This document shows positions 1 to 44,947 of a stretch of 44,947 nucleotides of DNA, piece by piece. This stretch comes from Synechococcus sp. AG-686-F08 (lineage in GTDB: Bacteria; Cyanobacteriota; Cyanobacteriia; PCC-6307; Cyanobiaceae): positions 1 to 44,947 of the forward strand of contig QCVQ01000012.1 in assembly GCA_003210315.1 (NCBI GenBank), written 5' to 3'. A program made the translations under genes and the position numbers. Position 1 is the stretch's first letter, and each line of letters starts with the position of its first letter. Under the pieces are notes generated by a model. The model was not told where the DNA came from. It worked only from the letters and a program-made list of their open reading frames with translations, and ran no database searches.

Positions 1-301
1 ATTGCGGATTAATCTCTATTGCTTTACTGAAGTCAGCGATTGCTCCCTGGTAGTCTATTAAATCAAACTTGGCAAGACCACGATTGTAGTAGGCATTGAC
101 ATCTTGAGGGTTAGTCTCTATAGACATTGAGAGTTCAGCAATCTCATCTTTAATAGTAAGAATATCATCACTATTTAAATCTACTGCAGAATTAGAAACT
201 TCTCCAGCAACATTCGATTGAGCACGACACCCAGTCATCAAAGGTGCCCCAAGCGCAAGCACAGACAGCGCAGCAGCAATGGCAGTAGTCCTACGAGACA
301 T
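1..301 (-). CDS. TPR-repeat lipoprotein, partial (runs off left edge)
   Basis: The reading frame starts with ATG at 301 and runs off the window at base 1, giving the first 100 residues. Residues 1-25 look like a lipoprotein signal: basic MSRR, a hydrophobic Ala/Leu stretch, then LMTGC with Cys25 as the probable lipidated residue (the Met at -3 is not classical). From about residue 60 there are tetratricopeptide-type repeats (AYYNRGLAKFDL, then DYQGAIADFSKAIEINP). TPRs are protein-protein interaction scaffolds, so the product is probably a membrane-anchored periplasmic scaffold, but no partner can be named. It is divergent from the TPR gene starting at 416 and the repeats of the two are very alike, suggesting duplication. 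Confidence 0.7.
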   Translation of the reverse strand, partial: MSRRTTAIAAALSVLALGAPLMTGCRAQSNVAGEVSNSAVDLNSDDILTIKDEIAELSMSIETNPQDVNAYYNRGLAKFDLIDYQGAIADFSKAIEINPQ

Positions 302-415
302 ATATGTGGTGCCTACTTCTATCAAGGTAGTCAAAGCAGACTGTGAAGGCAATGTGAGATAGAACTCGCAAGGGACTTAAACTGATTTAAAGCATTGCCC
401 GTTGCTGAGACACCA

Positions 416-2083
416 ATGGACTTCAAACGCCTAGCAACTACCCTCGGTGCTGGCGTGGCAGGTGCAGTGGTCATGTCTGCAATAGGTGCTCAAAAGTCTT
501 ATGTTCTTGCTGCTGCCTTAGTGTCAGGTTCTGGAAGCGCATTGATTCAGGCAAATAGGTCAGGCGCTAAGAGTTGTACTCAAAATGAGAGTCTTAATAC
601 ACCAAATGAAGAGAATGAGTTAATACTTGAGATCAAAGACAAAGGATCAGTAGAAAAAGCACTAATTCATATTAAAGAAGGAAACGCTAAGTTACAATCA
701 AAAGATTACCAAAGAGCAATTGCTGCTTACAATATGGCAGTTCAATACAATCCTAATGCTGGTACCGCGTATGCAAATCGAGGTGTCGCCAAAAAGGAGT
801 TGTTTGACTATAAAGGCGCAATTAATGATTACAATAACGCAATTAGAATAGATCCCAATGATTATATTTCATACAATAATCGTGGAATTGTCAAAGACTG
901 CGAAGGCGACATTAGAGGCGCGATCGCCGATTACAACAAGGCAATAGAGATCAATGCTCACTATCCCAACTCCTACTGCAATCGTGGAATTGCTAAAAGC
1001 AGTTTAGGTGATTTAGAAAATCTAGAAAACGCTATTTCTGACTTTAGCAAGGCAATAGAGTTAAATCCTGAAGATGCCGATACCGTTTACAATCCCGCTT
1101 GCGTCCATGCATACTATAATCTTGGGATAATTTATTCGAGATCCAATGAATTAGAGAAATCAATTGCTAATTATGATAAAGCAATAGAACTAAATTCACT
1201 GGGGAGTCAGTCATCGCACAAGCATTCATACTACAATCGTGCAGCGATTAAAAGCAGTTTAGGCGACTTCAAAGGTGCAATTGCTGACCTTGACCAGGCA
1301 ATTGAAGGATCCACTAATTATCGTTCTCACGCCTATTATGTTCGTGGCATTATCAAGGATAGATTAGAGGATCACGAGGGTGCAAATTTAGATTTCTCTT
1401 TGGCAATAGAGGACAACGACCATGGGGTTGATACTTACTACCTGCATAGCATTTCAAGAAGAAGATCAGAGGAGCATATTTCAATAATCAATAATTGCAA
1501 TATTGCAATCAGCACCAACCCTAATGATGGAAATTCTTTGTGCAAACGGGGTGCTGCCAAAGGAGCATTAGGTGATTTCTTTGGTGCAATTGATGATTAC
1601 ACTAAATCGATTCAAATCAATTCAGAAGATTATGTTGCGTATAGTGGGCGGGGCATTATGAGAAGCAATATAGGTGATCTTGAGAGCGCACTTCATGATT
1701 TTGATAAGTCAATAGAGATAAACCCGAATTATTCTGAAGGATATTTTCATAGAGGAAATTTTCACTACATTAGTCGACATGAGGCAGAATCAGACTACAG
1801 CAAAGTGATAAAGATTAATCCCGCAGATGCGCGTGCTTATGCAAGTCGTGGTGCAGCAAGAAATTGCAGATGTGATTACGCAGGAGCAATTGCTGATCTC
1901 GATAAGGCAATCCAGATATATTCAGATAATGCCTTCGCCTTCTTTATTCGTGGCAATGTCAAAGAAGAATCAGAGGACTATGACGGAGCAATCGCTGATT
2001 TCAAAATGGCAATAGAAATTAATCCTGATTTTACTGTTGCTCATGAAAATCTAGAATTATTAAATGATGAAGCAGAACCTTGA
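416..2083 (+). CDS. Multi-TPR repeat protein with N-terminal hydrophobic segment
   Basis: About 555 residues. The N-terminus has a long Ala/Gly/Val-rich hydrophobic stretch (roughly residues 8-45, enough for one or two membrane passes), then a charged linker, then about eleven tetratricopeptide repeats from residue 75 to the end. Repeats follow the pattern NRGxxKxxLGDxxGAIxDYxxAIxINP. This points to a membrane-tethered interaction scaffold; no enzymatic motif is visible. I prefer the ATG at 416; an in-frame TTG at 395 would add seven residues, and neither has a good ribosome binding site. Codon use is AT-rich compared with the core genes to the right, as expected for an island. Repeats in the middle (around residues 350-380) are degenerate. 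Confidence 0.75.
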   Translation: MDFKRLATTLGAGVAGAVVMSAIGAQKSYVLAAALVSGSGSALIQANRSGAKSCTQNESLNTPNEENELILEIKDKGSVEKALIHIKEGNAKLQSKDYQRAIAAYNMAVQYNPNAGTAYANRGVAKKELFDYKGAINDYNNAIRIDPNDYISYNNRGIVKDCEGDIRGAIADYNKAIEINAHYPNSYCNRGIAKSSLGDLENLENAISDFSKAIELNPEDADTVYNPACVHAYYNLGIIYSRSNELEKSIANYDKAIELNSLGSQSSHKHSYYNRAAIKSSLGDFKGAIADLDQAIEGSTNYRSHAYYVRGIIKDRLEDHEGANLDFSLAIEDNDHGVDTYYLHSISRRRSEEHISIINNCNIAISTNPNDGNSLCKRGAAKGALGDFFGAIDDYTKSIQINSEDYVAYSGRGIMRSNIGDLESALHDFDKSIEINPNYSEGYFHRGNFHYISRHEAESDYSKVIKINPADARAYASRGAARNCRCDYAGAIADLDKAIQIYSDNAFAFFIRGNVKEESEDYDGAIADFKMAIEINPDFTVAHENLELLNDEAEP

Positions 2084-2108
2084 ATCAATATCCACTTTAC
2101 TGCAATAA

Positions 2109-2128
2109 CAAAATAACGGAATAACAGA
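2109..2128 (+). repeat. Dispersed 20-nt repeat, copy 1 (diverged)
   Basis: CAAAATAACGGAATAACAGA matches 17 of 20 bases of the copy at 6758-6777. It lies just downstream of the large TPR gene, in the same island as the other two copies. Confidence 0.35.
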
Positions 2129-2155
2129 CTGAAACTGGAAATCATTCATTTCAGT
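2128..2155. terminator. Inverted repeat between convergent genes
   Basis: ACTGAAA at 2128-2134 and TTTCAGT at 2149-2155 form a perfect 7-bp stem around a 14-nt loop. It sits between the end of the rightward TPR gene and the end of the leftward 55-aa gene, so it could end transcription from both sides. There is no long T-tract, so this is weak. Confidence 0.25.
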
Positions 2156-2156
2156 T

Positions 2157-2324
2157 CTACGACCAGTGCTCATCCCACTCTTGTTGCAACTCAGTAGGGG
2201 TAAGTGAGTTGTAGAACCCACGCCACTTCTTCTCTGAATTGGCATCAGACGCCACTAGAGACACGAGGAGGTCAATTGCTTGTTGCTCGCTGAAGACACG
2301 CCCTGACGAAGATTTGAGTTCCAT
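2157..2324 (-). CDS. Small hypothetical protein (55 aa)
   Basis: An ATG-to-TAG frame on the minus strand encodes 55 residues starting MELKSSSGRVFSEQQAIDLL and ending in QQEWDEHWS. The composition is protein-like: an amphipathic helix (EQQAIDLLVSLVASD), a KKWRGFYNSL segment and a second acidic, Trp-containing helix. Such short acidic proteins are common in integrase-linked cargo. No family is recognised and no strong ribosome binding site precedes the ATG. It is convergent with the TPR gene on its left. Confidence 0.45.
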   Translation of the reverse strand: MELKSSSGRVFSEQQAIDLLVSLVASDANSEKKWRGFYNSLTPTELQQEWDEHWS

Positions 2325-2628
2325 ATGCGGTCATCTTCGCGTTCTGATCGCTGGGTAAGTCCAAGCAGAAGAGGTCTCATGCATATGGGTTGGTCTTGGT
2401 CGAACCCAGAATTGGTCCAATAAAGAGGTCGTCAGGAGCAACGACACGGCAGTCCAAGAGACGTCATACACCTGTCTCATTTCTCGTCTCATAAAAACCT
2501 GCATATCAAGAAAGCAGTCAGTAACTGGTTTTCCTGGTTGGTCTTCTGCGAAAAGTCCAACCAATCTTTCTCTCGACTACTTTCTCCGTGCTGAGACGCA
2601 GTAGTATGTGTGGGTCAGCAATTTACCC
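2325..2628. other. Non-coding stretch before the small recombinase
   Basis: I see no convincing gene on either strand here. The minus-strand frame across 2331-2564 has an unlikely composition. The stretch holds short repeats (for example TCTCATTTCTCGTCTCAT near 2475) and GGTTGG/CCAACC arms near 2536-2562. It may contain the promoter and a binding site for the recombinase that follows. Confidence 0.3.
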
Positions 2629-3231
2629 ATGACCGTCTTTCACAAGGTCAATCGATCTGGCAAAGCAAAAGTCCTTTCACCGGACGAACAGGACCTCATC
2701 AAGTCCCACCTGCCAGAGAAGTACCGACTCATTGCCGAAATCCTTTATTGGTCTGCCGGACGAATCAGTGAAGTCCTGAGCATTCGCGTCAGGAATTTGG
2801 TTGCTTCCACAGGAATGGTTCTGCTGGAACGCAAAACCACCAAAACAAAGAGCACCAGAGCGGTTTATTTGCCTCCAAAACTCATGGATTCACTTGTCAG
2901 AAGGGCATCTGGACTGCGATTGCGACCATCTGATTTCCTTTTCTTCAACCAGTCACCAACCCAGGTCACCGATCAGTTCATTCGCCCCCTGTCCTCTCAG
3001 TCATTCGACAAGGAACTCCGCAGGGTTTGCGACTGGAATGGTTTGAGCGGTATCTCCTCTCACTCCTTCCGCCGAACCCAATTAACTGAGTTGTATCGGG
3101 ACGGTTGGTCTCTCAGAGAGATCCAGCACATCTCTGGTCACCGTTCTCTTCAGTCCCTGCAGGAATACCTGGACATCGACAAAGAGAAGGTGGTCGACAA
3201 ATTCCGTCAACGCATGGAGGTCGGATCATGA
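2629..3231 (+). CDS. Compact tyrosine recombinase (phage integrase family)
   Basis: The 200-residue product consists almost only of the catalytic domain of tyrosine recombinases, which cut and rejoin DNA at specific sites through a 3'-phosphotyrosine. All catalytic residues are visible from the ATG at 2629: Arg45 (SAGRISEVL), a Lys in the beta-hairpin near 72-74, His145 and Arg148 (HSFRR), His171 (SGHRSL) and nucleophile Tyr180 (EYLD). There is no long SAM-like core-binding domain; only about 35 residues precede the Arg I region. Compact recombinases of this kind occur in integrative elements and as XerC/D-like resolution enzymes. An in-frame GTG at 2608 is an alternative start. The stop overlaps the next start (ATGA), so it heads a three-gene operon. 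Confidence 0.85.
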   Translation: MTVFHKVNRSGKAKVLSPDEQDLIKSHLPEKYRLIAEILYWSAGRISEVLSIRVRNLVASTGMVLLERKTTKTKSTRAVYLPPKLMDSLVRRASGLRLRPSDFLFFNQSPTQVTDQFIRPLSSQSFDKELRRVCDWNGLSGISSHSFRRTQLTELYRDGWSLREIQHISGHRSLQSLQEYLDIDKEKVVDKFRQRMEVGS

Positions 3232-3425
3232 CCTCTTGGTCCCAAGAACGTCGACTGGAACTGGTGTTCGACAAAACACTGAACGACATTCACAGACGAA
3301 TGCAGAAGGTCTCCAAAGGGGACAGGAAGGCACTCAGAAGAGAGTTCCAGGGTTGGTTCAGCAATGACTGGAGTGACCTGGACATCCTGTGGTTAAAGCA
3401 CTTTCAGCATTGGGAGGACCAATGA
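3228..3425 (+). CDS. Small hypothetical protein in the recombinase operon (65 aa)
   Basis: The ATG lies within the ATGA overlap with the recombinase stop, and its own stop overlaps the next gene the same way, so the three genes are translationally coupled. The 65-residue product is charged and rich in aromatic residues: an Arg/Lys-rich first half (RRMQKVSKGDRKALRREF) and a Trp-rich end (GWFSNDWSDLDILWLKHF). Nothing shows enzymatic function. Its position suggests an accessory factor for the recombinase, such as a directionality factor, but that is inference. Confidence 0.65.
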   Translation: MTSWSQERRLELVFDKTLNDIHRRMQKVSKGDRKALRREFQGWFSNDWSDLDILWLKHFQHWEDQ

Positions 3426-3592
3426 AAATCCACATCCAATACCAGGACCAGTTCGGTTCTTGGAAGCACTACCAAACAAAGCAGAACGAAGCAGATGCGT
3501 TCCGTGTTGCTTCACGGAGAGCACAAAGCACCGGGAAGAGGCACCGTCTAGTGGATGACAGAGGTCATTTGTTGGACTTGATTGATGCCTGA
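3422..3592 (+). CDS. Small hypothetical protein in the recombinase operon (56 aa)
   Basis: Third gene of the recombinase operon, starting in an ATGA overlap. The 56-residue product begins MKIHIQYQDQFGSWKHYQTK and looks like a small beta-rich domain (KIHIQYQ, then a WKHYQT turn) followed by a basic helix (AFRVASRRAQSTGKRHRL) and a short acidic end. Similar small proteins of the form 'strand, QTKNEADAFRVASRRA helix, hydrophobic tail' occur in phages and cyanobacterial islands, but I cannot name a family. It ends 2 nt before the end of the convergent WYL-like gene. Confidence 0.6.
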   Translation: MKIHIQYQDQFGSWKHYQTKQNEADAFRVASRRAQSTGKRHRLVDDRGHLLDLIDA

Positions 3593-3594
3593 AC

Positions 3595-5274
3595 TTAATC
3601 ACTCTCTATGTTATTCAGGTCAATCACGACAACTCCCTGCTCATTTGGATACCAACCACGATTTTTCTTTTTCAGACCAGTGACCAGGTAACCAAATTGA
3701 ATCCCATTACCCAAGTACGGAAGCATCATGTCACCATATTTTGCGATCTCTTTTTCGGACAAAATCTTACAAACACGTCTTCTAACTTCCTGCTCAAATG
3801 GTTGTCGTTCAAAGACCATCTTTCCTTCACTTAGGTTCTTAAGAAGTTGAATCTGGCACTCGTTTCTAGCGATATTACGGATGACATTGAGTTCGGCAGA
3901 TTTTCTGTGCTTCTTGGATCGTTTCTTGCTTTTGACAGGTTCCGACTCAGAAATTTCTGCTAGTTCCCTTTCAGCGTTTTCTGACTGCTCTTTGATGTCT
4001 TCAACTGCCTGAGTCTGATTGTTACTAATTTCAGTCGCAAATTCCTTAAAATCGATACGGAATGATGGATCTAACAATTCATCTCTCATGACCTGGGAGA
4101 TGCTTGCTGCAGAAGGAAGATCTCCAGTTAATGTCTCTACAAGGTCGACGAATGCCTTCCTCCTGGGCAGTGATTTGTTCGCGAAGACCTTCTTGGAGAT
4201 AAATGCTGGCGCTTCTCCAACTTGCTGATTTGAGATGTATTCCGATAGTTCATTCGTAAAAGCAACAAGATCTGAACTACCTAATTGAGAGATTTCCTCT
4301 CGAAATCCACCATTGCCAATACTTTGGTTGTTTGTGATATACCGAGCAAGTTCAATAGAATGTGGTGTGGTTACCTCATATCTCATCGCCCCCTTGTCTG
4401 AAATTCGATAGTACTGAGTGAATTTGCCGATATAAAACTTGAAGAGGTTGATTTCTGAACTTGCGGATGCGGCAATATTGAGCACCAGATTTGGAATATC
4501 TCTTTTAGATGCTTTGATCAGATATTCGCCAAGTTTGTGGACCTCAATTGTTCTTCCACTGTTGGGTTCCAACCAATACCTGATCCGCTTACTGACAAAG
4601 GTCCTGTAGTCCTTTCTTCGATGGCAGAAGGCACGAATGACCACGACCCCGTCTTCGTAGTCGTAGATCTCTTCGGTTGTGATATCTCTTCTGGTTTCGT
4701 TGCCGTGCTTGTCCGTGTAGTCGATGGTTGCGTCGACAGAGACCTCTCGCAACTCACAGGACAGAGTGCTGGTGTCGAAGGTCTCCTCGTTCTCTTGAGG
4801 GACTTCTTCAGCATCCTTGATTTCCTCCTTGACGACAGGAGGAGTCGTCATTGGCAGGGAAACAGAGGTCGTGTTCTTGTCCTGTGACTCCTTCTGGGAC
4901 TTATCGATCAGGAACTTGGTGAGGTCATCACCTTTCAGATCAGAGGACGCATCCTGTTTGCCCGTATATCTCTCCCGGTAGGACGAGAGAGGTTTGTCCC
5001 ATGCAGCAATGGGTTCGTCCTTCTTCTCGATTACTGGCGGTGGTGGTGCAGGTATGGAGATAGGTGCCGTGTTCTTGGTCTGTGACGCCGATAAGGACTG
5101 CTCAATCGATTGCTTGAGGGTTTCGTCTTTCACTCCTGCAGGGAGTGGTGGTTTGCCATCTGCTCCATAGAGACCTCTCTCGTGTCCCTTCCTATATGAC
5201 TTTCTCAGTTCCTCATAGAAGGAATCTCCCACAACGGACCGCAAGGCACGCTTCAACCAAGTGCGGAGACCCAT
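3595..5274 (-). CDS. WYL-like domain protein of unknown function (559 aa)
   Basis: The 559-residue product has a basic N-terminus (residues 1-35), a low-complexity Pro/Lys/Glu linker (about 40-170), then a domain at about 175-255 resembling WYL/Sm-like folds: DATIDYTDKHGNETRR, an acidic turn, VVVIRAFCHRRKDYRTF, then SKRIRYWLEP. In WYL proteins this arrangement binds ligands or nucleic acid, and WYL proteins are common regulators of phage defence. The C-terminal 300 residues are mixed helical, with a Lys-rich patch (SKKRSKKHRK, about 455-465) and no motif I recognise. It is the last gene of a leftward small-gene set. The WYL call rests on pattern similarity only; no upstream helix-turn-helix is evident. 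Confidence 0.6.
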   Translation of the reverse strand: MGLRTWLKRALRSVVGDSFYEELRKSYRKGHERGLYGADGKPPLPAGVKDETLKQSIEQSLSASQTKNTAPISIPAPPPPVIEKKDEPIAAWDKPLSSYRERYTGKQDASSDLKGDDLTKFLIDKSQKESQDKNTTSVSLPMTTPPVVKEEIKDAEEVPQENEETFDTSTLSCELREVSVDATIDYTDKHGNETRRDITTEEIYDYEDGVVVIRAFCHRRKDYRTFVSKRIRYWLEPNSGRTIEVHKLGEYLIKASKRDIPNLVLNIAASASSEINLFKFYIGKFTQYYRISDKGAMRYEVTTPHSIELARYITNNQSIGNGGFREEISQLGSSDLVAFTNELSEYISNQQVGEAPAFISKKVFANKSLPRRKAFVDLVETLTGDLPSAASISQVMRDELLDPSFRIDFKEFATEISNNQTQAVEDIKEQSENAERELAEISESEPVKSKKRSKKHRKSAELNVIRNIARNECQIQLLKNLSEGKMVFERQPFEQEVRRRVCKILSEKEIAKYGDMMLPYLGNGIQFGYLVTGLKKKNRGWYPNEQGVVVIDLNNIESD

Positions 5275-5313
5275 TTGCGAGGGGGATAGATCTCCTGATT
5301 TTATCCTTGATTT

Positions 5314-5724
5314 TCACTCAAGACCCTTCCATAAGGAATCATCTTTTTTGAGGTCTCTGATCTTTTGTTGGCGGTCATCCAGTGATTCTGCCCCTGCTCT
5401 TTTGCTCTTCTTCTTGCCTCTGTTCTTTTTCTCGACAAGCACGGATAAATTTGCGTCCTCCCGGAAGGTCTTAAAAGACTTTGGTGCATACTCCTTGTGC
5501 TTCTTCTCTTCGTGATAAAGAGGATTGCCTCCGACATAAATCAGATTGTCATCTGAGTCAGGTTTGTCTGCACTGGGCACATCGACAGTGTTGTCCTTTG
5601 GATCAGTATTAGTGATCTTCACCTTTTTGCTTTTACTCTTCCGTTTTCTAGTCATGACTGCTCCCATTTCAAAAATGGTTGTAAGTATCCGTTCGATAAT
5701 TGAGAATTCAATATCCCAGTCCAT
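5314..5724 (-). CDS. Lys-rich hypothetical protein (136 aa)
   Basis: The 136-residue product has a hydrophobic/acidic start (MDWDIEFSIIERILTTIF), then a strongly basic stretch (TRKRKSKSKKVK), an acidic middle and another basic cluster (KKNRGKKKSKR) near residue 105. The alternating charge suggests a nucleic-acid-binding or largely disordered protein. The ATG at 5724 has an excellent ribosome binding site (AGAGGAAAGGGT just upstream). An internal ATG at 5655, preceded by GGGAG, is also possible and would remove the hydrophobic start. It lies 39 nt upstream of the WYL-like gene on the same strand and probably shares a transcript with it. Confidence 0.55.
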   Translation of the reverse strand: MDWDIEFSIIERILTTIFEMGAVMTRKRKSKSKKVKITNTDPKDNTVDVPSADKPDSDDNLIYVGGNPLYHEEKKHKEYAPKSFKTFREDANLSVLVEKKNRGKKKSKRAGAESLDDRQQKIRDLKKDDSLWKGLE

Positions 5725-5877
5725 ACCCTTTCCTCTGATGAACTAGTGAAGACCATTTGAAAATGCATTTTGCATCGTCAGTGAACTCAACAGTTTTGGA
5801 TTGATTTCTTGCATTCCTTCAGGTTTTGTGGAAACAATCCAGTCAGTTATCTATGGAGTGATTTTGTCCGCGAAAAA

Positions 5878-6003
5878 TTAGTGCATACGAATAGTCCTGC
5901 CCTGCTTGGGATCCTGCGGATGGGTCTGCCAAAAAATCTTGCCGATCAGCAGATTCCACTGACGCATATCTCTTACATTTCTCTCGCCTGGTTCTGAATA
6001 CAT
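5878..6003 (-). CDS. Small hypothetical ORF (41 aa)
   Basis: An ATG-to-TAA frame encodes 41 residues (MYSEPGERNVRDMRQWNLL, then IGKIFWQTHPQDPKQGRTIRMH). It has a good ribosome binding site (GAGG seven bases before ATG) and lies 49 nt downstream of the 49-aa gene on the same strand. Composition is protein-like with Trp, Phe and charged residues in balance. No family is recognised. Because of its length it could still be chance. Confidence 0.4.
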   Translation of the reverse strand: MYSEPGERNVRDMRQWNLLIGKIFWQTHPQDPKQGRTIRMH

Positions 6004-6020
6004 ATTTTGCCTCGTTTTGC

Positions 6021-6040
6021 TCTGTTAATTCGTTAATCTG
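6021..6040 (-). repeat. Dispersed 20-nt repeat, copy 2
   Basis: On the minus strand this reads CAGATTAACGAATTAACAGA. It matches 19 of 20 bases of the copy at 6758-6777 and is related to the copy at 2109-2128. It contains a TTAAC-GAA-TTAAC direct repeat, and lies between two small leftward genes. Confidence 0.5.
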
Positions 6041-6052
6041 TTGGGTCGAAGG

Positions 6053-6202
6053 TCAGAAGACCTTTTTGCCCGTCCTCTTCATTTGCTGGTAAGTCATAGA
6101 TACAAGAGTCTCCAGGACCGCAGTTGGATTCATGGAGTGCTTTCTAGATAATGCCGCCAACATTGAATATGTTGGGTCATCCACTTTCAGTTGTTTACTC
6201 AT
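6053..6202 (-). CDS. Small ribbon-helix-helix-like protein (49 aa)
   Basis: An ATG-to-TGA frame encodes 49 residues: MSKQLKVDDPTYSMLAALSR, then KHSMNPTAVLETLVSMTYQQ and a basic tail. A short N-terminal strand (QLKV), a helix, a turn (HSMNP) and a second helix follow the ribbon-helix-helix plan of CopG/Arc-type DNA-binding proteins, which act as dimers and often repress their own operon. The start overlaps the stop of the upstream 60-aa RHH-like gene (ATGA on the minus strand), so the two are translationally coupled and may heterodimerise. No toxin-like partner is obvious. Confidence 0.6.
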   Translation of the reverse strand: MSKQLKVDDPTYSMLAALSRKHSMNPTAVLETLVSMTYQQMKRTGKKVF

Positions 6203-6381
6203 GAGAAAATTGCCATATTGTCCTGAACCTTGGAAGGTAGTGCCTTAAATATTTTGTTTTTAATCCATCCCGAACGAGTGGAATATTCGCTCTTTCTGAG
6301 TTGGTCAAATGCCTCTAGAAGGCATAATTCGTCCTCTGTGAAATGGACCGTGATATTCTTTCCTGTTGGCAATGTGCGCAT
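6199..6381 (-). CDS. Ribbon-helix-helix-like protein (60 aa)
   Basis: The 60-residue product reads KNITVHFTEDELCLLEAFDQ followed by LRKSEYSTRSGWIKNKIFKA. This is the classical order of a CopG/MetJ-type ribbon-helix-helix protein: a beta-strand that enters the DNA major groove (NITVHFT), helix 1 (EDELCLLEAFDQLRKS), a Ser-Thr-Arg-Ser turn at the start of helix 2, and helix 2 (GWIKNKIFKAL). Such proteins are often antitoxins or plasmid/phage repressors. It overlaps the next RHH-like gene by the bases of ATGA. The pair probably autoregulates the leftward operon from upstream of 6381. Confidence 0.65.
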   Translation of the reverse strand: MRTLPTGKNITVHFTEDELCLLEAFDQLRKSEYSTRSGWIKNKIFKALPSKVQDNMAIFS

Positions 6382-6452
6382 AGATCTGCTTCTTTGATGT
6401 TGCGTAGTTTGGTTTCTTGTTTATAGAGTTCCTCTGCGATCAGAGGATGCAA

Positions 6453-6539
6453 CTAGTCAAGGTCCTGGTCATCAAGTTTTGACCTGTAATCCGTGACTAG
6501 TTCTGCTAAATACGAACAGAACCCTTTCCTTTCTGTCAT
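6453..6539 (-). pseudogene. Short ORF interrupted by an in-frame TAG
   Basis: From ATG at 6539 the frame encodes 28 residues (MTERKGFCSYLAELVTDYRS, then KLDDQDLD) and meets TAG at 6453. Read through, it continues in the same frame with equally protein-like sequence (LHPLIAEELYKQETKLRNIK, then EAD) up to the start of the RHH-like gene. A single change in a CAG codon would explain the TAG. It may be a small gene recently broken, a leader peptide, or one with readthrough. GGAAGGGG lies four bases upstream of the ATG, in the arm of a hairpin. Confidence 0.35.
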
Positions 6540-6543
6540 GATT

Positions 6544-6573
6544 CCCCTTCCAACTTTTTGGGAGGGGATTTTT
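6544..6573 (+). terminator. Rho-independent-terminator-like hairpin
   Basis: CCCCTTCC (6544-6551) and GGGAGGGG (6560-6567) form an 8-bp stem with one G-U pair and an 8-nt loop, followed by ATTTTT on the plus strand. No rightward gene ends here, so it may stop antisense transcription or act as a minus-strand leader element: on that strand the arm GGAAGGGG lies just before an ATG. It overlaps the next hairpin. Confidence 0.5.
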
Positions 6574-6597
6574 GTGTTCAACTCAATAAAAATCCCC
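6564..6597. promoter_or_regulatory. Perfect 10-bp inverted repeat overlapping the preceding hairpin
   Basis: GGGGATTTTT (6564-6573) and AAAAATCCCC (6588-6597) form a perfect 10-bp stem with a 14-nt loop. Its GGGG is the same GGGG used by the hairpin at 6544-6567, so the two structures exclude each other. That is the layout of an attenuator or a translational switch; alternatively it is a bidirectional terminator, since T-rich sequence follows on the plus strand. Confidence 0.5.
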
Positions 6598-6757
6598 TAT
6601 TTTCAATAAAAAAAGGTAAGTTTATGTTGGGCACACTATTATTTATGTAATTCCGTATCTTAGGGGCATTTTTTTCGTTAGAATGCAGACTTGAGATGAA
6701 TCGCGCAAGTATATTTAAAAAGGTATTTAAAAGGTTTTTATATCAAATCAAAAACAA

Positions 6758-6777
6758 CAGAATAACGAATTAACAGA
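6758..6777 (+). repeat. Dispersed 20-nt repeat, copy 3
   Basis: CAGAATAACGAATTAACAGA, differing at one base from the inverted copy at 6021-6040 and at three bases from the copy at 2109-2128. It lies about 40 bases upstream of the interrupted small gene at 6819, a position expected for an operator or promoter element. Confidence 0.5.
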
Positions 6778-6818
6778 TGGTTTTGTGATACAATTAGTAC
6801 AAATAATAGGTTTAACTT

Positions 6819-7028
6819 ATGGACTTCAATACGTTAGAAGATGGTGGTAGGCAGATTGTTATCAGTAAATCAGAGTTTCAGTAATTTGAGATTTGTCTGG
6901 GTGGAAAAGGTGGTTTGTATATGACTGCAGACAAGACTCACCTAAAGGTTTTTCGGCACTCTCCCAGTCGTGTTGAGGATCCTTATCAACCACTTTGTCA
7001 GATTCAATTGGTTGATTACACCGCATAA
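6819..7028 (+). pseudogene. Small gene interrupted by an in-frame TAA (69 codons)
   Basis: The frame starts MDFNTLEDGGRQIVISKSEF, reaches TAA at 6882-6884 after 21 codons, then continues in the same frame with protein-like sequence (FEICLGGKGGLYMTADKTHL, then a Val/Phe-rich strand, RVEDPYQP and CQIQLVDYTA) to TAA at 7028. The whole would be a 69-residue beta-rich protein. A restart at the ATG at 6921 would make 35 residues. A strong terminator follows at 7057, which supports this having been a real rightward transcript. It is either a recent nonsense pseudogene or two short ORFs. Confidence 0.45.
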
Positions 7029-7056
7029 ATAGATCGTGATAGAGGATATTTTCTGA

Positions 7057-7087
7057 GCACTGCTTGCTGCCAAGGCAGTGCTTTTTT
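7057..7087 (+). terminator. Rho-independent terminator
   Basis: GCACTGC (7057-7063) and GCAGTGC (7075-7081) form a perfect stem, extended by TTG/CAA inside, and are followed by TTTTTT (7082-7087). It would end the rightward transcript of the small gene at 6819-7028. The T-tract touches the stop codon of the convergent integrase. Confidence 0.85.
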
Positions 7088-8372
7088 ATGCCTGCAGACC
7101 TTGTTCCAACAAGGCATCAGACCAGGCAACCATGAAGTCCCTTCGTTCCTCCATCATCTGACTCTTGTCATAGGAACCACGGATCTTGTCGCCAAAGGTG
7201 TGTGCCATCTGCCTCTGGATGATTTCGTGGTCGACCTTGAGCACCTCTTGCCCGGCAGTGAGAGCAAGGTGCCTGAACCCATGAGCAGTGGTCAGACCCT
7301 TGTATCCCATCTTTTTGATATGGGCATTCAGAGAGTCCTTGTGAACGTGCTGATACTCCCTGCCCCGGGGACTGAAGAAGACGTACTCGTTCCCTCCATT
7401 GAGTTGCCTCAACTCTTTAAGCACCTCCTTTAAGGGAGCAGTCAAAGGAACCTGATGCGCCTTGCCCGTCTTCATCCGGTCAGCAGGAATTGTCCATAGG
7501 TCCTTCTTGAGGTCGAACTCTTCCCACCGAGCAGGAGTGAGTGACCCGACCCGTAAGAAGGTCAGAACCAGGACCTTCACTGCCAAACGCACCACCAGAG
7601 CAGCATTGGCATCGTTCCTCTCCAGATCCTCAAAGAACTTGGGTAACTGGTCCCACTCCAGAGATGGATTGGACTTGGACGGAGGTGCTGCGCGAGTAGT
7701 CCGATCTGGAACTGCTGGGTTCTGGTTTCTCTCCATCCATCCCATAGACACTCCGTAGTCGAAGCAGGACTTCAGTACTGCCAGGCACTTATCGGACTGA
7801 GACCCCTTCCCTCTAAGAGTGATCTTCTGCTTTGCGGCAAGAACGACCTCACGACCATTACGACCGTCTTTTCCTGTTGCGTCCCACGACAACTGTTTAA
7901 CGGGGGTGTCAGCACCCAGTTCGGGCATCATCTGGTTAACCAACTTGTTGCGGTAGTCCTGCACCGTCCTTGGTTTCATCGGTTTGGGTTGCTTGGTCGA
8001 ACCCCATGCCAAGTAGGCATCCACCAATTGCTGGAACGTCGGACCCTGACTCTTTTTCTCGACTTGCTGCTTCTTCGACTTCTTCAGATCTCTGGGGTCG
8101 TTCCCCGTATCTCTGCTCCAGGTCCTGATGCGGTCCCACTCGTCGCGTGCCTTCTTCAGAGACCACTTGCCTACCCCTTTGCCATAGGGACCGATCTGAA
8201 CCTCTACCTGCTTTGCTCCTGCACCAGGTGGATGTCTCATCCGACCGACGAAGTACTTCCCACCTCCTCTTTGCCGGGGATAGACCACGATGTAGAGGGA
8301 ATCGCCTGCGGAGACGACTTTTCTCTTGTCTCCTGCCTCTAACGACCTGACTTCCGAGTCAGAGAGGGGCAT
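7086..8372 (-). CDS. int: P4-type tyrosine integrase next to tRNA-Ser
   Basis: The 428-residue product has the full plan of island and prophage integrases: an N-terminal arm-binding domain of the DUF4102 type (about 1-100; YIVVYPRQRGGGKYFVGR), a SAM-like core-binding domain (about 110-215) and a C-terminal catalytic domain (about 240-415). Catalytic residues are Arg274 (FLRVGSL), Lys301 or Lys304 (MKTGK), His364 and Arg367 (HGFRH), His391 and Tyr401 (GSYDK). Such enzymes insert elements at tRNA 3' ends, and the tRNA-Ser gene lies 186 bases away with its 3' end facing this gene. The ATG at 8372 has no clear ribosome binding site. The enzyme looks intact, so the island may still be mobile. Confidence 0.92.
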   Translation of the reverse strand: MPLSDSEVRSLEAGDKRKVVSAGDSLYIVVYPRQRGGGKYFVGRMRHPPGAGAKQVEVQIGPYGKGVGKWSLKKARDEWDRIRTWSRDTGNDPRDLKKSKKQQVEKKSQGPTFQQLVDAYLAWGSTKQPKPMKPRTVQDYRNKLVNQMMPELGADTPVKQLSWDATGKDGRNGREVVLAAKQKITLRGKGSQSDKCLAVLKSCFDYGVSMGWMERNQNPAVPDRTTRAAPPSKSNPSLEWDQLPKFFEDLERNDANAALVVRLAVKVLVLTFLRVGSLTPARWEEFDLKKDLWTIPADRMKTGKAHQVPLTAPLKEVLKELRQLNGGNEYVFFSPRGREYQHVHKDSLNAHIKKMGYKGLTTAHGFRHLALTAGQEVLKVDHEIIQRQMAHTFGDKIRGSYDKSQMMEERRDFMVAWSDALLEQGLQA

Positions 8373-8380
8373 CTGAGAAA

Positions 8381-8441
8381 TACCACAACACTACATTTTT
8401 ACCACAACAGTCAAGGGTGATACCACAACAAATACCACAAC
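8381..8441 (+). repeat. Four TACCACAAC direct repeats, probable integrase arm sites
   Basis: TACCACAAC occurs at 8381-8389, 8400-8408, 8421-8429 and 8433-8441, spaced 19, 21 and 12 bases apart, just upstream of the integrase start and before the tRNA 3' end. Phage and island integrases bind short direct repeats (arm-type sites) flanking the core att site, and this position and spacing fit. They could also mediate autorepression of int. Confidence 0.6.
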
Positions 8442-8557
8442 AAAACTGCGGCACTGGGTGCGATTCGGTGGGAAACCATGGGACACGACAAAACCCCAGA
8501 CCCATTGCGCTGCAACGGATATGGGATCAGATGAGTCCCCGTGGGACAAACTTCAAA

Positions 8558-8644
8558 CGGAGAGGGTGGGATTCGAACCCACGAGGGTGTTACCCCTACA
8601 CGATTTCGAGTCGTGCGCATTCAACCGGGCTCTGCCACCTCTCC
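8558..8644 (-). tRNA. tRNA-Ser (anticodon CGA)
   Basis: On the minus strand the 87-base gene runs from 8644 to 8558. The acceptor stem GGAGAGG pairs with CCTCTCC; discriminator base is G, as usual for tRNA-Ser. The anticodon stem CACGA/TCGTG encloses loop CTCGAAA, giving anticodon CGA (reads UCG). There is a long variable arm, and the T-loop has GGTTCGAATCC. CCA is not encoded. The 5' 24 bases are also the end of the comEC reading frame. The 3' end faces the integrase, so it is the likely attachment site of the island. Confidence 0.95.
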
Positions 8645-10588
8645 AAACGCTTTACCAGCGTTTTCCCACCTTAAAGCGCCACGGCCTGATTGCTTGAAGC
8701 GATGGAGCTGTGTATTCACGCGCAACTGCCATCGCCTGTCTTGACCATGCAGCGGACGAAGCATCAAACCGGGACTTTGAAGGCGTTGACCTGGCAGCAA
8801 TGGAGGCTGCCCTTGATGCTCCGCCTGCACGGTATGCGCCAAGGCCGTCCAACAATCCATATGGTCACTCGCCACTGGGTCCATCACCACCAGCCAATCC
8901 AGGCGTCGGTGTCCGTACCCCTGCCCAAGCTGCTGAGCCAACTGGCAACTGAGCAAATCCCCATGACTGCTCATCAGCGCAGCGCGTCCTTGGTGACGGG
9001 CCATTAGCCACTGCCTTCCCCACTGCCGCACCATTACAACCTCATCGCTGAGCTGAACACTGGCTTGCATCAGCGTGGCCAAGAGCAAAAGAAGGCAACC
9101 CCTTAATCGCCAGCGTTGCAACGACGGCAAGGCCCAAGGGAGAAGAGCCAGCACAACGAGCAACACCACCCAAGGCTGCGGATGCCCCGTCAGCAACTGG
9201 GCATGGGGCCAGCCGCTCATCCAACTCACCAAAGCGATCAACAACAACGCCAACTGCTGTACTGGCCAAACCAACACCGGCATCACCACTGCAGCGATCG
9301 CCGTTGGCAGCATCAAGATGAGCAGCGCCAGGGTCATCGCCGCAAGGGTGAGCGGTGCCAGCAGAGGCGCAGCGATCAGGTTGCTAACCAGCGAATACAA
9401 GGGCACAGACCCAAAATGCAGGATTTGCAGGGGAAGGGTCCAGAGCAACGCCGCCACTGGCACCGATAGGGCAGGGGCCAAAACCCGCATCCAATGCTGA
9501 GGACAACGCTGGAGGAGCCACTGCTCTAGAGGCTGCGAACTGAGCACTAAACCAGCCGTGGCAGCAGCACTCAGCTGAAAACCAATGGAACGCGCCCAGG
9601 CAGGGTTCAGCAGCAGCATCACAACCAAGGTGCTGAGCAGCACCCCCAAGGGTTGAACGCGTGAGCCCCGTTCTCGGATCAAAAGGGCGGTAGCTCCCAT
9701 CAACACAGCGCGAACAACCGATGGCTGCCCGCCAGCCAGCGCAAGAAAAACAGCCAGCGCGCCCACTCCAGCTCCCAAGCGCAAGGGCATGCCACCCCTG
9801 CGCGTGAGCGCAAGCGTGGCTCCTAACAACACCGAAAGATGAAATCCCGATGCTGCTAATGCATGGGATAGTCCCGCGACGCGAAACGCCTCTCGCAGCT
9901 CCGAGCCAAGCTCAACTTGGGCACCCCCAAGCACCAACGCCGCCAGTAGTCCACCTGAGTGCTCTCCGGCTAAGTCTTGAAATTGAGCGGCGATCTGCCG
10001 GCGCCCATCAGCCAGTGGCGTGTGATCTTGATGGATGAGCTCCACTTGCTTGGTGCGGAATTGGGTCCAACTCCCCCGTGCCGCTAAGCGTTTAGCTGGA
10101 TTGGGAAGCAGGGGATGGGTTGCGATGGCCGGAGTCACAAGCTGACCCTGAGCCCGTACCAACGAGCCTTTGCGCAACATCTGAAAGCAGGGATCCACAA
10201 CCAGTTCGGTGCGACCATCCCGAACCTGGCCAGATAGATGGTTCACCTGCAGCAGGACTTGGCAGCGCCCCCTACGCACAGGTGCATCAGCGATGGCGCG
10301 GCCCTCAATCACCAAAGGCTTTTGATCGGAATCGCTTGGCACAAGCTGAAGCGGATCCAGTGGTGTGGGCATGGCCTCTTGCCCTGTCGACGAGCGCAGC
10401 AACAAGCCACACAGCACCACCAAAAGAACAAATCCCTTCCAGCCTGGAAGTGCAAACCTGCGGCAGATCAGCACAACAGCCGCAGCAAGACCAACCAACA
10501 CCACACAACAGTGCTGCATCCCCTGGGATAAGGCCGCTCCAAGTTGGGCGGCAAGCATCAATAAAACCAGCCAAAGAGCAACGTTCAT
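8621..10588 (-). CDS. comEC: ComEC/Rec2-family DNA uptake channel
   Basis: ComEC forms the inner-membrane channel through which transforming single-stranded DNA enters the cytoplasm. The 655-residue product shows the family order: three N-terminal membrane segments (about 1-65), an OB-fold DUF4131-like region (about 85-175), then the polytopic competence domain (about 205-490) with the signature GLSHALAASGFHLSVLLG near 240. The C-terminal part (about 510-655) is where many homologues have a metallo-beta-lactamase domain; here no HxHxDH motif is seen, so a nuclease role is unlikely. The last eight codons including TGA lie inside the tRNA-Ser gene. Type IV pilin genes elsewhere in the window would be natural partners for uptake. 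Confidence 0.88.
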   Translation of the reverse strand: MNVALWLVLLMLAAQLGAALSQGMQHCCVVLVGLAAAVVLICRRFALPGWKGFVLLVVLCGLLLRSSTGQEAMPTPLDPLQLVPSDSDQKPLVIEGRAIADAPVRRGRCQVLLQVNHLSGQVRDGRTELVVDPCFQMLRKGSLVRAQGQLVTPAIATHPLLPNPAKRLAARGSWTQFRTKQVELIHQDHTPLADGRRQIAAQFQDLAGEHSGGLLAALVLGGAQVELGSELREAFRVAGLSHALAASGFHLSVLLGATLALTRRGGMPLRLGAGVGALAVFLALAGGQPSVVRAVLMGATALLIRERGSRVQPLGVLLSTLVVMLLLNPAWARSIGFQLSAAATAGLVLSSQPLEQWLLQRCPQHWMRVLAPALSVPVAALLWTLPLQILHFGSVPLYSLVSNLIAAPLLAPLTLAAMTLALLILMLPTAIAAVVMPVLVWPVQQLALLLIALVSWMSGWPHAQLLTGHPQPWVVLLVVLALLPWALPSLQRWRLRGCLLLLLATLMQASVQLSDEVVMVRQWGRQWLMARHQGRAALMSSHGDLLSCQLAQQLGQGYGHRRLDWLVVMDPVASDHMDCWTALAHTVQAEHQGQPPLLPGQRLQSPGLMLRPLHGQDRRWQLRVNTQLHRFKQSGRGALRWENAGKAFGEVAEPG

Positions 10589-10728
10589 CCACGCTGAGCG
10601 ATCAAGCTGGTGAAAGCATTCCCCCTAAAAAAATTTCGTCTACATATAGTTAGACCAAAGGAGAGAAACAATCTCTTACAAATGTCTATTTATTGATTCA
10701 AGTCACCACCCATGACTCAAAAATAATC

Positions 10729-11625
10729 TCAGGAATGATTTGCCGCGGCGGCAGCTGTTGGCTTCAGCAAAGGAAAGCCGAGAGCCTCCCGTTCTGCCAA
10801 CCAAGCCTCAGCGACTTTTCGGGCCAGATTGCGTATCCGTCCAATGGTGGCGGTACGTTCCGTCACCGAAATCACGCCACGGGCTTCCAGCAGATTGAAG
10901 GTGTGGCTGCACTTCAAAACAAAGTCGAGAGCAGGAGCCGGCAAATGTTGTTCAATCAGATCAGCGGCTTCTGCCTCGTAGATAGCAAAGAGCTGTTTCA
11001 GGCGATCGGGATTGGATGCTTCAAAATTAAATTGACACTGCCCCTTCTCGAAAGGAAGCCAAATATCCCCATAGCTGCGTTCAGCGTTCCAGCTCAAATC
11101 CCAGATGCTTTCCACATCCTGTAAATACATTGCTAAGCGCTCCAAGCCGTAGGTGATCTCAATGGAGACGGGCTTGCAGTCAATGCCGCCACATTGCTGG
11201 AAGTAAGTGAACTGGGTGACCTCCATGCCGTCTAACCACACCTCCCAACCCACACCCCACGCACCAAGGGTTGGGGACTCCCAGTTGTCCTCTACAAAAC
11301 GAATGTCATGATCCGCAGCACAAATTCCTAAGGCAGCAAGGGAAGCTAGATAGGTTTCCTGGATGCCATCGGGAGAGGGCTTAATCAGCACTTGGTATTG
11401 GAAGTAATGCTGCGCCCGATTGGGGTTATCGCCATAACGACCATCGGTGGGGCGCCGGCAAGGCTCTGGATAAGCAACCGCCCACGGCTCAGGTCCAATC
11501 GCCCGAAGCACCGTATGCGGGCTCATGGTTCCAGCACCCTTTTCAGTGTCATAAGGCTGCAACAACACACAGCCCTGCTCTCCCCAAAAGCGATTCAGCG
11601 TGCTGATGATGTCCTGGAAGTGCAT
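10729..11625 (-). CDS. glyQ: Glycyl-tRNA synthetase alpha subunit
   Basis: GlyQ is the catalytic subunit of the bacterial alpha2-beta2 glycyl-tRNA synthetase, charging tRNA-Gly with glycine in the cytoplasm. The 298-residue product is full length for the family and starts with the hallmark [19 protein letters not shown]. The active-site segments are visible: [18 protein letters not shown], then [19 protein letters not shown]-like sequence (here [20 protein letters not shown]) and the [19 protein letters not shown] region. The beta subunit gene glyS is not in the window, as is common in cyanobacteria. Start ATG at 11625 gives the expected N-terminus. Confidence 0.96.
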
Positions 11626-11837
11626 ACCGAGCAGGGGCCTAGAGAGAAGGGTTGGACTTGCTCACTGAGTTCAGCGCTATCGCAAGCCATGGAGCGCAGA
11701 TCGGACGATTGCGATTTGGGCCAGCAACGCAGAGAACCTGTGGAGCTAAAAGGCTAGTCGAGCACAGGCTTCTGGCCTAAACAGAGCAGCACGCTCTCGC
11801 CTCAGGCGGATTTAGTAGCGACTTGCTCACCATTTCG

Positions 11838-12056
11838 TCATACATCCGCCAGCTCAAAAGCCAAAGTGATGGAGCGAAAGCAAGACGCGCTGAGAGGGGT
11901 TGAGAGCCCTCTCATTTTTATGGCTTCTGAGCGGGGGGCCCGCACAGGTTCCGTTGGCCTCCACCCCTCACGTCGCAAAGTTCTCCACAATTGTTCGGCC
12001 TGTTCACGGCGCAAATGTTGCCGTCGCGTTAACAGCGCCGGCTCACGCAGGAGCAC
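11838..12056 (-). CDS. Doubtful Arg-rich ORF (72 aa)
   Basis: A GTG-started frame encodes 72 residues with a strikingly Arg/Glu-rich helix (LTRRQHLRREQAEQLWRTLR) followed by GWRPTEPVRAPRS. The first half looks like a real amphipathic or coiled helix, the second half less so. It may be a small basic protein, the remnant of a larger one, or chance in a GC-rich stretch. No ribosome binding site is apparent. Confidence 0.28.
   Translation of the reverse strand: MLLREPALLTRRQHLRREQAEQLWRTLRREGWRPTEPVRAPRSEAIKMRGLSTPLSASCFRSITLAFELADV
11892..11919 (+). terminator. Terminator-like hairpin
   Basis: GAGAGGG (11892-11898) pairs with CCCTCTC (11907-11913), followed by ATTTTT. It is correctly shaped for rightward transcription, yet no rightward gene precedes it. 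It might belong to an unannotated small RNA. Confidence 0.3.
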
Positions 12057-12260
12057 CCCAAGCGCCCAGCAGCAGCTTTACGACTTTCCAAGGCTTTTCA
12101 GGAACGGAGACCCGCTTTAGCAAACAATCAGCTCGCCTAAAACCTGAAGGATTCCCACAGAACAATTCAACAAAAATCGCAGTGTTTTTCCTAGAACCAG
12201 ATCATTGTGATATTTTTCAAGGCAAACAATTTATATTTTCTTTAAACCACTTGACAGCCC

Positions 12261-12857
12261 TTAGTAGCGAAACTGCTGAAAAATCTTGACAGGTATTTCT
12301 TTGTCATCTGCTGAACGACGAACAGTTGCATCACGAGCAACATCCAATTCAATGCATTCAAAAGACCGCAGCTCTTGATCATCCGTGCATTCACGGCGCT
12401 GATATTCAACCTTGTTCACGATCCGATCCTGAATGGTTTTTTTCTGAGGAATCTTGGCATCCTCGCCAACAGCCGATTCACGCGGGCCAAACGAACACAG
12501 CTCCTTAGCCAGGTTCGACTCTGCTTTCTGAAGACAACGATTATATTCCGCCTCTATTCTTTTTCTCATCGATTGATCAATCTGAGATTTTAGTTTCTTT
12601 TTTTCGAGCTCCGTCACGGGCACCGTACGCCGCACCGTTGTCAGCGTTTCCACGACATAAATACCGCCTAAGGCAATCCATTCATTCGCAGCAGTTTCAG
12701 CCGCCTCCCTGGACTGAAAAATGGAGCCGTCAATCTCACTGGAGGCAGGAACTGTGCGCCTGGCGTTGGAGTAAAAGAGACCCGCATAAACCAACATGCC
12801 CACCAAGCCGCTGCCAACAACGGCTACGAATAAAGCCAGCGTGGAGGGGCTTTTCAA
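12261..12857 (-). CDS. Membrane-anchored hypothetical protein (198 aa)
   Basis: The product has one N-terminal membrane helix (about residues 7-29, LALFVAVVGSGLVGMLVYAG) followed by a hydrophilic domain rich in charged residues. Four Cys residues (in NRCLQK, KELCSF, RRECTD and SFECIE) are placed in the outward domain if the anchor is N-in, so disulfides are possible. A central Lys/Glu/Arg-rich helix (about 83-115) may be coiled coil. No family is recognised. The only possible start near the helix is TTG at 12857, since TGA precedes it directly. It stands alone between glyQ and the menG group. Confidence 0.6.
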   Translation of the reverse strand: MKSPSTLALFVAVVGSGLVGMLVYAGLFYSNARRTVPASSEIDGSIFQSREAAETAANEWIALGGIYVVETLTTVRRTVPVTELEKKKLKSQIDQSMRKRIEAEYNRCLQKAESNLAKELCSFGPRESAVGEDAKIPQKKTIQDRIVNKVEYQRRECTDDQELRSFECIELDVARDATVRRSADDKEIPVKIFQQFRY

Positions 12858-13044
12858 TCAACAACGGGCAAGCAATAAAAATCTAGCAGGCATCAGCCAG
12901 GCAATAAGAATCAACGATCTAAGCAAAAAACAAAGATCTCAATTCAATCGATTGAGATCAGATCAAATCCAAAAATTGCGACACCGATCCAATTTTGCTC
13001 AAACAAAGTCGTCCCATTTAATAGAGCGACTCATACGCCCGGAC

Positions 13045-13398
13045 CTAACCCATTGCAAAGCAGCGATCAAGATGGGCGACGGCGTACTGATGACGGGAGC
13101 GAGAGCGGGACATGCTTGGGCTAATAATCCCCAACCAAAAGCGACCGTCTCCCTGCACGACAAGCACAGGTTTGCTCGCCCGTTTTCCCTGGGATTTCAG
13201 CAGAGACAGGCTGAGCTTGTCCGCGACCTCCGCACCTTGCGGTTTCGATCGCAGCCTGGCCAAGACAGGATTCACCTGTGCCACGGGAAGGAAGGTGGCC
13301 TCTTGGGACTCGGTGACCAGGATCATCCCGTCTAGCCATGCCACCTCCACCAAAAGATCTTCAATCGAAGCCAGCAAGGAGGGGATGGGGAAGGCCAA
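13045..13398 (-). CDS. Hypothetical protein (117 aa)
   Basis: A soluble protein of 117 residues with mixed alpha/beta character: a helical start (LLASIEDLLVEVAWLDG), strands (MILVTES, ATFLPVAQ), a helix (VADKLSLSLLKSQGKRA) and strands (KPVLVVQGDGRFWLGI). No signal peptide or membrane helix is present. I do not recognise the family. The GC-rich, third-position bias matches neighbouring core genes, which supports it being real. The start is taken as TTG at 13398, 83 nt downstream of menG on the same strand; internal starts are absent until late, so the start is uncertain. Confidence 0.5.
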   Translation of the reverse strand: MAFPIPSLLASIEDLLVEVAWLDGMILVTESQEATFLPVAQVNPVLARLRSKPQGAEVADKLSLSLLKSQGKRASKPVLVVQGDGRFWLGIISPSMSRSRSRHQYAVAHLDRCFAMG

Positions 13399-13481
13399 AC
13401 GGACAGCTCCGTTTCTTAATGTTTTCTTCCTAATCCCAAATCCAGATTTATCGCGGAAATCTCAACATGCCTCAAAGTTCC

Positions 13482-14183
13482 TTAACGAATTAAAAGCAGC
13501 ACGCCCATCTGTCCGCCGACCAAAGGTCGATGCTGTGCCGCTTTAAACCCTGCAGCAACCGCCTGACTCTCCTGCTCCGCTCCTGTGAGGAACTGCTTCA
13601 CGCTCGTTTCCAAATAGGCGTACTGGTCGGCAAGCCCCATGCCAGCGGCGACAGGAACGACGACCCGACGTAGATAGGTTCGCTGAAACGCTGCCGCTGC
13701 ACTGCCTTCTGGCAAGCGGTTGAAGTCCAAAACCGCAGCGCGCCCGCCGGGCTTCAGCACCCGTGCCATCTCCTGGAACCCCAAGAACGGGTCCGCCAGG
13801 TTGCGTAAGCCATAGGCCATCACAACCCCATCAAAATCTTGATCCGGCAACCCGGTGTCGAGGGCATCCGCTTGCATCCATTGCACCGGCAGCCAAGGCT
13901 CCCGACCTGATCGTTCAGCAGCCAAGCTGAGGGGTGCCGCTGCGGCATCAAGGCCCAAAACCGAACCATCCGGTCTCAGCTTTCTTGCCAAGGCAAGAGC
14001 GAGATCACCTGTGCCACAACACAAATCCAGCCAACGCTCGTCAGGTTGCGGACTCAACCAAGACAGAAGTTGACGCTTCCACTGTCTGTGCAGCCCCAAA
14101 CTCAGCAGGTCATTCAGACGGTCATAGCGGGGAGCAACGGCGTTAAACAACGCCTCCACCGCAGCAGGATCACGAGGTTTCAC
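13482..14183 (-). CDS. menG: Demethylnaphthoquinone (phylloquinone) methyltransferase, MenG/UbiE family
   Basis: This SAM-dependent C-methyltransferase performs the last methylation of the naphthoquinone ring; in cyanobacteria that gives phylloquinone, the secondary electron carrier of photosystem I. The 233-residue product shows the UbiE signatures: FNAVAPRYDRLNDLLSLGLH near residue 13, the SAM-binding LDLCCGTGDLAL at about 52-63, and YGLRNLADP with GFQEMARVLKPGG at about 123-150. Length fits the family. The start is GTG at 14183, seven bases after the stop of the small membrane protein gene upstream, so it is in an operon with that gene and hisF. Confidence 0.93.
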   Translation of the reverse strand: MKPRDPAAVEALFNAVAPRYDRLNDLLSLGLHRQWKRQLLSWLSPQPDERWLDLCCGTGDLALALARKLRPDGSVLGLDAAAAPLSLAAERSGREPWLPVQWMQADALDTGLPDQDFDGVVMAYGLRNLADPFLGFQEMARVLKPGGRAAVLDFNRLPEGSAAAAFQRTYLRRVVVPVAAGMGLADQYAYLETSVKQFLTGAEQESQAVAAGFKAAQHRPLVGGQMGVLLLIR

Positions 14184-14190
14184 AAGCAGC

Positions 14191-14391
14191 TCAAAGAAGC
14201 AATCCGTTCAAAGTCATCACCATCACCGTGGCCAAACCAACCGCGGCTGAACACACCAAGCAGCCCGCGAGCATCAACGAAAATTCCTGTTGATCGATAG
14301 CTGACTGCATCAATTGCAGTGCCCACGCCAGCAACGCAATCACCACCACGACCAAGAGGATTCCCACAGGCAAGGCCTGCTGACGCGTCAT
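14191..14391 (-). CDS. Small two-helix membrane protein (66 aa)
   Basis: Starting at ATG 14391, the 66-residue product has two hydrophobic helices (PVGILLVVVVIALLAWALQL and LAGCLVCSAAVGLATVMVMT) joined by an acidic/Gln-rich loop. A longer frame from 14448 would overlap hisF and add a Lys/Arg-rich start; the shorter form is preferred. Its position between hisF and menG, with only seven bases to menG, indicates co-transcription. No function is known to me. Confidence 0.6.
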   Translation of the reverse strand: MTRQQALPVGILLVVVVIALLAWALQLMQSAIDQQEFSLMLAGCLVCSAAVGLATVMVMTLNGLLL

Positions 14392-14437
14392 AAAGGGGAG
14401 ACCACCGATCAAAAATCGCCTCTTCGATGCCTTTAAT

Positions 14438-15229
14438 TTAAGACGCAACCTCAGGCTCTAAGGGCCTGATCAGCAAACCGCGTACTTGCAAATCCTGCTT
14501 GATTTGCTCAACGCTAAGAACTCCGTCATGAAGGAGTGAGGCCAACAAAGCCGCCGATGCCTGGCCGCCCTCCGGCCCGGAATCGAGGGCTGCAGCGATG
14601 TGATCCATACAACCGGCCCCACCCGAGGCAATCACCGGAACCGCAACGGCCTGCGCCACTGCTCTCGTGAGCGCTAGGTCGTACCCCGCTTGGGTTCCAT
14701 CGCCATCCATCGAGGTGAGCAAAATCTCTCCCGCACCAAGGGCCGCAACCCGACGCGCCCAGTCCACCGCATCCAATCCCGTATTTTCGCGGCCGCCTTT
14801 CACATAGACATCCCAGCCACCACTCGGGCGACGCCGGGCATCAATCGCCACAACAATGCACTGACATCCAAACCGCTCAGCACCTTCAGACACCAGTTCA
14901 GGGCGACGAACAGCCGATGAATTCAGACTCACCTTGTCGGCACCAGCACGCAGCAGTTCAGTGATGCCCTCCACTGACGCGATTCCTCCTCCCACCGTGA
15001 ACGGGATCGTCACACTCGCTGCCGTACGACGCACGAGGTCCACCAACGTGGCGCGTCCCTCATGGCTGGCCGCAATATCAAGAAACACCAATTCATCGGC
15101 TCCGGCCTCGCTGTAACGACAGGCCAATTCCACCGGATCGCCTGCATCACGCAGACCCACAAAATTGACACCTTTCACCACCCGGCCCTTGGCCACGTCG
15201 AGGCAGGGAATCAAACGAAGAGCGACCAT
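14438..15229 (-). CDS. hisF: Imidazole glycerol phosphate synthase cyclase subunit HisF
   Basis: HisF is the (beta/alpha)8 cyclase half of IGP synthase; with HisH it converts PRFAR and ammonia to imidazole glycerol phosphate and AICAR in histidine synthesis. From the ATG at 15229 the product is 263 residues, normal for the family, starting [20 protein letters not shown]; Asp11 is the expected first catalytic acid. Typical phosphate-binding segments follow: [10 protein letters not shown] at about 81, [12 protein letters not shown] at about 175 (second catalytic Asp) and VIASGGAG at about 205. A longer frame to 15271 is rejected because ATG 15229 gives the conserved N-terminus. hisH is not nearby. 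Confidence 0.95.
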
Positions 15230-15283
15230 GTCAGTTGAAAAGAGGCTGTTAGTGTTGCGGCCACTTCTCAAGCCTGGCAGGCC

Positions 15284-15505
15284 ATGTCACAGCAGACGTC
15301 AGTCACGATCGACATCGGCTCAAAGGTCCGAGTCACCCGAGTCCGCGATCGCATTCCCGGTGCGCTGGTGGAACTACTGAAAAAAGACTCCACAGGCACC
15401 GTGGTTGATTTCCGCACTGTCGACGGGAAAGGAATCGGCGTGGTCGTTCAGCTCAGTGATGGCTCAACCAGCTGGTTCTTCGAAGACGAAATCGCGCCCG
15501 GCTGA
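15284..15505 (+). CDS. petP: PetP-like cytochrome b6f-associated protein (DUF2862)
   Basis: The 73-residue product matches the plan of the small SH3-like DUF2862/PetP family: [20 protein letters not shown], a Gly-rich turn, [20 protein letters not shown] and a short acidic end. PetP is a small subunit found with the cytochrome b6f complex in cyanobacteria and red algae, affecting linear electron flow. It lies 11 nt upstream of chlG on the same strand, a thylakoid-related context that fits. The family assignment is from recall of the WFFEDE pattern, so the functional label is moderately sure. Confidence 0.75.
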
Positions 15506-15516
15506 GGATTGACCTA

Positions 15517-16470
15517 GTGAGTGACGCCCGTCAGCTGCTCGGAATGAAAGGTGCCAGTGGCACCTCCAACATTTGGAAGCTGCGCTTGCAGCTGATGAAA
15601 CCAGTCACCTGGATTCCCCTGATTTGGGGAGTGGTGTGTGGTGCCGCGGCAAGCGGCAATTACGAGTGGCGCCTTGACCACGTGGGCGCTGCGCTGGCCT
15701 GCATGGTGATGAGTGGCCCTCTTCTGGCTGGCTACACCCAAACCATCAACGACTACTACGACCGTGAGATCGATGCGATCAACGAGCCATATCGGCCGAT
15801 CCCTTCAGGTGCCATCAGTCTCGGCCAAGTCAAAGTTCAGATCTGGGGACTGCTGATCGCTGGCTTAGCGGTCTCTTGGGGTTTGGATGTTTGGGCAGGG
15901 CACAGCACTCCCGTGTTGTTTCTGCTCGCCCTTGGCGGCTCCTTTGTGAGCTTCATCTATTCAGCTCCTCCCCTCAAGCTGAAACAGAACGGCTGGTTGG
16001 GCAATTACGCCCTCGGGGCCAGTTACATCGCTCTGCCCTGGTGGGCGGGTCAGGCCCTCTTCGGCCAGCTCACCTGGGCGACGGCTCTACTCACGCTTGC
16101 CTACAGCCTCGCGGGCTTGGGGATTGCCGTGGTCAACGACTTCAAAAGTGTGGAAGGTGATCGCGCTCTCGGCCTTCAGTCACTCCCTGTTGCATTTGGG
16201 ATTGGCCCCGCAAGCTGGATCAGCGCTGGGATGATCGATCTCTTCCAACTCCTGATGGTTGCGGTTCTGATCGCAATCGGGCAGCATTTCGCAGCTGTCC
16301 TGCTGGTGTTGTTGATCGTGCCTCAGATCACTTTTCAAGACATCTGGCTGCTTCGTGATCCAGTGGAATTCGACGTGAAATATCAAGCCAGTGCCCAGCC
16401 CTTTCTTGTACTAGGAATGCTGGTGACAGCTTTGGCGATTGGCCACAGTCCCCTGACGCAGGGAATGTGA
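15517..16470 (+). CDS. chlG: Chlorophyll synthase (chlorophyllide phytyl/geranylgeranyl transferase)
   Basis: ChlG attaches the prenyl tail (geranylgeranyl or phytyl diphosphate) to chlorophyllide a in the thylakoid membrane, the last main step of chlorophyll synthesis. The 317-residue product is a UbiA-family membrane protein with about nine hydrophobic helices. The key Asp-rich motif is NDYYDREIDAINEPYRPIPS at about residues 80-99, and the second motif NDFKSVEGDR lies near 208. Length is typical. The start is GTG at 15517 just after petP; the stop overlaps the GTG start of the penicillin-binding protein gene, so the three form an operon. Confidence 0.95.
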   Translation: MSDARQLLGMKGASGTSNIWKLRLQLMKPVTWIPLIWGVVCGAAASGNYEWRLDHVGAALACMVMSGPLLAGYTQTINDYYDREIDAINEPYRPIPSGAISLGQVKVQIWGLLIAGLAVSWGLDVWAGHSTPVLFLLALGGSFVSFIYSAPPLKLKQNGWLGNYALGASYIALPWWAGQALFGQLTWATALLTLAYSLAGLGIAVVNDFKSVEGDRALGLQSLPVAFGIGPASWISAGMIDLFQLLMVAVLIAIGQHFAAVLLVLLIVPQITFQDIWLLRDPVEFDVKYQASAQPFLVLGMLVTALAIGHSPLTQGM

Positions 16471-18497
16471 ATCGCACCCGTCGTCACTGGATCCTGATCG
16501 CAGGCGTCGCCGTTGCGATTGGTAGTGGTGCTGCGCTGGGGCAGGCCGCCATTACGCGAGCGATTGATGCGACCTTGCCGGATGCAAGAGGGATCAATCT
16601 TTTCAATCGGCCCGGGACGATCACGCTTCTCTCGAGCAACGGCAAGGTGATCCAAAAACTCGGGCCAGCCACCCGAGAGAAGATCAAACCAGGGCAAATG
16701 CCCCAGCTCGTGATGCAATCCTTCATCGCCGCTGAAGACCGCCGCTTCTTTGAGCACGACGGCGTTGATATCTGGGGAATCGGACGGGCGGTCGTCACCA
16801 ATTTGAAGCAGGGCTCTGTTCGCGAGGGAGCGAGCACGATCACCCAACAACTGGCCCGTACGGTGTTTTTGAGCCAGGACCGAACGGTCACGCGCAAACT
16901 CAAAGAAGCAGCACTGGCCTACAAGCTCGAGCGACAACTGAGCAAGGAGCAGATCCTCGAGCAATACCTGAATTTTGTGTATCTCGGATCCAGCGCCTAT
17001 GGCGTCTCCGATGCGGCTTGGGTGTATTTCTCCAAGCAACCGGAGGAGCTCAGCCTTCCAGAAGCCGCTCTGATCGCGGGGATGCCACCAGCGCCCTCGC
17101 TTTATTCACCACTGGTCAACCCTGAGATTGCCCTGCAAAGGCGCAGCATCGTGCTCAGCCGCATGGAGCAGGAAGGGTTCATTACCTCGGGTGAAGCGGA
17201 AGAAGCTCGCAACAGCCCACTGGCACTCAAACCAGCCATACCGAAGTACTACAACAGCACGGCTCCCTATTTCACAACTTGGGTGGCCCAACAGCTGCCC
17301 ACCTTGCTCACCCCAGAACAACTGGAGGTGGGTGGCCTCAAGATTCGCACCAGTCTCAATCTCGATTGGCAACGCAAAGCCCAGAAGGTGGTGCGTGAAA
17401 TCGCACCGAATGGCACCGAAGGCGTGATCGTTTCGATTGCGCCTGGCACCGGATTAGTGCGGGTGATGGTGGGAGGAAAAAACTTTTACTCCAGCCAGTT
17501 CAACCGCGCCACCCAGGCCCTGAGATCGCCAGGCTCCACGTTCAAACTGTTTCCCTACAGCGCAGCGATTAACGCGGGCGTTAAACCAGAGGATATTTTC
17601 TTAGACAAACCGCGCTGCTGGAACGGTTACTGCCCCAAAAACTTTGGCAAAAAATATTTTGGCAACATTTCTCTCGCAGACGCCTTAAAGAATTCGCTCA
17701 ACACGGTTGCGGTGCAATTGCAGGACAAGGTGGGCTTTGATCCCATCATTGCGATGGCCAACAATCTCGGGATTGGCAACAAACGCCCTCTCGGCCGGTA
17801 CTACCCGATGGCCATCGGTGCCTATGAACAAACCGTTTTGGATATGACAGCAGCCTATTCCGCTGTCACCAACCGCGGTGTATACGTGAAGCCCACCGCC
17901 TTTGAAGAGATTCGTGGTCCTGGTGGCGACGTGCTTTGGAGCCGCAGAGTCGATGGCGACCGCGGCAAGCGCGCCATGGATAGTGATGTTGCCGACACCA
18001 TGAATTGGATGCTGCAGCGCGTAGTGAGCGGCGGCACTGGAATTGCAGCCAAGCTGGATGATCGCCCCGTAGCCGGAAAAACTGGAACATCAGAGGGAGG
18101 ACGCGATATCTGGTTCATCGGCTCCATTCCCCAACTCACCACTGCCGTTTGGTTTGGTCACGACAACAACGCTGAGACCAAGAGCAACAGTGGCGAATCC
18201 GCCTGGGCCTGGAAGCAATTCATGAATCAAATCAAGTCTGAATTCCCAGCACAAAAGTTTCCAGCCAAGCCCAAAACGGTACGACCGGTTCTTCAACGAG
18301 CTGGGAAAAAGAAAGCGAGCGACCCCAATAAACCGAATCCTGGTGATGGTCCCCTTCCAGATCGTGATCTGTTTGGTGAAACGGATCCATCCAATGACAA
18401 TGCGGGCGCTCCGAAACCCGCACCCACTCCGCGCTACGTGAGCCCATCGGGTGGCCCCCCAGTGGACGAATTCTTTAGGCCTTTGCCAGTGCAGTGA
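16467..18497 (+). CDS. Class A penicillin-binding protein (transglycosylase/transpeptidase)
   Basis: Bifunctional peptidoglycan synthase of the PBP1A type: it polymerises lipid II and cross-links the strands. The 676-residue product has an N-terminal membrane anchor (about 8-28), a GT51 domain (about 55-230) with EDRRFFEHDGVD carrying the catalytic Glu, followed by GASTITQQLAR, and a transpeptidase domain (about 300-600) with SPGSTFK (nucleophile Ser), the SxN-type box KNSLNT and the KTGT box AGKTGTSEG. The last 75 residues are Pro/Lys-rich and probably disordered. GTG start at 16467 overlaps chlG by 4 bases. Its end overlaps rsmB on the other strand by 23 bases. Confidence 0.93.
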   Translation: MNRTRRHWILIAGVAVAIGSGAALGQAAITRAIDATLPDARGINLFNRPGTITLLSSNGKVIQKLGPATREKIKPGQMPQLVMQSFIAAEDRRFFEHDGVDIWGIGRAVVTNLKQGSVREGASTITQQLARTVFLSQDRTVTRKLKEAALAYKLERQLSKEQILEQYLNFVYLGSSAYGVSDAAWVYFSKQPEELSLPEAALIAGMPPAPSLYSPLVNPEIALQRRSIVLSRMEQEGFITSGEAEEARNSPLALKPAIPKYYNSTAPYFTTWVAQQLPTLLTPEQLEVGGLKIRTSLNLDWQRKAQKVVREIAPNGTEGVIVSIAPGTGLVRVMVGGKNFYSSQFNRATQALRSPGSTFKLFPYSAAINAGVKPEDIFLDKPRCWNGYCPKNFGKKYFGNISLADALKNSLNTVAVQLQDKVGFDPIIAMANNLGIGNKRPLGRYYPMAIGAYEQTVLDMTAAYSAVTNRGVYVKPTAFEEIRGPGGDVLWSRRVDGDRGKRAMDSDVADTMNWMLQRVVSGGTGIAAKLDDRPVAGKTGTSEGGRDIWFIGSIPQLTTAVWFGHDNNAETKSNSGESAWAWKQFMNQIKSEFPAQKFPAKPKTVRPVLQRAGKKKASDPNKPNPGDGPLPDRDLFGETDPSNDNAGAPKPAPTPRYVSPSGGPPVDEFFRPLPVQ

Positions 18498-19830
18498 TCG
18501 GTGCATTGATCACTGCGGTGTAAAACCCATCACCGCCTTCGGGATCTGGCCAACGCTGCTGCTCGGACTCCAACTGAAAATCAGCGTGCTCCTGAAGCAG
18601 CTTGTTGACTTGGGCCAAATTTTCGGCGGGATGAATCGTGCACGTTGCGTAAACCAATCGCCCACCAGGAGCGAGCAGGGGCAGCATCGCCGCTAGCAAT
18701 TGCGCTTGCAGCGGCAATAGCTCCTCCACCGTGGCCGGAGTGACGCGCCAACGGGCATCGGGATGACGGGACAAGGTCCCTAGTCCCGAGCAGGGAACAT
18801 CCAGCAAAATGCGTTGGAAGAAACCACGCCATTCAGGCTGTTGCGCAAGCAGGTTGGTCGCATCCGCTGCCAGCGCATGGATCGAACCGCATCCAAGGCG
18901 TGCCGCGTTAGCCGCCACTCGCTTTAAGCGACCAGCTGAGCGATCCACCGCCCAGATCTCACCCCCATCCCCCATCAGCTCGGCCAAATGGGTTGCCTTG
19001 CCGCCAGGAGCGGCACAAGCATCAAGAATCCGATCTCCAGGCTGAGGCGCTAACAGCGGAGCCACCGCCTGGGCAGAGCGATCTTGCACGCTCCAATGCC
19101 CCTGTTCAAAACCAGGCCAACGGCGCAAATCTCCCGCAGGCGCAAGCACCTGCAACCCATCTGGGCAACCCTCGATCGGTTGCGTCGGCACCCCCGCCTC
19201 GGCTAATTCAGCCGCCACCACCTCCGGCGTACTGCACAAGCGATTCACGCGCAGATCCAAGGGGGGCACTTGATTACAGGCGACAGCCACACGCTCGGCC
19301 TGGTCAGAACCAGACCAGCTCAACAGGCTTTCAGCAAACCAAATCGGCAGGGAATGACCGAATGCCAAACGTTCGGCGGGTGGGTCAGGCACGGGCAGGG
19401 TCTCGCCTGCCTCCTTGGCACGAAGGGCCGAGCGAAGCACCCCATTCACCACGGGCGACAGCTTGGAGAGCCGGTGGCGCTTCGCCAGCTCCACCGTGGT
19501 GTCTACCGCTGCTGCAGCGGGGATGCGCTGCATGCGCAGCACTTGGTACAAGCCGAGATGCAAGAGCCAACGCAACCGGGGCGGTTGTTTATGGGCTGGA
19601 ACTTTGCCGAGACGATCGAGCCAACCATCCAGCCATTGACGCCAGCGAATGCATCCGTAGGCAAGCTCGGTGGCCAGGCCGCGATCCGCTGGAGACAGGG
19701 GATTTTGACGAAGGGCCCGCTCTAGGGCCACATCGGCATAGGCACCCGCAGCAACGGCCTCAAGCACCTCCCAGGCCAAACGACGCGCCGGTAAACCAAT
19801 CTTGGCGCCGTTGACTTCGGGCTCACTCAC
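18475..19830 (-). CDS. rsmB: 16S rRNA m5C967 methyltransferase RsmB (Sun family)
   Basis: RsmB methylates cytosine 967 of 16S rRNA with SAM. The product of about 451 residues has the N-terminal NusB-like RNA-binding domain (about 15-135) and a Rossmann-fold methyltransferase domain (about 230-450). Visible motifs are the SAM site DACAAPGGKATHLAEL, then EIWAVDRS, the PCSG Cys in LDVPCSGLGTLSRHPDARW and the catalytic TC in VYATCTIHPAEN. I choose GTG 19830, whose GTGAGTGA overlaps the stop of the alkyltransferase-like gene; TTG 19836 is also possible. The 3' end overlaps the penicillin-binding protein gene tail to tail. Confidence 0.93.
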   Translation of the reverse strand: MSEPEVNGAKIGLPARRLAWEVLEAVAAGAYADVALERALRQNPLSPADRGLATELAYGCIRWRQWLDGWLDRLGKVPAHKQPPRLRWLLHLGLYQVLRMQRIPAAAAVDTTVELAKRHRLSKLSPVVNGVLRSALRAKEAGETLPVPDPPAERLAFGHSLPIWFAESLLSWSGSDQAERVAVACNQVPPLDLRVNRLCSTPEVVAAELAEAGVPTQPIEGCPDGLQVLAPAGDLRRWPGFEQGHWSVQDRSAQAVAPLLAPQPGDRILDACAAPGGKATHLAELMGDGGEIWAVDRSAGRLKRVAANAARLGCGSIHALAADATNLLAQQPEWRGFFQRILLDVPCSGLGTLSRHPDARWRVTPATVEELLPLQAQLLAAMLPLLAPGGRLVYATCTIHPAENLAQVNKLLQEHADFQLESEQQRWPDPEGGDGFYTAVINAPITALAKA

Positions 19831-20200
19831 GGGCAATGGCGAATTGGTTGATCTCTAGAGCTAGCGCCTCGAGGTCCGGCGTCCAGAGAAATCGCTTTAA
19901 AGGGAGCCGACCTTCTCCATCCACAGGAATTCCCTCTGCGATCAAAAGTTGCCGCTGCATCCAATCGGACCCCTCGCGACTGAGGCTCATCGAAATGCGT
20001 CCTTTCGCATTCACAACGCGCTGCCAGGGCACGTCAGAAGGCAAGCTCAACCGGCGCAGAGCCCAGCCCACCTGCCGCGCACAGCCCCAGGCCCCGATCC
20101 AGTCAGCCACCTGGCCATAAGTGGCCAAATGACCATGAGGAATCATGCTGACTGCATGCCAAACCCGCTCATCAAAACTCTTCTCAGTGCTGGTGTGCAT
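19823..20200 (-). CDS. Alkyltransferase-like protein (ATL), MGMT DNA-binding domain without the active Cys
   Basis: The 125-residue product is the DNA-binding domain of O6-methylguanine-DNA methyltransferases: IPHGHLATYGQVADWIG (helix-turn-helix), ARQVGWALRR (with the Arg finger) and then PWQRVVNAKGRIS. In true MGMTs this last motif is PCHRV, and Cys accepts the alkyl group; here it is Trp, so it cannot repair by transfer. ATL proteins bind O6-alkylguanine tightly and hand the lesion to nucleotide excision repair. Start is ATG 20200 (a TTG at 20203 precedes it). It overlaps rsmB by 8 bases and is probably co-transcribed. Confidence 0.88.
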   Translation of the reverse strand: MHTSTEKSFDERVWHAVSMIPHGHLATYGQVADWIGAWGCARQVGWALRRLSLPSDVPWQRVVNAKGRISMSLSREGSDWMQRQLLIAEGIPVDGEGRLPLKRFLWTPDLEALALEINQFAIARE

Positions 20201-20303
20201 CAAATATTTTTAGCCTCAGCAGTCCACCACTAGGCAGCTCGTTGCTAACCAGTTCGATAGTTCGAGCAACTCACCTCAACGATCAGGTTTTCTTTCAGGT
20301 CTT

Positions 20304-20507
20304 ATGACAACCCAAGACAACGGTGATGTACGAATCGATCTGTCCCTAAGTCCATCAGATCTCAGGCTGCTGCTGGATGCAGTGAGCTATCGACTCGAGC
20401 GTTGGTCAGGCGGTGAGCCCCATGAGCAAGAGAATTTGCACACCATGCAAACCCTCTTACAAGCAGCCATCTTGGAAGCCAATTTTGGCTCCACAGGGGG
20501 GCGCTGA
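20304..20507 (+). CDS. Small conserved-looking hypothetical protein (67 aa)
   Basis: ATG-started 67-residue protein with a clear two-helix plan: an acidic strand (DVRIDLSLSP), helix (SDLRLLLDAVSYRLERWSGG), then helix (EQENLHTMQTLLQAAILEAN). No membrane segment or catalytic motif. It is convergent with the glycine-zipper lipoprotein gene five bases away. Composition and codon use match the core genome. No family name can be given. Confidence 0.6.
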   Translation: MTTQDNGDVRIDLSLSPSDLRLLLDAVSYRLERWSGGEPHEQENLHTMQTLLQAAILEANFGSTGGR

Positions 20508-20512
20508 AGGCA

Positions 20513-20842
20513 TCAGCCCCCATCCACTTGGCAGCCCAGCAGAGCGCCAGCGGCACCACCCACGGGAACACCCACCCAGCGGCCGTTGCCCCGTGAGAGT
20601 GCAGCGCCAATGCCTGCACCCAATAAACCTCCAATCACGCTGCCTTCGACACAACTATTGGTGTCTTGATTATTCACGTAGACATCGCGTCGATTGGAGC
20701 CGACCCAAGGATCGCGAGCTGAACCGCCATAACGCTGATTCACATAGTCGGATTGTGAGTCATACACGTTTTTAGGCCGAGACAAAGCAGGCGCGCAGGC
20801 AGAAACCAGCATCAAAGCAACAGCAAACCAGGTGCGTTTCAT
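20513..20842 (-). CDS. Glycine-zipper lipoprotein (109 aa)
   Basis: From ATG 20842 the product starts MKRTWFAVALMLVSAC, a classical lipoprotein signal with Cys16 as the lipidated residue. After a polar region with Tyr and Asn (DSQSDYVNQRYGGSARDPW), residues 70-105 form a glycine-zipper segment (VIGGLLGAGIGAALSRGNGR, then GVPVGGAAGALLGC) of the kind found in SlyB/OmpA-associated or 17-kDa-antigen-like envelope proteins. Two Cys (in NSCVEG and LLGCQV) may form a disulfide. Longer frames to 21124 start far outside the signal and are rejected. It is divergent from trmH. Confidence 0.8.
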   Translation of the reverse strand: MKRTWFAVALMLVSACAPALSRPKNVYDSQSDYVNQRYGGSARDPWVGSNRRDVYVNNQDTNSCVEGSVIGGLLGAGIGAALSRGNGRWVGVPVGGAAGALLGCQVDGG

Positions 20843-20971
20843 GGCAGAGGAAGCAACACCTCCATCTTTCTGAAACAGAGCCCGACTTCGGTGACTGAAC
20901 CCACCTCGCGATGCGTCTGGATGTGACCGAGAGCGGCATCCCATACCCTCAGGTACAGAGAACGATGCGCC

Positions 20972-21661
20972 ATGCCCATCCTTCCCCGTCGTTTCGAGCG
21001 GTTGCGTGCGGTGTTGAACCAACGCATGGCCAACCTCACCGTTCTGGTCGAGCACGTGGACAAACCCCACAACCTCTCGGCGATCCTGCGCAGCTGCGAT
21101 GCCGTTGGCGTGCTGGAAGCCCATGCCGTGAGCCTCAGTGGCCGCTCACGCACCTACAACAGCACGGCCCAAGGCAGTCAACGCTGGGTGCCCTTGCATG
21201 GCCACCCCAACATCGAGGCAGCCGTTCAACAGCTCAAAGACAAGGGCTTTCATTTGTATGGCACAAATCTGAGCGTGGATGCGGTGGATTACCGCGATTG
21301 TGACTTCACCGGCCCTAGCGCCTTTGTTTTAGGCGCAGAGAAATGGGGACTCAGCGAAAACGCCACCAAGCTGATGGACACCGACGTGTTCATTCCGATG
21401 CGCGGCATGGTGCAATCTCTCAACGTGTCGGTGGCCACCGCCACCCTGTTGTTTGAGGCCCTGCGTCAGCGGGAAGCGGCTGGACTGGCCCCCTCCGATG
21501 GGGAGGGAATCCCAGCAGAGGACTACGACAATCTGCTGTTCGAGTGGGCCTATCCAGACGTTGCACTCTGGTGCCGCGAAAATGAACGCCCCTATCCAAC
21601 GCTGAACGAAGAGGGTGAGATTCAGGGCGACTTACCGCGCACCGCAAAACTGCGCTGTTGA
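20972..21661 (+). CDS. trmH: tRNA (guanosine-2'-O-)-methyltransferase TrmH
   Basis: TrmH 2'-O-methylates G18 in the tRNA D-loop using SAM. The 229-residue product is a SPOUT-family enzyme with the three motifs: NLSAILRSCDAVGV (motif 1, catalytic Arg near 41), VLGAEKWGLSE (motif 2, near 118) and IPMRGMVQSLNVSVATATLL (motif 3, forming the knot and the SAM site). The C-terminal 40 residues (EYDNLLFEW-like, CRENERPYPTLNEEGEIQGD) match the extension of TrmH. Length is typical. It is a lone gene between the lipoprotein and the next small membrane gene. Confidence 0.92.
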   Translation: MPILPRRFERLRAVLNQRMANLTVLVEHVDKPHNLSAILRSCDAVGVLEAHAVSLSGRSRTYNSTAQGSQRWVPLHGHPNIEAAVQQLKDKGFHLYGTNLSVDAVDYRDCDFTGPSAFVLGAEKWGLSENATKLMDTDVFIPMRGMVQSLNVSVATATLLFEALRQREAAGLAPSDGEGIPAEDYDNLLFEWAYPDVALWCRENERPYPTLNEEGEIQGDLPRTAKLRC

Positions 21662-21688
21662 GCGAACGGTGATGGCAACAAGGTGCCG

Positions 21689-21949
21689 TTAGAACGGCAT
21701 CAGCATGTCTTTTCCGGCTTTGGAGCGAGCTGCCACCGGGTGGTTGCGACGCGCAGCGGGCAAGCGCAGGGCAAACACCAACACCAACAATTCCAACAGC
21801 AAACTGCGACCAATAAACAACACCACCAAACCGAGAGTGATCGCCAAGATCTGCTCCAACAGACCAATCACGTCGTCGGGATTGCTACGCCCTGCCAACC
21901 ACAGGTAGGTCATCAGGCCCAGCAAAATCAATGTGGCCCAGAGCGTCAT
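21689..21949 (-). CDS. Small membrane protein (86 aa)
   Basis: An 86-residue protein with two or three hydrophobic helices: WATLILLGLMTYLWLAG (1-20) and ILAITLGLVVLFIGRSLLLELLVLVFAL (about 33-62), then a basic tail (RLPAARRNHPVAARSKAGK) that should stay in the cytoplasm. It lies 20 nt downstream of the dppC-like gene on the same strand, probably in the same transcript. No family name; a typical small cyanobacterial membrane protein. Confidence 0.6.
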   Translation of the reverse strand: MTLWATLILLGLMTYLWLAGRSNPDDVIGLLEQILAITLGLVVLFIGRSLLLELLVLVFALRLPAARRNHPVAARSKAGKDMLMPF

Positions 21950-21969
21950 GCGGGAGACACCAATTGCTT

Positions 21970-22842
21970 TTAGTTTGCCGCGTCACGCCCCGTACTGCTC
22001 ACCCAAGCCTCGAGGCCTTCACCTAGGAAGGACAAACCGAGCACCAGCACAAACATCGCCAGACCTGGATAGAGAGCCGTCCACCAGATGCCAGTGGGCA
22101 CAGCTGCAAGCGCCAGATTGAGATCGCTTCCCCATTCCGGCACGGTTTCTGGCAAACCCAGGCCCAAAAAGCCCAAGCCTCCCAGCACCAACACTGCATC
22201 AGCAGCATTCAAGGTGAGCAACACGGGCACGGAGGTGATCACATTGCGGAACAGATAGCGCCGCAGGATCCAGATGGGACCGGCCCCGAGGGTTTTTGCA
22301 GCCTCCACGAACAACTCCGATTTCACCTGGGCTGTTTGGTTGCGCACCACTCGGAAGTACTGGGGGATGTACACCACGCACAGGGCTGCTGCAGCATTCG
22401 GAATGCCTCGACCCAGCAGAAACGCCAACACCACAGACAGCAACAACACCGGCAGGGTGTAGAGCGTGTCCATGAGCAGCACCAGCACCCGGTCGACACC
22501 GCCCCCGAGGTAGCCACTCAACATTCCAATCGGCACTCCCACCACCAAGGCAAGAACAACGGCCAGCAGGACCACTTGAAGGGCAACACCACTCCCCTGC
22601 AATGTGCGTACACACACATCGCGGCCGAGCCGATCGGTGCCACACCAATGCTGCGCAGACGGCGGTGCATAGATCGCACTGTCCAAACCGGCATTGGGAT
22701 CCGGTAGCCAGCCAATGCCGATCAGCACAGGCGTGAGAAGGGCAACGGCGATGTAGATCCCCACAATCACAAGACCCCATCGGGCCATGCGAGCCGAGAG
22801 GGTGGGGCGTGCGATGCCTAGGGGCGAAACCGCAAAACTCAA
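21970..22842 (-). CDS. dppC: DppC/OppC-type ABC transporter permease
   Basis: Inner-membrane permease of a peptide/nickel-type ABC importer. The 290-residue product has six predicted membrane helices and the family features: an N-terminal helix, the WCGTDRLGRDVCVRTLQGS segment near 68-86, the long BPD_transp domain (about 90-285), and the EAA loop (FVEAAKTLGAGPIWILRRYL) at about 175-195 that contacts the ATPase. The DppB-like partner, the ATPase and the binding protein are not in the window, so the substrate is unknown. The gene is divergent from the histidine kinase and followed by a small membrane protein gene. Confidence 0.87.
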   Translation of the reverse strand: MSFAVSPLGIARPTLSARMARWGLVIVGIYIAVALLTPVLIGIGWLPDPNAGLDSAIYAPPSAQHWCGTDRLGRDVCVRTLQGSGVALQVVLLAVVLALVVGVPIGMLSGYLGGGVDRVLVLLMDTLYTLPVLLLSVVLAFLLGRGIPNAAAALCVVYIPQYFRVVRNQTAQVKSELFVEAAKTLGAGPIWILRRYLFRNVITSVPVLLTLNAADAVLVLGGLGFLGLGLPETVPEWGSDLNLALAAVPTGIWWTALYPGLAMFVLVLGLSFLGEGLEAWVSSTGRDAAN

Positions 22843-22931
22843 GGCAACTGGGAGAGCGGAAGGGTTTCATTCTCCCTGGTCCAGCTGCCAAAATTGCAAG
22901 TAGCAATACACCGACGCTGGGGACCGATTTC

Positions 22932-24389
22932 GTGGCATCTGGGTCCAACTGGCGATCGCAACTTCTCGGCAGCCTGGAAGGCCAACTGCAGCTGGCCACC
23001 TACACAGCAGTGCTGATTGGATTCACCGGTGCCACCACCACAGGGCTTTGGCTCAGTAACCGCAATCAAATCCGCAATGGGGAGGCGGAATTACAGGCCA
23101 ATGCGGAGCATATGAGCAACAACCTCATGGCCCATAAGCACCTAGGCCAAGACCATTCCGCCAACGATTGGAGCCCAACGATTCAGGCAAAAGTGCGTCA
23201 GGAGCTACGCGATCATTCCAGCGTGCGAACCACCCTGTGGATCGAGCTGGCGGATGGACGCCTCGTACTGCCGACGTTTGGCCATATCGCCATCCCGATG
23301 AACATGATGCGAGCCACCATGCAGGCTCACAAAAAAGACCACAACACCCGACTGATCACGGTTCAAGGCCAGGACTACCTCACGCTGCTGAGCCAGTCGT
23401 ATCCAAACGGGGAACGGCTGTGGAGCAGCGCAAAAGCCACAGACACGGGTCGCATCCAAAACGAATTTCTGAGTTGGATGATCTTGATCGGGGTGGGATC
23501 GATGTTGCTCTCACTGTTCACGATCACCGTGATGGTGAGACGGATCGTGAGGCCTCTGCTGCAATTGAGTGAGCGCAGTGCAGCCCTTACCGCCGACACC
23601 CTGAATCAAGATCCGATTCCAGAGATGACGGCGGCACCGAAGGAAGTTCGCCAATTAGCGAGGACCTATTCGGAGTTGATGGAACGGCTGGCCCTGTCAT
23701 GGAATGATCAGCGGCGCTTTGTGAGTGCCGTGAGCCATGAGCTGCGAACACCCCTCACGATTGTTCAGGGGTATCTGCATCGCACGATTAAGCGCAGCAA
23801 GGGATTGAGCGATGACGAACGTCGGGGACTGAAAACTGCAGAGGAGGAAAGCATTCGCATGCGCTTGCTGCTTGATGATCTTCTCGATCTCTCTCGCGGA
23901 GACTGCGGCCAACTCCAGCTCAACCAAGAGGTGGTGGATCTTGGGCCATTGGTGGACAAAGTTGCTGATCTAAGCCGGAGCAATCTCACCGATCACAGGC
24001 TTGAAGTGGTGAACAACATTCCACACAATGAGTCCAGTGAGGCACTCGCTGATCCTGGCCGCTTGCAACAAGTGCTCTTGGATTTAATCGATAACGCCGC
24101 CAAGTACTCAGCCCAAGACTCTCTGATTACGTTGCTGCTGCATCGTCATCGAGATGGCATTGCCATCGATGTAAAAGACGAGGGCATTGGAATTCCAGAT
24201 GACGATCTAGCGCATATCTTTAAGCGCTTTCATCGGGCTAAAAACAGCACTCGAAGTAGCGGTACAGGGCTCGGACTCTCTGTGGTTGCCCTACTGATGT
24301 CTGCCATGGGCGGACAGGTACACGTTCAAAGCAAAGAAGGAGAAGGAAGCTGCTTCTCCTTGATTCTTCCCAAACCCACTGCAACTTGA
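22932..24389 (+). CDS. HAMP-type sensor histidine kinase
   Basis: A transmembrane two-component kinase. From GTG 22932 (GGGGA eight bases upstream) it has 485 residues: TM1 (about 22-41), an extracytoplasmic sensor domain of about 130 residues, TM2 (about 180-205), a HAMP linker (RRIVRPLLQLSERS), HisKA with phospho-accepting His269 (VSAVSHELRTPLTIVQGY) and a HATPase domain with N box (LIDNAAKYS), G1 (VKDEGIGIPDD), F box and G2 (GTGLGLSV). No response regulator gene is adjacent on this strand. No ATG lies near; a longer upstream frame overlaps dppC and is rejected. The sensed signal is unknown. Confidence 0.88.
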   Translation: MASGSNWRSQLLGSLEGQLQLATYTAVLIGFTGATTTGLWLSNRNQIRNGEAELQANAEHMSNNLMAHKHLGQDHSANDWSPTIQAKVRQELRDHSSVRTTLWIELADGRLVLPTFGHIAIPMNMMRATMQAHKKDHNTRLITVQGQDYLTLLSQSYPNGERLWSSAKATDTGRIQNEFLSWMILIGVGSMLLSLFTITVMVRRIVRPLLQLSERSAALTADTLNQDPIPEMTAAPKEVRQLARTYSELMERLALSWNDQRRFVSAVSHELRTPLTIVQGYLHRTIKRSKGLSDDERRGLKTAEEESIRMRLLLDDLLDLSRGDCGQLQLNQEVVDLGPLVDKVADLSRSNLTDHRLEVVNNIPHNESSEALADPGRLQQVLLDLIDNAAKYSAQDSLITLLLHRHRDGIAIDVKDEGIGIPDDDLAHIFKRFHRAKNSTRSSGTGLGLSVVALLMSAMGGQVHVQSKEGEGSCFSLILPKPTAT

Positions 24390-24400
24390 AGCTTTAAATC

Positions 24401-24754
24401 ATGATGATCTGTTACTTAGTGTTTTGCTCCCTACTCATTCCCGTGAATTTATGGGCTGCAATTACTCCCCATTTACATAGTGATCTGAGCATGCAAATCC
24501 TGCATGCAACTTCCACTTTGATCCTGCTGCCCTTACTGGCAAGCCTCTGGATACAACGCAAACATTTAAATCAGCTTACAAGCTTCATTTTGAGCATTTT
24601 TCTCTGCGTGATGGTGGTGATCAACACCTGGATTGCCTTCATGGGAATGGGAGTTCGCAATGGCTGGATTGACCACCTTTTCCTCGCCCTGGCAGCGATG
24701 AGTGTGGAGGCCTACTTTCTGTTCATGCCAACGGCAGCGTCTGAAAAAGCTTGA
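24401..24754 (+). CDS. Four-helix membrane protein (117 aa)
   Basis: Eleven bases after the histidine kinase stop, on the same strand. The product has four hydrophobic segments (MMICYLVFCSLLIPVNLWAA; TSTLILLPLLASLWI; TSFILSIFLCVMVVINTWIA; LFLALAAMSVEAYFLFM) separated by short polar loops. No family is recognised. Tight linkage to the kinase suggests a possible accessory sensor, but that is only positional inference. Confidence 0.65.
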   Translation: MMICYLVFCSLLIPVNLWAAITPHLHSDLSMQILHATSTLILLPLLASLWIQRKHLNQLTSFILSIFLCVMVVINTWIAFMGMGVRNGWIDHLFLALAAMSVEAYFLFMPTAASEKA

Positions 24755-24850
24755 ACAAGCAGCAAAACACGATGCGGCAGCCCTTGGTGTAACGATGCAA
24801 GACCGCTATAGGGCTCTTGCTTAGCATTGATTGAATAGAACTAAAGAAAG

Positions 24851-25096
24851 TTGCAAAGCCCAACCAATCATCATCCACAAATTCCTACATATTTGGTTGC
24901 CGTTTCCTCTGCTTTTTTAGTTGAACTGTTTCACTTGGAATACAGCGGACCCTTTTTGGTTGGACATTCATTCCTGGTAGGACTGGTTGTGGGCCTGTTT
25001 GGCTGGCTGTTGGCCTGGGGGTTATGGCGGTTTTGGAGAGTGTTTCCTTACAAACGCTGGGTAAAGATAAGAATCAAGATCTATTTCAACGAATAA
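24851..25096 (+). CDS. Small membrane protein (81 aa), start uncertain
   Basis: A TTG-started frame encodes 81 residues with two hydrophobic helices (YLVAVSSAFLVELFHL and FLVGLVVGLFGWLLAWGLWR) and a basic, aromatic tail (FWRVFPYKRWVKIRIKIYFN). The positive tail fits a cytoplasmic C-terminus. AAAGAAAG lies just before the TTG. Composition is protein-like, but the non-ATG start and lack of a family make it only moderately sure. It is convergent with the leftward pilin operon. Confidence 0.5.
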   Translation: MQSPTNHHPQIPTYLVAVSSAFLVELFHLEYSGPFLVGHSFLVGLVVGLFGWLLAWGLWRFWRVFPYKRWVKIRIKIYFNE

Positions 25097-25112
25097 CGAG
25101 AACAGACTTCAA

Positions 25113-25700
25113 TCAGAACACTGCAACGGAGCGAAGGCGCCCAGAGCCATCATTAACCGCCTGCTCCAACGCGAGATGCAGCACCTTGGAATGAGGATCC
25201 TGGTGGGATTGAAAGCCCGAGCCATCCTTCGGTAAGCCATCCATCAGAACGCGATTTTGGGCCCTACCCCCTGGCCTGATCACACCATCGAGTCCGTAGG
25301 CGGGCCCGCAACGCATCAACACCTGGCCGCGCCAAATCGCTGAAGGCGCAGCTCCCACGCTGTAGACAATGACTCGAGAGGAAACTTCAGTGCTGCTGGG
25401 ATCCAGGCTGATGGCAAGCACCGGCTGACGGCCGGCCATGCCGCAGGACCATTGATGGGACGGAGCGGGATCAACCGTCCAGCTGGAGCCAATCGCTAAT
25501 TCACCGCGAATCAGCTCCAAAGTGCGGCGTTGCTGCGCTGATTCACGCAAACGACTCGCCATGCTGCTGCCAAGGCGTAGATCAGCACCGATCAGATGCA
25601 GAAACACAACAAACAGCATGCTGCCAAGACTGATCGACAGCAGCAGCTCGATCAACGTGAAGCCTTTCTCGGCTCTTGTTTCATTCATTCGCTTGATCAT
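25113..25700 (-). CDS. Type IV pilin-like protein, PilW-like (195 aa)
   Basis: A prepilin with class III-type leader: from ATG 25700 the sequence is MIKRMNETRAEKG, cleaved before FTLIELLLSISLGSMLFVVF. Gly at -1, Phe at +1 and Glu at +5 are all present, so prepilin peptidase PilD should process and N-methylate it. The rest is a soluble beta-rich domain containing two Cys (SCGMAG and LMRCGP). Position last in a four-gene pilin operon and its size fit a PilW-like minor pilin, which sits at the priming tip complex of the pilus. A longer frame to 25787 overlaps the previous gene and is rejected. Confidence 0.82.
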   Translation of the reverse strand: MIKRMNETRAEKGFTLIELLLSISLGSMLFVVFLHLIGADLRLGSSMASRLRESAQQRRTLELIRGELAIGSSWTVDPAPSHQWSCGMAGRQPVLAISLDPSSTEVSSRVIVYSVGAAPSAIWRGQVLMRCGPAYGLDGVIRPGGRAQNRVLMDGLPKDGSGFQSHQDPHSKVLHLALEQAVNDGSGRLRSVAVF

Positions 25701-25704
25701 CGGC

Positions 25705-26223
25705 TTAGCTCGAGGAGACATCGGGCAGGCAACGGCTACTGCGCAGACGACCACCCTCTGAAGGAAATGGATCCTGATAGGAGCCAATCCGGCTCACGCC
25801 CAAGGGCAAGCTCACCACCACACATCGAGCTTTGGATAAACGACCGTGGCTCAGCACCGCAATCCCGCCATCCAAAAGCAAACCGTTGGCAGTGAAGCGC
25901 AACACCGGCGGCAAGTTGGTGTTCAACACAATCGGGCCTTGATCGAATTCCTCCTGCAAGGCCATCCCAATCCCAGGGCAGGCGGGAAGAGGCGCCGGCA
26001 GGATCCCTTCATCAGGTGCCGTAAATCCCTCTTCGCTCAGGGAAACTCCGCAAGCGTTCTGCTCACGCCTGGCAATGCTGCGAGCCCGATCCAAGCCGAC
26101 CTGCAAACGGCGCGCACTGGCATCGAGCTGCAATTGATCCCGGTCGCTACCTCCCGTCACAATCGGAATCGACGCCAAGATTCCTACCAAGCTCACCACG
26201 ATCAGCTGCTCGATCAAGCTCAT
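25705..26223 (-). CDS. Pilin-like protein (GspH/FimT-like) without a leader peptide
   Basis: The 172-residue product starts MSLIEQLIVVSLVGILASIP, which is the hydrophobic alpha-1 of a type IV pilin (S-L-I-E at +2 to +5). Its initiator Met takes the place of +1 Phe. Upstream, only codons GGT GCG CTC separate the ATG from an in-frame TGA, so no leader can be encoded in this frame. The soluble part has a GspH/FimT-like look (ASARRLQVGLDRARSIARRE, then beta strands) and Cys in NACGVS, PACPGI, ARCVVV and SRCLPD. It sits between two other pilin-like genes, with ATGA overlap upstream. GspH/FimT-type proteins prime pili and can bind DNA. Confidence 0.75.
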   Translation of the reverse strand: MSLIEQLIVVSLVGILASIPIVTGGSDRDQLQLDASARRLQVGLDRARSIARREQNACGVSLSEEGFTAPDEGILPAPLPACPGIGMALQEEFDQGPIVLNTNLPPVLRFTANGLLLDGGIAVLSHGRLSKARCVVVSLPLGVSRIGSYQDPFPSEGGRLRSSRCLPDVSSS

Positions 26224-26651
26224 GAGCGCACCTCATCCGGCGGGCAGAGGCCATAGGCCGCAGGGGTAAACAGCAAACGCCTCTTTAAAGGAGGCATTGA
26301 TGGCTGAGGTTTAGTACTGAGCTCGAGCCAATGGCCAAGACCCTGCGGATCGTCACTCCAATGCGTGCTCACTTCAGATCCAAGCGGCAAACGCTCAGCA
26401 GATGCTGATTGCAAAGCTTCCGAGTTAAATCTGCAATCTGCCGAGCTGGAATCGATTACGACAGATGCTGCCGCTTCCGACTGAAGCCAACGATCAGTCG
26501 AAATCCGAGCCATCTCCAGCTGAAGAGCGAGCTCATCCAACTGCGAGGCACGATGAATTTCAGTGGCGGCCTGATTCCACACGCCAACAGCAGCGCTGCT
26601 GCTTCCGGCCAACACAACTGACGACACAACAACTTCGAGCAAGCTCATCAC
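26220..26651 (-). CDS. Pilin-like protein (PilV-like) without a leader peptide
   Basis: Product of 142-143 residues beginning (M)MSLLEVVVSSVVLAGSSSA, again a pilin alpha-1 with Glu at the +5 position and Met in place of +1 Phe. The possible starts are GTG 26651 or ATG 26648; the codon before GTG is TGA in the same frame, so at most one residue precedes the mature-like N-terminus. GGAGG lies a few bases upstream. The rest is a helix (HRASQLDELALQLEMARIST) followed by strands. It overlaps both neighbours by a few bases and belongs to the leftward pilin operon. PilV-like is from size and order only. Confidence 0.72.
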   Translation of the reverse strand: MMSLLEVVVSSVVLAGSSSAAVGVWNQAATEIHRASQLDELALQLEMARISTDRWLQSEAAASVVIDSSSADCRFNSEALQSASAERLPLGSEVSTHWSDDPQGLGHWLELSTKPQPSMPPLKRRLLFTPAAYGLCPPDEVRS

Positions 26652-27151
26652 TCAGCCTCCAGCTGAGGGACGCGAGCCTGCGGCTGCACATCACTGATCC
26701 CATTTACTGCAAAAGTCGGGGGGGCAAGCGCAAGCCGGAAACGCCCAGTGCGACCATCCGCCAAGCGCAATCTCAATTGCCCGCTCTCGATACTTGGCTG
26801 CCAATCGACCAACGACCAGCCCATCTCACCCACCACACCACCGCCCAACTGGGAGGGGTCGGAACCTGAACAGCCATGAGCTACACCAGGCCAATCCAGC
26901 GATGGCCACTGCAGCAAACAGGCTTGAAGCCCACGACTTGCAACAACAAATTCCTGGGCCGCAGAACGCAACTGATCAGCGCCTTGCTCGCGTTGATAAG
27001 AGGCATGGATCCGCAAGCGTTTCTGGAGACTGAGCGTATGAATCGAAGCACTCCCCAACAGCAGCACCGCTGAGGCAGAAAGCGCCAATGGCAACACGAA
27101 GCCAGCCTGGGATCTTGGCCGACAAACCAACGAACAACTCAAAGGGTTCAA
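26648..27151 (-). CDS. PilX-like pilin-related membrane protein (167 aa)
   Basis: First gene of the leftward pilin operon. The N-terminus is basic (SLVCRPRSQAG) followed by FVLPLALSASAVLLLGSASI, so a G^F cleavage site is present but +5 is Leu rather than Glu, as in PilX-like or GspK-like proteins that lack Glu5. Such subunits sit at the tip of the pilus. The soluble part contains TLSLQKRLRIHASYQREQGA, a Cys pair (LQACLL and AHGCSG) and beta strands. The first codon is TTG at 27151; no ATG lies before the hydrophobic helix, so the exact start is unsure. It diverges from the response regulator gene 63 bases away. Confidence 0.65.
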   Translation of the reverse strand: MNPLSCSLVCRPRSQAGFVLPLALSASAVLLLGSASIHTLSLQKRLRIHASYQREQGADQLRSAAQEFVVASRGLQACLLQWPSLDWPGVAHGCSGSDPSQLGGGVVGEMGWSLVDWQPSIESGQLRLRLADGRTGRFRLALAPPTFAVNGISDVQPQARVPQLEAE

Positions 27152-27214
27152 ACACTGCTAGGTAAAGCGTTCCCCAGCGAAGCGCCTTATCTTTCAAAAA
27201 GAGGGCGGTGACCC

Positions 27215-27922
27215 ATGCCACAGGAAAGAGCCGCCAGAGTGCTGGTTGTTGATGATGACCCTGAACTGCTGCAGTTTCTGCAGGACGAGTTCAGCGAGCA
27301 GGGGCTGGACTGCAGCAGCGCCAATTGCGGTGGGGATGCCCTAGTGAGTCTGAGGCAGGAGAGCTTTGATCTGGTGGTGCTCGACTGGACCTTGCCTGAT
27401 TTCGATGGCATCGAGATCTGCCGGCGCCTGCGCAGCAGTGGCGACACCACGCCTGTGCTGATGCTTACCGCACACGATGATGTGGACGACCGGGTAAAGG
27501 CGCTTGATCTGGGAGTTGACGATTACCTCACCAAACCCTTCGAGTTGAAAGAGTTACACGCCCGCGTGCGCGCCCGATTGCGGCGGGGCCAATTCGCGAG
27601 TTCTGAACGCGCCAAAGACAACCTCAACCTTGGAGATCTACAGATTGATTTGATCGAACATCGGGTCACACGAGCGGATCGTGAATTGTCTCTCTCGCAA
27701 CGTGAATTCGAGCTGCTCGCCTACCTGGTGAAGCACAACAACGAAGTACAGACCAGGCAACAGATTCTGGAAGGCGTGTGGGGCAAACCATTTGTGGGCG
27801 ACCCCAACTCATTGGATGTGTACATGGGTTACCTGCGCAAAAAAGTTGAGGTCAAAGGTGAACCGCATCTGCTGCACACGGTGCGCGGCGTGGGCTTTAT
27901 GGCCCGGCTGCCGAAAGCCTGA
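27215..27922 (+). CDS. OmpR-family response regulator
   Basis: The 235-residue protein has a receiver domain (about 8-122) with acidic pocket Asp13-Asp15, phospho-acceptor Asp57 (VVLDWTLPDFDG), Thr in LTAHDD and Lys107 (LTKPFE), and a winged-helix DNA-binding domain (about 140-232; SLSQREFELLAYLVKHNNEV, then VYMGYLRKKVE and TVRGVGFM). It is a transcription factor activated by phosphorylation. It is convergent with a histidine kinase gene, overlapping it by 26 bases, and lies between two pilin gene sets with divergent starts to the left one. The natural inference is that it controls pilin expression. GAGGGCGG is a fair ribosome binding site. Confidence 0.92.
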   Translation: MPQERAARVLVVDDDPELLQFLQDEFSEQGLDCSSANCGGDALVSLRQESFDLVVLDWTLPDFDGIEICRRLRSSGDTTPVLMLTAHDDVDDRVKALDLGVDDYLTKPFELKELHARVRARLRRGQFASSERAKDNLNLGDLQIDLIEHRVTRADRELSLSQREFELLAYLVKHNNEVQTRQQILEGVWGKPFVGDPNSLDVYMGYLRKKVEVKGEPHLLHTVRGVGFMARLPKA

Positions 27923-29183
27923 AATGCAGCTGCATATCAGCTCCTCCACCTGAAGCTTCAGAAATCACGAGCTTGCCCCCCATCAAGAGCATCAGCTCGC
28001 CCACCAGAGGCAATCCAATCCCCATGCCGCGAGTGCCGGTGGAACTGCTGCCCCGCTTGAAACGTTGCAAAACCAGCGAGCGCTCAGCTGCGGTGATACC
28101 AGCACCCTGATCAAACACATGCAATACCAGCCAGTCACCAGCAAGCTCAACCTGAAGCAGCACAACGCCGGAGCTGTAAAGCAGGGCATTGCGAATCAGC
28201 TCTTGCAAACACTGCTGCAGTTTCTGAGGATCAGCCATCAAAACTGGGAATGGCTCAACCCCTGGCAGAGGCAGCTGAACACGACCTTGCGCGAGGGTTA
28301 ACGACGATTCGTAGGCGTTGAGCAGTTGCTCACCTGGATCCAGGGGAACGAGCTGAACAACAAGTTTGCCGGCATCAATCCGCGCCAGATCACGCATCAC
28401 ATTGAGAAGATCAGCCATCCGCCGAGCTTCTGAATGGATCATCTGGGCTGAACGCTCTGCAGATGCCGGCAACGCCTGTCGCTGCAGCCGCTGGGAGTAG
28501 CCGGAGATCACCGTGATCGGCGTGCGCAGTTCATGGGTGACTCCATCAACAAAGGCTCGCTCACGCTTCCAGGCGGCAGCGAGACGTTGCTGAAGATTGT
28601 TGAACGCCAGCGCAATGGAACGCAGTTCCTGAGGTTGCGTTGCCGGATCCAACAGGTTCTCACCAAGATTGTCGGCCTCAAGCTTCTGCAGCTGCTGATC
28701 GAAATCATTGAGAGGAACCACCAGCCCACGCCGCAATACCAGCCGCAGCAGTAGCGACGTAAAAAGTATCGACACACCGGCCGCTGCAATCAGCAACAGA
28801 TGTGTCATCCGCTGTCGCTCGAGCGATTGGGTGACGTTCTGACGCAGCTCAAACCAACGCTGATCTCCATCAGACAACGGCAGCCGGCTAATACTCACGA
28901 ACCATCGTTCACCGGAGACGTCGGTTTGCAAACGTGGCCTCTCTGCAGGCCCAGACGGCAACAGAGTCACCTCCAGGCCAAAACTACTCAGAGGCACTGA
29001 ATCCAACCGACCAGCCTGAACTTGCGGCGCCAATGACTGCACCAAGCGTTGATGCCGCTCACGTCGTTGCAGATCAGAGAACGCACTGCTGAGAACCAAC
29101 AGCAGGGCATATCCGGCAACAACCGTGAGCAGGGCAGTGGACTGAAGCCATACCCGCAGCGAAGGCAGCGACTGTTGTTTCAA
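27897..29183 (-). CDS. Sensor histidine kinase beside pilin genes
   Basis: 428 residues: TM1 (about 17-36), a periplasmic domain of about 90 residues, TM2 (about 128-150), a HAMP region (RRGLVVPLNDFDQQLQKLEA), HisKA with His217 (VDGVTHELRTPITVISGYSQ) and a HATPase domain with Asn332 (N box, ELIRNALLYS), Asp358 (G1, VFDQGAGI) and G2 (GTRGMGIGLPLVGE). Its short periplasmic domain could sense an envelope signal. The ATG at 29183 starts 131 bases from the PilA-like gene in the divergent direction; its stop overlaps the response regulator stop. The pair is probably cognate. Confidence 0.9.
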   Translation of the reverse strand: MKQQSLPSLRVWLQSTALLTVVAGYALLLVLSSAFSDLQRRERHQRLVQSLAPQVQAGRLDSVPLSSFGLEVTLLPSGPAERPRLQTDVSGERWFVSISRLPLSDGDQRWFELRQNVTQSLERQRMTHLLLIAAAGVSILFTSLLLRLVLRRGLVVPLNDFDQQLQKLEADNLGENLLDPATQPQELRSIALAFNNLQQRLAAAWKRERAFVDGVTHELRTPITVISGYSQRLQRQALPASAERSAQMIHSEARRMADLLNVMRDLARIDAGKLVVQLVPLDPGEQLLNAYESSLTLAQGRVQLPLPGVEPFPVLMADPQKLQQCLQELIRNALLYSSGVVLLQVELAGDWLVLHVFDQGAGITAAERSLVLQRFKRGSSSTGTRGMGIGLPLVGELMLLMGGKLVISEASGGGADMQLHFRLSAAGP

Positions 29184-29273
29184 AGAATGAGAGGAAACCT
29201 AAGAGCCTTCTTAGAGAGCTCTAGCCATTCATTACCCATATAGCCCAATCAAAAAGGGGATGCTGAATCTGTC

Positions 29274-29288
29274 AGCACACGACGTGCT
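29274..29288. promoter_or_regulatory. Inverted repeat in the leader of the PilA-like gene
   Basis: AGCAC (29274-29278) and GTGCT (29284-29288) are separated by five bases and lie 27 bases before the ATG of the pilin gene, in the region between it and the divergent kinase gene. A further arm pair TAGAG/CTCTA lies at 29212-29223. Either may be an operator, but the arms are short. Confidence 0.25.
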
Positions 29289-29314
29289 CAACCATTCACA
29301 AACAACCATTAGCC

Positions 29315-29788
29315 ATGACCACTCTCAACAGCCGACTGCAGCTAACAATGCTGAACCGCAAAAAAGCACGCAACTTGCTGCAGCAAGGTTTCACGTTAGT
29401 GGAACTCATGATCGTAGTTGTCATTGTTGGCATTCTTTCTGGAGTTGCCCTACCAAGCTTTTTAGGTCAAGCCAGCAAAGCGAAAGGAGTTGAATGCACA
29501 ACTGCAGTGGGTTCAATCCTTACAAGGTTTACATCCGACGCAGCCGAAAGCAAAACCGATGCACTAGCCAACGCAGTAGCCCTAGCAACTACGCTGACAA
29601 GCAATTCAACAAACTGCACAATTAGCACACCTACAGCAACCAACCCCAACATTTTAAGTGTTGCAGCTGTAGGGGCCGGTGACCTTGCTGGTGAATATTT
29701 CGCTGAAGCTTGTGTAAATATTGCTAATGGCAAGAAAGCCTTAGACACTTCAGATGAAGCGATTGCCACTATACCATCCTGCACTTGA
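29315..29788 (+). CDS. pilA: Type IV pilin, PilA-like (157 aa)
   Basis: Probable major structural pilin. Processing site is LLQQG^FTLVELMIVVVIVG: Gly25 at -1, Phe26 at +1, Glu30 at +5; the mature protein has about 132 residues. A conserved hydrophobic alpha-1 is followed by a small globular domain with four Cys (VECTTA, TNCTIS, EACVNI, PSCT), likely two disulfides. Ser/Thr/Ala-rich segments suggest possible glycosylation. ATG 29315 gives a 25-residue leader; ATG 29348 gives 14, so either start is possible. A strong terminator follows at 29814, so it is transcribed separately from the downstream genes and perhaps much more strongly. Confidence 0.87.
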   Translation: MTTLNSRLQLTMLNRKKARNLLQQGFTLVELMIVVVIVGILSGVALPSFLGQASKAKGVECTTAVGSILTRFTSDAAESKTDALANAVALATTLTSNSTNCTISTPTATNPNILSVAAVGAGDLAGEYFAEACVNIANGKKALDTSDEAIATIPSCT

Positions 29789-29813
29789 TATTAAATGTGA
29801 AATAGTAGAAATC

Positions 29814-29845
29814 AAAACCCGCTCTAAGCGGGTTTTCCCTTTTTG
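29814..29845 (+). terminator. Rho-independent terminator after the PilA-like gene
   Basis: AAAACCCGC (29814-29822) pairs with GCGGGTTTT (29828-29836) around a 5-base loop, followed by CCCTTTTTG. It is a strong, symmetric hairpin that would end the pilin mRNA from the left. Confidence 0.9.
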
Positions 29846-29960
29846 GCACAACCGGGAAAATAGTCTCAGTACAAAGCCAAGCAAGCCATCGAAACTCCAA
29901 TGCATATGAATGAAACATTCTCGACCAAAACAAAGAAGCAATCCACCACATGAGGAAAAA

Positions 29961-30455
29961 ATGAAAAACCTAAAAAATGGTTATTCACTCACTGAGATTT
30001 TGGTCTCTGTAGGCCTACTTGGCATCTTGACAAGCATATCAATGCCAACTTATTTCGAAGAAGTCAACAAGAGCAGGCAAAAGGAAACTCAATCAGTTGT
30101 ATCCACTATCCCCACAATCATCAGCGCTTACATTGACGCGACTGGTGAATTACCTACGAAATGGGATGAGATTTCCAGTATCGCGACAGTGATGACTAAC
30201 GATGGCCCTGCAACTGGAGAACTTACCTCACCAATCATTCTTCCAAATGGGAACTTTGAACTCTCTGTCGCAGGTCCAACTGATTCGATTTACACACTAA
30301 CCGCAACACCCCGGGTCGTTAGCGACGCTGCCAATCCAGAAGAAATTGATGAGGACAGATTTGCAATCCAATCCTGCTTCAATGTGAGCAATGGTGCAAG
30401 TGATTTAAAAAGAGGAATGGGTATCGAAAACAAAGAAGTTCTTAATTGCGGCTAA
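29961..30455 (+). CDS. Type IV minor pilin (164 aa)
   Basis: From ATG 29961, preceded by a good ribosome binding site (TGAGGAAAA), the product has a seven-residue leader MKNLKNG cleaved before YSLTEILVSVGLLGILTSIS, with Tyr at +1 and Glu at +5. The remainder is a globular domain with two Cys (IQSCFN and VLNCG, the last a C-terminal disulfide loop as in many pilins). It is the first gene after the PilA terminator and is directly followed by the 600-aa PilX-like gene, so it begins the rightward minor-pilin set. A longer frame from 29910 is rejected. Confidence 0.85.
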   Translation: MKNLKNGYSLTEILVSVGLLGILTSISMPTYFEEVNKSRQKETQSVVSTIPTIISAYIDATGELPTKWDEISSIATVMTNDGPATGELTSPIILPNGNFELSVAGPTDSIYTLTATPRVVSDAANPEEIDEDRFAIQSCFNVSNGASDLKRGMGIENKEVLNCG

Positions 30456-30458
30456 GTC

Positions 30459-32261
30459 ATGCAGAAACAATCTTTGATCAACAATCCAAAAAAATCAATT
30501 CGGTCATCAAACCTCAAAACAGAAGAGGGGATGGCCCTATTGGTGGCCATGCTCATGGGTGCTGTTCTGCTTGCAGGAAGCTCCGGACTCATGATACGCC
30601 AAATCATGGCACGCAAATTAGGCTCGGCGGAAAGTTATCAACAAATGGCTGAATCTGCAGCTCTTAGTGGCCTGAATCGCATCATCAGTGATCTAAATCG
30701 AAATGATCGAGACAACTACACAGGATTTCTTCTCTCTCTCAACAACAGCGAAGAAAAGAGAGGTTGGACAAATCCAAATACAGAGGGTTTTGAATTAGTA
30801 GAGCTCTGCACCCCCGTCACAAAACACACCAGCGCATATCCAGAAGGAACAACAACAGAATCACCTGAAATAAGAATCAATAAAGGGACAATTCGATCCG
30901 ACGGATTATCGGGTGACATTCAAATCACTTATCGACTCCGCAGTTACGACACAACAGCCACAGCCGGAAATGGTGAAGGCACTTTTTATGTAGAAGGTGT
31001 TGTGAAGCGTGGAAACACCATTCTTGCGCAAGCATTGTTACGCAGATCCCTCTATGTGAATTCACAAGTACCTGGCTTTGGGGACTGGAGTGTGATGAGT
31101 GGGCGAAACCTGCGGTTAAACAATACAGAAATCATTGGTCCAGGACATATCTTTTATCTAACTAGCAGAACCAATAATTACTCAGCCCTTCAATACGGCA
31201 TTAGCTGCAGTGACGATGGATTACTCAATGATGTAAGCGCGAATAATTCCAACCTTGCAGGCAAAGAACTGAACAATCAAGTATGGCCAATCAACATCAA
31301 TGCAGAAAATCGAGGGGTTAGCGGAATGCCACCAGCCACTCTATTTGAGAAAAATCCAATTAATGACACAACCGATCAAAGCGGTGAAACCAGCATCAGG
31401 ATGTGGAGTTTTGATGACAGTCCAGCAGCCCCTGATGATCGAGATAAAGATGGTGATCTCGATGTCGATCCAGCTGGAAATTTAGTGCTTTACCCAGCCC
31501 TACCATGTGGAGAAGCAGTCTGTGTACGCGATGCTGATAAAACCGATTTAGGTGATTACCAATTCAACGAATCGGGAGACATCGAGAATTCAGGAGATTT
31601 TCGGACCCTCGCTGATGAAGGAATCAACATTGATCCTGAGCAATCCACAATCACACTTTCCAAGGGAATCCTCTGCAACCAATCCAATCAGTTTGACTGC
31701 CATGTGTATATTGATCATATTAAATTATCAACGAAGTCTCTACTGATCGAAACAGACGATTCAAGAGCTGTTGTCTTACACCTAGATCAGCCCATTGCTT
31801 ACCCTGACGACACAAGAATCACCAGGGCCATTGAGCTTACGAACACAGCCAAACTCTGCGGAGTGAGTGCCAATAGCTCAACCTGCAATGAAAATCCTGA
31901 GCAACTTGTGATCATGGCCAGCAGTGGGGCAGCACCCGCAGAAGCCTGTAATAGCAAAGTGAGATCTTTAAACTTCTCAACCAACACTCTTCCCTATGCA
32001 CTTCTCTATATGCCTACGGGTACGATTCGAGCTAATAATGCATCATTAAGCGGCCTTGCATGGGCAGGTAGCATCTGCGTGGTTGATTCCACTAACAATC
32101 CGTCTTCCTTCAAATTAACGACTAAGCTTGGCAATTCTCCAATCGTTGAAAGAGCAAATAACCTCTGGGAATGGAAAAGCCGCTTTAACTATCCAGGTTA
32201 CGGCCGAATGGTAACGCGCGCTATTCGTGGAACGAGCCTCGACACCTTTGAGCGTTGGTAG
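30459..32261 (+). CDS. Large PilX-like protein with an EF-hand-like calcium loop (600 aa)
   Basis: Residues 1-23 form a basic leader ending EEG, before MALLVAMLMGAVLLAGSSGL; +5 is Val rather than Glu, as in PilX-type pilins. The rest (about 50-600) is a large extracellular beta-rich domain. Around residues 325-341 lies an Asp-rich loop DRDKDGDLDVDPAG that resembles a dockerin or EF-hand calcium site. Ten or more Cys in pairs (SCSDDG, PCGEAVC, LCNQSNQFDC, LCGVSANSSTC, EACNSK, SICVVD) suggest several disulfides. PilX proteins sit at the pilus tip with PilY1-like adhesins. At 600 residues it is several times longer than classical PilX. It starts four bases after the preceding gene. Confidence 0.72.
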   Translation: MQKQSLINNPKKSIRSSNLKTEEGMALLVAMLMGAVLLAGSSGLMIRQIMARKLGSAESYQQMAESAALSGLNRIISDLNRNDRDNYTGFLLSLNNSEEKRGWTNPNTEGFELVELCTPVTKHTSAYPEGTTTESPEIRINKGTIRSDGLSGDIQITYRLRSYDTTATAGNGEGTFYVEGVVKRGNTILAQALLRRSLYVNSQVPGFGDWSVMSGRNLRLNNTEIIGPGHIFYLTSRTNNYSALQYGISCSDDGLLNDVSANNSNLAGKELNNQVWPININAENRGVSGMPPATLFEKNPINDTTDQSGETSIRMWSFDDSPAAPDDRDKDGDLDVDPAGNLVLYPALPCGEAVCVRDADKTDLGDYQFNESGDIENSGDFRTLADEGINIDPEQSTITLSKGILCNQSNQFDCHVYIDHIKLSTKSLLIETDDSRAVVLHLDQPIAYPDDTRITRAIELTNTAKLCGVSANSSTCNENPEQLVIMASSGAAPAEACNSKVRSLNFSTNTLPYALLYMPTGTIRANNASLSGLAWAGSICVVDSTNNPSSFKLTTKLGNSPIVERANNLWEWKSRFNYPGYGRMVTRAIRGTSLDTFERW

Positions 32262-32440
32262 AACATACCTAGCACTAAACAATGTTCTCAGAACATACTC
32301 AGAGTAAACCCTGCTCATTCACAGATAGTTCTAGGGCTTGACTCATCTCAATCAAATTAGTCTGTCCCAGAATGAATGCAAACAGATCTAAAACTCAAAC
32401 TTTATCAATCCATTGACGTGTCCAAAAAGCACTAATTGAA

Positions 32441-32947
32441 ATGAACGATCGAGCATCCCCACTTCGCATCATGCCTAGAAAGCGCAACCAGGCTGAAGGC
32501 TTCACGATGCTCGAAAGCTTGATTGCTGGATTTGTTGTTGCTGCCGTCATGACTGGTGTGGGACGCATGGGCGTTTCATCCATGGCAACCAGCCGAAATC
32601 AGTCGTCACGCAACACCATCGAAGCATCAATCAATAACCATATCCAGCTGGTTCAAATGCAGGATTCCTACCTCACGGCTGAGTCGATCCAGTCTGAGTC
32701 AGGACTGAATACCAGTCTGGAAGATGCCTGCCAAAATCCAAGTGCATTTCTGATGAATCATCTTCAGAATATTGAAATAGTAAACAACACCCCTAACCCT
32801 GAAGTAGCAATGGACTGGAATAGTGACGATCCAAATCTACTAGTTCTTATCTACAACTTTGAAGCCCCTGAATCATCCATCGGTGCAGAACAACGCATCG
32901 TTGACATCAATCCAAACTTTTCCTCTCAGTGCTATAACCTGCAATGA
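32441..32947 (+). CDS. Type IV minor pilin, PilV-like (168 aa)
   Basis: The leader ends RKRNQAEG, cleaved before FTMLESLIAGFVVAAVMTGV, with Phe at +1 and Glu at +5. A 168-residue protein from ATG 32441; ATG 32471 would shorten the leader to ten residues. The N-terminal helix continues to about residue 65 (NTIEASINNHIQLVQMQDSY), then a small Asn-rich domain with Cys in DACQNP and SQCYNL. It is followed by another pilin with ATGA overlap, so the two form an operon. PilV-like is by size and order only. Confidence 0.82.
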   Translation: MNDRASPLRIMPRKRNQAEGFTMLESLIAGFVVAAVMTGVGRMGVSSMATSRNQSSRNTIEASINNHIQLVQMQDSYLTAESIQSESGLNTSLEDACQNPSAFLMNHLQNIEIVNNTPNPEVAMDWNSDDPNLLVLIYNFEAPESSIGAEQRIVDINPNFSSQCYNLQ

Positions 32948-33627
32948 AAAAGACAAATAAAGGATTTACCTTAACCGAGATGGTTGTGACCATGGCCCTT
33001 CTCGCAGCGTCAACAGCCATCACGGTTCCAATGATCACCGGAAATCGCGGGCAACGAGACGTGGATCGTTATGCCCATGCACTGGAATCAGGGCTGTTGA
33101 ATTTAAAAGCAAAGCTAGGGCAAACAAAAACCAACTGCATGATTGCCTTCCCTTCAGCATTTTCATTTCAAAATCCAGAGAATCTTGTGGAGTTCAGCCA
33201 AGGAAAAAATGGGCAAACGAGTATGCAATGCTGTAATTCAGAAATCAGCAAGCTAACCAACGATACTGATTGCATGAACGGATACCCCGGGTATCGACTC
33301 AGCGAACTAACAGGAAAAGCACAGGATAATTTGCGCCTTGTTCAACAGGAATCAACACCAGCATCCAAAGTTATTCGAGTTGCTGTGAGCAAGAAAGACT
33401 TTGGATTCACCCCACCAGGCACCACCGCTAATTTAGATACGATCACTTTTCTAATTTGCCATCAGCGAGCCGCGACAACAGCTGCTCCAACATCCTGTAT
33501 TCCAAATCAAAATAAACTAAGCATCGGCTGTGTACAAATGAATGGGGCAGGAGAAATCACAAAAGGCACTTGGGCACTCGCCAATGAAACATCGCCAATG
33601 AGCAGCGGCTCGTGCAAAAAAGTCTGA
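32944..33627 (+). CDS. Type IV minor pilin, FimU/FimT-like (227 aa)
   Basis: The start overlaps the stop of the preceding pilin gene. A short leader MKKTNKG is cleaved before FTLTEMVVTMALLAASTAIT; Phe at +1 and Glu at +5 are present. The long globular part has eight or more Cys (TNCMIA, MQCCNS, TDCMNG, LICHQR, TSCIPN, IGCVQM, GSCKKV), so it should be heavily disulfide-bonded after export. Size and rank in the operon suggest a GspH/FimU-type tip-complex pilin, but sequence beyond the N-terminus is not recognisable. Confidence 0.82.
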   Translation: MKKTNKGFTLTEMVVTMALLAASTAITVPMITGNRGQRDVDRYAHALESGLLNLKAKLGQTKTNCMIAFPSAFSFQNPENLVEFSQGKNGQTSMQCCNSEISKLTNDTDCMNGYPGYRLSELTGKAQDNLRLVQQESTPASKVIRVAVSKKDFGFTPPGTTANLDTITFLICHQRAATTAAPTSCIPNQNKLSIGCVQMNGAGEITKGTWALANETSPMSSGSCKKV

Positions 33628-33733
33628 ACATAGTTCTCACAGGATCCTCAGTTCTTCATCACCCTTCACCTCTCCAATCAAGCACTTCACTGTGCCATAT
33701 TAAAACTACATACATACTTAGACAACAAAGACT

Positions 33734-35344
33734 ATGTCTAAAATGATGCGAAAAATCTCAGTATCTTATCGGACATACGGCTTCACTCTTCCGGAGCTTC
33801 TTGTTGGGATAACAACGGGGACACTCATCATCGGTGCAGCATCGATGGGTCTACGCAGCACCCAAACGTTAATGACCGAATCCCATGGCAAAGCAACACT
33901 CAGACAAAATACTACGACGGGATTACGTTTAATGCGCTCTGAGGTTGAGCGCAGCATGAATCTGCTTGTGGTGCGAACAGAAGGCGTGCAAGAGGGCGAA
34001 GAAAATACTGACCTTACTCCTTATCAAGATGTTGTGAATTACTGCCAAGGATTACCAACAGCAAAAGGATTCAATCCAGTCTTTGGGATCAACATGGTGG
34101 AACTCGATGACCCTGTCATTTACGGGATTGGTCTTAGCAGTGATGGCCGTGGATACGCATTGCTACGTTGCGGGGCTCCACTTAAGATGGATGGAACATA
34201 CGTTACAGAAGAAGATCAAGAAACAGGTGATAATAATGAACAATACCAATCAGGGCTTTTTATAACATCCATCTTAGATGATATTGGAACCATTCCATGC
34301 AAAGTGAATGATCTCGCTGAAGACGAAAAGTGCCCTGACAGTAAAAATTTAAACTCAATTTTATCTCAAGTCAGATTTAATTTTTCTGGTGATAAAACAC
34401 CAGCACGAACCTTCCAGGAACCTGCTCTCAGGGTCCAAACAGATGTCAATACCAAACTGGTGAAATTTATCGACCCCTACGAGCTTGACGACACAAAAAA
34501 TGATGATCCCTATCAGATCTCAGCGAGCTTCCTTGAAGACACCAATGAGGCAAAGTCTCAGACCAAGCAAGATTTATATTTTGCGGCATTCGCACGCGCC
34601 GATAAACGGGTGAGATTTGGCTTTAATGCAACTGATAGCAATGAAGGGAACGGATACAGTGGCGGAGCATTTTTTCAGAACATCACTAGTAATAATGTCC
34701 GATTCATCTTGGATGGATCTGGATCCATGAGTGCATGCGTAGCCTGGAGCGGAGAGTATGGAAACACCCGACGCAGGTTTTACGATCCAGAGCAAGGGTA
34801 TTATCGAACCTACAAAATCTGTAGTTTTACACGCATGGAAGCTTTGCAGCATGAGATGATTGATATCATCGGGAACTTACCTGATTACACAAAAATTGGA
34901 TTGGCTGCTTTCAGCACAAATGGAAAGCGAAACAACAAAACCTGGGATAAAAGTCGCAACAACCTCGTAGAACTTGGCCCAGCGAACTCAGAGGTGCGGC
35001 AATCTGCAATCCAATTTGTCAGCAGCCTCAGCAACAGTGATCCAACATACTGGGGAGGAACCATGCCCTGGACATCACTGGATGATGCATTCAGTGACAC
35101 AAGTACAGATACCATCTACTTTTTGTCCGACGGGAAACCCAATAAAGACAGAAGAAATAGGAGCTGGAGTAGCAGTGACTATGACAACATTGCTGATCAC
35201 TATGCAGGGCGCAACTCTGATCGAGTCATCGCAGGAGATAAGTCGATCAAAATCAACTCCACAAGCGTTGGACTCCATTCAGAATGGATGCAAATCCTCT
35301 CCAGCAAAACCTCAGGCGAATATATAAAAGTAGACGACGTTTAA
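33734..35344 (+). CDS. Modular type IV pilin with C-terminal von Willebrand A domain (536 aa)
   Basis: The N-terminus is a PilW-type prepilin: leader of 16 residues ending TYG, then FTLPELLVGITTGTLIIGAA, with Phe at +1 and Glu at +5. Residues 45-320 form a PilW-like region. From about 322 to 536 lies a von Willebrand A domain beginning NNVRFILDGSGSMS; the metal-ion (MIDAS) residues are Asp327-x-Ser329-x-Ser331, Thr443 (GGTMPW) and Asp466 (FLSDGKP). vWA domains bind protein ligands through the metal. Modular pilins with vWA domains are known from Gram-positive type IV pili as adhesins, and PilY1 carries a vWA at the tip. Here one polypeptide combines PilW and vWA. It is probably an adhesive tip pilin. 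A gap of 106 bases separates it from the preceding pilin. Confidence 0.88.
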   Translation: MSKMMRKISVSYRTYGFTLPELLVGITTGTLIIGAASMGLRSTQTLMTESHGKATLRQNTTTGLRLMRSEVERSMNLLVVRTEGVQEGEENTDLTPYQDVVNYCQGLPTAKGFNPVFGINMVELDDPVIYGIGLSSDGRGYALLRCGAPLKMDGTYVTEEDQETGDNNEQYQSGLFITSILDDIGTIPCKVNDLAEDEKCPDSKNLNSILSQVRFNFSGDKTPARTFQEPALRVQTDVNTKLVKFIDPYELDDTKNDDPYQISASFLEDTNEAKSQTKQDLYFAAFARADKRVRFGFNATDSNEGNGYSGGAFFQNITSNNVRFILDGSGSMSACVAWSGEYGNTRRRFYDPEQGYYRTYKICSFTRMEALQHEMIDIIGNLPDYTKIGLAAFSTNGKRNNKTWDKSRNNLVELGPANSEVRQSAIQFVSSLSNSDPTYWGGTMPWTSLDDAFSDTSTDTIYFLSDGKPNKDRRNRSWSSSDYDNIADHYAGRNSDRVIAGDKSIKINSTSVGLHSEWMQILSSKTSGEYIKVDDV

Positions 35345-35396
35345 AACATCGCCAAACAATAATTACGCAGACTTGCTCTCAACAGTTCAATCAATC

Positions 35397-37211
35397 TCAT
35401 GGAGTCTGATTTAATTTCAACACTGCCATGAAGGCCTCTTGCGGCACATCAACCTTGCCCATCGCCTTCATCCGCTTCTTGCCCTTTGCCTGTTTCTTCA
35501 GTAGTTTCTTCTTGCGGGAGATATCACCGCCGTAGCACTTCGCCAACACATCCTTACGGATCGCGCTAATACTTGTACTGGCAATAATCCGGCTGCCGAT
35601 CGAAGCCTGCAAAGGAATTTTAAATTGCTGGCGAGGAATCAATTCCTTGAGCTTTTCCACTAAGCCCTTACCCACGTTGTAGGCCTTATCGCGGTGCACA
35701 ATTGTGGTAAGCGGATCAGCTCTTTCAGCATTGATCAACACATCCAGGCGCACAAGCTCGTTCTTGCGATAGCCAATTAGGTGATACTCCATCGAGGCAT
35801 AGCCCTGGGTGCGGGTTTTCATTTGATCGAAGAAATCAGTCACCACTTCCGCCAGGGGCAATTCGTAGATCAAGGTGACCCTTTCTTTGGTGATGTATTT
35901 CATATCGAGATACTCACCTCTACGCTCCTGGCATAGGCCCATCAATGCTCCATTGAACTCATTGGGCGCATAAATCTCCATACGCACGTAGGGTTCCTCA
36001 ATAGATTCACGCTGCTGTGGATCTGGAAGTGTCGCTGGATTATCCACCAAAATTTGCTCACCATTGGTGAGATTTACGGTGTAAATCACCGATGGAGCCG
36101 TAACAATCAGGTCGAGGTTGTATTCACGTTCCAAACGCTCCTGCACAATCTCCATGTGCAACAAACCAAGGAATCCACAACGAAATCCAAAGCCCATCGC
36201 ACTACTGGTTTCAGGTTCAAATTTCAGCGCTGCATCAGAGAGCTGCAATTTGTGCAGGGCTTCGCGTAAATCCGGGTATTGATCGGCCTCCGTCGGGAAT
36301 AATCCGCAAAACACCATCGGCTTGGCTTCCGCATAACCAGGCAGCGGTGCATCAGCCGGCTCGTTCACCAAGGTGATCGTGTCTCCAACACGAGCATCAG
36401 CCACGGCCTTGATCGATGCCGCGAGGTAACCCACCTCTCCGGCATGGAGCTCATCTACCTTCTTCTCATCCGGGGCCATGATCCCCACTTCATCGAGCTC
36501 ATAGGTTTTGTTGCTGGCCATCAACAACACCTTGTCCTTACGGCTGATCCTTCCGCTCATCACACGGAAGTAAACAATCACTCCGCGGTAAGGGTCGTAA
36601 TAAGAATCAAAAATCAGCGCTTTGGTGGGCTCCTTCACCGTGTCGGCAGGTGGCGGAACGCGATCCACCACCGATTGGAGGATTTCTGGAACTCCCATCC
36701 CCGTTTTGGCAGAACAAGGGATCGCATTGGAGCAATCCAAGCCGATGATCGCTTCGATCTCCTCTTTGATGCGATCAGGGTCGGCACCCGGCAGATCAAT
36801 CTTGTTGAGCACAGGAATGATCTCAAGATCATTCTCCAGCGCCATATAAACGTTCGCCAAGGTCTGAGCCTCCACTCCCTGGCTTGCATCCACCACAAGC
36901 AAGGCGCCTTCGCAGGCCTGAAGGCTGCGGCTCACCTCATAGGAGAAGTCCACATGGCCTGGTGTGTCGATGAGGTTGAGCACATACTCCTCACCATCCG
37001 CGGCCTTGTAGTTCATGCGGGCGGCTTGAAGCTTGATCGTGATCCCCCGTTCCCGCTCCAGCTCCATGTTGTCGAGGAACTGCTCTTGCATGTCCCGATT
37101 GGCCACCGTGCCGGTGTCTTGCAGCAAACGATCAGCCAATGTCGACTTGCCATGGTCGATATGGGCAATGATGCAGAAGTTGCGAATCCTTTTGACGGGA
37201 GCGTCGGTCAT
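35397..37211 (-). CDS. lepA: Elongation factor 4 (LepA)
   Basis: LepA is a ribosome-associated GTPase that can back-translocate or help resume stalled ribosomes. The 604-residue product has the GTPase domain ([42 protein letters not shown]), EF-G-like domains II, III and V, and the LepA-specific C-terminal domain with the Lys-rich end ([20 protein letters not shown]). Length is normal. ATG 37211 gives the expected [20 protein letters not shown] start. It is convergent with the vWA pilin gene, 52 bases apart, and divergent from the SMR transporter. Confidence 0.96.
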
Positions 37212-37300
37212 GCGGTTGGCGAAATCCCGGCTCGGGCTTCTGATACAGGCAGTGCACCAATCCTAAGGAGCCGCCACCAATTCGATGAGTGAAACGCTTC

Positions 37301-37630
37301 ATGCCCGCACCCTGGATTCTGTTGTTGCTGGCGATCGGTTCAGAAGTGATTGGAACCTCCTGCCTCAAGCTCTCTGAGGGTTTCAGCAAACCCATTCCCA
37401 CACTCGTTGTGCTGGTCGCTTACTCCACCTCGATGCTCTTGCTCTCTCGAGTGGTGCAGACCATTCCTCTCGGCATCACCTACGCCCTATGGAGTGGAAT
37501 CGGGATCGTCGCCATCGTGTTGGTTGGCTTGTTTGCCTACAAGCAAGTTCCCTCTCCAGGTCAGCTGGTGGGCATCGCCACGATCACAGCTGGGGTGATC
37601 ATCGTGAATCTCACTGGCAAGCATCCTTGA
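37301..37630 (+). CDS. Small multidrug resistance (SMR/EmrE family) transporter
   Basis: A proton-coupled exporter of cationic compounds, or a guanidinium or compatible-solute exporter of the same family, acting as a dimer in the inner membrane. Four membrane helices are visible. The essential Glu is in LLAIGSEVIGTSCLKLSEGF (Glu15 from ATG 37301), and ITYALWSGIGIVAIVLVG matches the GxG/W motif of EmrE helix 3. The ending ITAGVIIVNLTGK matches helix 4. Length about 109 fits. A GTG at 37289 would add four residues; ATG is preferred. Substrate cannot be told. Confidence 0.9.
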   Translation: MPAPWILLLLAIGSEVIGTSCLKLSEGFSKPIPTLVVLVAYSTSMLLLSRVVQTIPLGITYALWSGIGIVAIVLVGLFAYKQVPSPGQLVGIATITAGVIIVNLTGKHP

Positions 37631-37638
37631 ACTCAGCC

Positions 37639-37965
37639 ATGGATCTCCTGCCCATCCCCCCTGGATGGATCAAGCCTGCCCTAGGCGTGGCCACAGCCCT
37701 CACCATGGCGGCAGCTTTCTCCCCATCAGCATTGGCATTTGAGCAGCACCAAGCGCAGCCGCTGCAGGATGGGTCGCCTCTCAAGGAGCAGACCACCCAA
37801 TTCGTTCCTGAGGATCACAAAGGAATGGTTTGCATGGCAATCGCACCCCAATGCATGACCAAGAAGCAGTGGGCGGCCCATTGCCTCAGCCAAAGCAATC
37901 CGATCGAATCCAAAAGCTGCCGTGACGCCCTCGATCGACCCGATCCAAACCCAGCAGTGAACTGA
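37639..37965 (+). CDS. Exported small Cys-containing protein (108 aa)
   Basis: From ATG 37639, eight bases after the SMR gene, the product has a signal peptide (about 1-33, with TALTMAAAFSPSALAF; predicted cleavage after ALA) and a soluble domain of about 75 residues with four Cys (GMVCMA, PQCMTK, AHCLSQ, KSCRDA) spaced as for two disulfides. It is therefore probably periplasmic. No family is recognised. It may be transcribed with the SMR gene. The frame extends upstream to 37489 but that part overlaps the SMR gene. Confidence 0.62.
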   Translation: MDLLPIPPGWIKPALGVATALTMAAAFSPSALAFEQHQAQPLQDGSPLKEQTTQFVPEDHKGMVCMAIAPQCMTKKQWAAHCLSQSNPIESKSCRDALDRPDPNPAVN

Positions 37966-38013
37966 CGACCGAACCAACATTGGCTATGGGGGAAAGAGGT
38001 ACTCCCAGCTCCC

Positions 38014-39150
38014 ATGGCCTACCCGCTGGAACAAGGCTGTATTCATAAGCGTCCGCTAGCCGTTTTGGCCTCCCCTGGTCGCTATGTGCAAGGCCCAGGG
38101 GCAACGCATGAGCTCGGTCGAGAATTAAAGCGATTAGGCCTTGCCGATTCAGTGCTGTTCATTGCTGGCGGCACAGCACAGCGCTGCCTAAGCCCCATCT
38201 GGCAAGCAGAGCTCCCGCCCCTTGGCCTCACCCCTGTGATCGAAGCCTTCGGAGGGGAATGCAGCGAAGCGGAAATTGATCGTCTTGTTGAACTTGCCAA
38301 AACGCATACGTTCACTGCAGTCGTCGGCGCCGGCGGTGGCAAAGCCTCCGACACCGCGCGCGCCGTCGCCAACGAGCTGGAGCTTCCCGTGGTGATCACC
38401 CCCACCCTGGCCAGCACAGATTCCCCATGCAGCGCGCTTTCAGTGCTGTACTCAGAGGAGGGGGAGATGCTGAGTTATCGCTTTTACACCCGCCATCCTG
38501 CGCTAGTGCTGGTCGACACAACGGTGATTGCCCAGGCCCCAAAACGACAGCTCGTAGCCGGCCTTGGCGATGCACTTGCCACCTGGTTTGAAGCCAGAAC
38601 CGTGCTTCAAAGCCACGTCAACAATCAGTTGGGGGGCAAGCCCACCACATCGGGAACGGCTTTGGCAAAGCTTTGCCACGACATCCTGCTAGCCGACGGA
38701 CCTGGCGCTTGTGCCGCAGTGGATGCGGGTGTTGCCACGCCAGCACTAGAGCGCATCGTTGAAGCCAACAACTTGCTTTCAGGCCTTGGCTTTGAAAACG
38801 GCGGACTTGCTGCAGCGCATGCCGTCGCCAACGGCTTCAGCATGATTGCCGGCAGCCACCGCATGCTCCATGGCGAGAAGGTGGCCATGGGCCTCCACAC
38901 CCAGTTGGTTCTCGAGGGGCAACCTCAATCCGAGATTTGCGACATTTTTGAGTACTGCAAAAGCGTGGGGCTTCCCACCACCTTGGCCCAATTGGGAGTC
39001 AACGCCGATAGCGACAAAGAGATTCAAACCATCGCTGAACGTGCCGTGATGCCTGGAGAAACCATCCACAACGAACCCTTTGACGTCAGCGCCGATGCCG
39101 TGGCCTGCGCGCTCAAGGCCGCCGATCAACAAGGGCGCGCCTACGCCTAA
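38014..39150 (+). CDS. gldA: Glycerol dehydrogenase-like iron-containing alcohol dehydrogenase (GldA family)
   Basis: Members oxidise glycerol to dihydroxyacetone with NAD+ using a metal. The 378-residue product has the NAD-binding GAGGGKASDTARAVANEL at about 107-124, the threonine-rich loop VVITPTLASTDSPCSALSVL at about 128-147, and metal ligands in GLGDALATWFEA (Asp), GGLAAAHAVANGF (His) and RMLHGEKVAMGL (His). Length fits GldA (about 365-380). Relatives are glycerol-1-phosphate dehydrogenases and other group III ADHs, so the true substrate is uncertain. It ends one base before the end of convergent mqo. Confidence 0.88.
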   Translation: MAYPLEQGCIHKRPLAVLASPGRYVQGPGATHELGRELKRLGLADSVLFIAGGTAQRCLSPIWQAELPPLGLTPVIEAFGGECSEAEIDRLVELAKTHTFTAVVGAGGGKASDTARAVANELELPVVITPTLASTDSPCSALSVLYSEEGEMLSYRFYTRHPALVLVDTTVIAQAPKRQLVAGLGDALATWFEARTVLQSHVNNQLGGKPTTSGTALAKLCHDILLADGPGACAAVDAGVATPALERIVEANNLLSGLGFENGGLAAAHAVANGFSMIAGSHRMLHGEKVAMGLHTQLVLEGQPQSEICDIFEYCKSVGLPTTLAQLGVNADSDKEIQTIAERAVMPGETIHNEPFDVSADAVACALKAADQQGRAYA

Positions 39151-40620
39151 CTAACGCGCAATCTGCAAACCAAGAAGCGCATCACTACGATCTCGGCTGC
39201 GCTGAAGGAGCTCTCCATCCCCGTTGAGATCTTGCCCATAGCTCGGCAATAACGCTTGCAAGCGCTGCTGCCACGCCTCCGAAGCCAAGCGATCAGGGAA
39301 GCAGCGTTGCAGAATTTCCAACATGATCGTGACGGATGTACTGGCCCCCGGGGATGCACCCAACAGTGCAGCCAGCGACCCATCAGCGGCTGACACCACT
39401 TCGGTACCCAATTGCAAACGCCCTCCAGCGGGGGTGCGTTTGATGATCTGTACGCGTTGACCAGCCACCGACAGGCTCCAATCTTCCGTGCGAGCGGTGG
39501 GAAGAAACGCTTTTAACGCCTCCATACGATCCTCACTGCTCTGGCGCAGTTGATTCACGAGATAACGCACCAGCGGAATGTTGTTCACCCCAACTTGAAG
39601 CATGGGCAACACGTTGGAGGAGCGCACAGAACGAGGAAGATCCAGCAAGGACCCCTTCTTCAAAAACTTGCTGCTGAAGCCGGCATAGGGACCAAACAAT
39701 AGGGAGCGCCGGCCATCAATCCAGCGGGAGTCCAAGTGGGGCACTGACATCGGCGGAGCCCCCACCTTGGCTTTGCCGTACACCTTGGCGAAGTGATGCT
39801 CCGATAAATCCGGGTCATTACAGACCAGCCATTGCCCGCTTACAGGGAAGCCGGCATAAGCAGCCGCTTCAGGAATCCGCGAACGCTGCAGGAGGGGTAG
39901 GGCACCACCACCGGCTCCAAGAAACACAAATGGTGTCATCACGAAGCGACGTCCAGAGGGGCCGCGCAGTTGCAACTCCCAGCCTTCTGCTTGGCGATTG
40001 AGATCAGAGACCGAGGTCCCGAACACCAGATCCAAGGCCCCCGAGGCTTGCAAGGGAACAAACAGGGCGCGCGACAAAGCCCCGAAATCCACGTCAGTGC
40101 CGCGCTCAATCCTGGTTGCCGCGACCGCCATTTGAGGATCACGCCCGGCCATCACGAGCGGAATCCACGATGCCAGCTCGGCCTGGTCGCGGCTCCACTC
40201 CATGGCCGCAAACGCTGGAAGCCCCTTCAACTGCTCATAGCGCTGGCGCAGGTAGGACACGTCTCCCTCACCCCACACAAAACTGATGTGAGGCACCCGG
40301 TGGATGAACCAAGAGGGATCTAATCGACCTCGCTCACACAGGGTCGACCAAAACTCGAGGCTGCTTTCAAAGCTCGCATTGATAGCCAGCGGCTTTTCGG
40401 TTGAAATCGTGCCGTCAGCCTGAAGAGGCGTGTAGTTGAGCTCACAGTTGGCGGCGTGGCCCGTGCCAGCGTTATTTCCCGCAGCACTGCTTTCTAAAGC
40501 TGGTGCCTCTAAGCGTTCAACAACCAACAACCGCAACTCTGGGTCGAGTTCATGCAGAAGAGTGGCCAGGGTGGCGCTCATGATCCCAGCACCCACGAGA
40601 ACAACGTCGTAGCGGTCCAA
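39151..40620 (-). CDS. mqo: Malate:quinone oxidoreductase
   Basis: A peripheral membrane FAD enzyme that oxidises malate to oxaloacetate and passes electrons to quinone, replacing NAD malate dehydrogenase in the TCA cycle. The 489-residue product has the N-terminal FAD dinucleotide-binding motif ([20 protein letters not shown]), the [20 protein letters not shown] loop at about 43-62, and conserved C-terminal Gly-rich FAD-contacting segments ([20 protein letters not shown]). Length fits Mqo (about 490-500). The only plausible start is TTG at 40620. It is divergent from the NifU-like gene, and tail to tail with gldA. Confidence 0.93.
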
Positions 40621-40704
40621 GGGGCGAACAGATCTGCTATCGACAGGCTATGAGGCCGAGTGTCGGCAAAATGCCTACAATCAGCACAATTCGACGATCG
40701 AGCG

Positions 40705-40950
40705 ATGAGCACCGAGACCATGGCCCTCACAAACGAGAACGTGGAAAAGGTGCTCGATGAACTGCGCCCTTTCCTGATGGCCGACGGTGGCAATGTGGAA
40801 GTGGTGGAGATCGACGGTCCAATCGTGAAAGTTCGCCTGCAGGGCGCTTGCGGCAGCTGCCCCAGCAGCACGATGACGTTAAAGATGGGGATTGAACGCA
40901 AAATGCGCGAATCGATTCCTGAGGTCAGCGAAGTGGTTCAAGTTCTCTGA
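40705..40950 (+). CDS. nfuA: NifU-type iron-sulfur scaffold (Nfu domain protein)
   Basis: The 81-residue protein consists of the C-terminal NifU domain: [40 protein letters not shown], then [20 protein letters not shown]. The CxxC motif binds a bridging Fe-S cluster between two monomers, and the protein delivers clusters to apo-proteins; in cyanobacteria this type serves as the main scaffold, including for photosystem I. Start ATG 40705 is preferred, a longer frame from 40660 lacks conserved sequence. Downstream, a long AT-rich gap follows. Confidence 0.94.
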
Positions 40951-41375
40951 ACTACTCATTGCAGTTAGGGCAAAGCAGATACACTTTTTCTACAAATATT
41001 AGATATTCATAAATTAAAAATTAATTTTAATTATCATCAAATACCTCTCCTAGATTTACAGAGTTAATCCAACTTTCACGCATCCTTCAGGTTAGCCAAT
41101 ATCTATACATGCATACCCTCCCCTAGTCATGCAATAAACTTGCTGATTGAAGTAATTCTGCGTTTTATTAAACCCTTAACAATATCCCCATTGAAAATAA
41201 TGCAGCAGAAAATTAAATTTTCGCTTGCTAAGCATGACCACTCCATCTGGGCATAACTGCATTCCAAACTTAAATCTTGAGGCAGTCTTTTGACGCGATA
41301 GATCCACTGCGACATGGTGGATCATTGGCTTCAGATTAGAGGCCAAACTGAGACAGTCTTTAGGCGTTGGCCGAG
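40951..41375. other. AT-rich intergenic stretch
   Basis: More than 400 bases between the NifU-like gene and the next membrane protein gene. It is very AT-rich from 40980 to 41220 (repeated TTAAAAATTAATTTTAATT). I see no convincing gene; a minus-strand frame at 41127-41315 is not protein-like enough. A 7-bp inverted repeat lies at its right end (41302-41324). Confidence 0.5.
41302..41324. promoter_or_regulatory. Inverted repeat upstream of membrane transporter-like gene
   Basis: GATCCAC (41302-41308) and GTGGATC (41318-41324) form a perfect 7-bp inverted repeat with a 9-base spacer, 51 bases upstream of the next start. It could be a repressor operator for the following gene or a stem in its leader. 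Confidence 0.35.
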
Positions 41376-42113
41376 ATGCTTTGGATCTCCTCCATCTTGT
41401 GCGTGCTGGTAATCGCTAGTGCGCATTGGCTCGCAGGCATGGTGGCAACTCGACCTGATCGCGAACAGGTGCGTTGGGCTTCTTTTGGAGGCGGGGCGGG
41501 AATCGCCTACGTGTTTGTGCATTTATTGCCAGAGCTTGCCAGTCATGGCCAGGCCCTATCGGAAGCGCCTGGAATGGAAACCTTTGCTCCTACCCCCATC
41601 ACAGAGGCGTTGCTATTCCTCATCGCCCTCGCGGGAATCATGGTGACGTACAGCCTTGACGTGCTCGCTACCCATGAGCGACAGGCTGGAAGGATTGCAG
41701 GATCCCTGCACACTCTCAATTTCGCAGCGATCAGCTACCTCTACGCCTATTCCCTTCCATCCCTCATCAGCACCGGATGGGCCTATGGAGTGTTGTTCAC
41801 CATCGCCATCAGTGCCCATGTACTCCTAGCCGATCGGACCATGGCCGCTCGTCATCCCACCATCTTCCGCACTCGCACTCGATGGTTCGGAACCGCAGCT
41901 CTGGTCCTGGGCCTATTGCATGCAGCACTCCTCCACCCAGTGGCTGACCTTCATCTCGCCATCGCCACGGCTTTTCTTGGTGGGGGGCTGCTCATGGCAG
42001 TATTCCGAGAAGAGCTCCCGGCCGTCAATCGCACGCGCCTTGGATGGCTTGTGGCGGGAACCGTCTCCATGACGAGTCTTCTGCTTTTAGCTCTCACCCA
42101 TTCCACTCACTGA
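41376..42113 (+). CDS. Multi-pass membrane protein, possibly ZIP-like
   Basis: About 245 residues with seven or eight hydrophobic helices. Features resembling ZIP metal permeases are a His in helix 2 followed by a Pro (AYVFVHLLPELASHGQAL) and small-residue-rich helices, but the ZIP metal-binding HNxxDG or HExPHE motifs are not found, so this is only a resemblance. Start could be ATG 41376 or TTG 41367. It stands alone. It may be an uncharacterised metal or ion transporter. Confidence 0.6.
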   Translation: MLWISSILCVLVIASAHWLAGMVATRPDREQVRWASFGGGAGIAYVFVHLLPELASHGQALSEAPGMETFAPTPITEALLFLIALAGIMVTYSLDVLATHERQAGRIAGSLHTLNFAAISYLYAYSLPSLISTGWAYGVLFTIAISAHVLLADRTMAARHPTIFRTRTRWFGTAALVLGLLHAALLHPVADLHLAIATAFLGGGLLMAVFREELPAVNRTRLGWLVAGTVSMTSLLLLALTHSTH

Positions 42114-42163
42114 GGGTGCATGGGCTGAAGCCGCAACCCTCTCTCTTTAGCCAGAGGAGTCAG

Positions 42164-42874
42164 TCAGGACTGTGCATTCGGATCCAGTGAAGGACAGGTT
42201 TTCGCATTGAAGTCACAGGAATAGATCGTAGGTTTCTGCCAACTGAGCGGAATCTCAAGAAGATCCCGGGTTCCTGTGAGGCCTTGCGTCAAAAACAACA
42301 AGGCCGCGAGCACGTTGGCTGTGACATGCAAACGGCGCATGCGAATGTCACGCAAGATCTCGGCACGCGCTCCCAGGGAAAACAACATCAAGCCCGTCAC
42401 CCCAACGCCAGCCCAGTAATGGGACTGCCAAAAGGCAGGCGTTAAGGGATTATCCGAAAGTCTCCAAACCTCAGGCTGGGCGCCAAGACCCAACACTCCA
42501 GCCCAAGTAATCAAAGAAAAAGCCAACCTCAATCCTGGCCTCTTGCAACGCCAAAGAGCGAGCAGGCTCACGATCGTTCCACACAACACAAGCAACAGCT
42601 GGATGGCACGGGCAAGGCCCCCTTCGAACTGCGCCAGCGGAGCCTTCGTTCCAATCACAACAGTGAGCGCAATTAAGACCAGCACCACCACTGCCGCTGC
42701 AAGCCAACCACCCAGATCGCTGTGATCACGGCCCACCGTGACGGGGAGCTTCTGTTTCTGGAGCCGACGTGCACGCGTCTGAACGGCCAAGCGCACCACC
42801 ACGCCAATCAGTGGATAGACCAACACCACTGCAAGGAAAGGATGCAAAATCCACAACCAATCAACGGCGGCCAT
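42164..42874 (-). CDS. DUF4079-family membrane protein
   Basis: About 236 residues, seven or so hydrophobic helices. It starts MAAVDWLWILHPFLAVVLVY and ends with MRRLHVTANVLAALLFLTQG followed by TGTRDLLEIPLSWQ; this ending is characteristic of the cyanobacterial DUF4079 family as I recall it. Several conserved His (LHP near 12, SHYW near 150, RRLH near 185) could bind haem as in cytochrome b561-like proteins, but this is inference. The start is ATG 42874, with ATG 42880 also possible. It is convergent with the preceding membrane protein gene. Confidence 0.75.
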   Translation of the reverse strand: MAAVDWLWILHPFLAVVLVYPLIGVVVRLAVQTRARRLQKQKLPVTVGRDHSDLGGWLAAAVVVLVLIALTVVIGTKAPLAQFEGGLARAIQLLLVLCGTIVSLLALWRCKRPGLRLAFSLITWAGVLGLGAQPEVWRLSDNPLTPAFWQSHYWAGVGVTGLMLFSLGARAEILRDIRMRRLHVTANVLAALLFLTQGLTGTRDLLEIPLSWQKPTIYSCDFNAKTCPSLDPNAQS

Positions 42875-42976
42875 GCCCAAGAAAGCATCAACTCAAAACG
42901 TAGCCATGAAGAGCAAAGCCAGCAGTTGGAGCCAGCAATCGTGGTCAACACCGCACTAAAAATGAAGCGCTGATCT

Positions 42977-43326
42977 TTACTTCATTCCCAGCTTTCGCAT
43001 GATGGCTTCCATATTCTTTCTGAGCGATTGGTTCTGATCGCGCAATTCAGAAATTTCTTCCCGTTGCTCTAATACCTCTCATTGCAACGAAGCAACTTCA
43101 TCATCTCGTTTGAGATTTTCTGCACTTGTGCTCCATTAAGAAGGAACCAACATCAAGTTGGCCTTGGCGGGCACTTTTAGCATCAGCAACACCCGCAGTC
43201 TTTCGGCTCATTGTCAGCTTGCTTGATTATTTGCTCGTCACGCTTGTCTTGCAGTTTCTTTTTAGCAATGCCGTCAGGTGTGAACTCACCGAAGCCACCC
43301 TTATTACCCTTGTTGGTCTTTTTCAT
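42977..43326 (-). pseudogene. Decayed coiled-coil gene (two frameshifts, one internal stop)
   Basis: Reading leftwards from ATG 43326: a Lys-rich start (MKKTNKGNKGGFGEFTPDGI) runs to TGA at 43183-43185 after 47 codons. A shift of one base restores ADAKSARQGQLDVGSFLMEH; another shift restores AENLKRDDEVASLQ, which meets TGA; the same frame then continues EVLEQREEISELRDQNQSLR and KNMEAIMRKLGMK to a final TAA. The ending is a clean coiled coil. The four pieces join into one credible protein of about 115 residues, so this is a broken gene. The first 47 residues may still be made. Confidence 0.6.
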
Positions 43327-43708
43327 TTGGTTGTGCTGTTTAGATCATTATTTATTGTAGACAAGAGGCCAAGGTCTGCCCTGCTTCCAGGTTACAAAAC
43401 CATGTTTATCAGCGATCGCAGAAAAGAGGGCCATTGGCTTTAAGTTGCGTAGAGGTCAATCGCTGCCGAACTCCCGTCTAGATACCGTCCAATAAGTGAT
43501 GACCACTTATTCGCCAATCCCCTGAAAACGCGGACCGACAAACAGTTCAATGTTTCAAAACAAAGTTGGCTTCAATATCAAAACATACAGCTACAATTTT
43601 GACACTTTAAGTGGAACAAAAACTCTTCAATAAGCCTCCATCTAAAAAGCCAAGCAAATACAACTTTCACAATCTTGCGCAGTTTAGTTTTACTGGTATT
43701 GCGCAACG
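43327..43708. other. Gene-poor stretch
   Basis: Besides the 28-aa ORF, I see an 8-bp perfect inverted repeat, AATAAGTG (43491-43498) and CACTTATT (43504-43511), with a 5-base loop. The sequence after 43512 is AT-rich and has no gene-like frame. Confidence 0.4.
43348..43434 (-). CDS. Short ORF or remnant (28 aa)
   Basis: ATG-to-TAA frame of 28 residues, MALFSAIADKHGFVTWKQGR followed by PWPLVYNK, directly upstream of the broken gene on the same strand. The Trp- and charged-residue pattern looks like real protein sequence. It may be the end of a lost gene. No ribosome binding site is seen. Confidence 0.25.
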   Translation of the reverse strand: MALFSAIADKHGFVTWKQGRPWPLVYNK

Positions 43709-44179
43709 CTATACAGCCGCCGAAGGCTTTTGCCCAGAGCAAGTCAGACAGCCCCCATTAATTCGATAAGGGGCAAGATGCCCACGGAGGCAGTAGGTGC
43801 CACGAAAAAACAAAACCTGCCCCAACTCCCTGGCGTGGGCATCTGTGAGTGGCAACGTCAGCCATCCATCTGGGACAACACCTTTCAGTAGTGATCTTCG
43901 CTGCTCCGCATCAATGCGTCGTTCACGTTCTTCACGGTCATTTTTGGCGCAGACACCTTCAACCTGAAACTCTCGAGAACAATCCAGGCAAGCAGTCACG
44001 ATTGGCTTTTTACGGGCTGAATTATGCGAAAGCTTGTCGCCTGGCACCTCACGATCCTGACCACAAGAGCATCGACACCACCAATAGGCATTTCCGCTTT
44101 TGGTACGACGCTCCGAGGCACAGACAACCGTGAGCTTTCCGTACACCTCTCCAACTCGGTTTCGGGGCTTGGATGGCAT
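43709..44179 (-). CDS. Zinc-finger protein, phage-like (156 aa)
   Basis: The N-terminal part (about 8-75) follows the pattern of phage homing-endonuclease-associated domains: VGEVYGKLTVVCASERRTKS, then WWCRCSCGQDREVPGDKL and a CLDC pair, giving four Cys for a zinc ribbon. The C-terminal part has CLRGHLAPYRINGGCLTC, a CxxGHxxxRxxxxxCxxC motif also frequent in phage proteins. No HNH nuclease motif lies between, so it is either a DNA-binding protein or a degenerate endonuclease. Neighbouring decay (pseudogene and integrase-like debris) supports arrival by transfer. The start is ATG 44179. Confidence 0.65.
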   Translation of the reverse strand: MPSKPRNRVGEVYGKLTVVCASERRTKSGNAYWWCRCSCGQDREVPGDKLSHNSARKKPIVTACLDCSREFQVEGVCAKNDREERERRIDAEQRRSLLKGVVPDGWLTLPLTDAHARELGQVLFFRGTYCLRGHLAPYRINGGCLTCSGQKPSAAV

Positions 44180-44619
44180 CAGAAATAGAAGGGAGTGACC
44201 TGCTCAGTCATTTTGGCTTGGCATTGTTCATTAAGTGGTGTCAGCTGTAATAAGCACCAACCTGCAACGAACAACTAATCGTAAAAACTCACACAATTGA
44301 TTAACGATCTGAACGCGTCATGAATGGAATCAGCGGATGAGAAGTAAACGGCCGGTGAATGCCCCATAGGCCTTGATGAATTGCAGCAATCGCTCAAAGA
44401 CTTCGATGCAGATGTTTGCTTCTTACTGCTCTGATGACTTGATTATTGCTCCCGATCAAAGCTGGAAGCCGAGCCTCCGCCTCATTCAGGGTATTTCCAT
44501 CTAGCTCTTTCCACTTTTTCTTGCCAACGTGAGACCGACGATCACAAGACACACCAAGCTGCAGTTAGTAGCTGGAACGTGCTTGAACGATGTAGCAAAG
44601 AACCCTTCGAAAGACCGCC
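44180..44619. other. Intergenic stretch with gene debris
   Basis: No intact gene. On the minus strand two protein-like fragments are visible: 44394-44552 and 44330-44416, in different frames. Confidence 0.45.
44330..44552 (-). pseudogene. Possible remnant of an integrase-like gene
   Basis: Frame one (44552-44394) starts VSCDRRSHVGKKKWKELDGN and continues TLNEAEARLPALIGSNNQVI before a stop; the order 'basic, WKELDGNTLNEAEARLPAL' resembles the N-terminal region of some tyrosine integrases. A second frame (44416-44330) reads CIEVFERLLQFIKAYGAFTG, then RLLLIR and stop, also protein-like. They may be parts of one gene joined by a frameshift, or of two genes. The integrase link is a guess from pattern. 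Confidence 0.3.
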
Positions 44620-44947
44620 TTGACCCAAGAAAACAGCAATACCCTCCGTGATCTGTGTCCAGCACTGGCCAACAAGATCTATTTCAACTACGGCGGCCAA
44701 GGACCGTTGCCAACGCCTTCGTTAGAGGCCATGACCACAAGCTGGCAGCGCATCCAAGAACTGGGGCCTTTCACCACGGATGTATGGCCCTATATCAGTG
44801 CGGAAACAAACAAGACGCGTGCGTTGCTGGCTCGCATGTGTGGTGTGGCACCCCATCGCCTTGCCCTCACCGAAAACGTCACCAGTGGTTGCGTTCTTCC
44901 CCTTTGGGGACTGCCCTTCGAAGCCGGTGATCGCCTTTTAATTAGTG
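44620..44947 (+). CDS. Class V aminotransferase-fold PLP enzyme, partial (cut by right edge)
   Basis: First 109 residues, from TTG 44620 (the only start after an in-frame TAG at 44593), with NKIYFNYGGQGPLPTPSLEA near 19, a region TRALLARMCGVAPHRLALTE near 72 and NVTSGCVLPLWGLPFEAGDR near 86. This is the start of the cysteine desulfurase/cysteine lyase (NifS-like, class V) fold; the PLP lysine is beyond the edge. The YFNYGGQGPLP beginning is like the cyanobacterial cysteine/cystine lyase group, which releases sulfide for Fe-S assembly, but isopenicillin-N-epimerase-like relatives are also possible. Confidence 0.75.
   Translation, partial: MTQENSNTLRDLCPALANKIYFNYGGQGPLPTPSLEAMTTSWQRIQELGPFTTDVWPYISAETNKTRALLARMCGVAPHRLALTENVTSGCVLPLWGLPFEAGDRLLIS

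Follow-up and report, generated by a model that had tools for sequence, protein, structure and literature searches.

The gene at positions 33734..35344 (forward strand) of the DNA analysed here (44,947 nucleotides of Synechococcus sp. AG-686-F08, referred to below as the window) encodes a type IV pilin fused to a C-terminal von Willebrand A (vWA) domain with a complete MIDAS, the metal-binding residue set of such domains. This pilin-vWA architecture and its conservation among relatives are confirmed. The protein is reasonably likely to be a type IV minor pilin of two modules, the second of which would act as a metal-dependent adhesin, probably displayed at the pilus tip. It is encoded at the end of a minor-pilin cassette beside lepA, and related pilins at this locus carry RTX repeats, or no additional module, in place of the vWA domain.

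A pilin with a C-terminal vWA domain and a complete MIDAS

The gene is an intact ORF, from ATG to stop, and its product has 536 aa. Alignments and profile comparison divide this protein into a leader and pilin module (residues ~1-292), a short linker and a vWA module (residues ~313-536; 34670..35341, forward strand). The prepilin leader (33734..33781, forward strand) ends at Gly16, which is followed by Phe17 (+1) and Glu21 (+5). The window protein has the features of a class III leader: Gly at -1, a hydrophobic residue at +1, Glu at +5 and a hydrophobic helix thereafter. Across the 30 rows of alignment A1 (the window protein and 29 homologues), the leader Gly is present in 29/30 rows, the Phe in 26/30 and the Glu in 30/30, in agreement with the sequence-only reading, which had picked out the same three residues at the same positions. 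The Pfam domain N_methyl scores 15.3 bits in the window protein, under its curated cut-off of 21.2, and this cut-off is surpassed by homologue L076 (26.5). In nine of the 30 A1 rows (L012-L020), the Glu stands at +6 rather than +5 after the presumed leader Gly (e.g. GFAGMSE), a spacing that is unusual for prepilins.

The middle of the protein had been described as PilW-like. What remains of this description is a weak likeness to PRK10557, matched by 2/30 A1 members (best E-value: 0.0072); a Pfam search with the window protein gave no match to PilW or GspJ. The PilW/GspJ assignment is tentative and comes from gene order.

The MIDAS residues of the vWA module (D327-x-S329-x-S331, T443 and D466) are invariant in 29/29 A1 rows that have the domain; the single A1 row that does not have it is from genome G032. 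Cys335 and Cys363 are found in 29 rows and flank an insertion right after the MIDAS strand, where they may form a disulphide. By itself, the window protein scores 14.4 bits against VWA_2 (Pfam cut-off: 27). At E <= 0.1, VWA_2 is matched by 22/30 A1 members (best E-value: 4.1e-4) and VWA_3 by 8/30 (best E-value: 1.2e-5). Because the single-protein Pfam scores are under the curated cut-offs, identification of the vWA domain needs evidence at the level of the family, which is strong. A 29-row vWA alignment (A2) was compared by hhalign with 12 cyanobacterial vWA domains obtained from a VWA_2 search. The two profiles match with a probability of 96.5%; the match covers 155 columns, beginning at the MIDAS strand and reaching the domain end. 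Control comparisons gave 0.1-1.0% for five column-shuffled decoys, 0.1% for the pilin module and 0.6% for an RTX-pilin alignment.

A divergent family of pilin-vWA proteins (alignment A5; 11 proteins read, from 10 genomes) matches the vWA profile at 98.4% and A2 at 99.5%. L076 belongs to this family and is over both Pfam cut-offs (VWA_3 33.5, cut-off 27; N_methyl as given above). Among the A5 rows, five of which were scanned, L083 passes VWA_3, L077 passes N_methyl and is just under the cut-off for VWA_2, L081 is below the Pfam cut-offs and L085 has no vWA match. The D and first S of the MIDAS are conserved in 11/11 A5 rows, and the second S, the T and the last D in at least 90%. L085 (from G300) is a divergent vWA pilin in which the MIDAS has decayed, with replacement of the second Ser and the last Asp; it represents a natural MIDAS-less form.

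Structural comparison contributes little to the assignment. AlphaFold2 models made from two-row alignments have a mean pLDDT of 30.7 for the whole protein and 37.9 for the vWA module, and both are too poor to use. A Foldseek search of the PDB with the poor vWA-module model gave 64 matches at E <= 10, none of them below 0.73, and no title among the best 50 of the 64 names a vWA domain. Phmmer with the window protein against PDB chains gave 0 sequences at E <= 1. The vWA profile weakly matches one PDB chain, 9no5 (E-value: 0.073), in pieces located on the MIDAS strand, helix 1 and the SDGKPN strand, and the pilin profile matches three chains to which a relation is not evident. Sub-threshold Pfam scores for the lone protein, the lack of a phmmer relative among these chains and the unusable models are what would be expected if the vWA call were mistaken and the DxSxS, T and D set had arisen by chance in an unrelated domain. 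This explanation is scarcely credible, however, and was rejected in view of the 29/29 invariance of the MIDAS, the homologues that pass the Pfam cut-offs and the 96.5% profile probability with clean decoys. The earlier proposal of a pilin with a C-terminal vWA domain and a complete MIDAS is borne out.

The minor-pilin cassette beside lepA

The pilin-vWA gene is the last gene of a cassette on the forward strand. The cassette begins with a PilA, a major-pilin-like protein of 157 aa (29315..29788; N_methyl E-value: 1.7e-7). This is followed by genes for a GspG/PilE-like pilin (29910..30455; TIGR01710, 4.1e-7, under the cut-off), a large GspK-like minor pilin of 600 aa (30459..32261; NCBIfam GspK, 2.3e-4, under the cut-off) and a PilV/GspI-like minor pilin (32441..32947; weak HpsB and PilV matches), all of which, like PilA, are conserved in position. 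A GspH-like minor pilin (32944..33627; N_methyl, 8.6e-6; TIGR01708, 0.0076, and 6e-5 in a homologue) directly precedes the pilin-vWA protein. The subtype names, taken from sub-threshold matches and gene order, are tentative, in particular those of the GspK-, PilV/GspI- and GspH-like proteins. Three homologues of the GspK-like gene were scanned, of which two have weak PilV matches and one has none. The gene at 35397..37211 (reverse strand), taken here from its sequence to be lepA, lies 52 bases from the pilin-vWA gene. It is a convergent, conserved flank outside the pilin system and anchors the locus.

The six-gene order (PilA, GspG-like, GspK-like, PilV-like, GspH-like and pilin-vWA) is found in at least one cassette of 12/16 fetched vWA loci. 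In the other four (G016, G026, G260 and G075), one cassette gene is missing in the scan or the locus runs off the stretch. lepA is present in 15/16 fetched vWA-type stretches and directly adjoins the vWA gene in 9/16. The divergent A5 type is found in other surroundings: none of the 10 fetched A5-type loci yielded lepA or a GspK-, PilV- or GspH-like gene, and 9/10 have a PilA-type or GspG-type match.

A separate set of pilin-like genes is located at 25113-27151 (reverse strand). It consists of four small overlapping ORFs, namely a GspH-like ORF at 25705, an ORF with N_methyl at 25113 and two without a family match at 26220 and 26648, and may be a minor-pilin set without extra modules. The region between the two pilin sets (27215-29183) encodes a response regulator with a winged-helix output domain (forward strand) and a histidine kinase (reverse strand), and a further histidine kinase is encoded at 22809-24389. 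It is possible that the response regulator and histidine kinases control the pilin genes.

Proposed function of the pilin-vWA protein

The architecture of the window protein is not new, because pilin-vWA fusions have been published. In the pertinent passages of PMC8179133, PilB of Streptococcus sanguinis is described as a pilin onto which a vWA domain with a MIDAS is grafted; the domain binds Mg or Mn, and this metal binding is important for twitching and adhesion. These passages give 264 modular pilin architectures, with vWA among the 15 commonest. The novelty hinted at earlier is thus overstated as regards the architecture. Within the open-licence full texts, no description of a pilin-vWA protein from cyanobacteria or picocyanobacteria was found; the terms "Willebrand" and "vWA" are absent from the main texts of PMC7994388, PMC12288463 and PMC11424642.

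As PilB is portrayed in those passages, the window protein resembles it in being a large minor pilin with an N-terminal pilin module and a C-terminal vWA domain with a complete MIDAS. It differs from PilB in its cyanobacterial diderm host, in its pilin part of ~290 residues with a leader, in its GspG/K/PilV/GspH-like cassette and in having related pilins that bear RTX repeats or no module. The likeness is one of shared architecture (the PilB chain was possibly not among the PDB chains of the phmmer search, which gave 0 sequences at E <= 1). Modular pilins in general, CofB included, likewise carry an extra functional domain on a pilin (PMC8179133).

Three other systems offer comparisons. vWA domains occur in some PilY1 proteins, which act at the tip with minor pilins (passages of PMC8179133 and PMC7541494), and in Myxococcus xanthus PilY1 and four minor pilins make up a priming and tip complex (PMC7541494). 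Unlike PilY1/PilC, the window protein has its vWA domain as a covalent part of the pilin, and the PilY1 beta-propeller (PF05567) is not among its Pfam matches at E <= 1. PF05567 was found in 0 of 60 relatives, a search in which the control genomes gave 0 too. CglB, an adventurous gliding lipoprotein (NF033757), weakly matches the vWA region (E-value: 0.012; 6/30 members), but the score is 14.7 of 200 bits, far under the cut-off, and CglB is not a pilin family. A parallel in gene content is the pilA1 cluster of strain WH7803, in which, according to passages of PMC7994388, pilA1 clusters with five other pilin-like genes and is associated with observed pili; as in the window, there are six clustered pilin-like genes and neighbours of unknown function.

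The proposed model for the pilin-vWA protein is as follows. After export and cleavage behind Gly16, the pilin module would be incorporated into the pilus together with the GspK-, PilV- and GspH-like minor pilins, probably as part of a cap that primes assembly and is retained at the tip. The vWA module would jut from the tip and bind a divalent metal via the MIDAS. Through metal-dependent ligand contact, the PilA1-type pilus could then hold a surface, particle, polymer or other cell. All of these features, from cleavage and assembly to placement at the tip, metal binding and adhesion, are predicted. The predicted tip placement draws on the minor-pilin cassette and on analogy with the PilY1/minor-pilin complex as presented for M. 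xanthus, and the gene context and the PilB precedent make both tip location and adhesion plausible. The adhesin reading is favoured because of the invariant MIDAS, the conservation of the vWA domain, the whole-domain profile match, the conserved cassette, the PilB and PilY1 precedents and the WH7803 pilA1 cluster. Weighing against it are the poor structure models, the sub-threshold matches behind the cassette names, the occurrence of the A5 type outside the cassette context and away from lepA and the decayed MIDAS of one A5 member. In addition, assembly of this subunit into pili is made less certain by the WH7803 data, since in the passages of PMC7994388 PilA1 and PilE are the only products of the pilA1 cluster reported from exoproteomes, and PilA2 is at low levels in cellular proteomes.

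Two alternatives concern the role of the protein within its apparatus. In 25/29 comparisons with the window protein, conservation of the vWA domain equals or exceeds that of the pilin body, taken as residues 76-292 (for example, 83 vs 75% in G006 and 53 vs 43% in G021); the exceptions are L022, L023 and L026, in which the vWA domain is 1-2 points under the pilin body, and G032, which has no vWA domain. This pattern suits a fixed self partner over a variable outside target. The vWA module might accordingly be a tip adaptor that docks the surface layer of its own cell or a protein secreted separately, with the MIDAS serving protein-protein assembly, just as CofB is an apparent adapter for secreted CofJ (passages of PMC8179133). 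However, no companion gene was seen beyond the pilin, the convergent lepA being next in the window and in 9/16 vWA loci, and this alternative is considered unlikely. The weak GspG, GspK, GspH and HpsB profile matches in the cassette raise the other alternative, in which the protein belongs not to a true pilus but to a pseudopilus that serves polysaccharide secretion or a type II-secretion-like function. Against this, the cassette contains a PilA gene and the pilA1 cluster of WH7803 goes with visible pili ~10 um long (PMC7994388), such that a pseudopilus role is highly improbable.

If the adhesin reading is correct, marine Synechococcus would have a conserved metal-dependent module, with RTX and module-less alternatives in related strains, through which attachment to particles, contact between cells and phage sensitivity could be approached genetically in dominant marine phototrophs. 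It would also carry the modular-pilin principle beyond a streptococcus, into a cyanobacterial lineage whose natural differences in module can be compared. Pili of marine Synechococcus reportedly reduce sinking and impede grazing (passages of PMC7994388), and chitin adhesion of type IV pilins has been raised by analogy with Vibrio in a marine Synechococcus exoproteome paper (PMC4949707).

Distribution and divergence of the cassette

Proteins matching the pilin-vWA protein are found in a minority of related genomes. An initial search of 60 genomes gave matches in 23 (the window's own counted), with two copies in 7/60 (G002, G011, G013, G016, G020, G024 and G026). When the A1 profile was run against 400 genomes of the family (again with the window's own counted), 67 had any match and, among the matches listed, the window's type of pilin-vWA protein is present at full length in 42/400; G032 additionally has the pilin part alone. 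The gene is intact in relatives, and is thus neither interrupted nor absent in all close relatives; Synechococcus sp. AG-673-A03 is one of the relatives. The A5 profile identified the full-length divergent type in 24/400 genomes and partial forms in 3 more (G199, G118 and G415). By assembly size (1.0-2.0 Mb, with several assemblies incomplete), the hosts of the divergent type are Prochlorococcus-like. Across 291 genomes of the class, 23 matched, of which 12 are within the family and the 11 outside it match in the first part of the pilin module only; independent pilin-vWA fusions outside the family would be missed by the A1 profile. Among viral contigs, 249 pattern matches included 0 relatives.

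Several weak A1 matches are homologous pilins with a different C-terminal end. Nine such RTX-fused prepilins were read (L066-L074), all of which are over the Pfam RTX cut-off and four of which are also over that of N_methyl. By hhalign, the pilin modules of the RTX type and the vWA type are related (98.7%). Counting only matches to the A6 profile with E < 1e-45, an RTX pilin is present in at least 27/400 genomes; an A6 tally of 297/400 genomes was dropped since many of its matches were RTX repeats in long ORFs or pilin N-termini alone. Among these RTX pilin genes, that of G183 is split, and the match in G252 contains a stop. Seven of the 27 genomes (G002, G016, G024, G231, G266, G307 and G345) are candidates, at weaker E-values, for carrying both RTX and vWA types. 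Three of these were checked by Pfam: G016 is over the RTX cut-off, G231 is under it and G024 has no RTX match, and so the presence of both types in one genome is firm only for G016. No description of a modular pilin with RTX repeats was found in open-licence full texts; such forms are absent from the passages of PMC8179133 and are possibly in its Dataset S1.

The RTX loci vary in their relation to lepA. The RTX gene is directly beside lepA in G008 and G001, and in G143, G183 and G217 it lies 2.1-4.4 kb away and pilin-like genes intervene; lepA is absent from the fetched stretch in G383, G395, G283 and G210. The G008 cassette contains PilA, a 483-aa ORF (no leader by pattern), two small pilins and, as its last gene, the RTX pilin. 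It resembles the window cassette in layout only: searches of the nine RTX loci with the window's GspK- and GspH-like proteins gave no matches. In G016, lepA and a vWA cassette are separated by an RTX cassette. The pilin module of G032 ends in a short repeat tail, and the 1.26 kb downstream, which holds lepA, contains no vWA match. In four further genomes (G281, G287, G327 and G140; L086-L089), the cassette is gone and small vWA fragments are left at lepA, that of G140 (L089) being seen in the 400-genome profile search alone.

The cassette and its flanks differ in their divergence. In G012, G013 and G020, LepA is 99% identical to that of the window and the other flanking gene products are 93-96% identical (except for SMR, 74% in G012, and Mqo, a 44-residue piece in G020). 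In these same genomes, identity is 30-46% for the vWA pilin and the GspG-, GspK-, PilV- and GspH-like proteins, and 45-63% for PilA. Cassette divergence is not uniform, as G006, which is equally close by its flanks, has a cassette identity of 46-79%. On a LepA tree of 26 rows, in which genomes with both types were scored as vWA and several branches are poorly resolved, the vWA label requires 7 changes, 4 of them forced by well-supported branches, and the RTX label requires 4, of which 3 are forced. The vWA label is not notably clustered on this tree (128/500 shuffles were as low). All four labels taken jointly are clustered (7 changes, as low in 4/200 shuffles), as are the vWA remnants (1/500 shuffles). 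In the vWA-pilin tree, which has three long-branch rows, only the starred clade with the window protein was used.

The LepA tree and the identity data support repeated exchange of the cassette, short of proof. A broader proposal is that this is a tip-cassette exchange locus of marine picocyanobacteria, in which a whole minor-pilin cassette, its terminal pilin bearing an exchangeable metal-dependent module (vWA with MIDAS, RTX calcium-binding repeats) or no module, would undergo swapping, duplication, arraying and loss beside lepA, so that strains with near-identical flanks would differ in their pilus tips. Confidence in this proposal was lowered by the RTX check of the double-type genomes and by the locus scans for cassette genes and lepA, and it is put forward tentatively, as somewhat more doubtful than probable. 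If true, pilus tip specificity would distinguish strains of the ocean's main phototrophs as a trait of niche or of phage resistance. The difference in vWA and RTX modules between related cassettes is the more novel part of these results, for which no precedent was found in open-licence full texts.

The same divergence could arise if the cassette diversified chiefly to evade pilus-targeting phages or grazers, with the module shielding or varying the tip and adhesion being secondary. Cassette proteins at 30-46% (PilA at 45-63%) in three genomes with 99% LepA identity, together with duplication, module difference and decay at one locus, are in keeping with such escape. However, the MIDAS is invariant in the window's type, which pure escape would have no need of, and escape as the chief driver is judged rather improbable.

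With regard to mobility of the wider region, ORFs at 2608-3231 and 7086-8372 resemble tyrosine recombinases by eye, which suggests that the left end of the window holds a mobile island.
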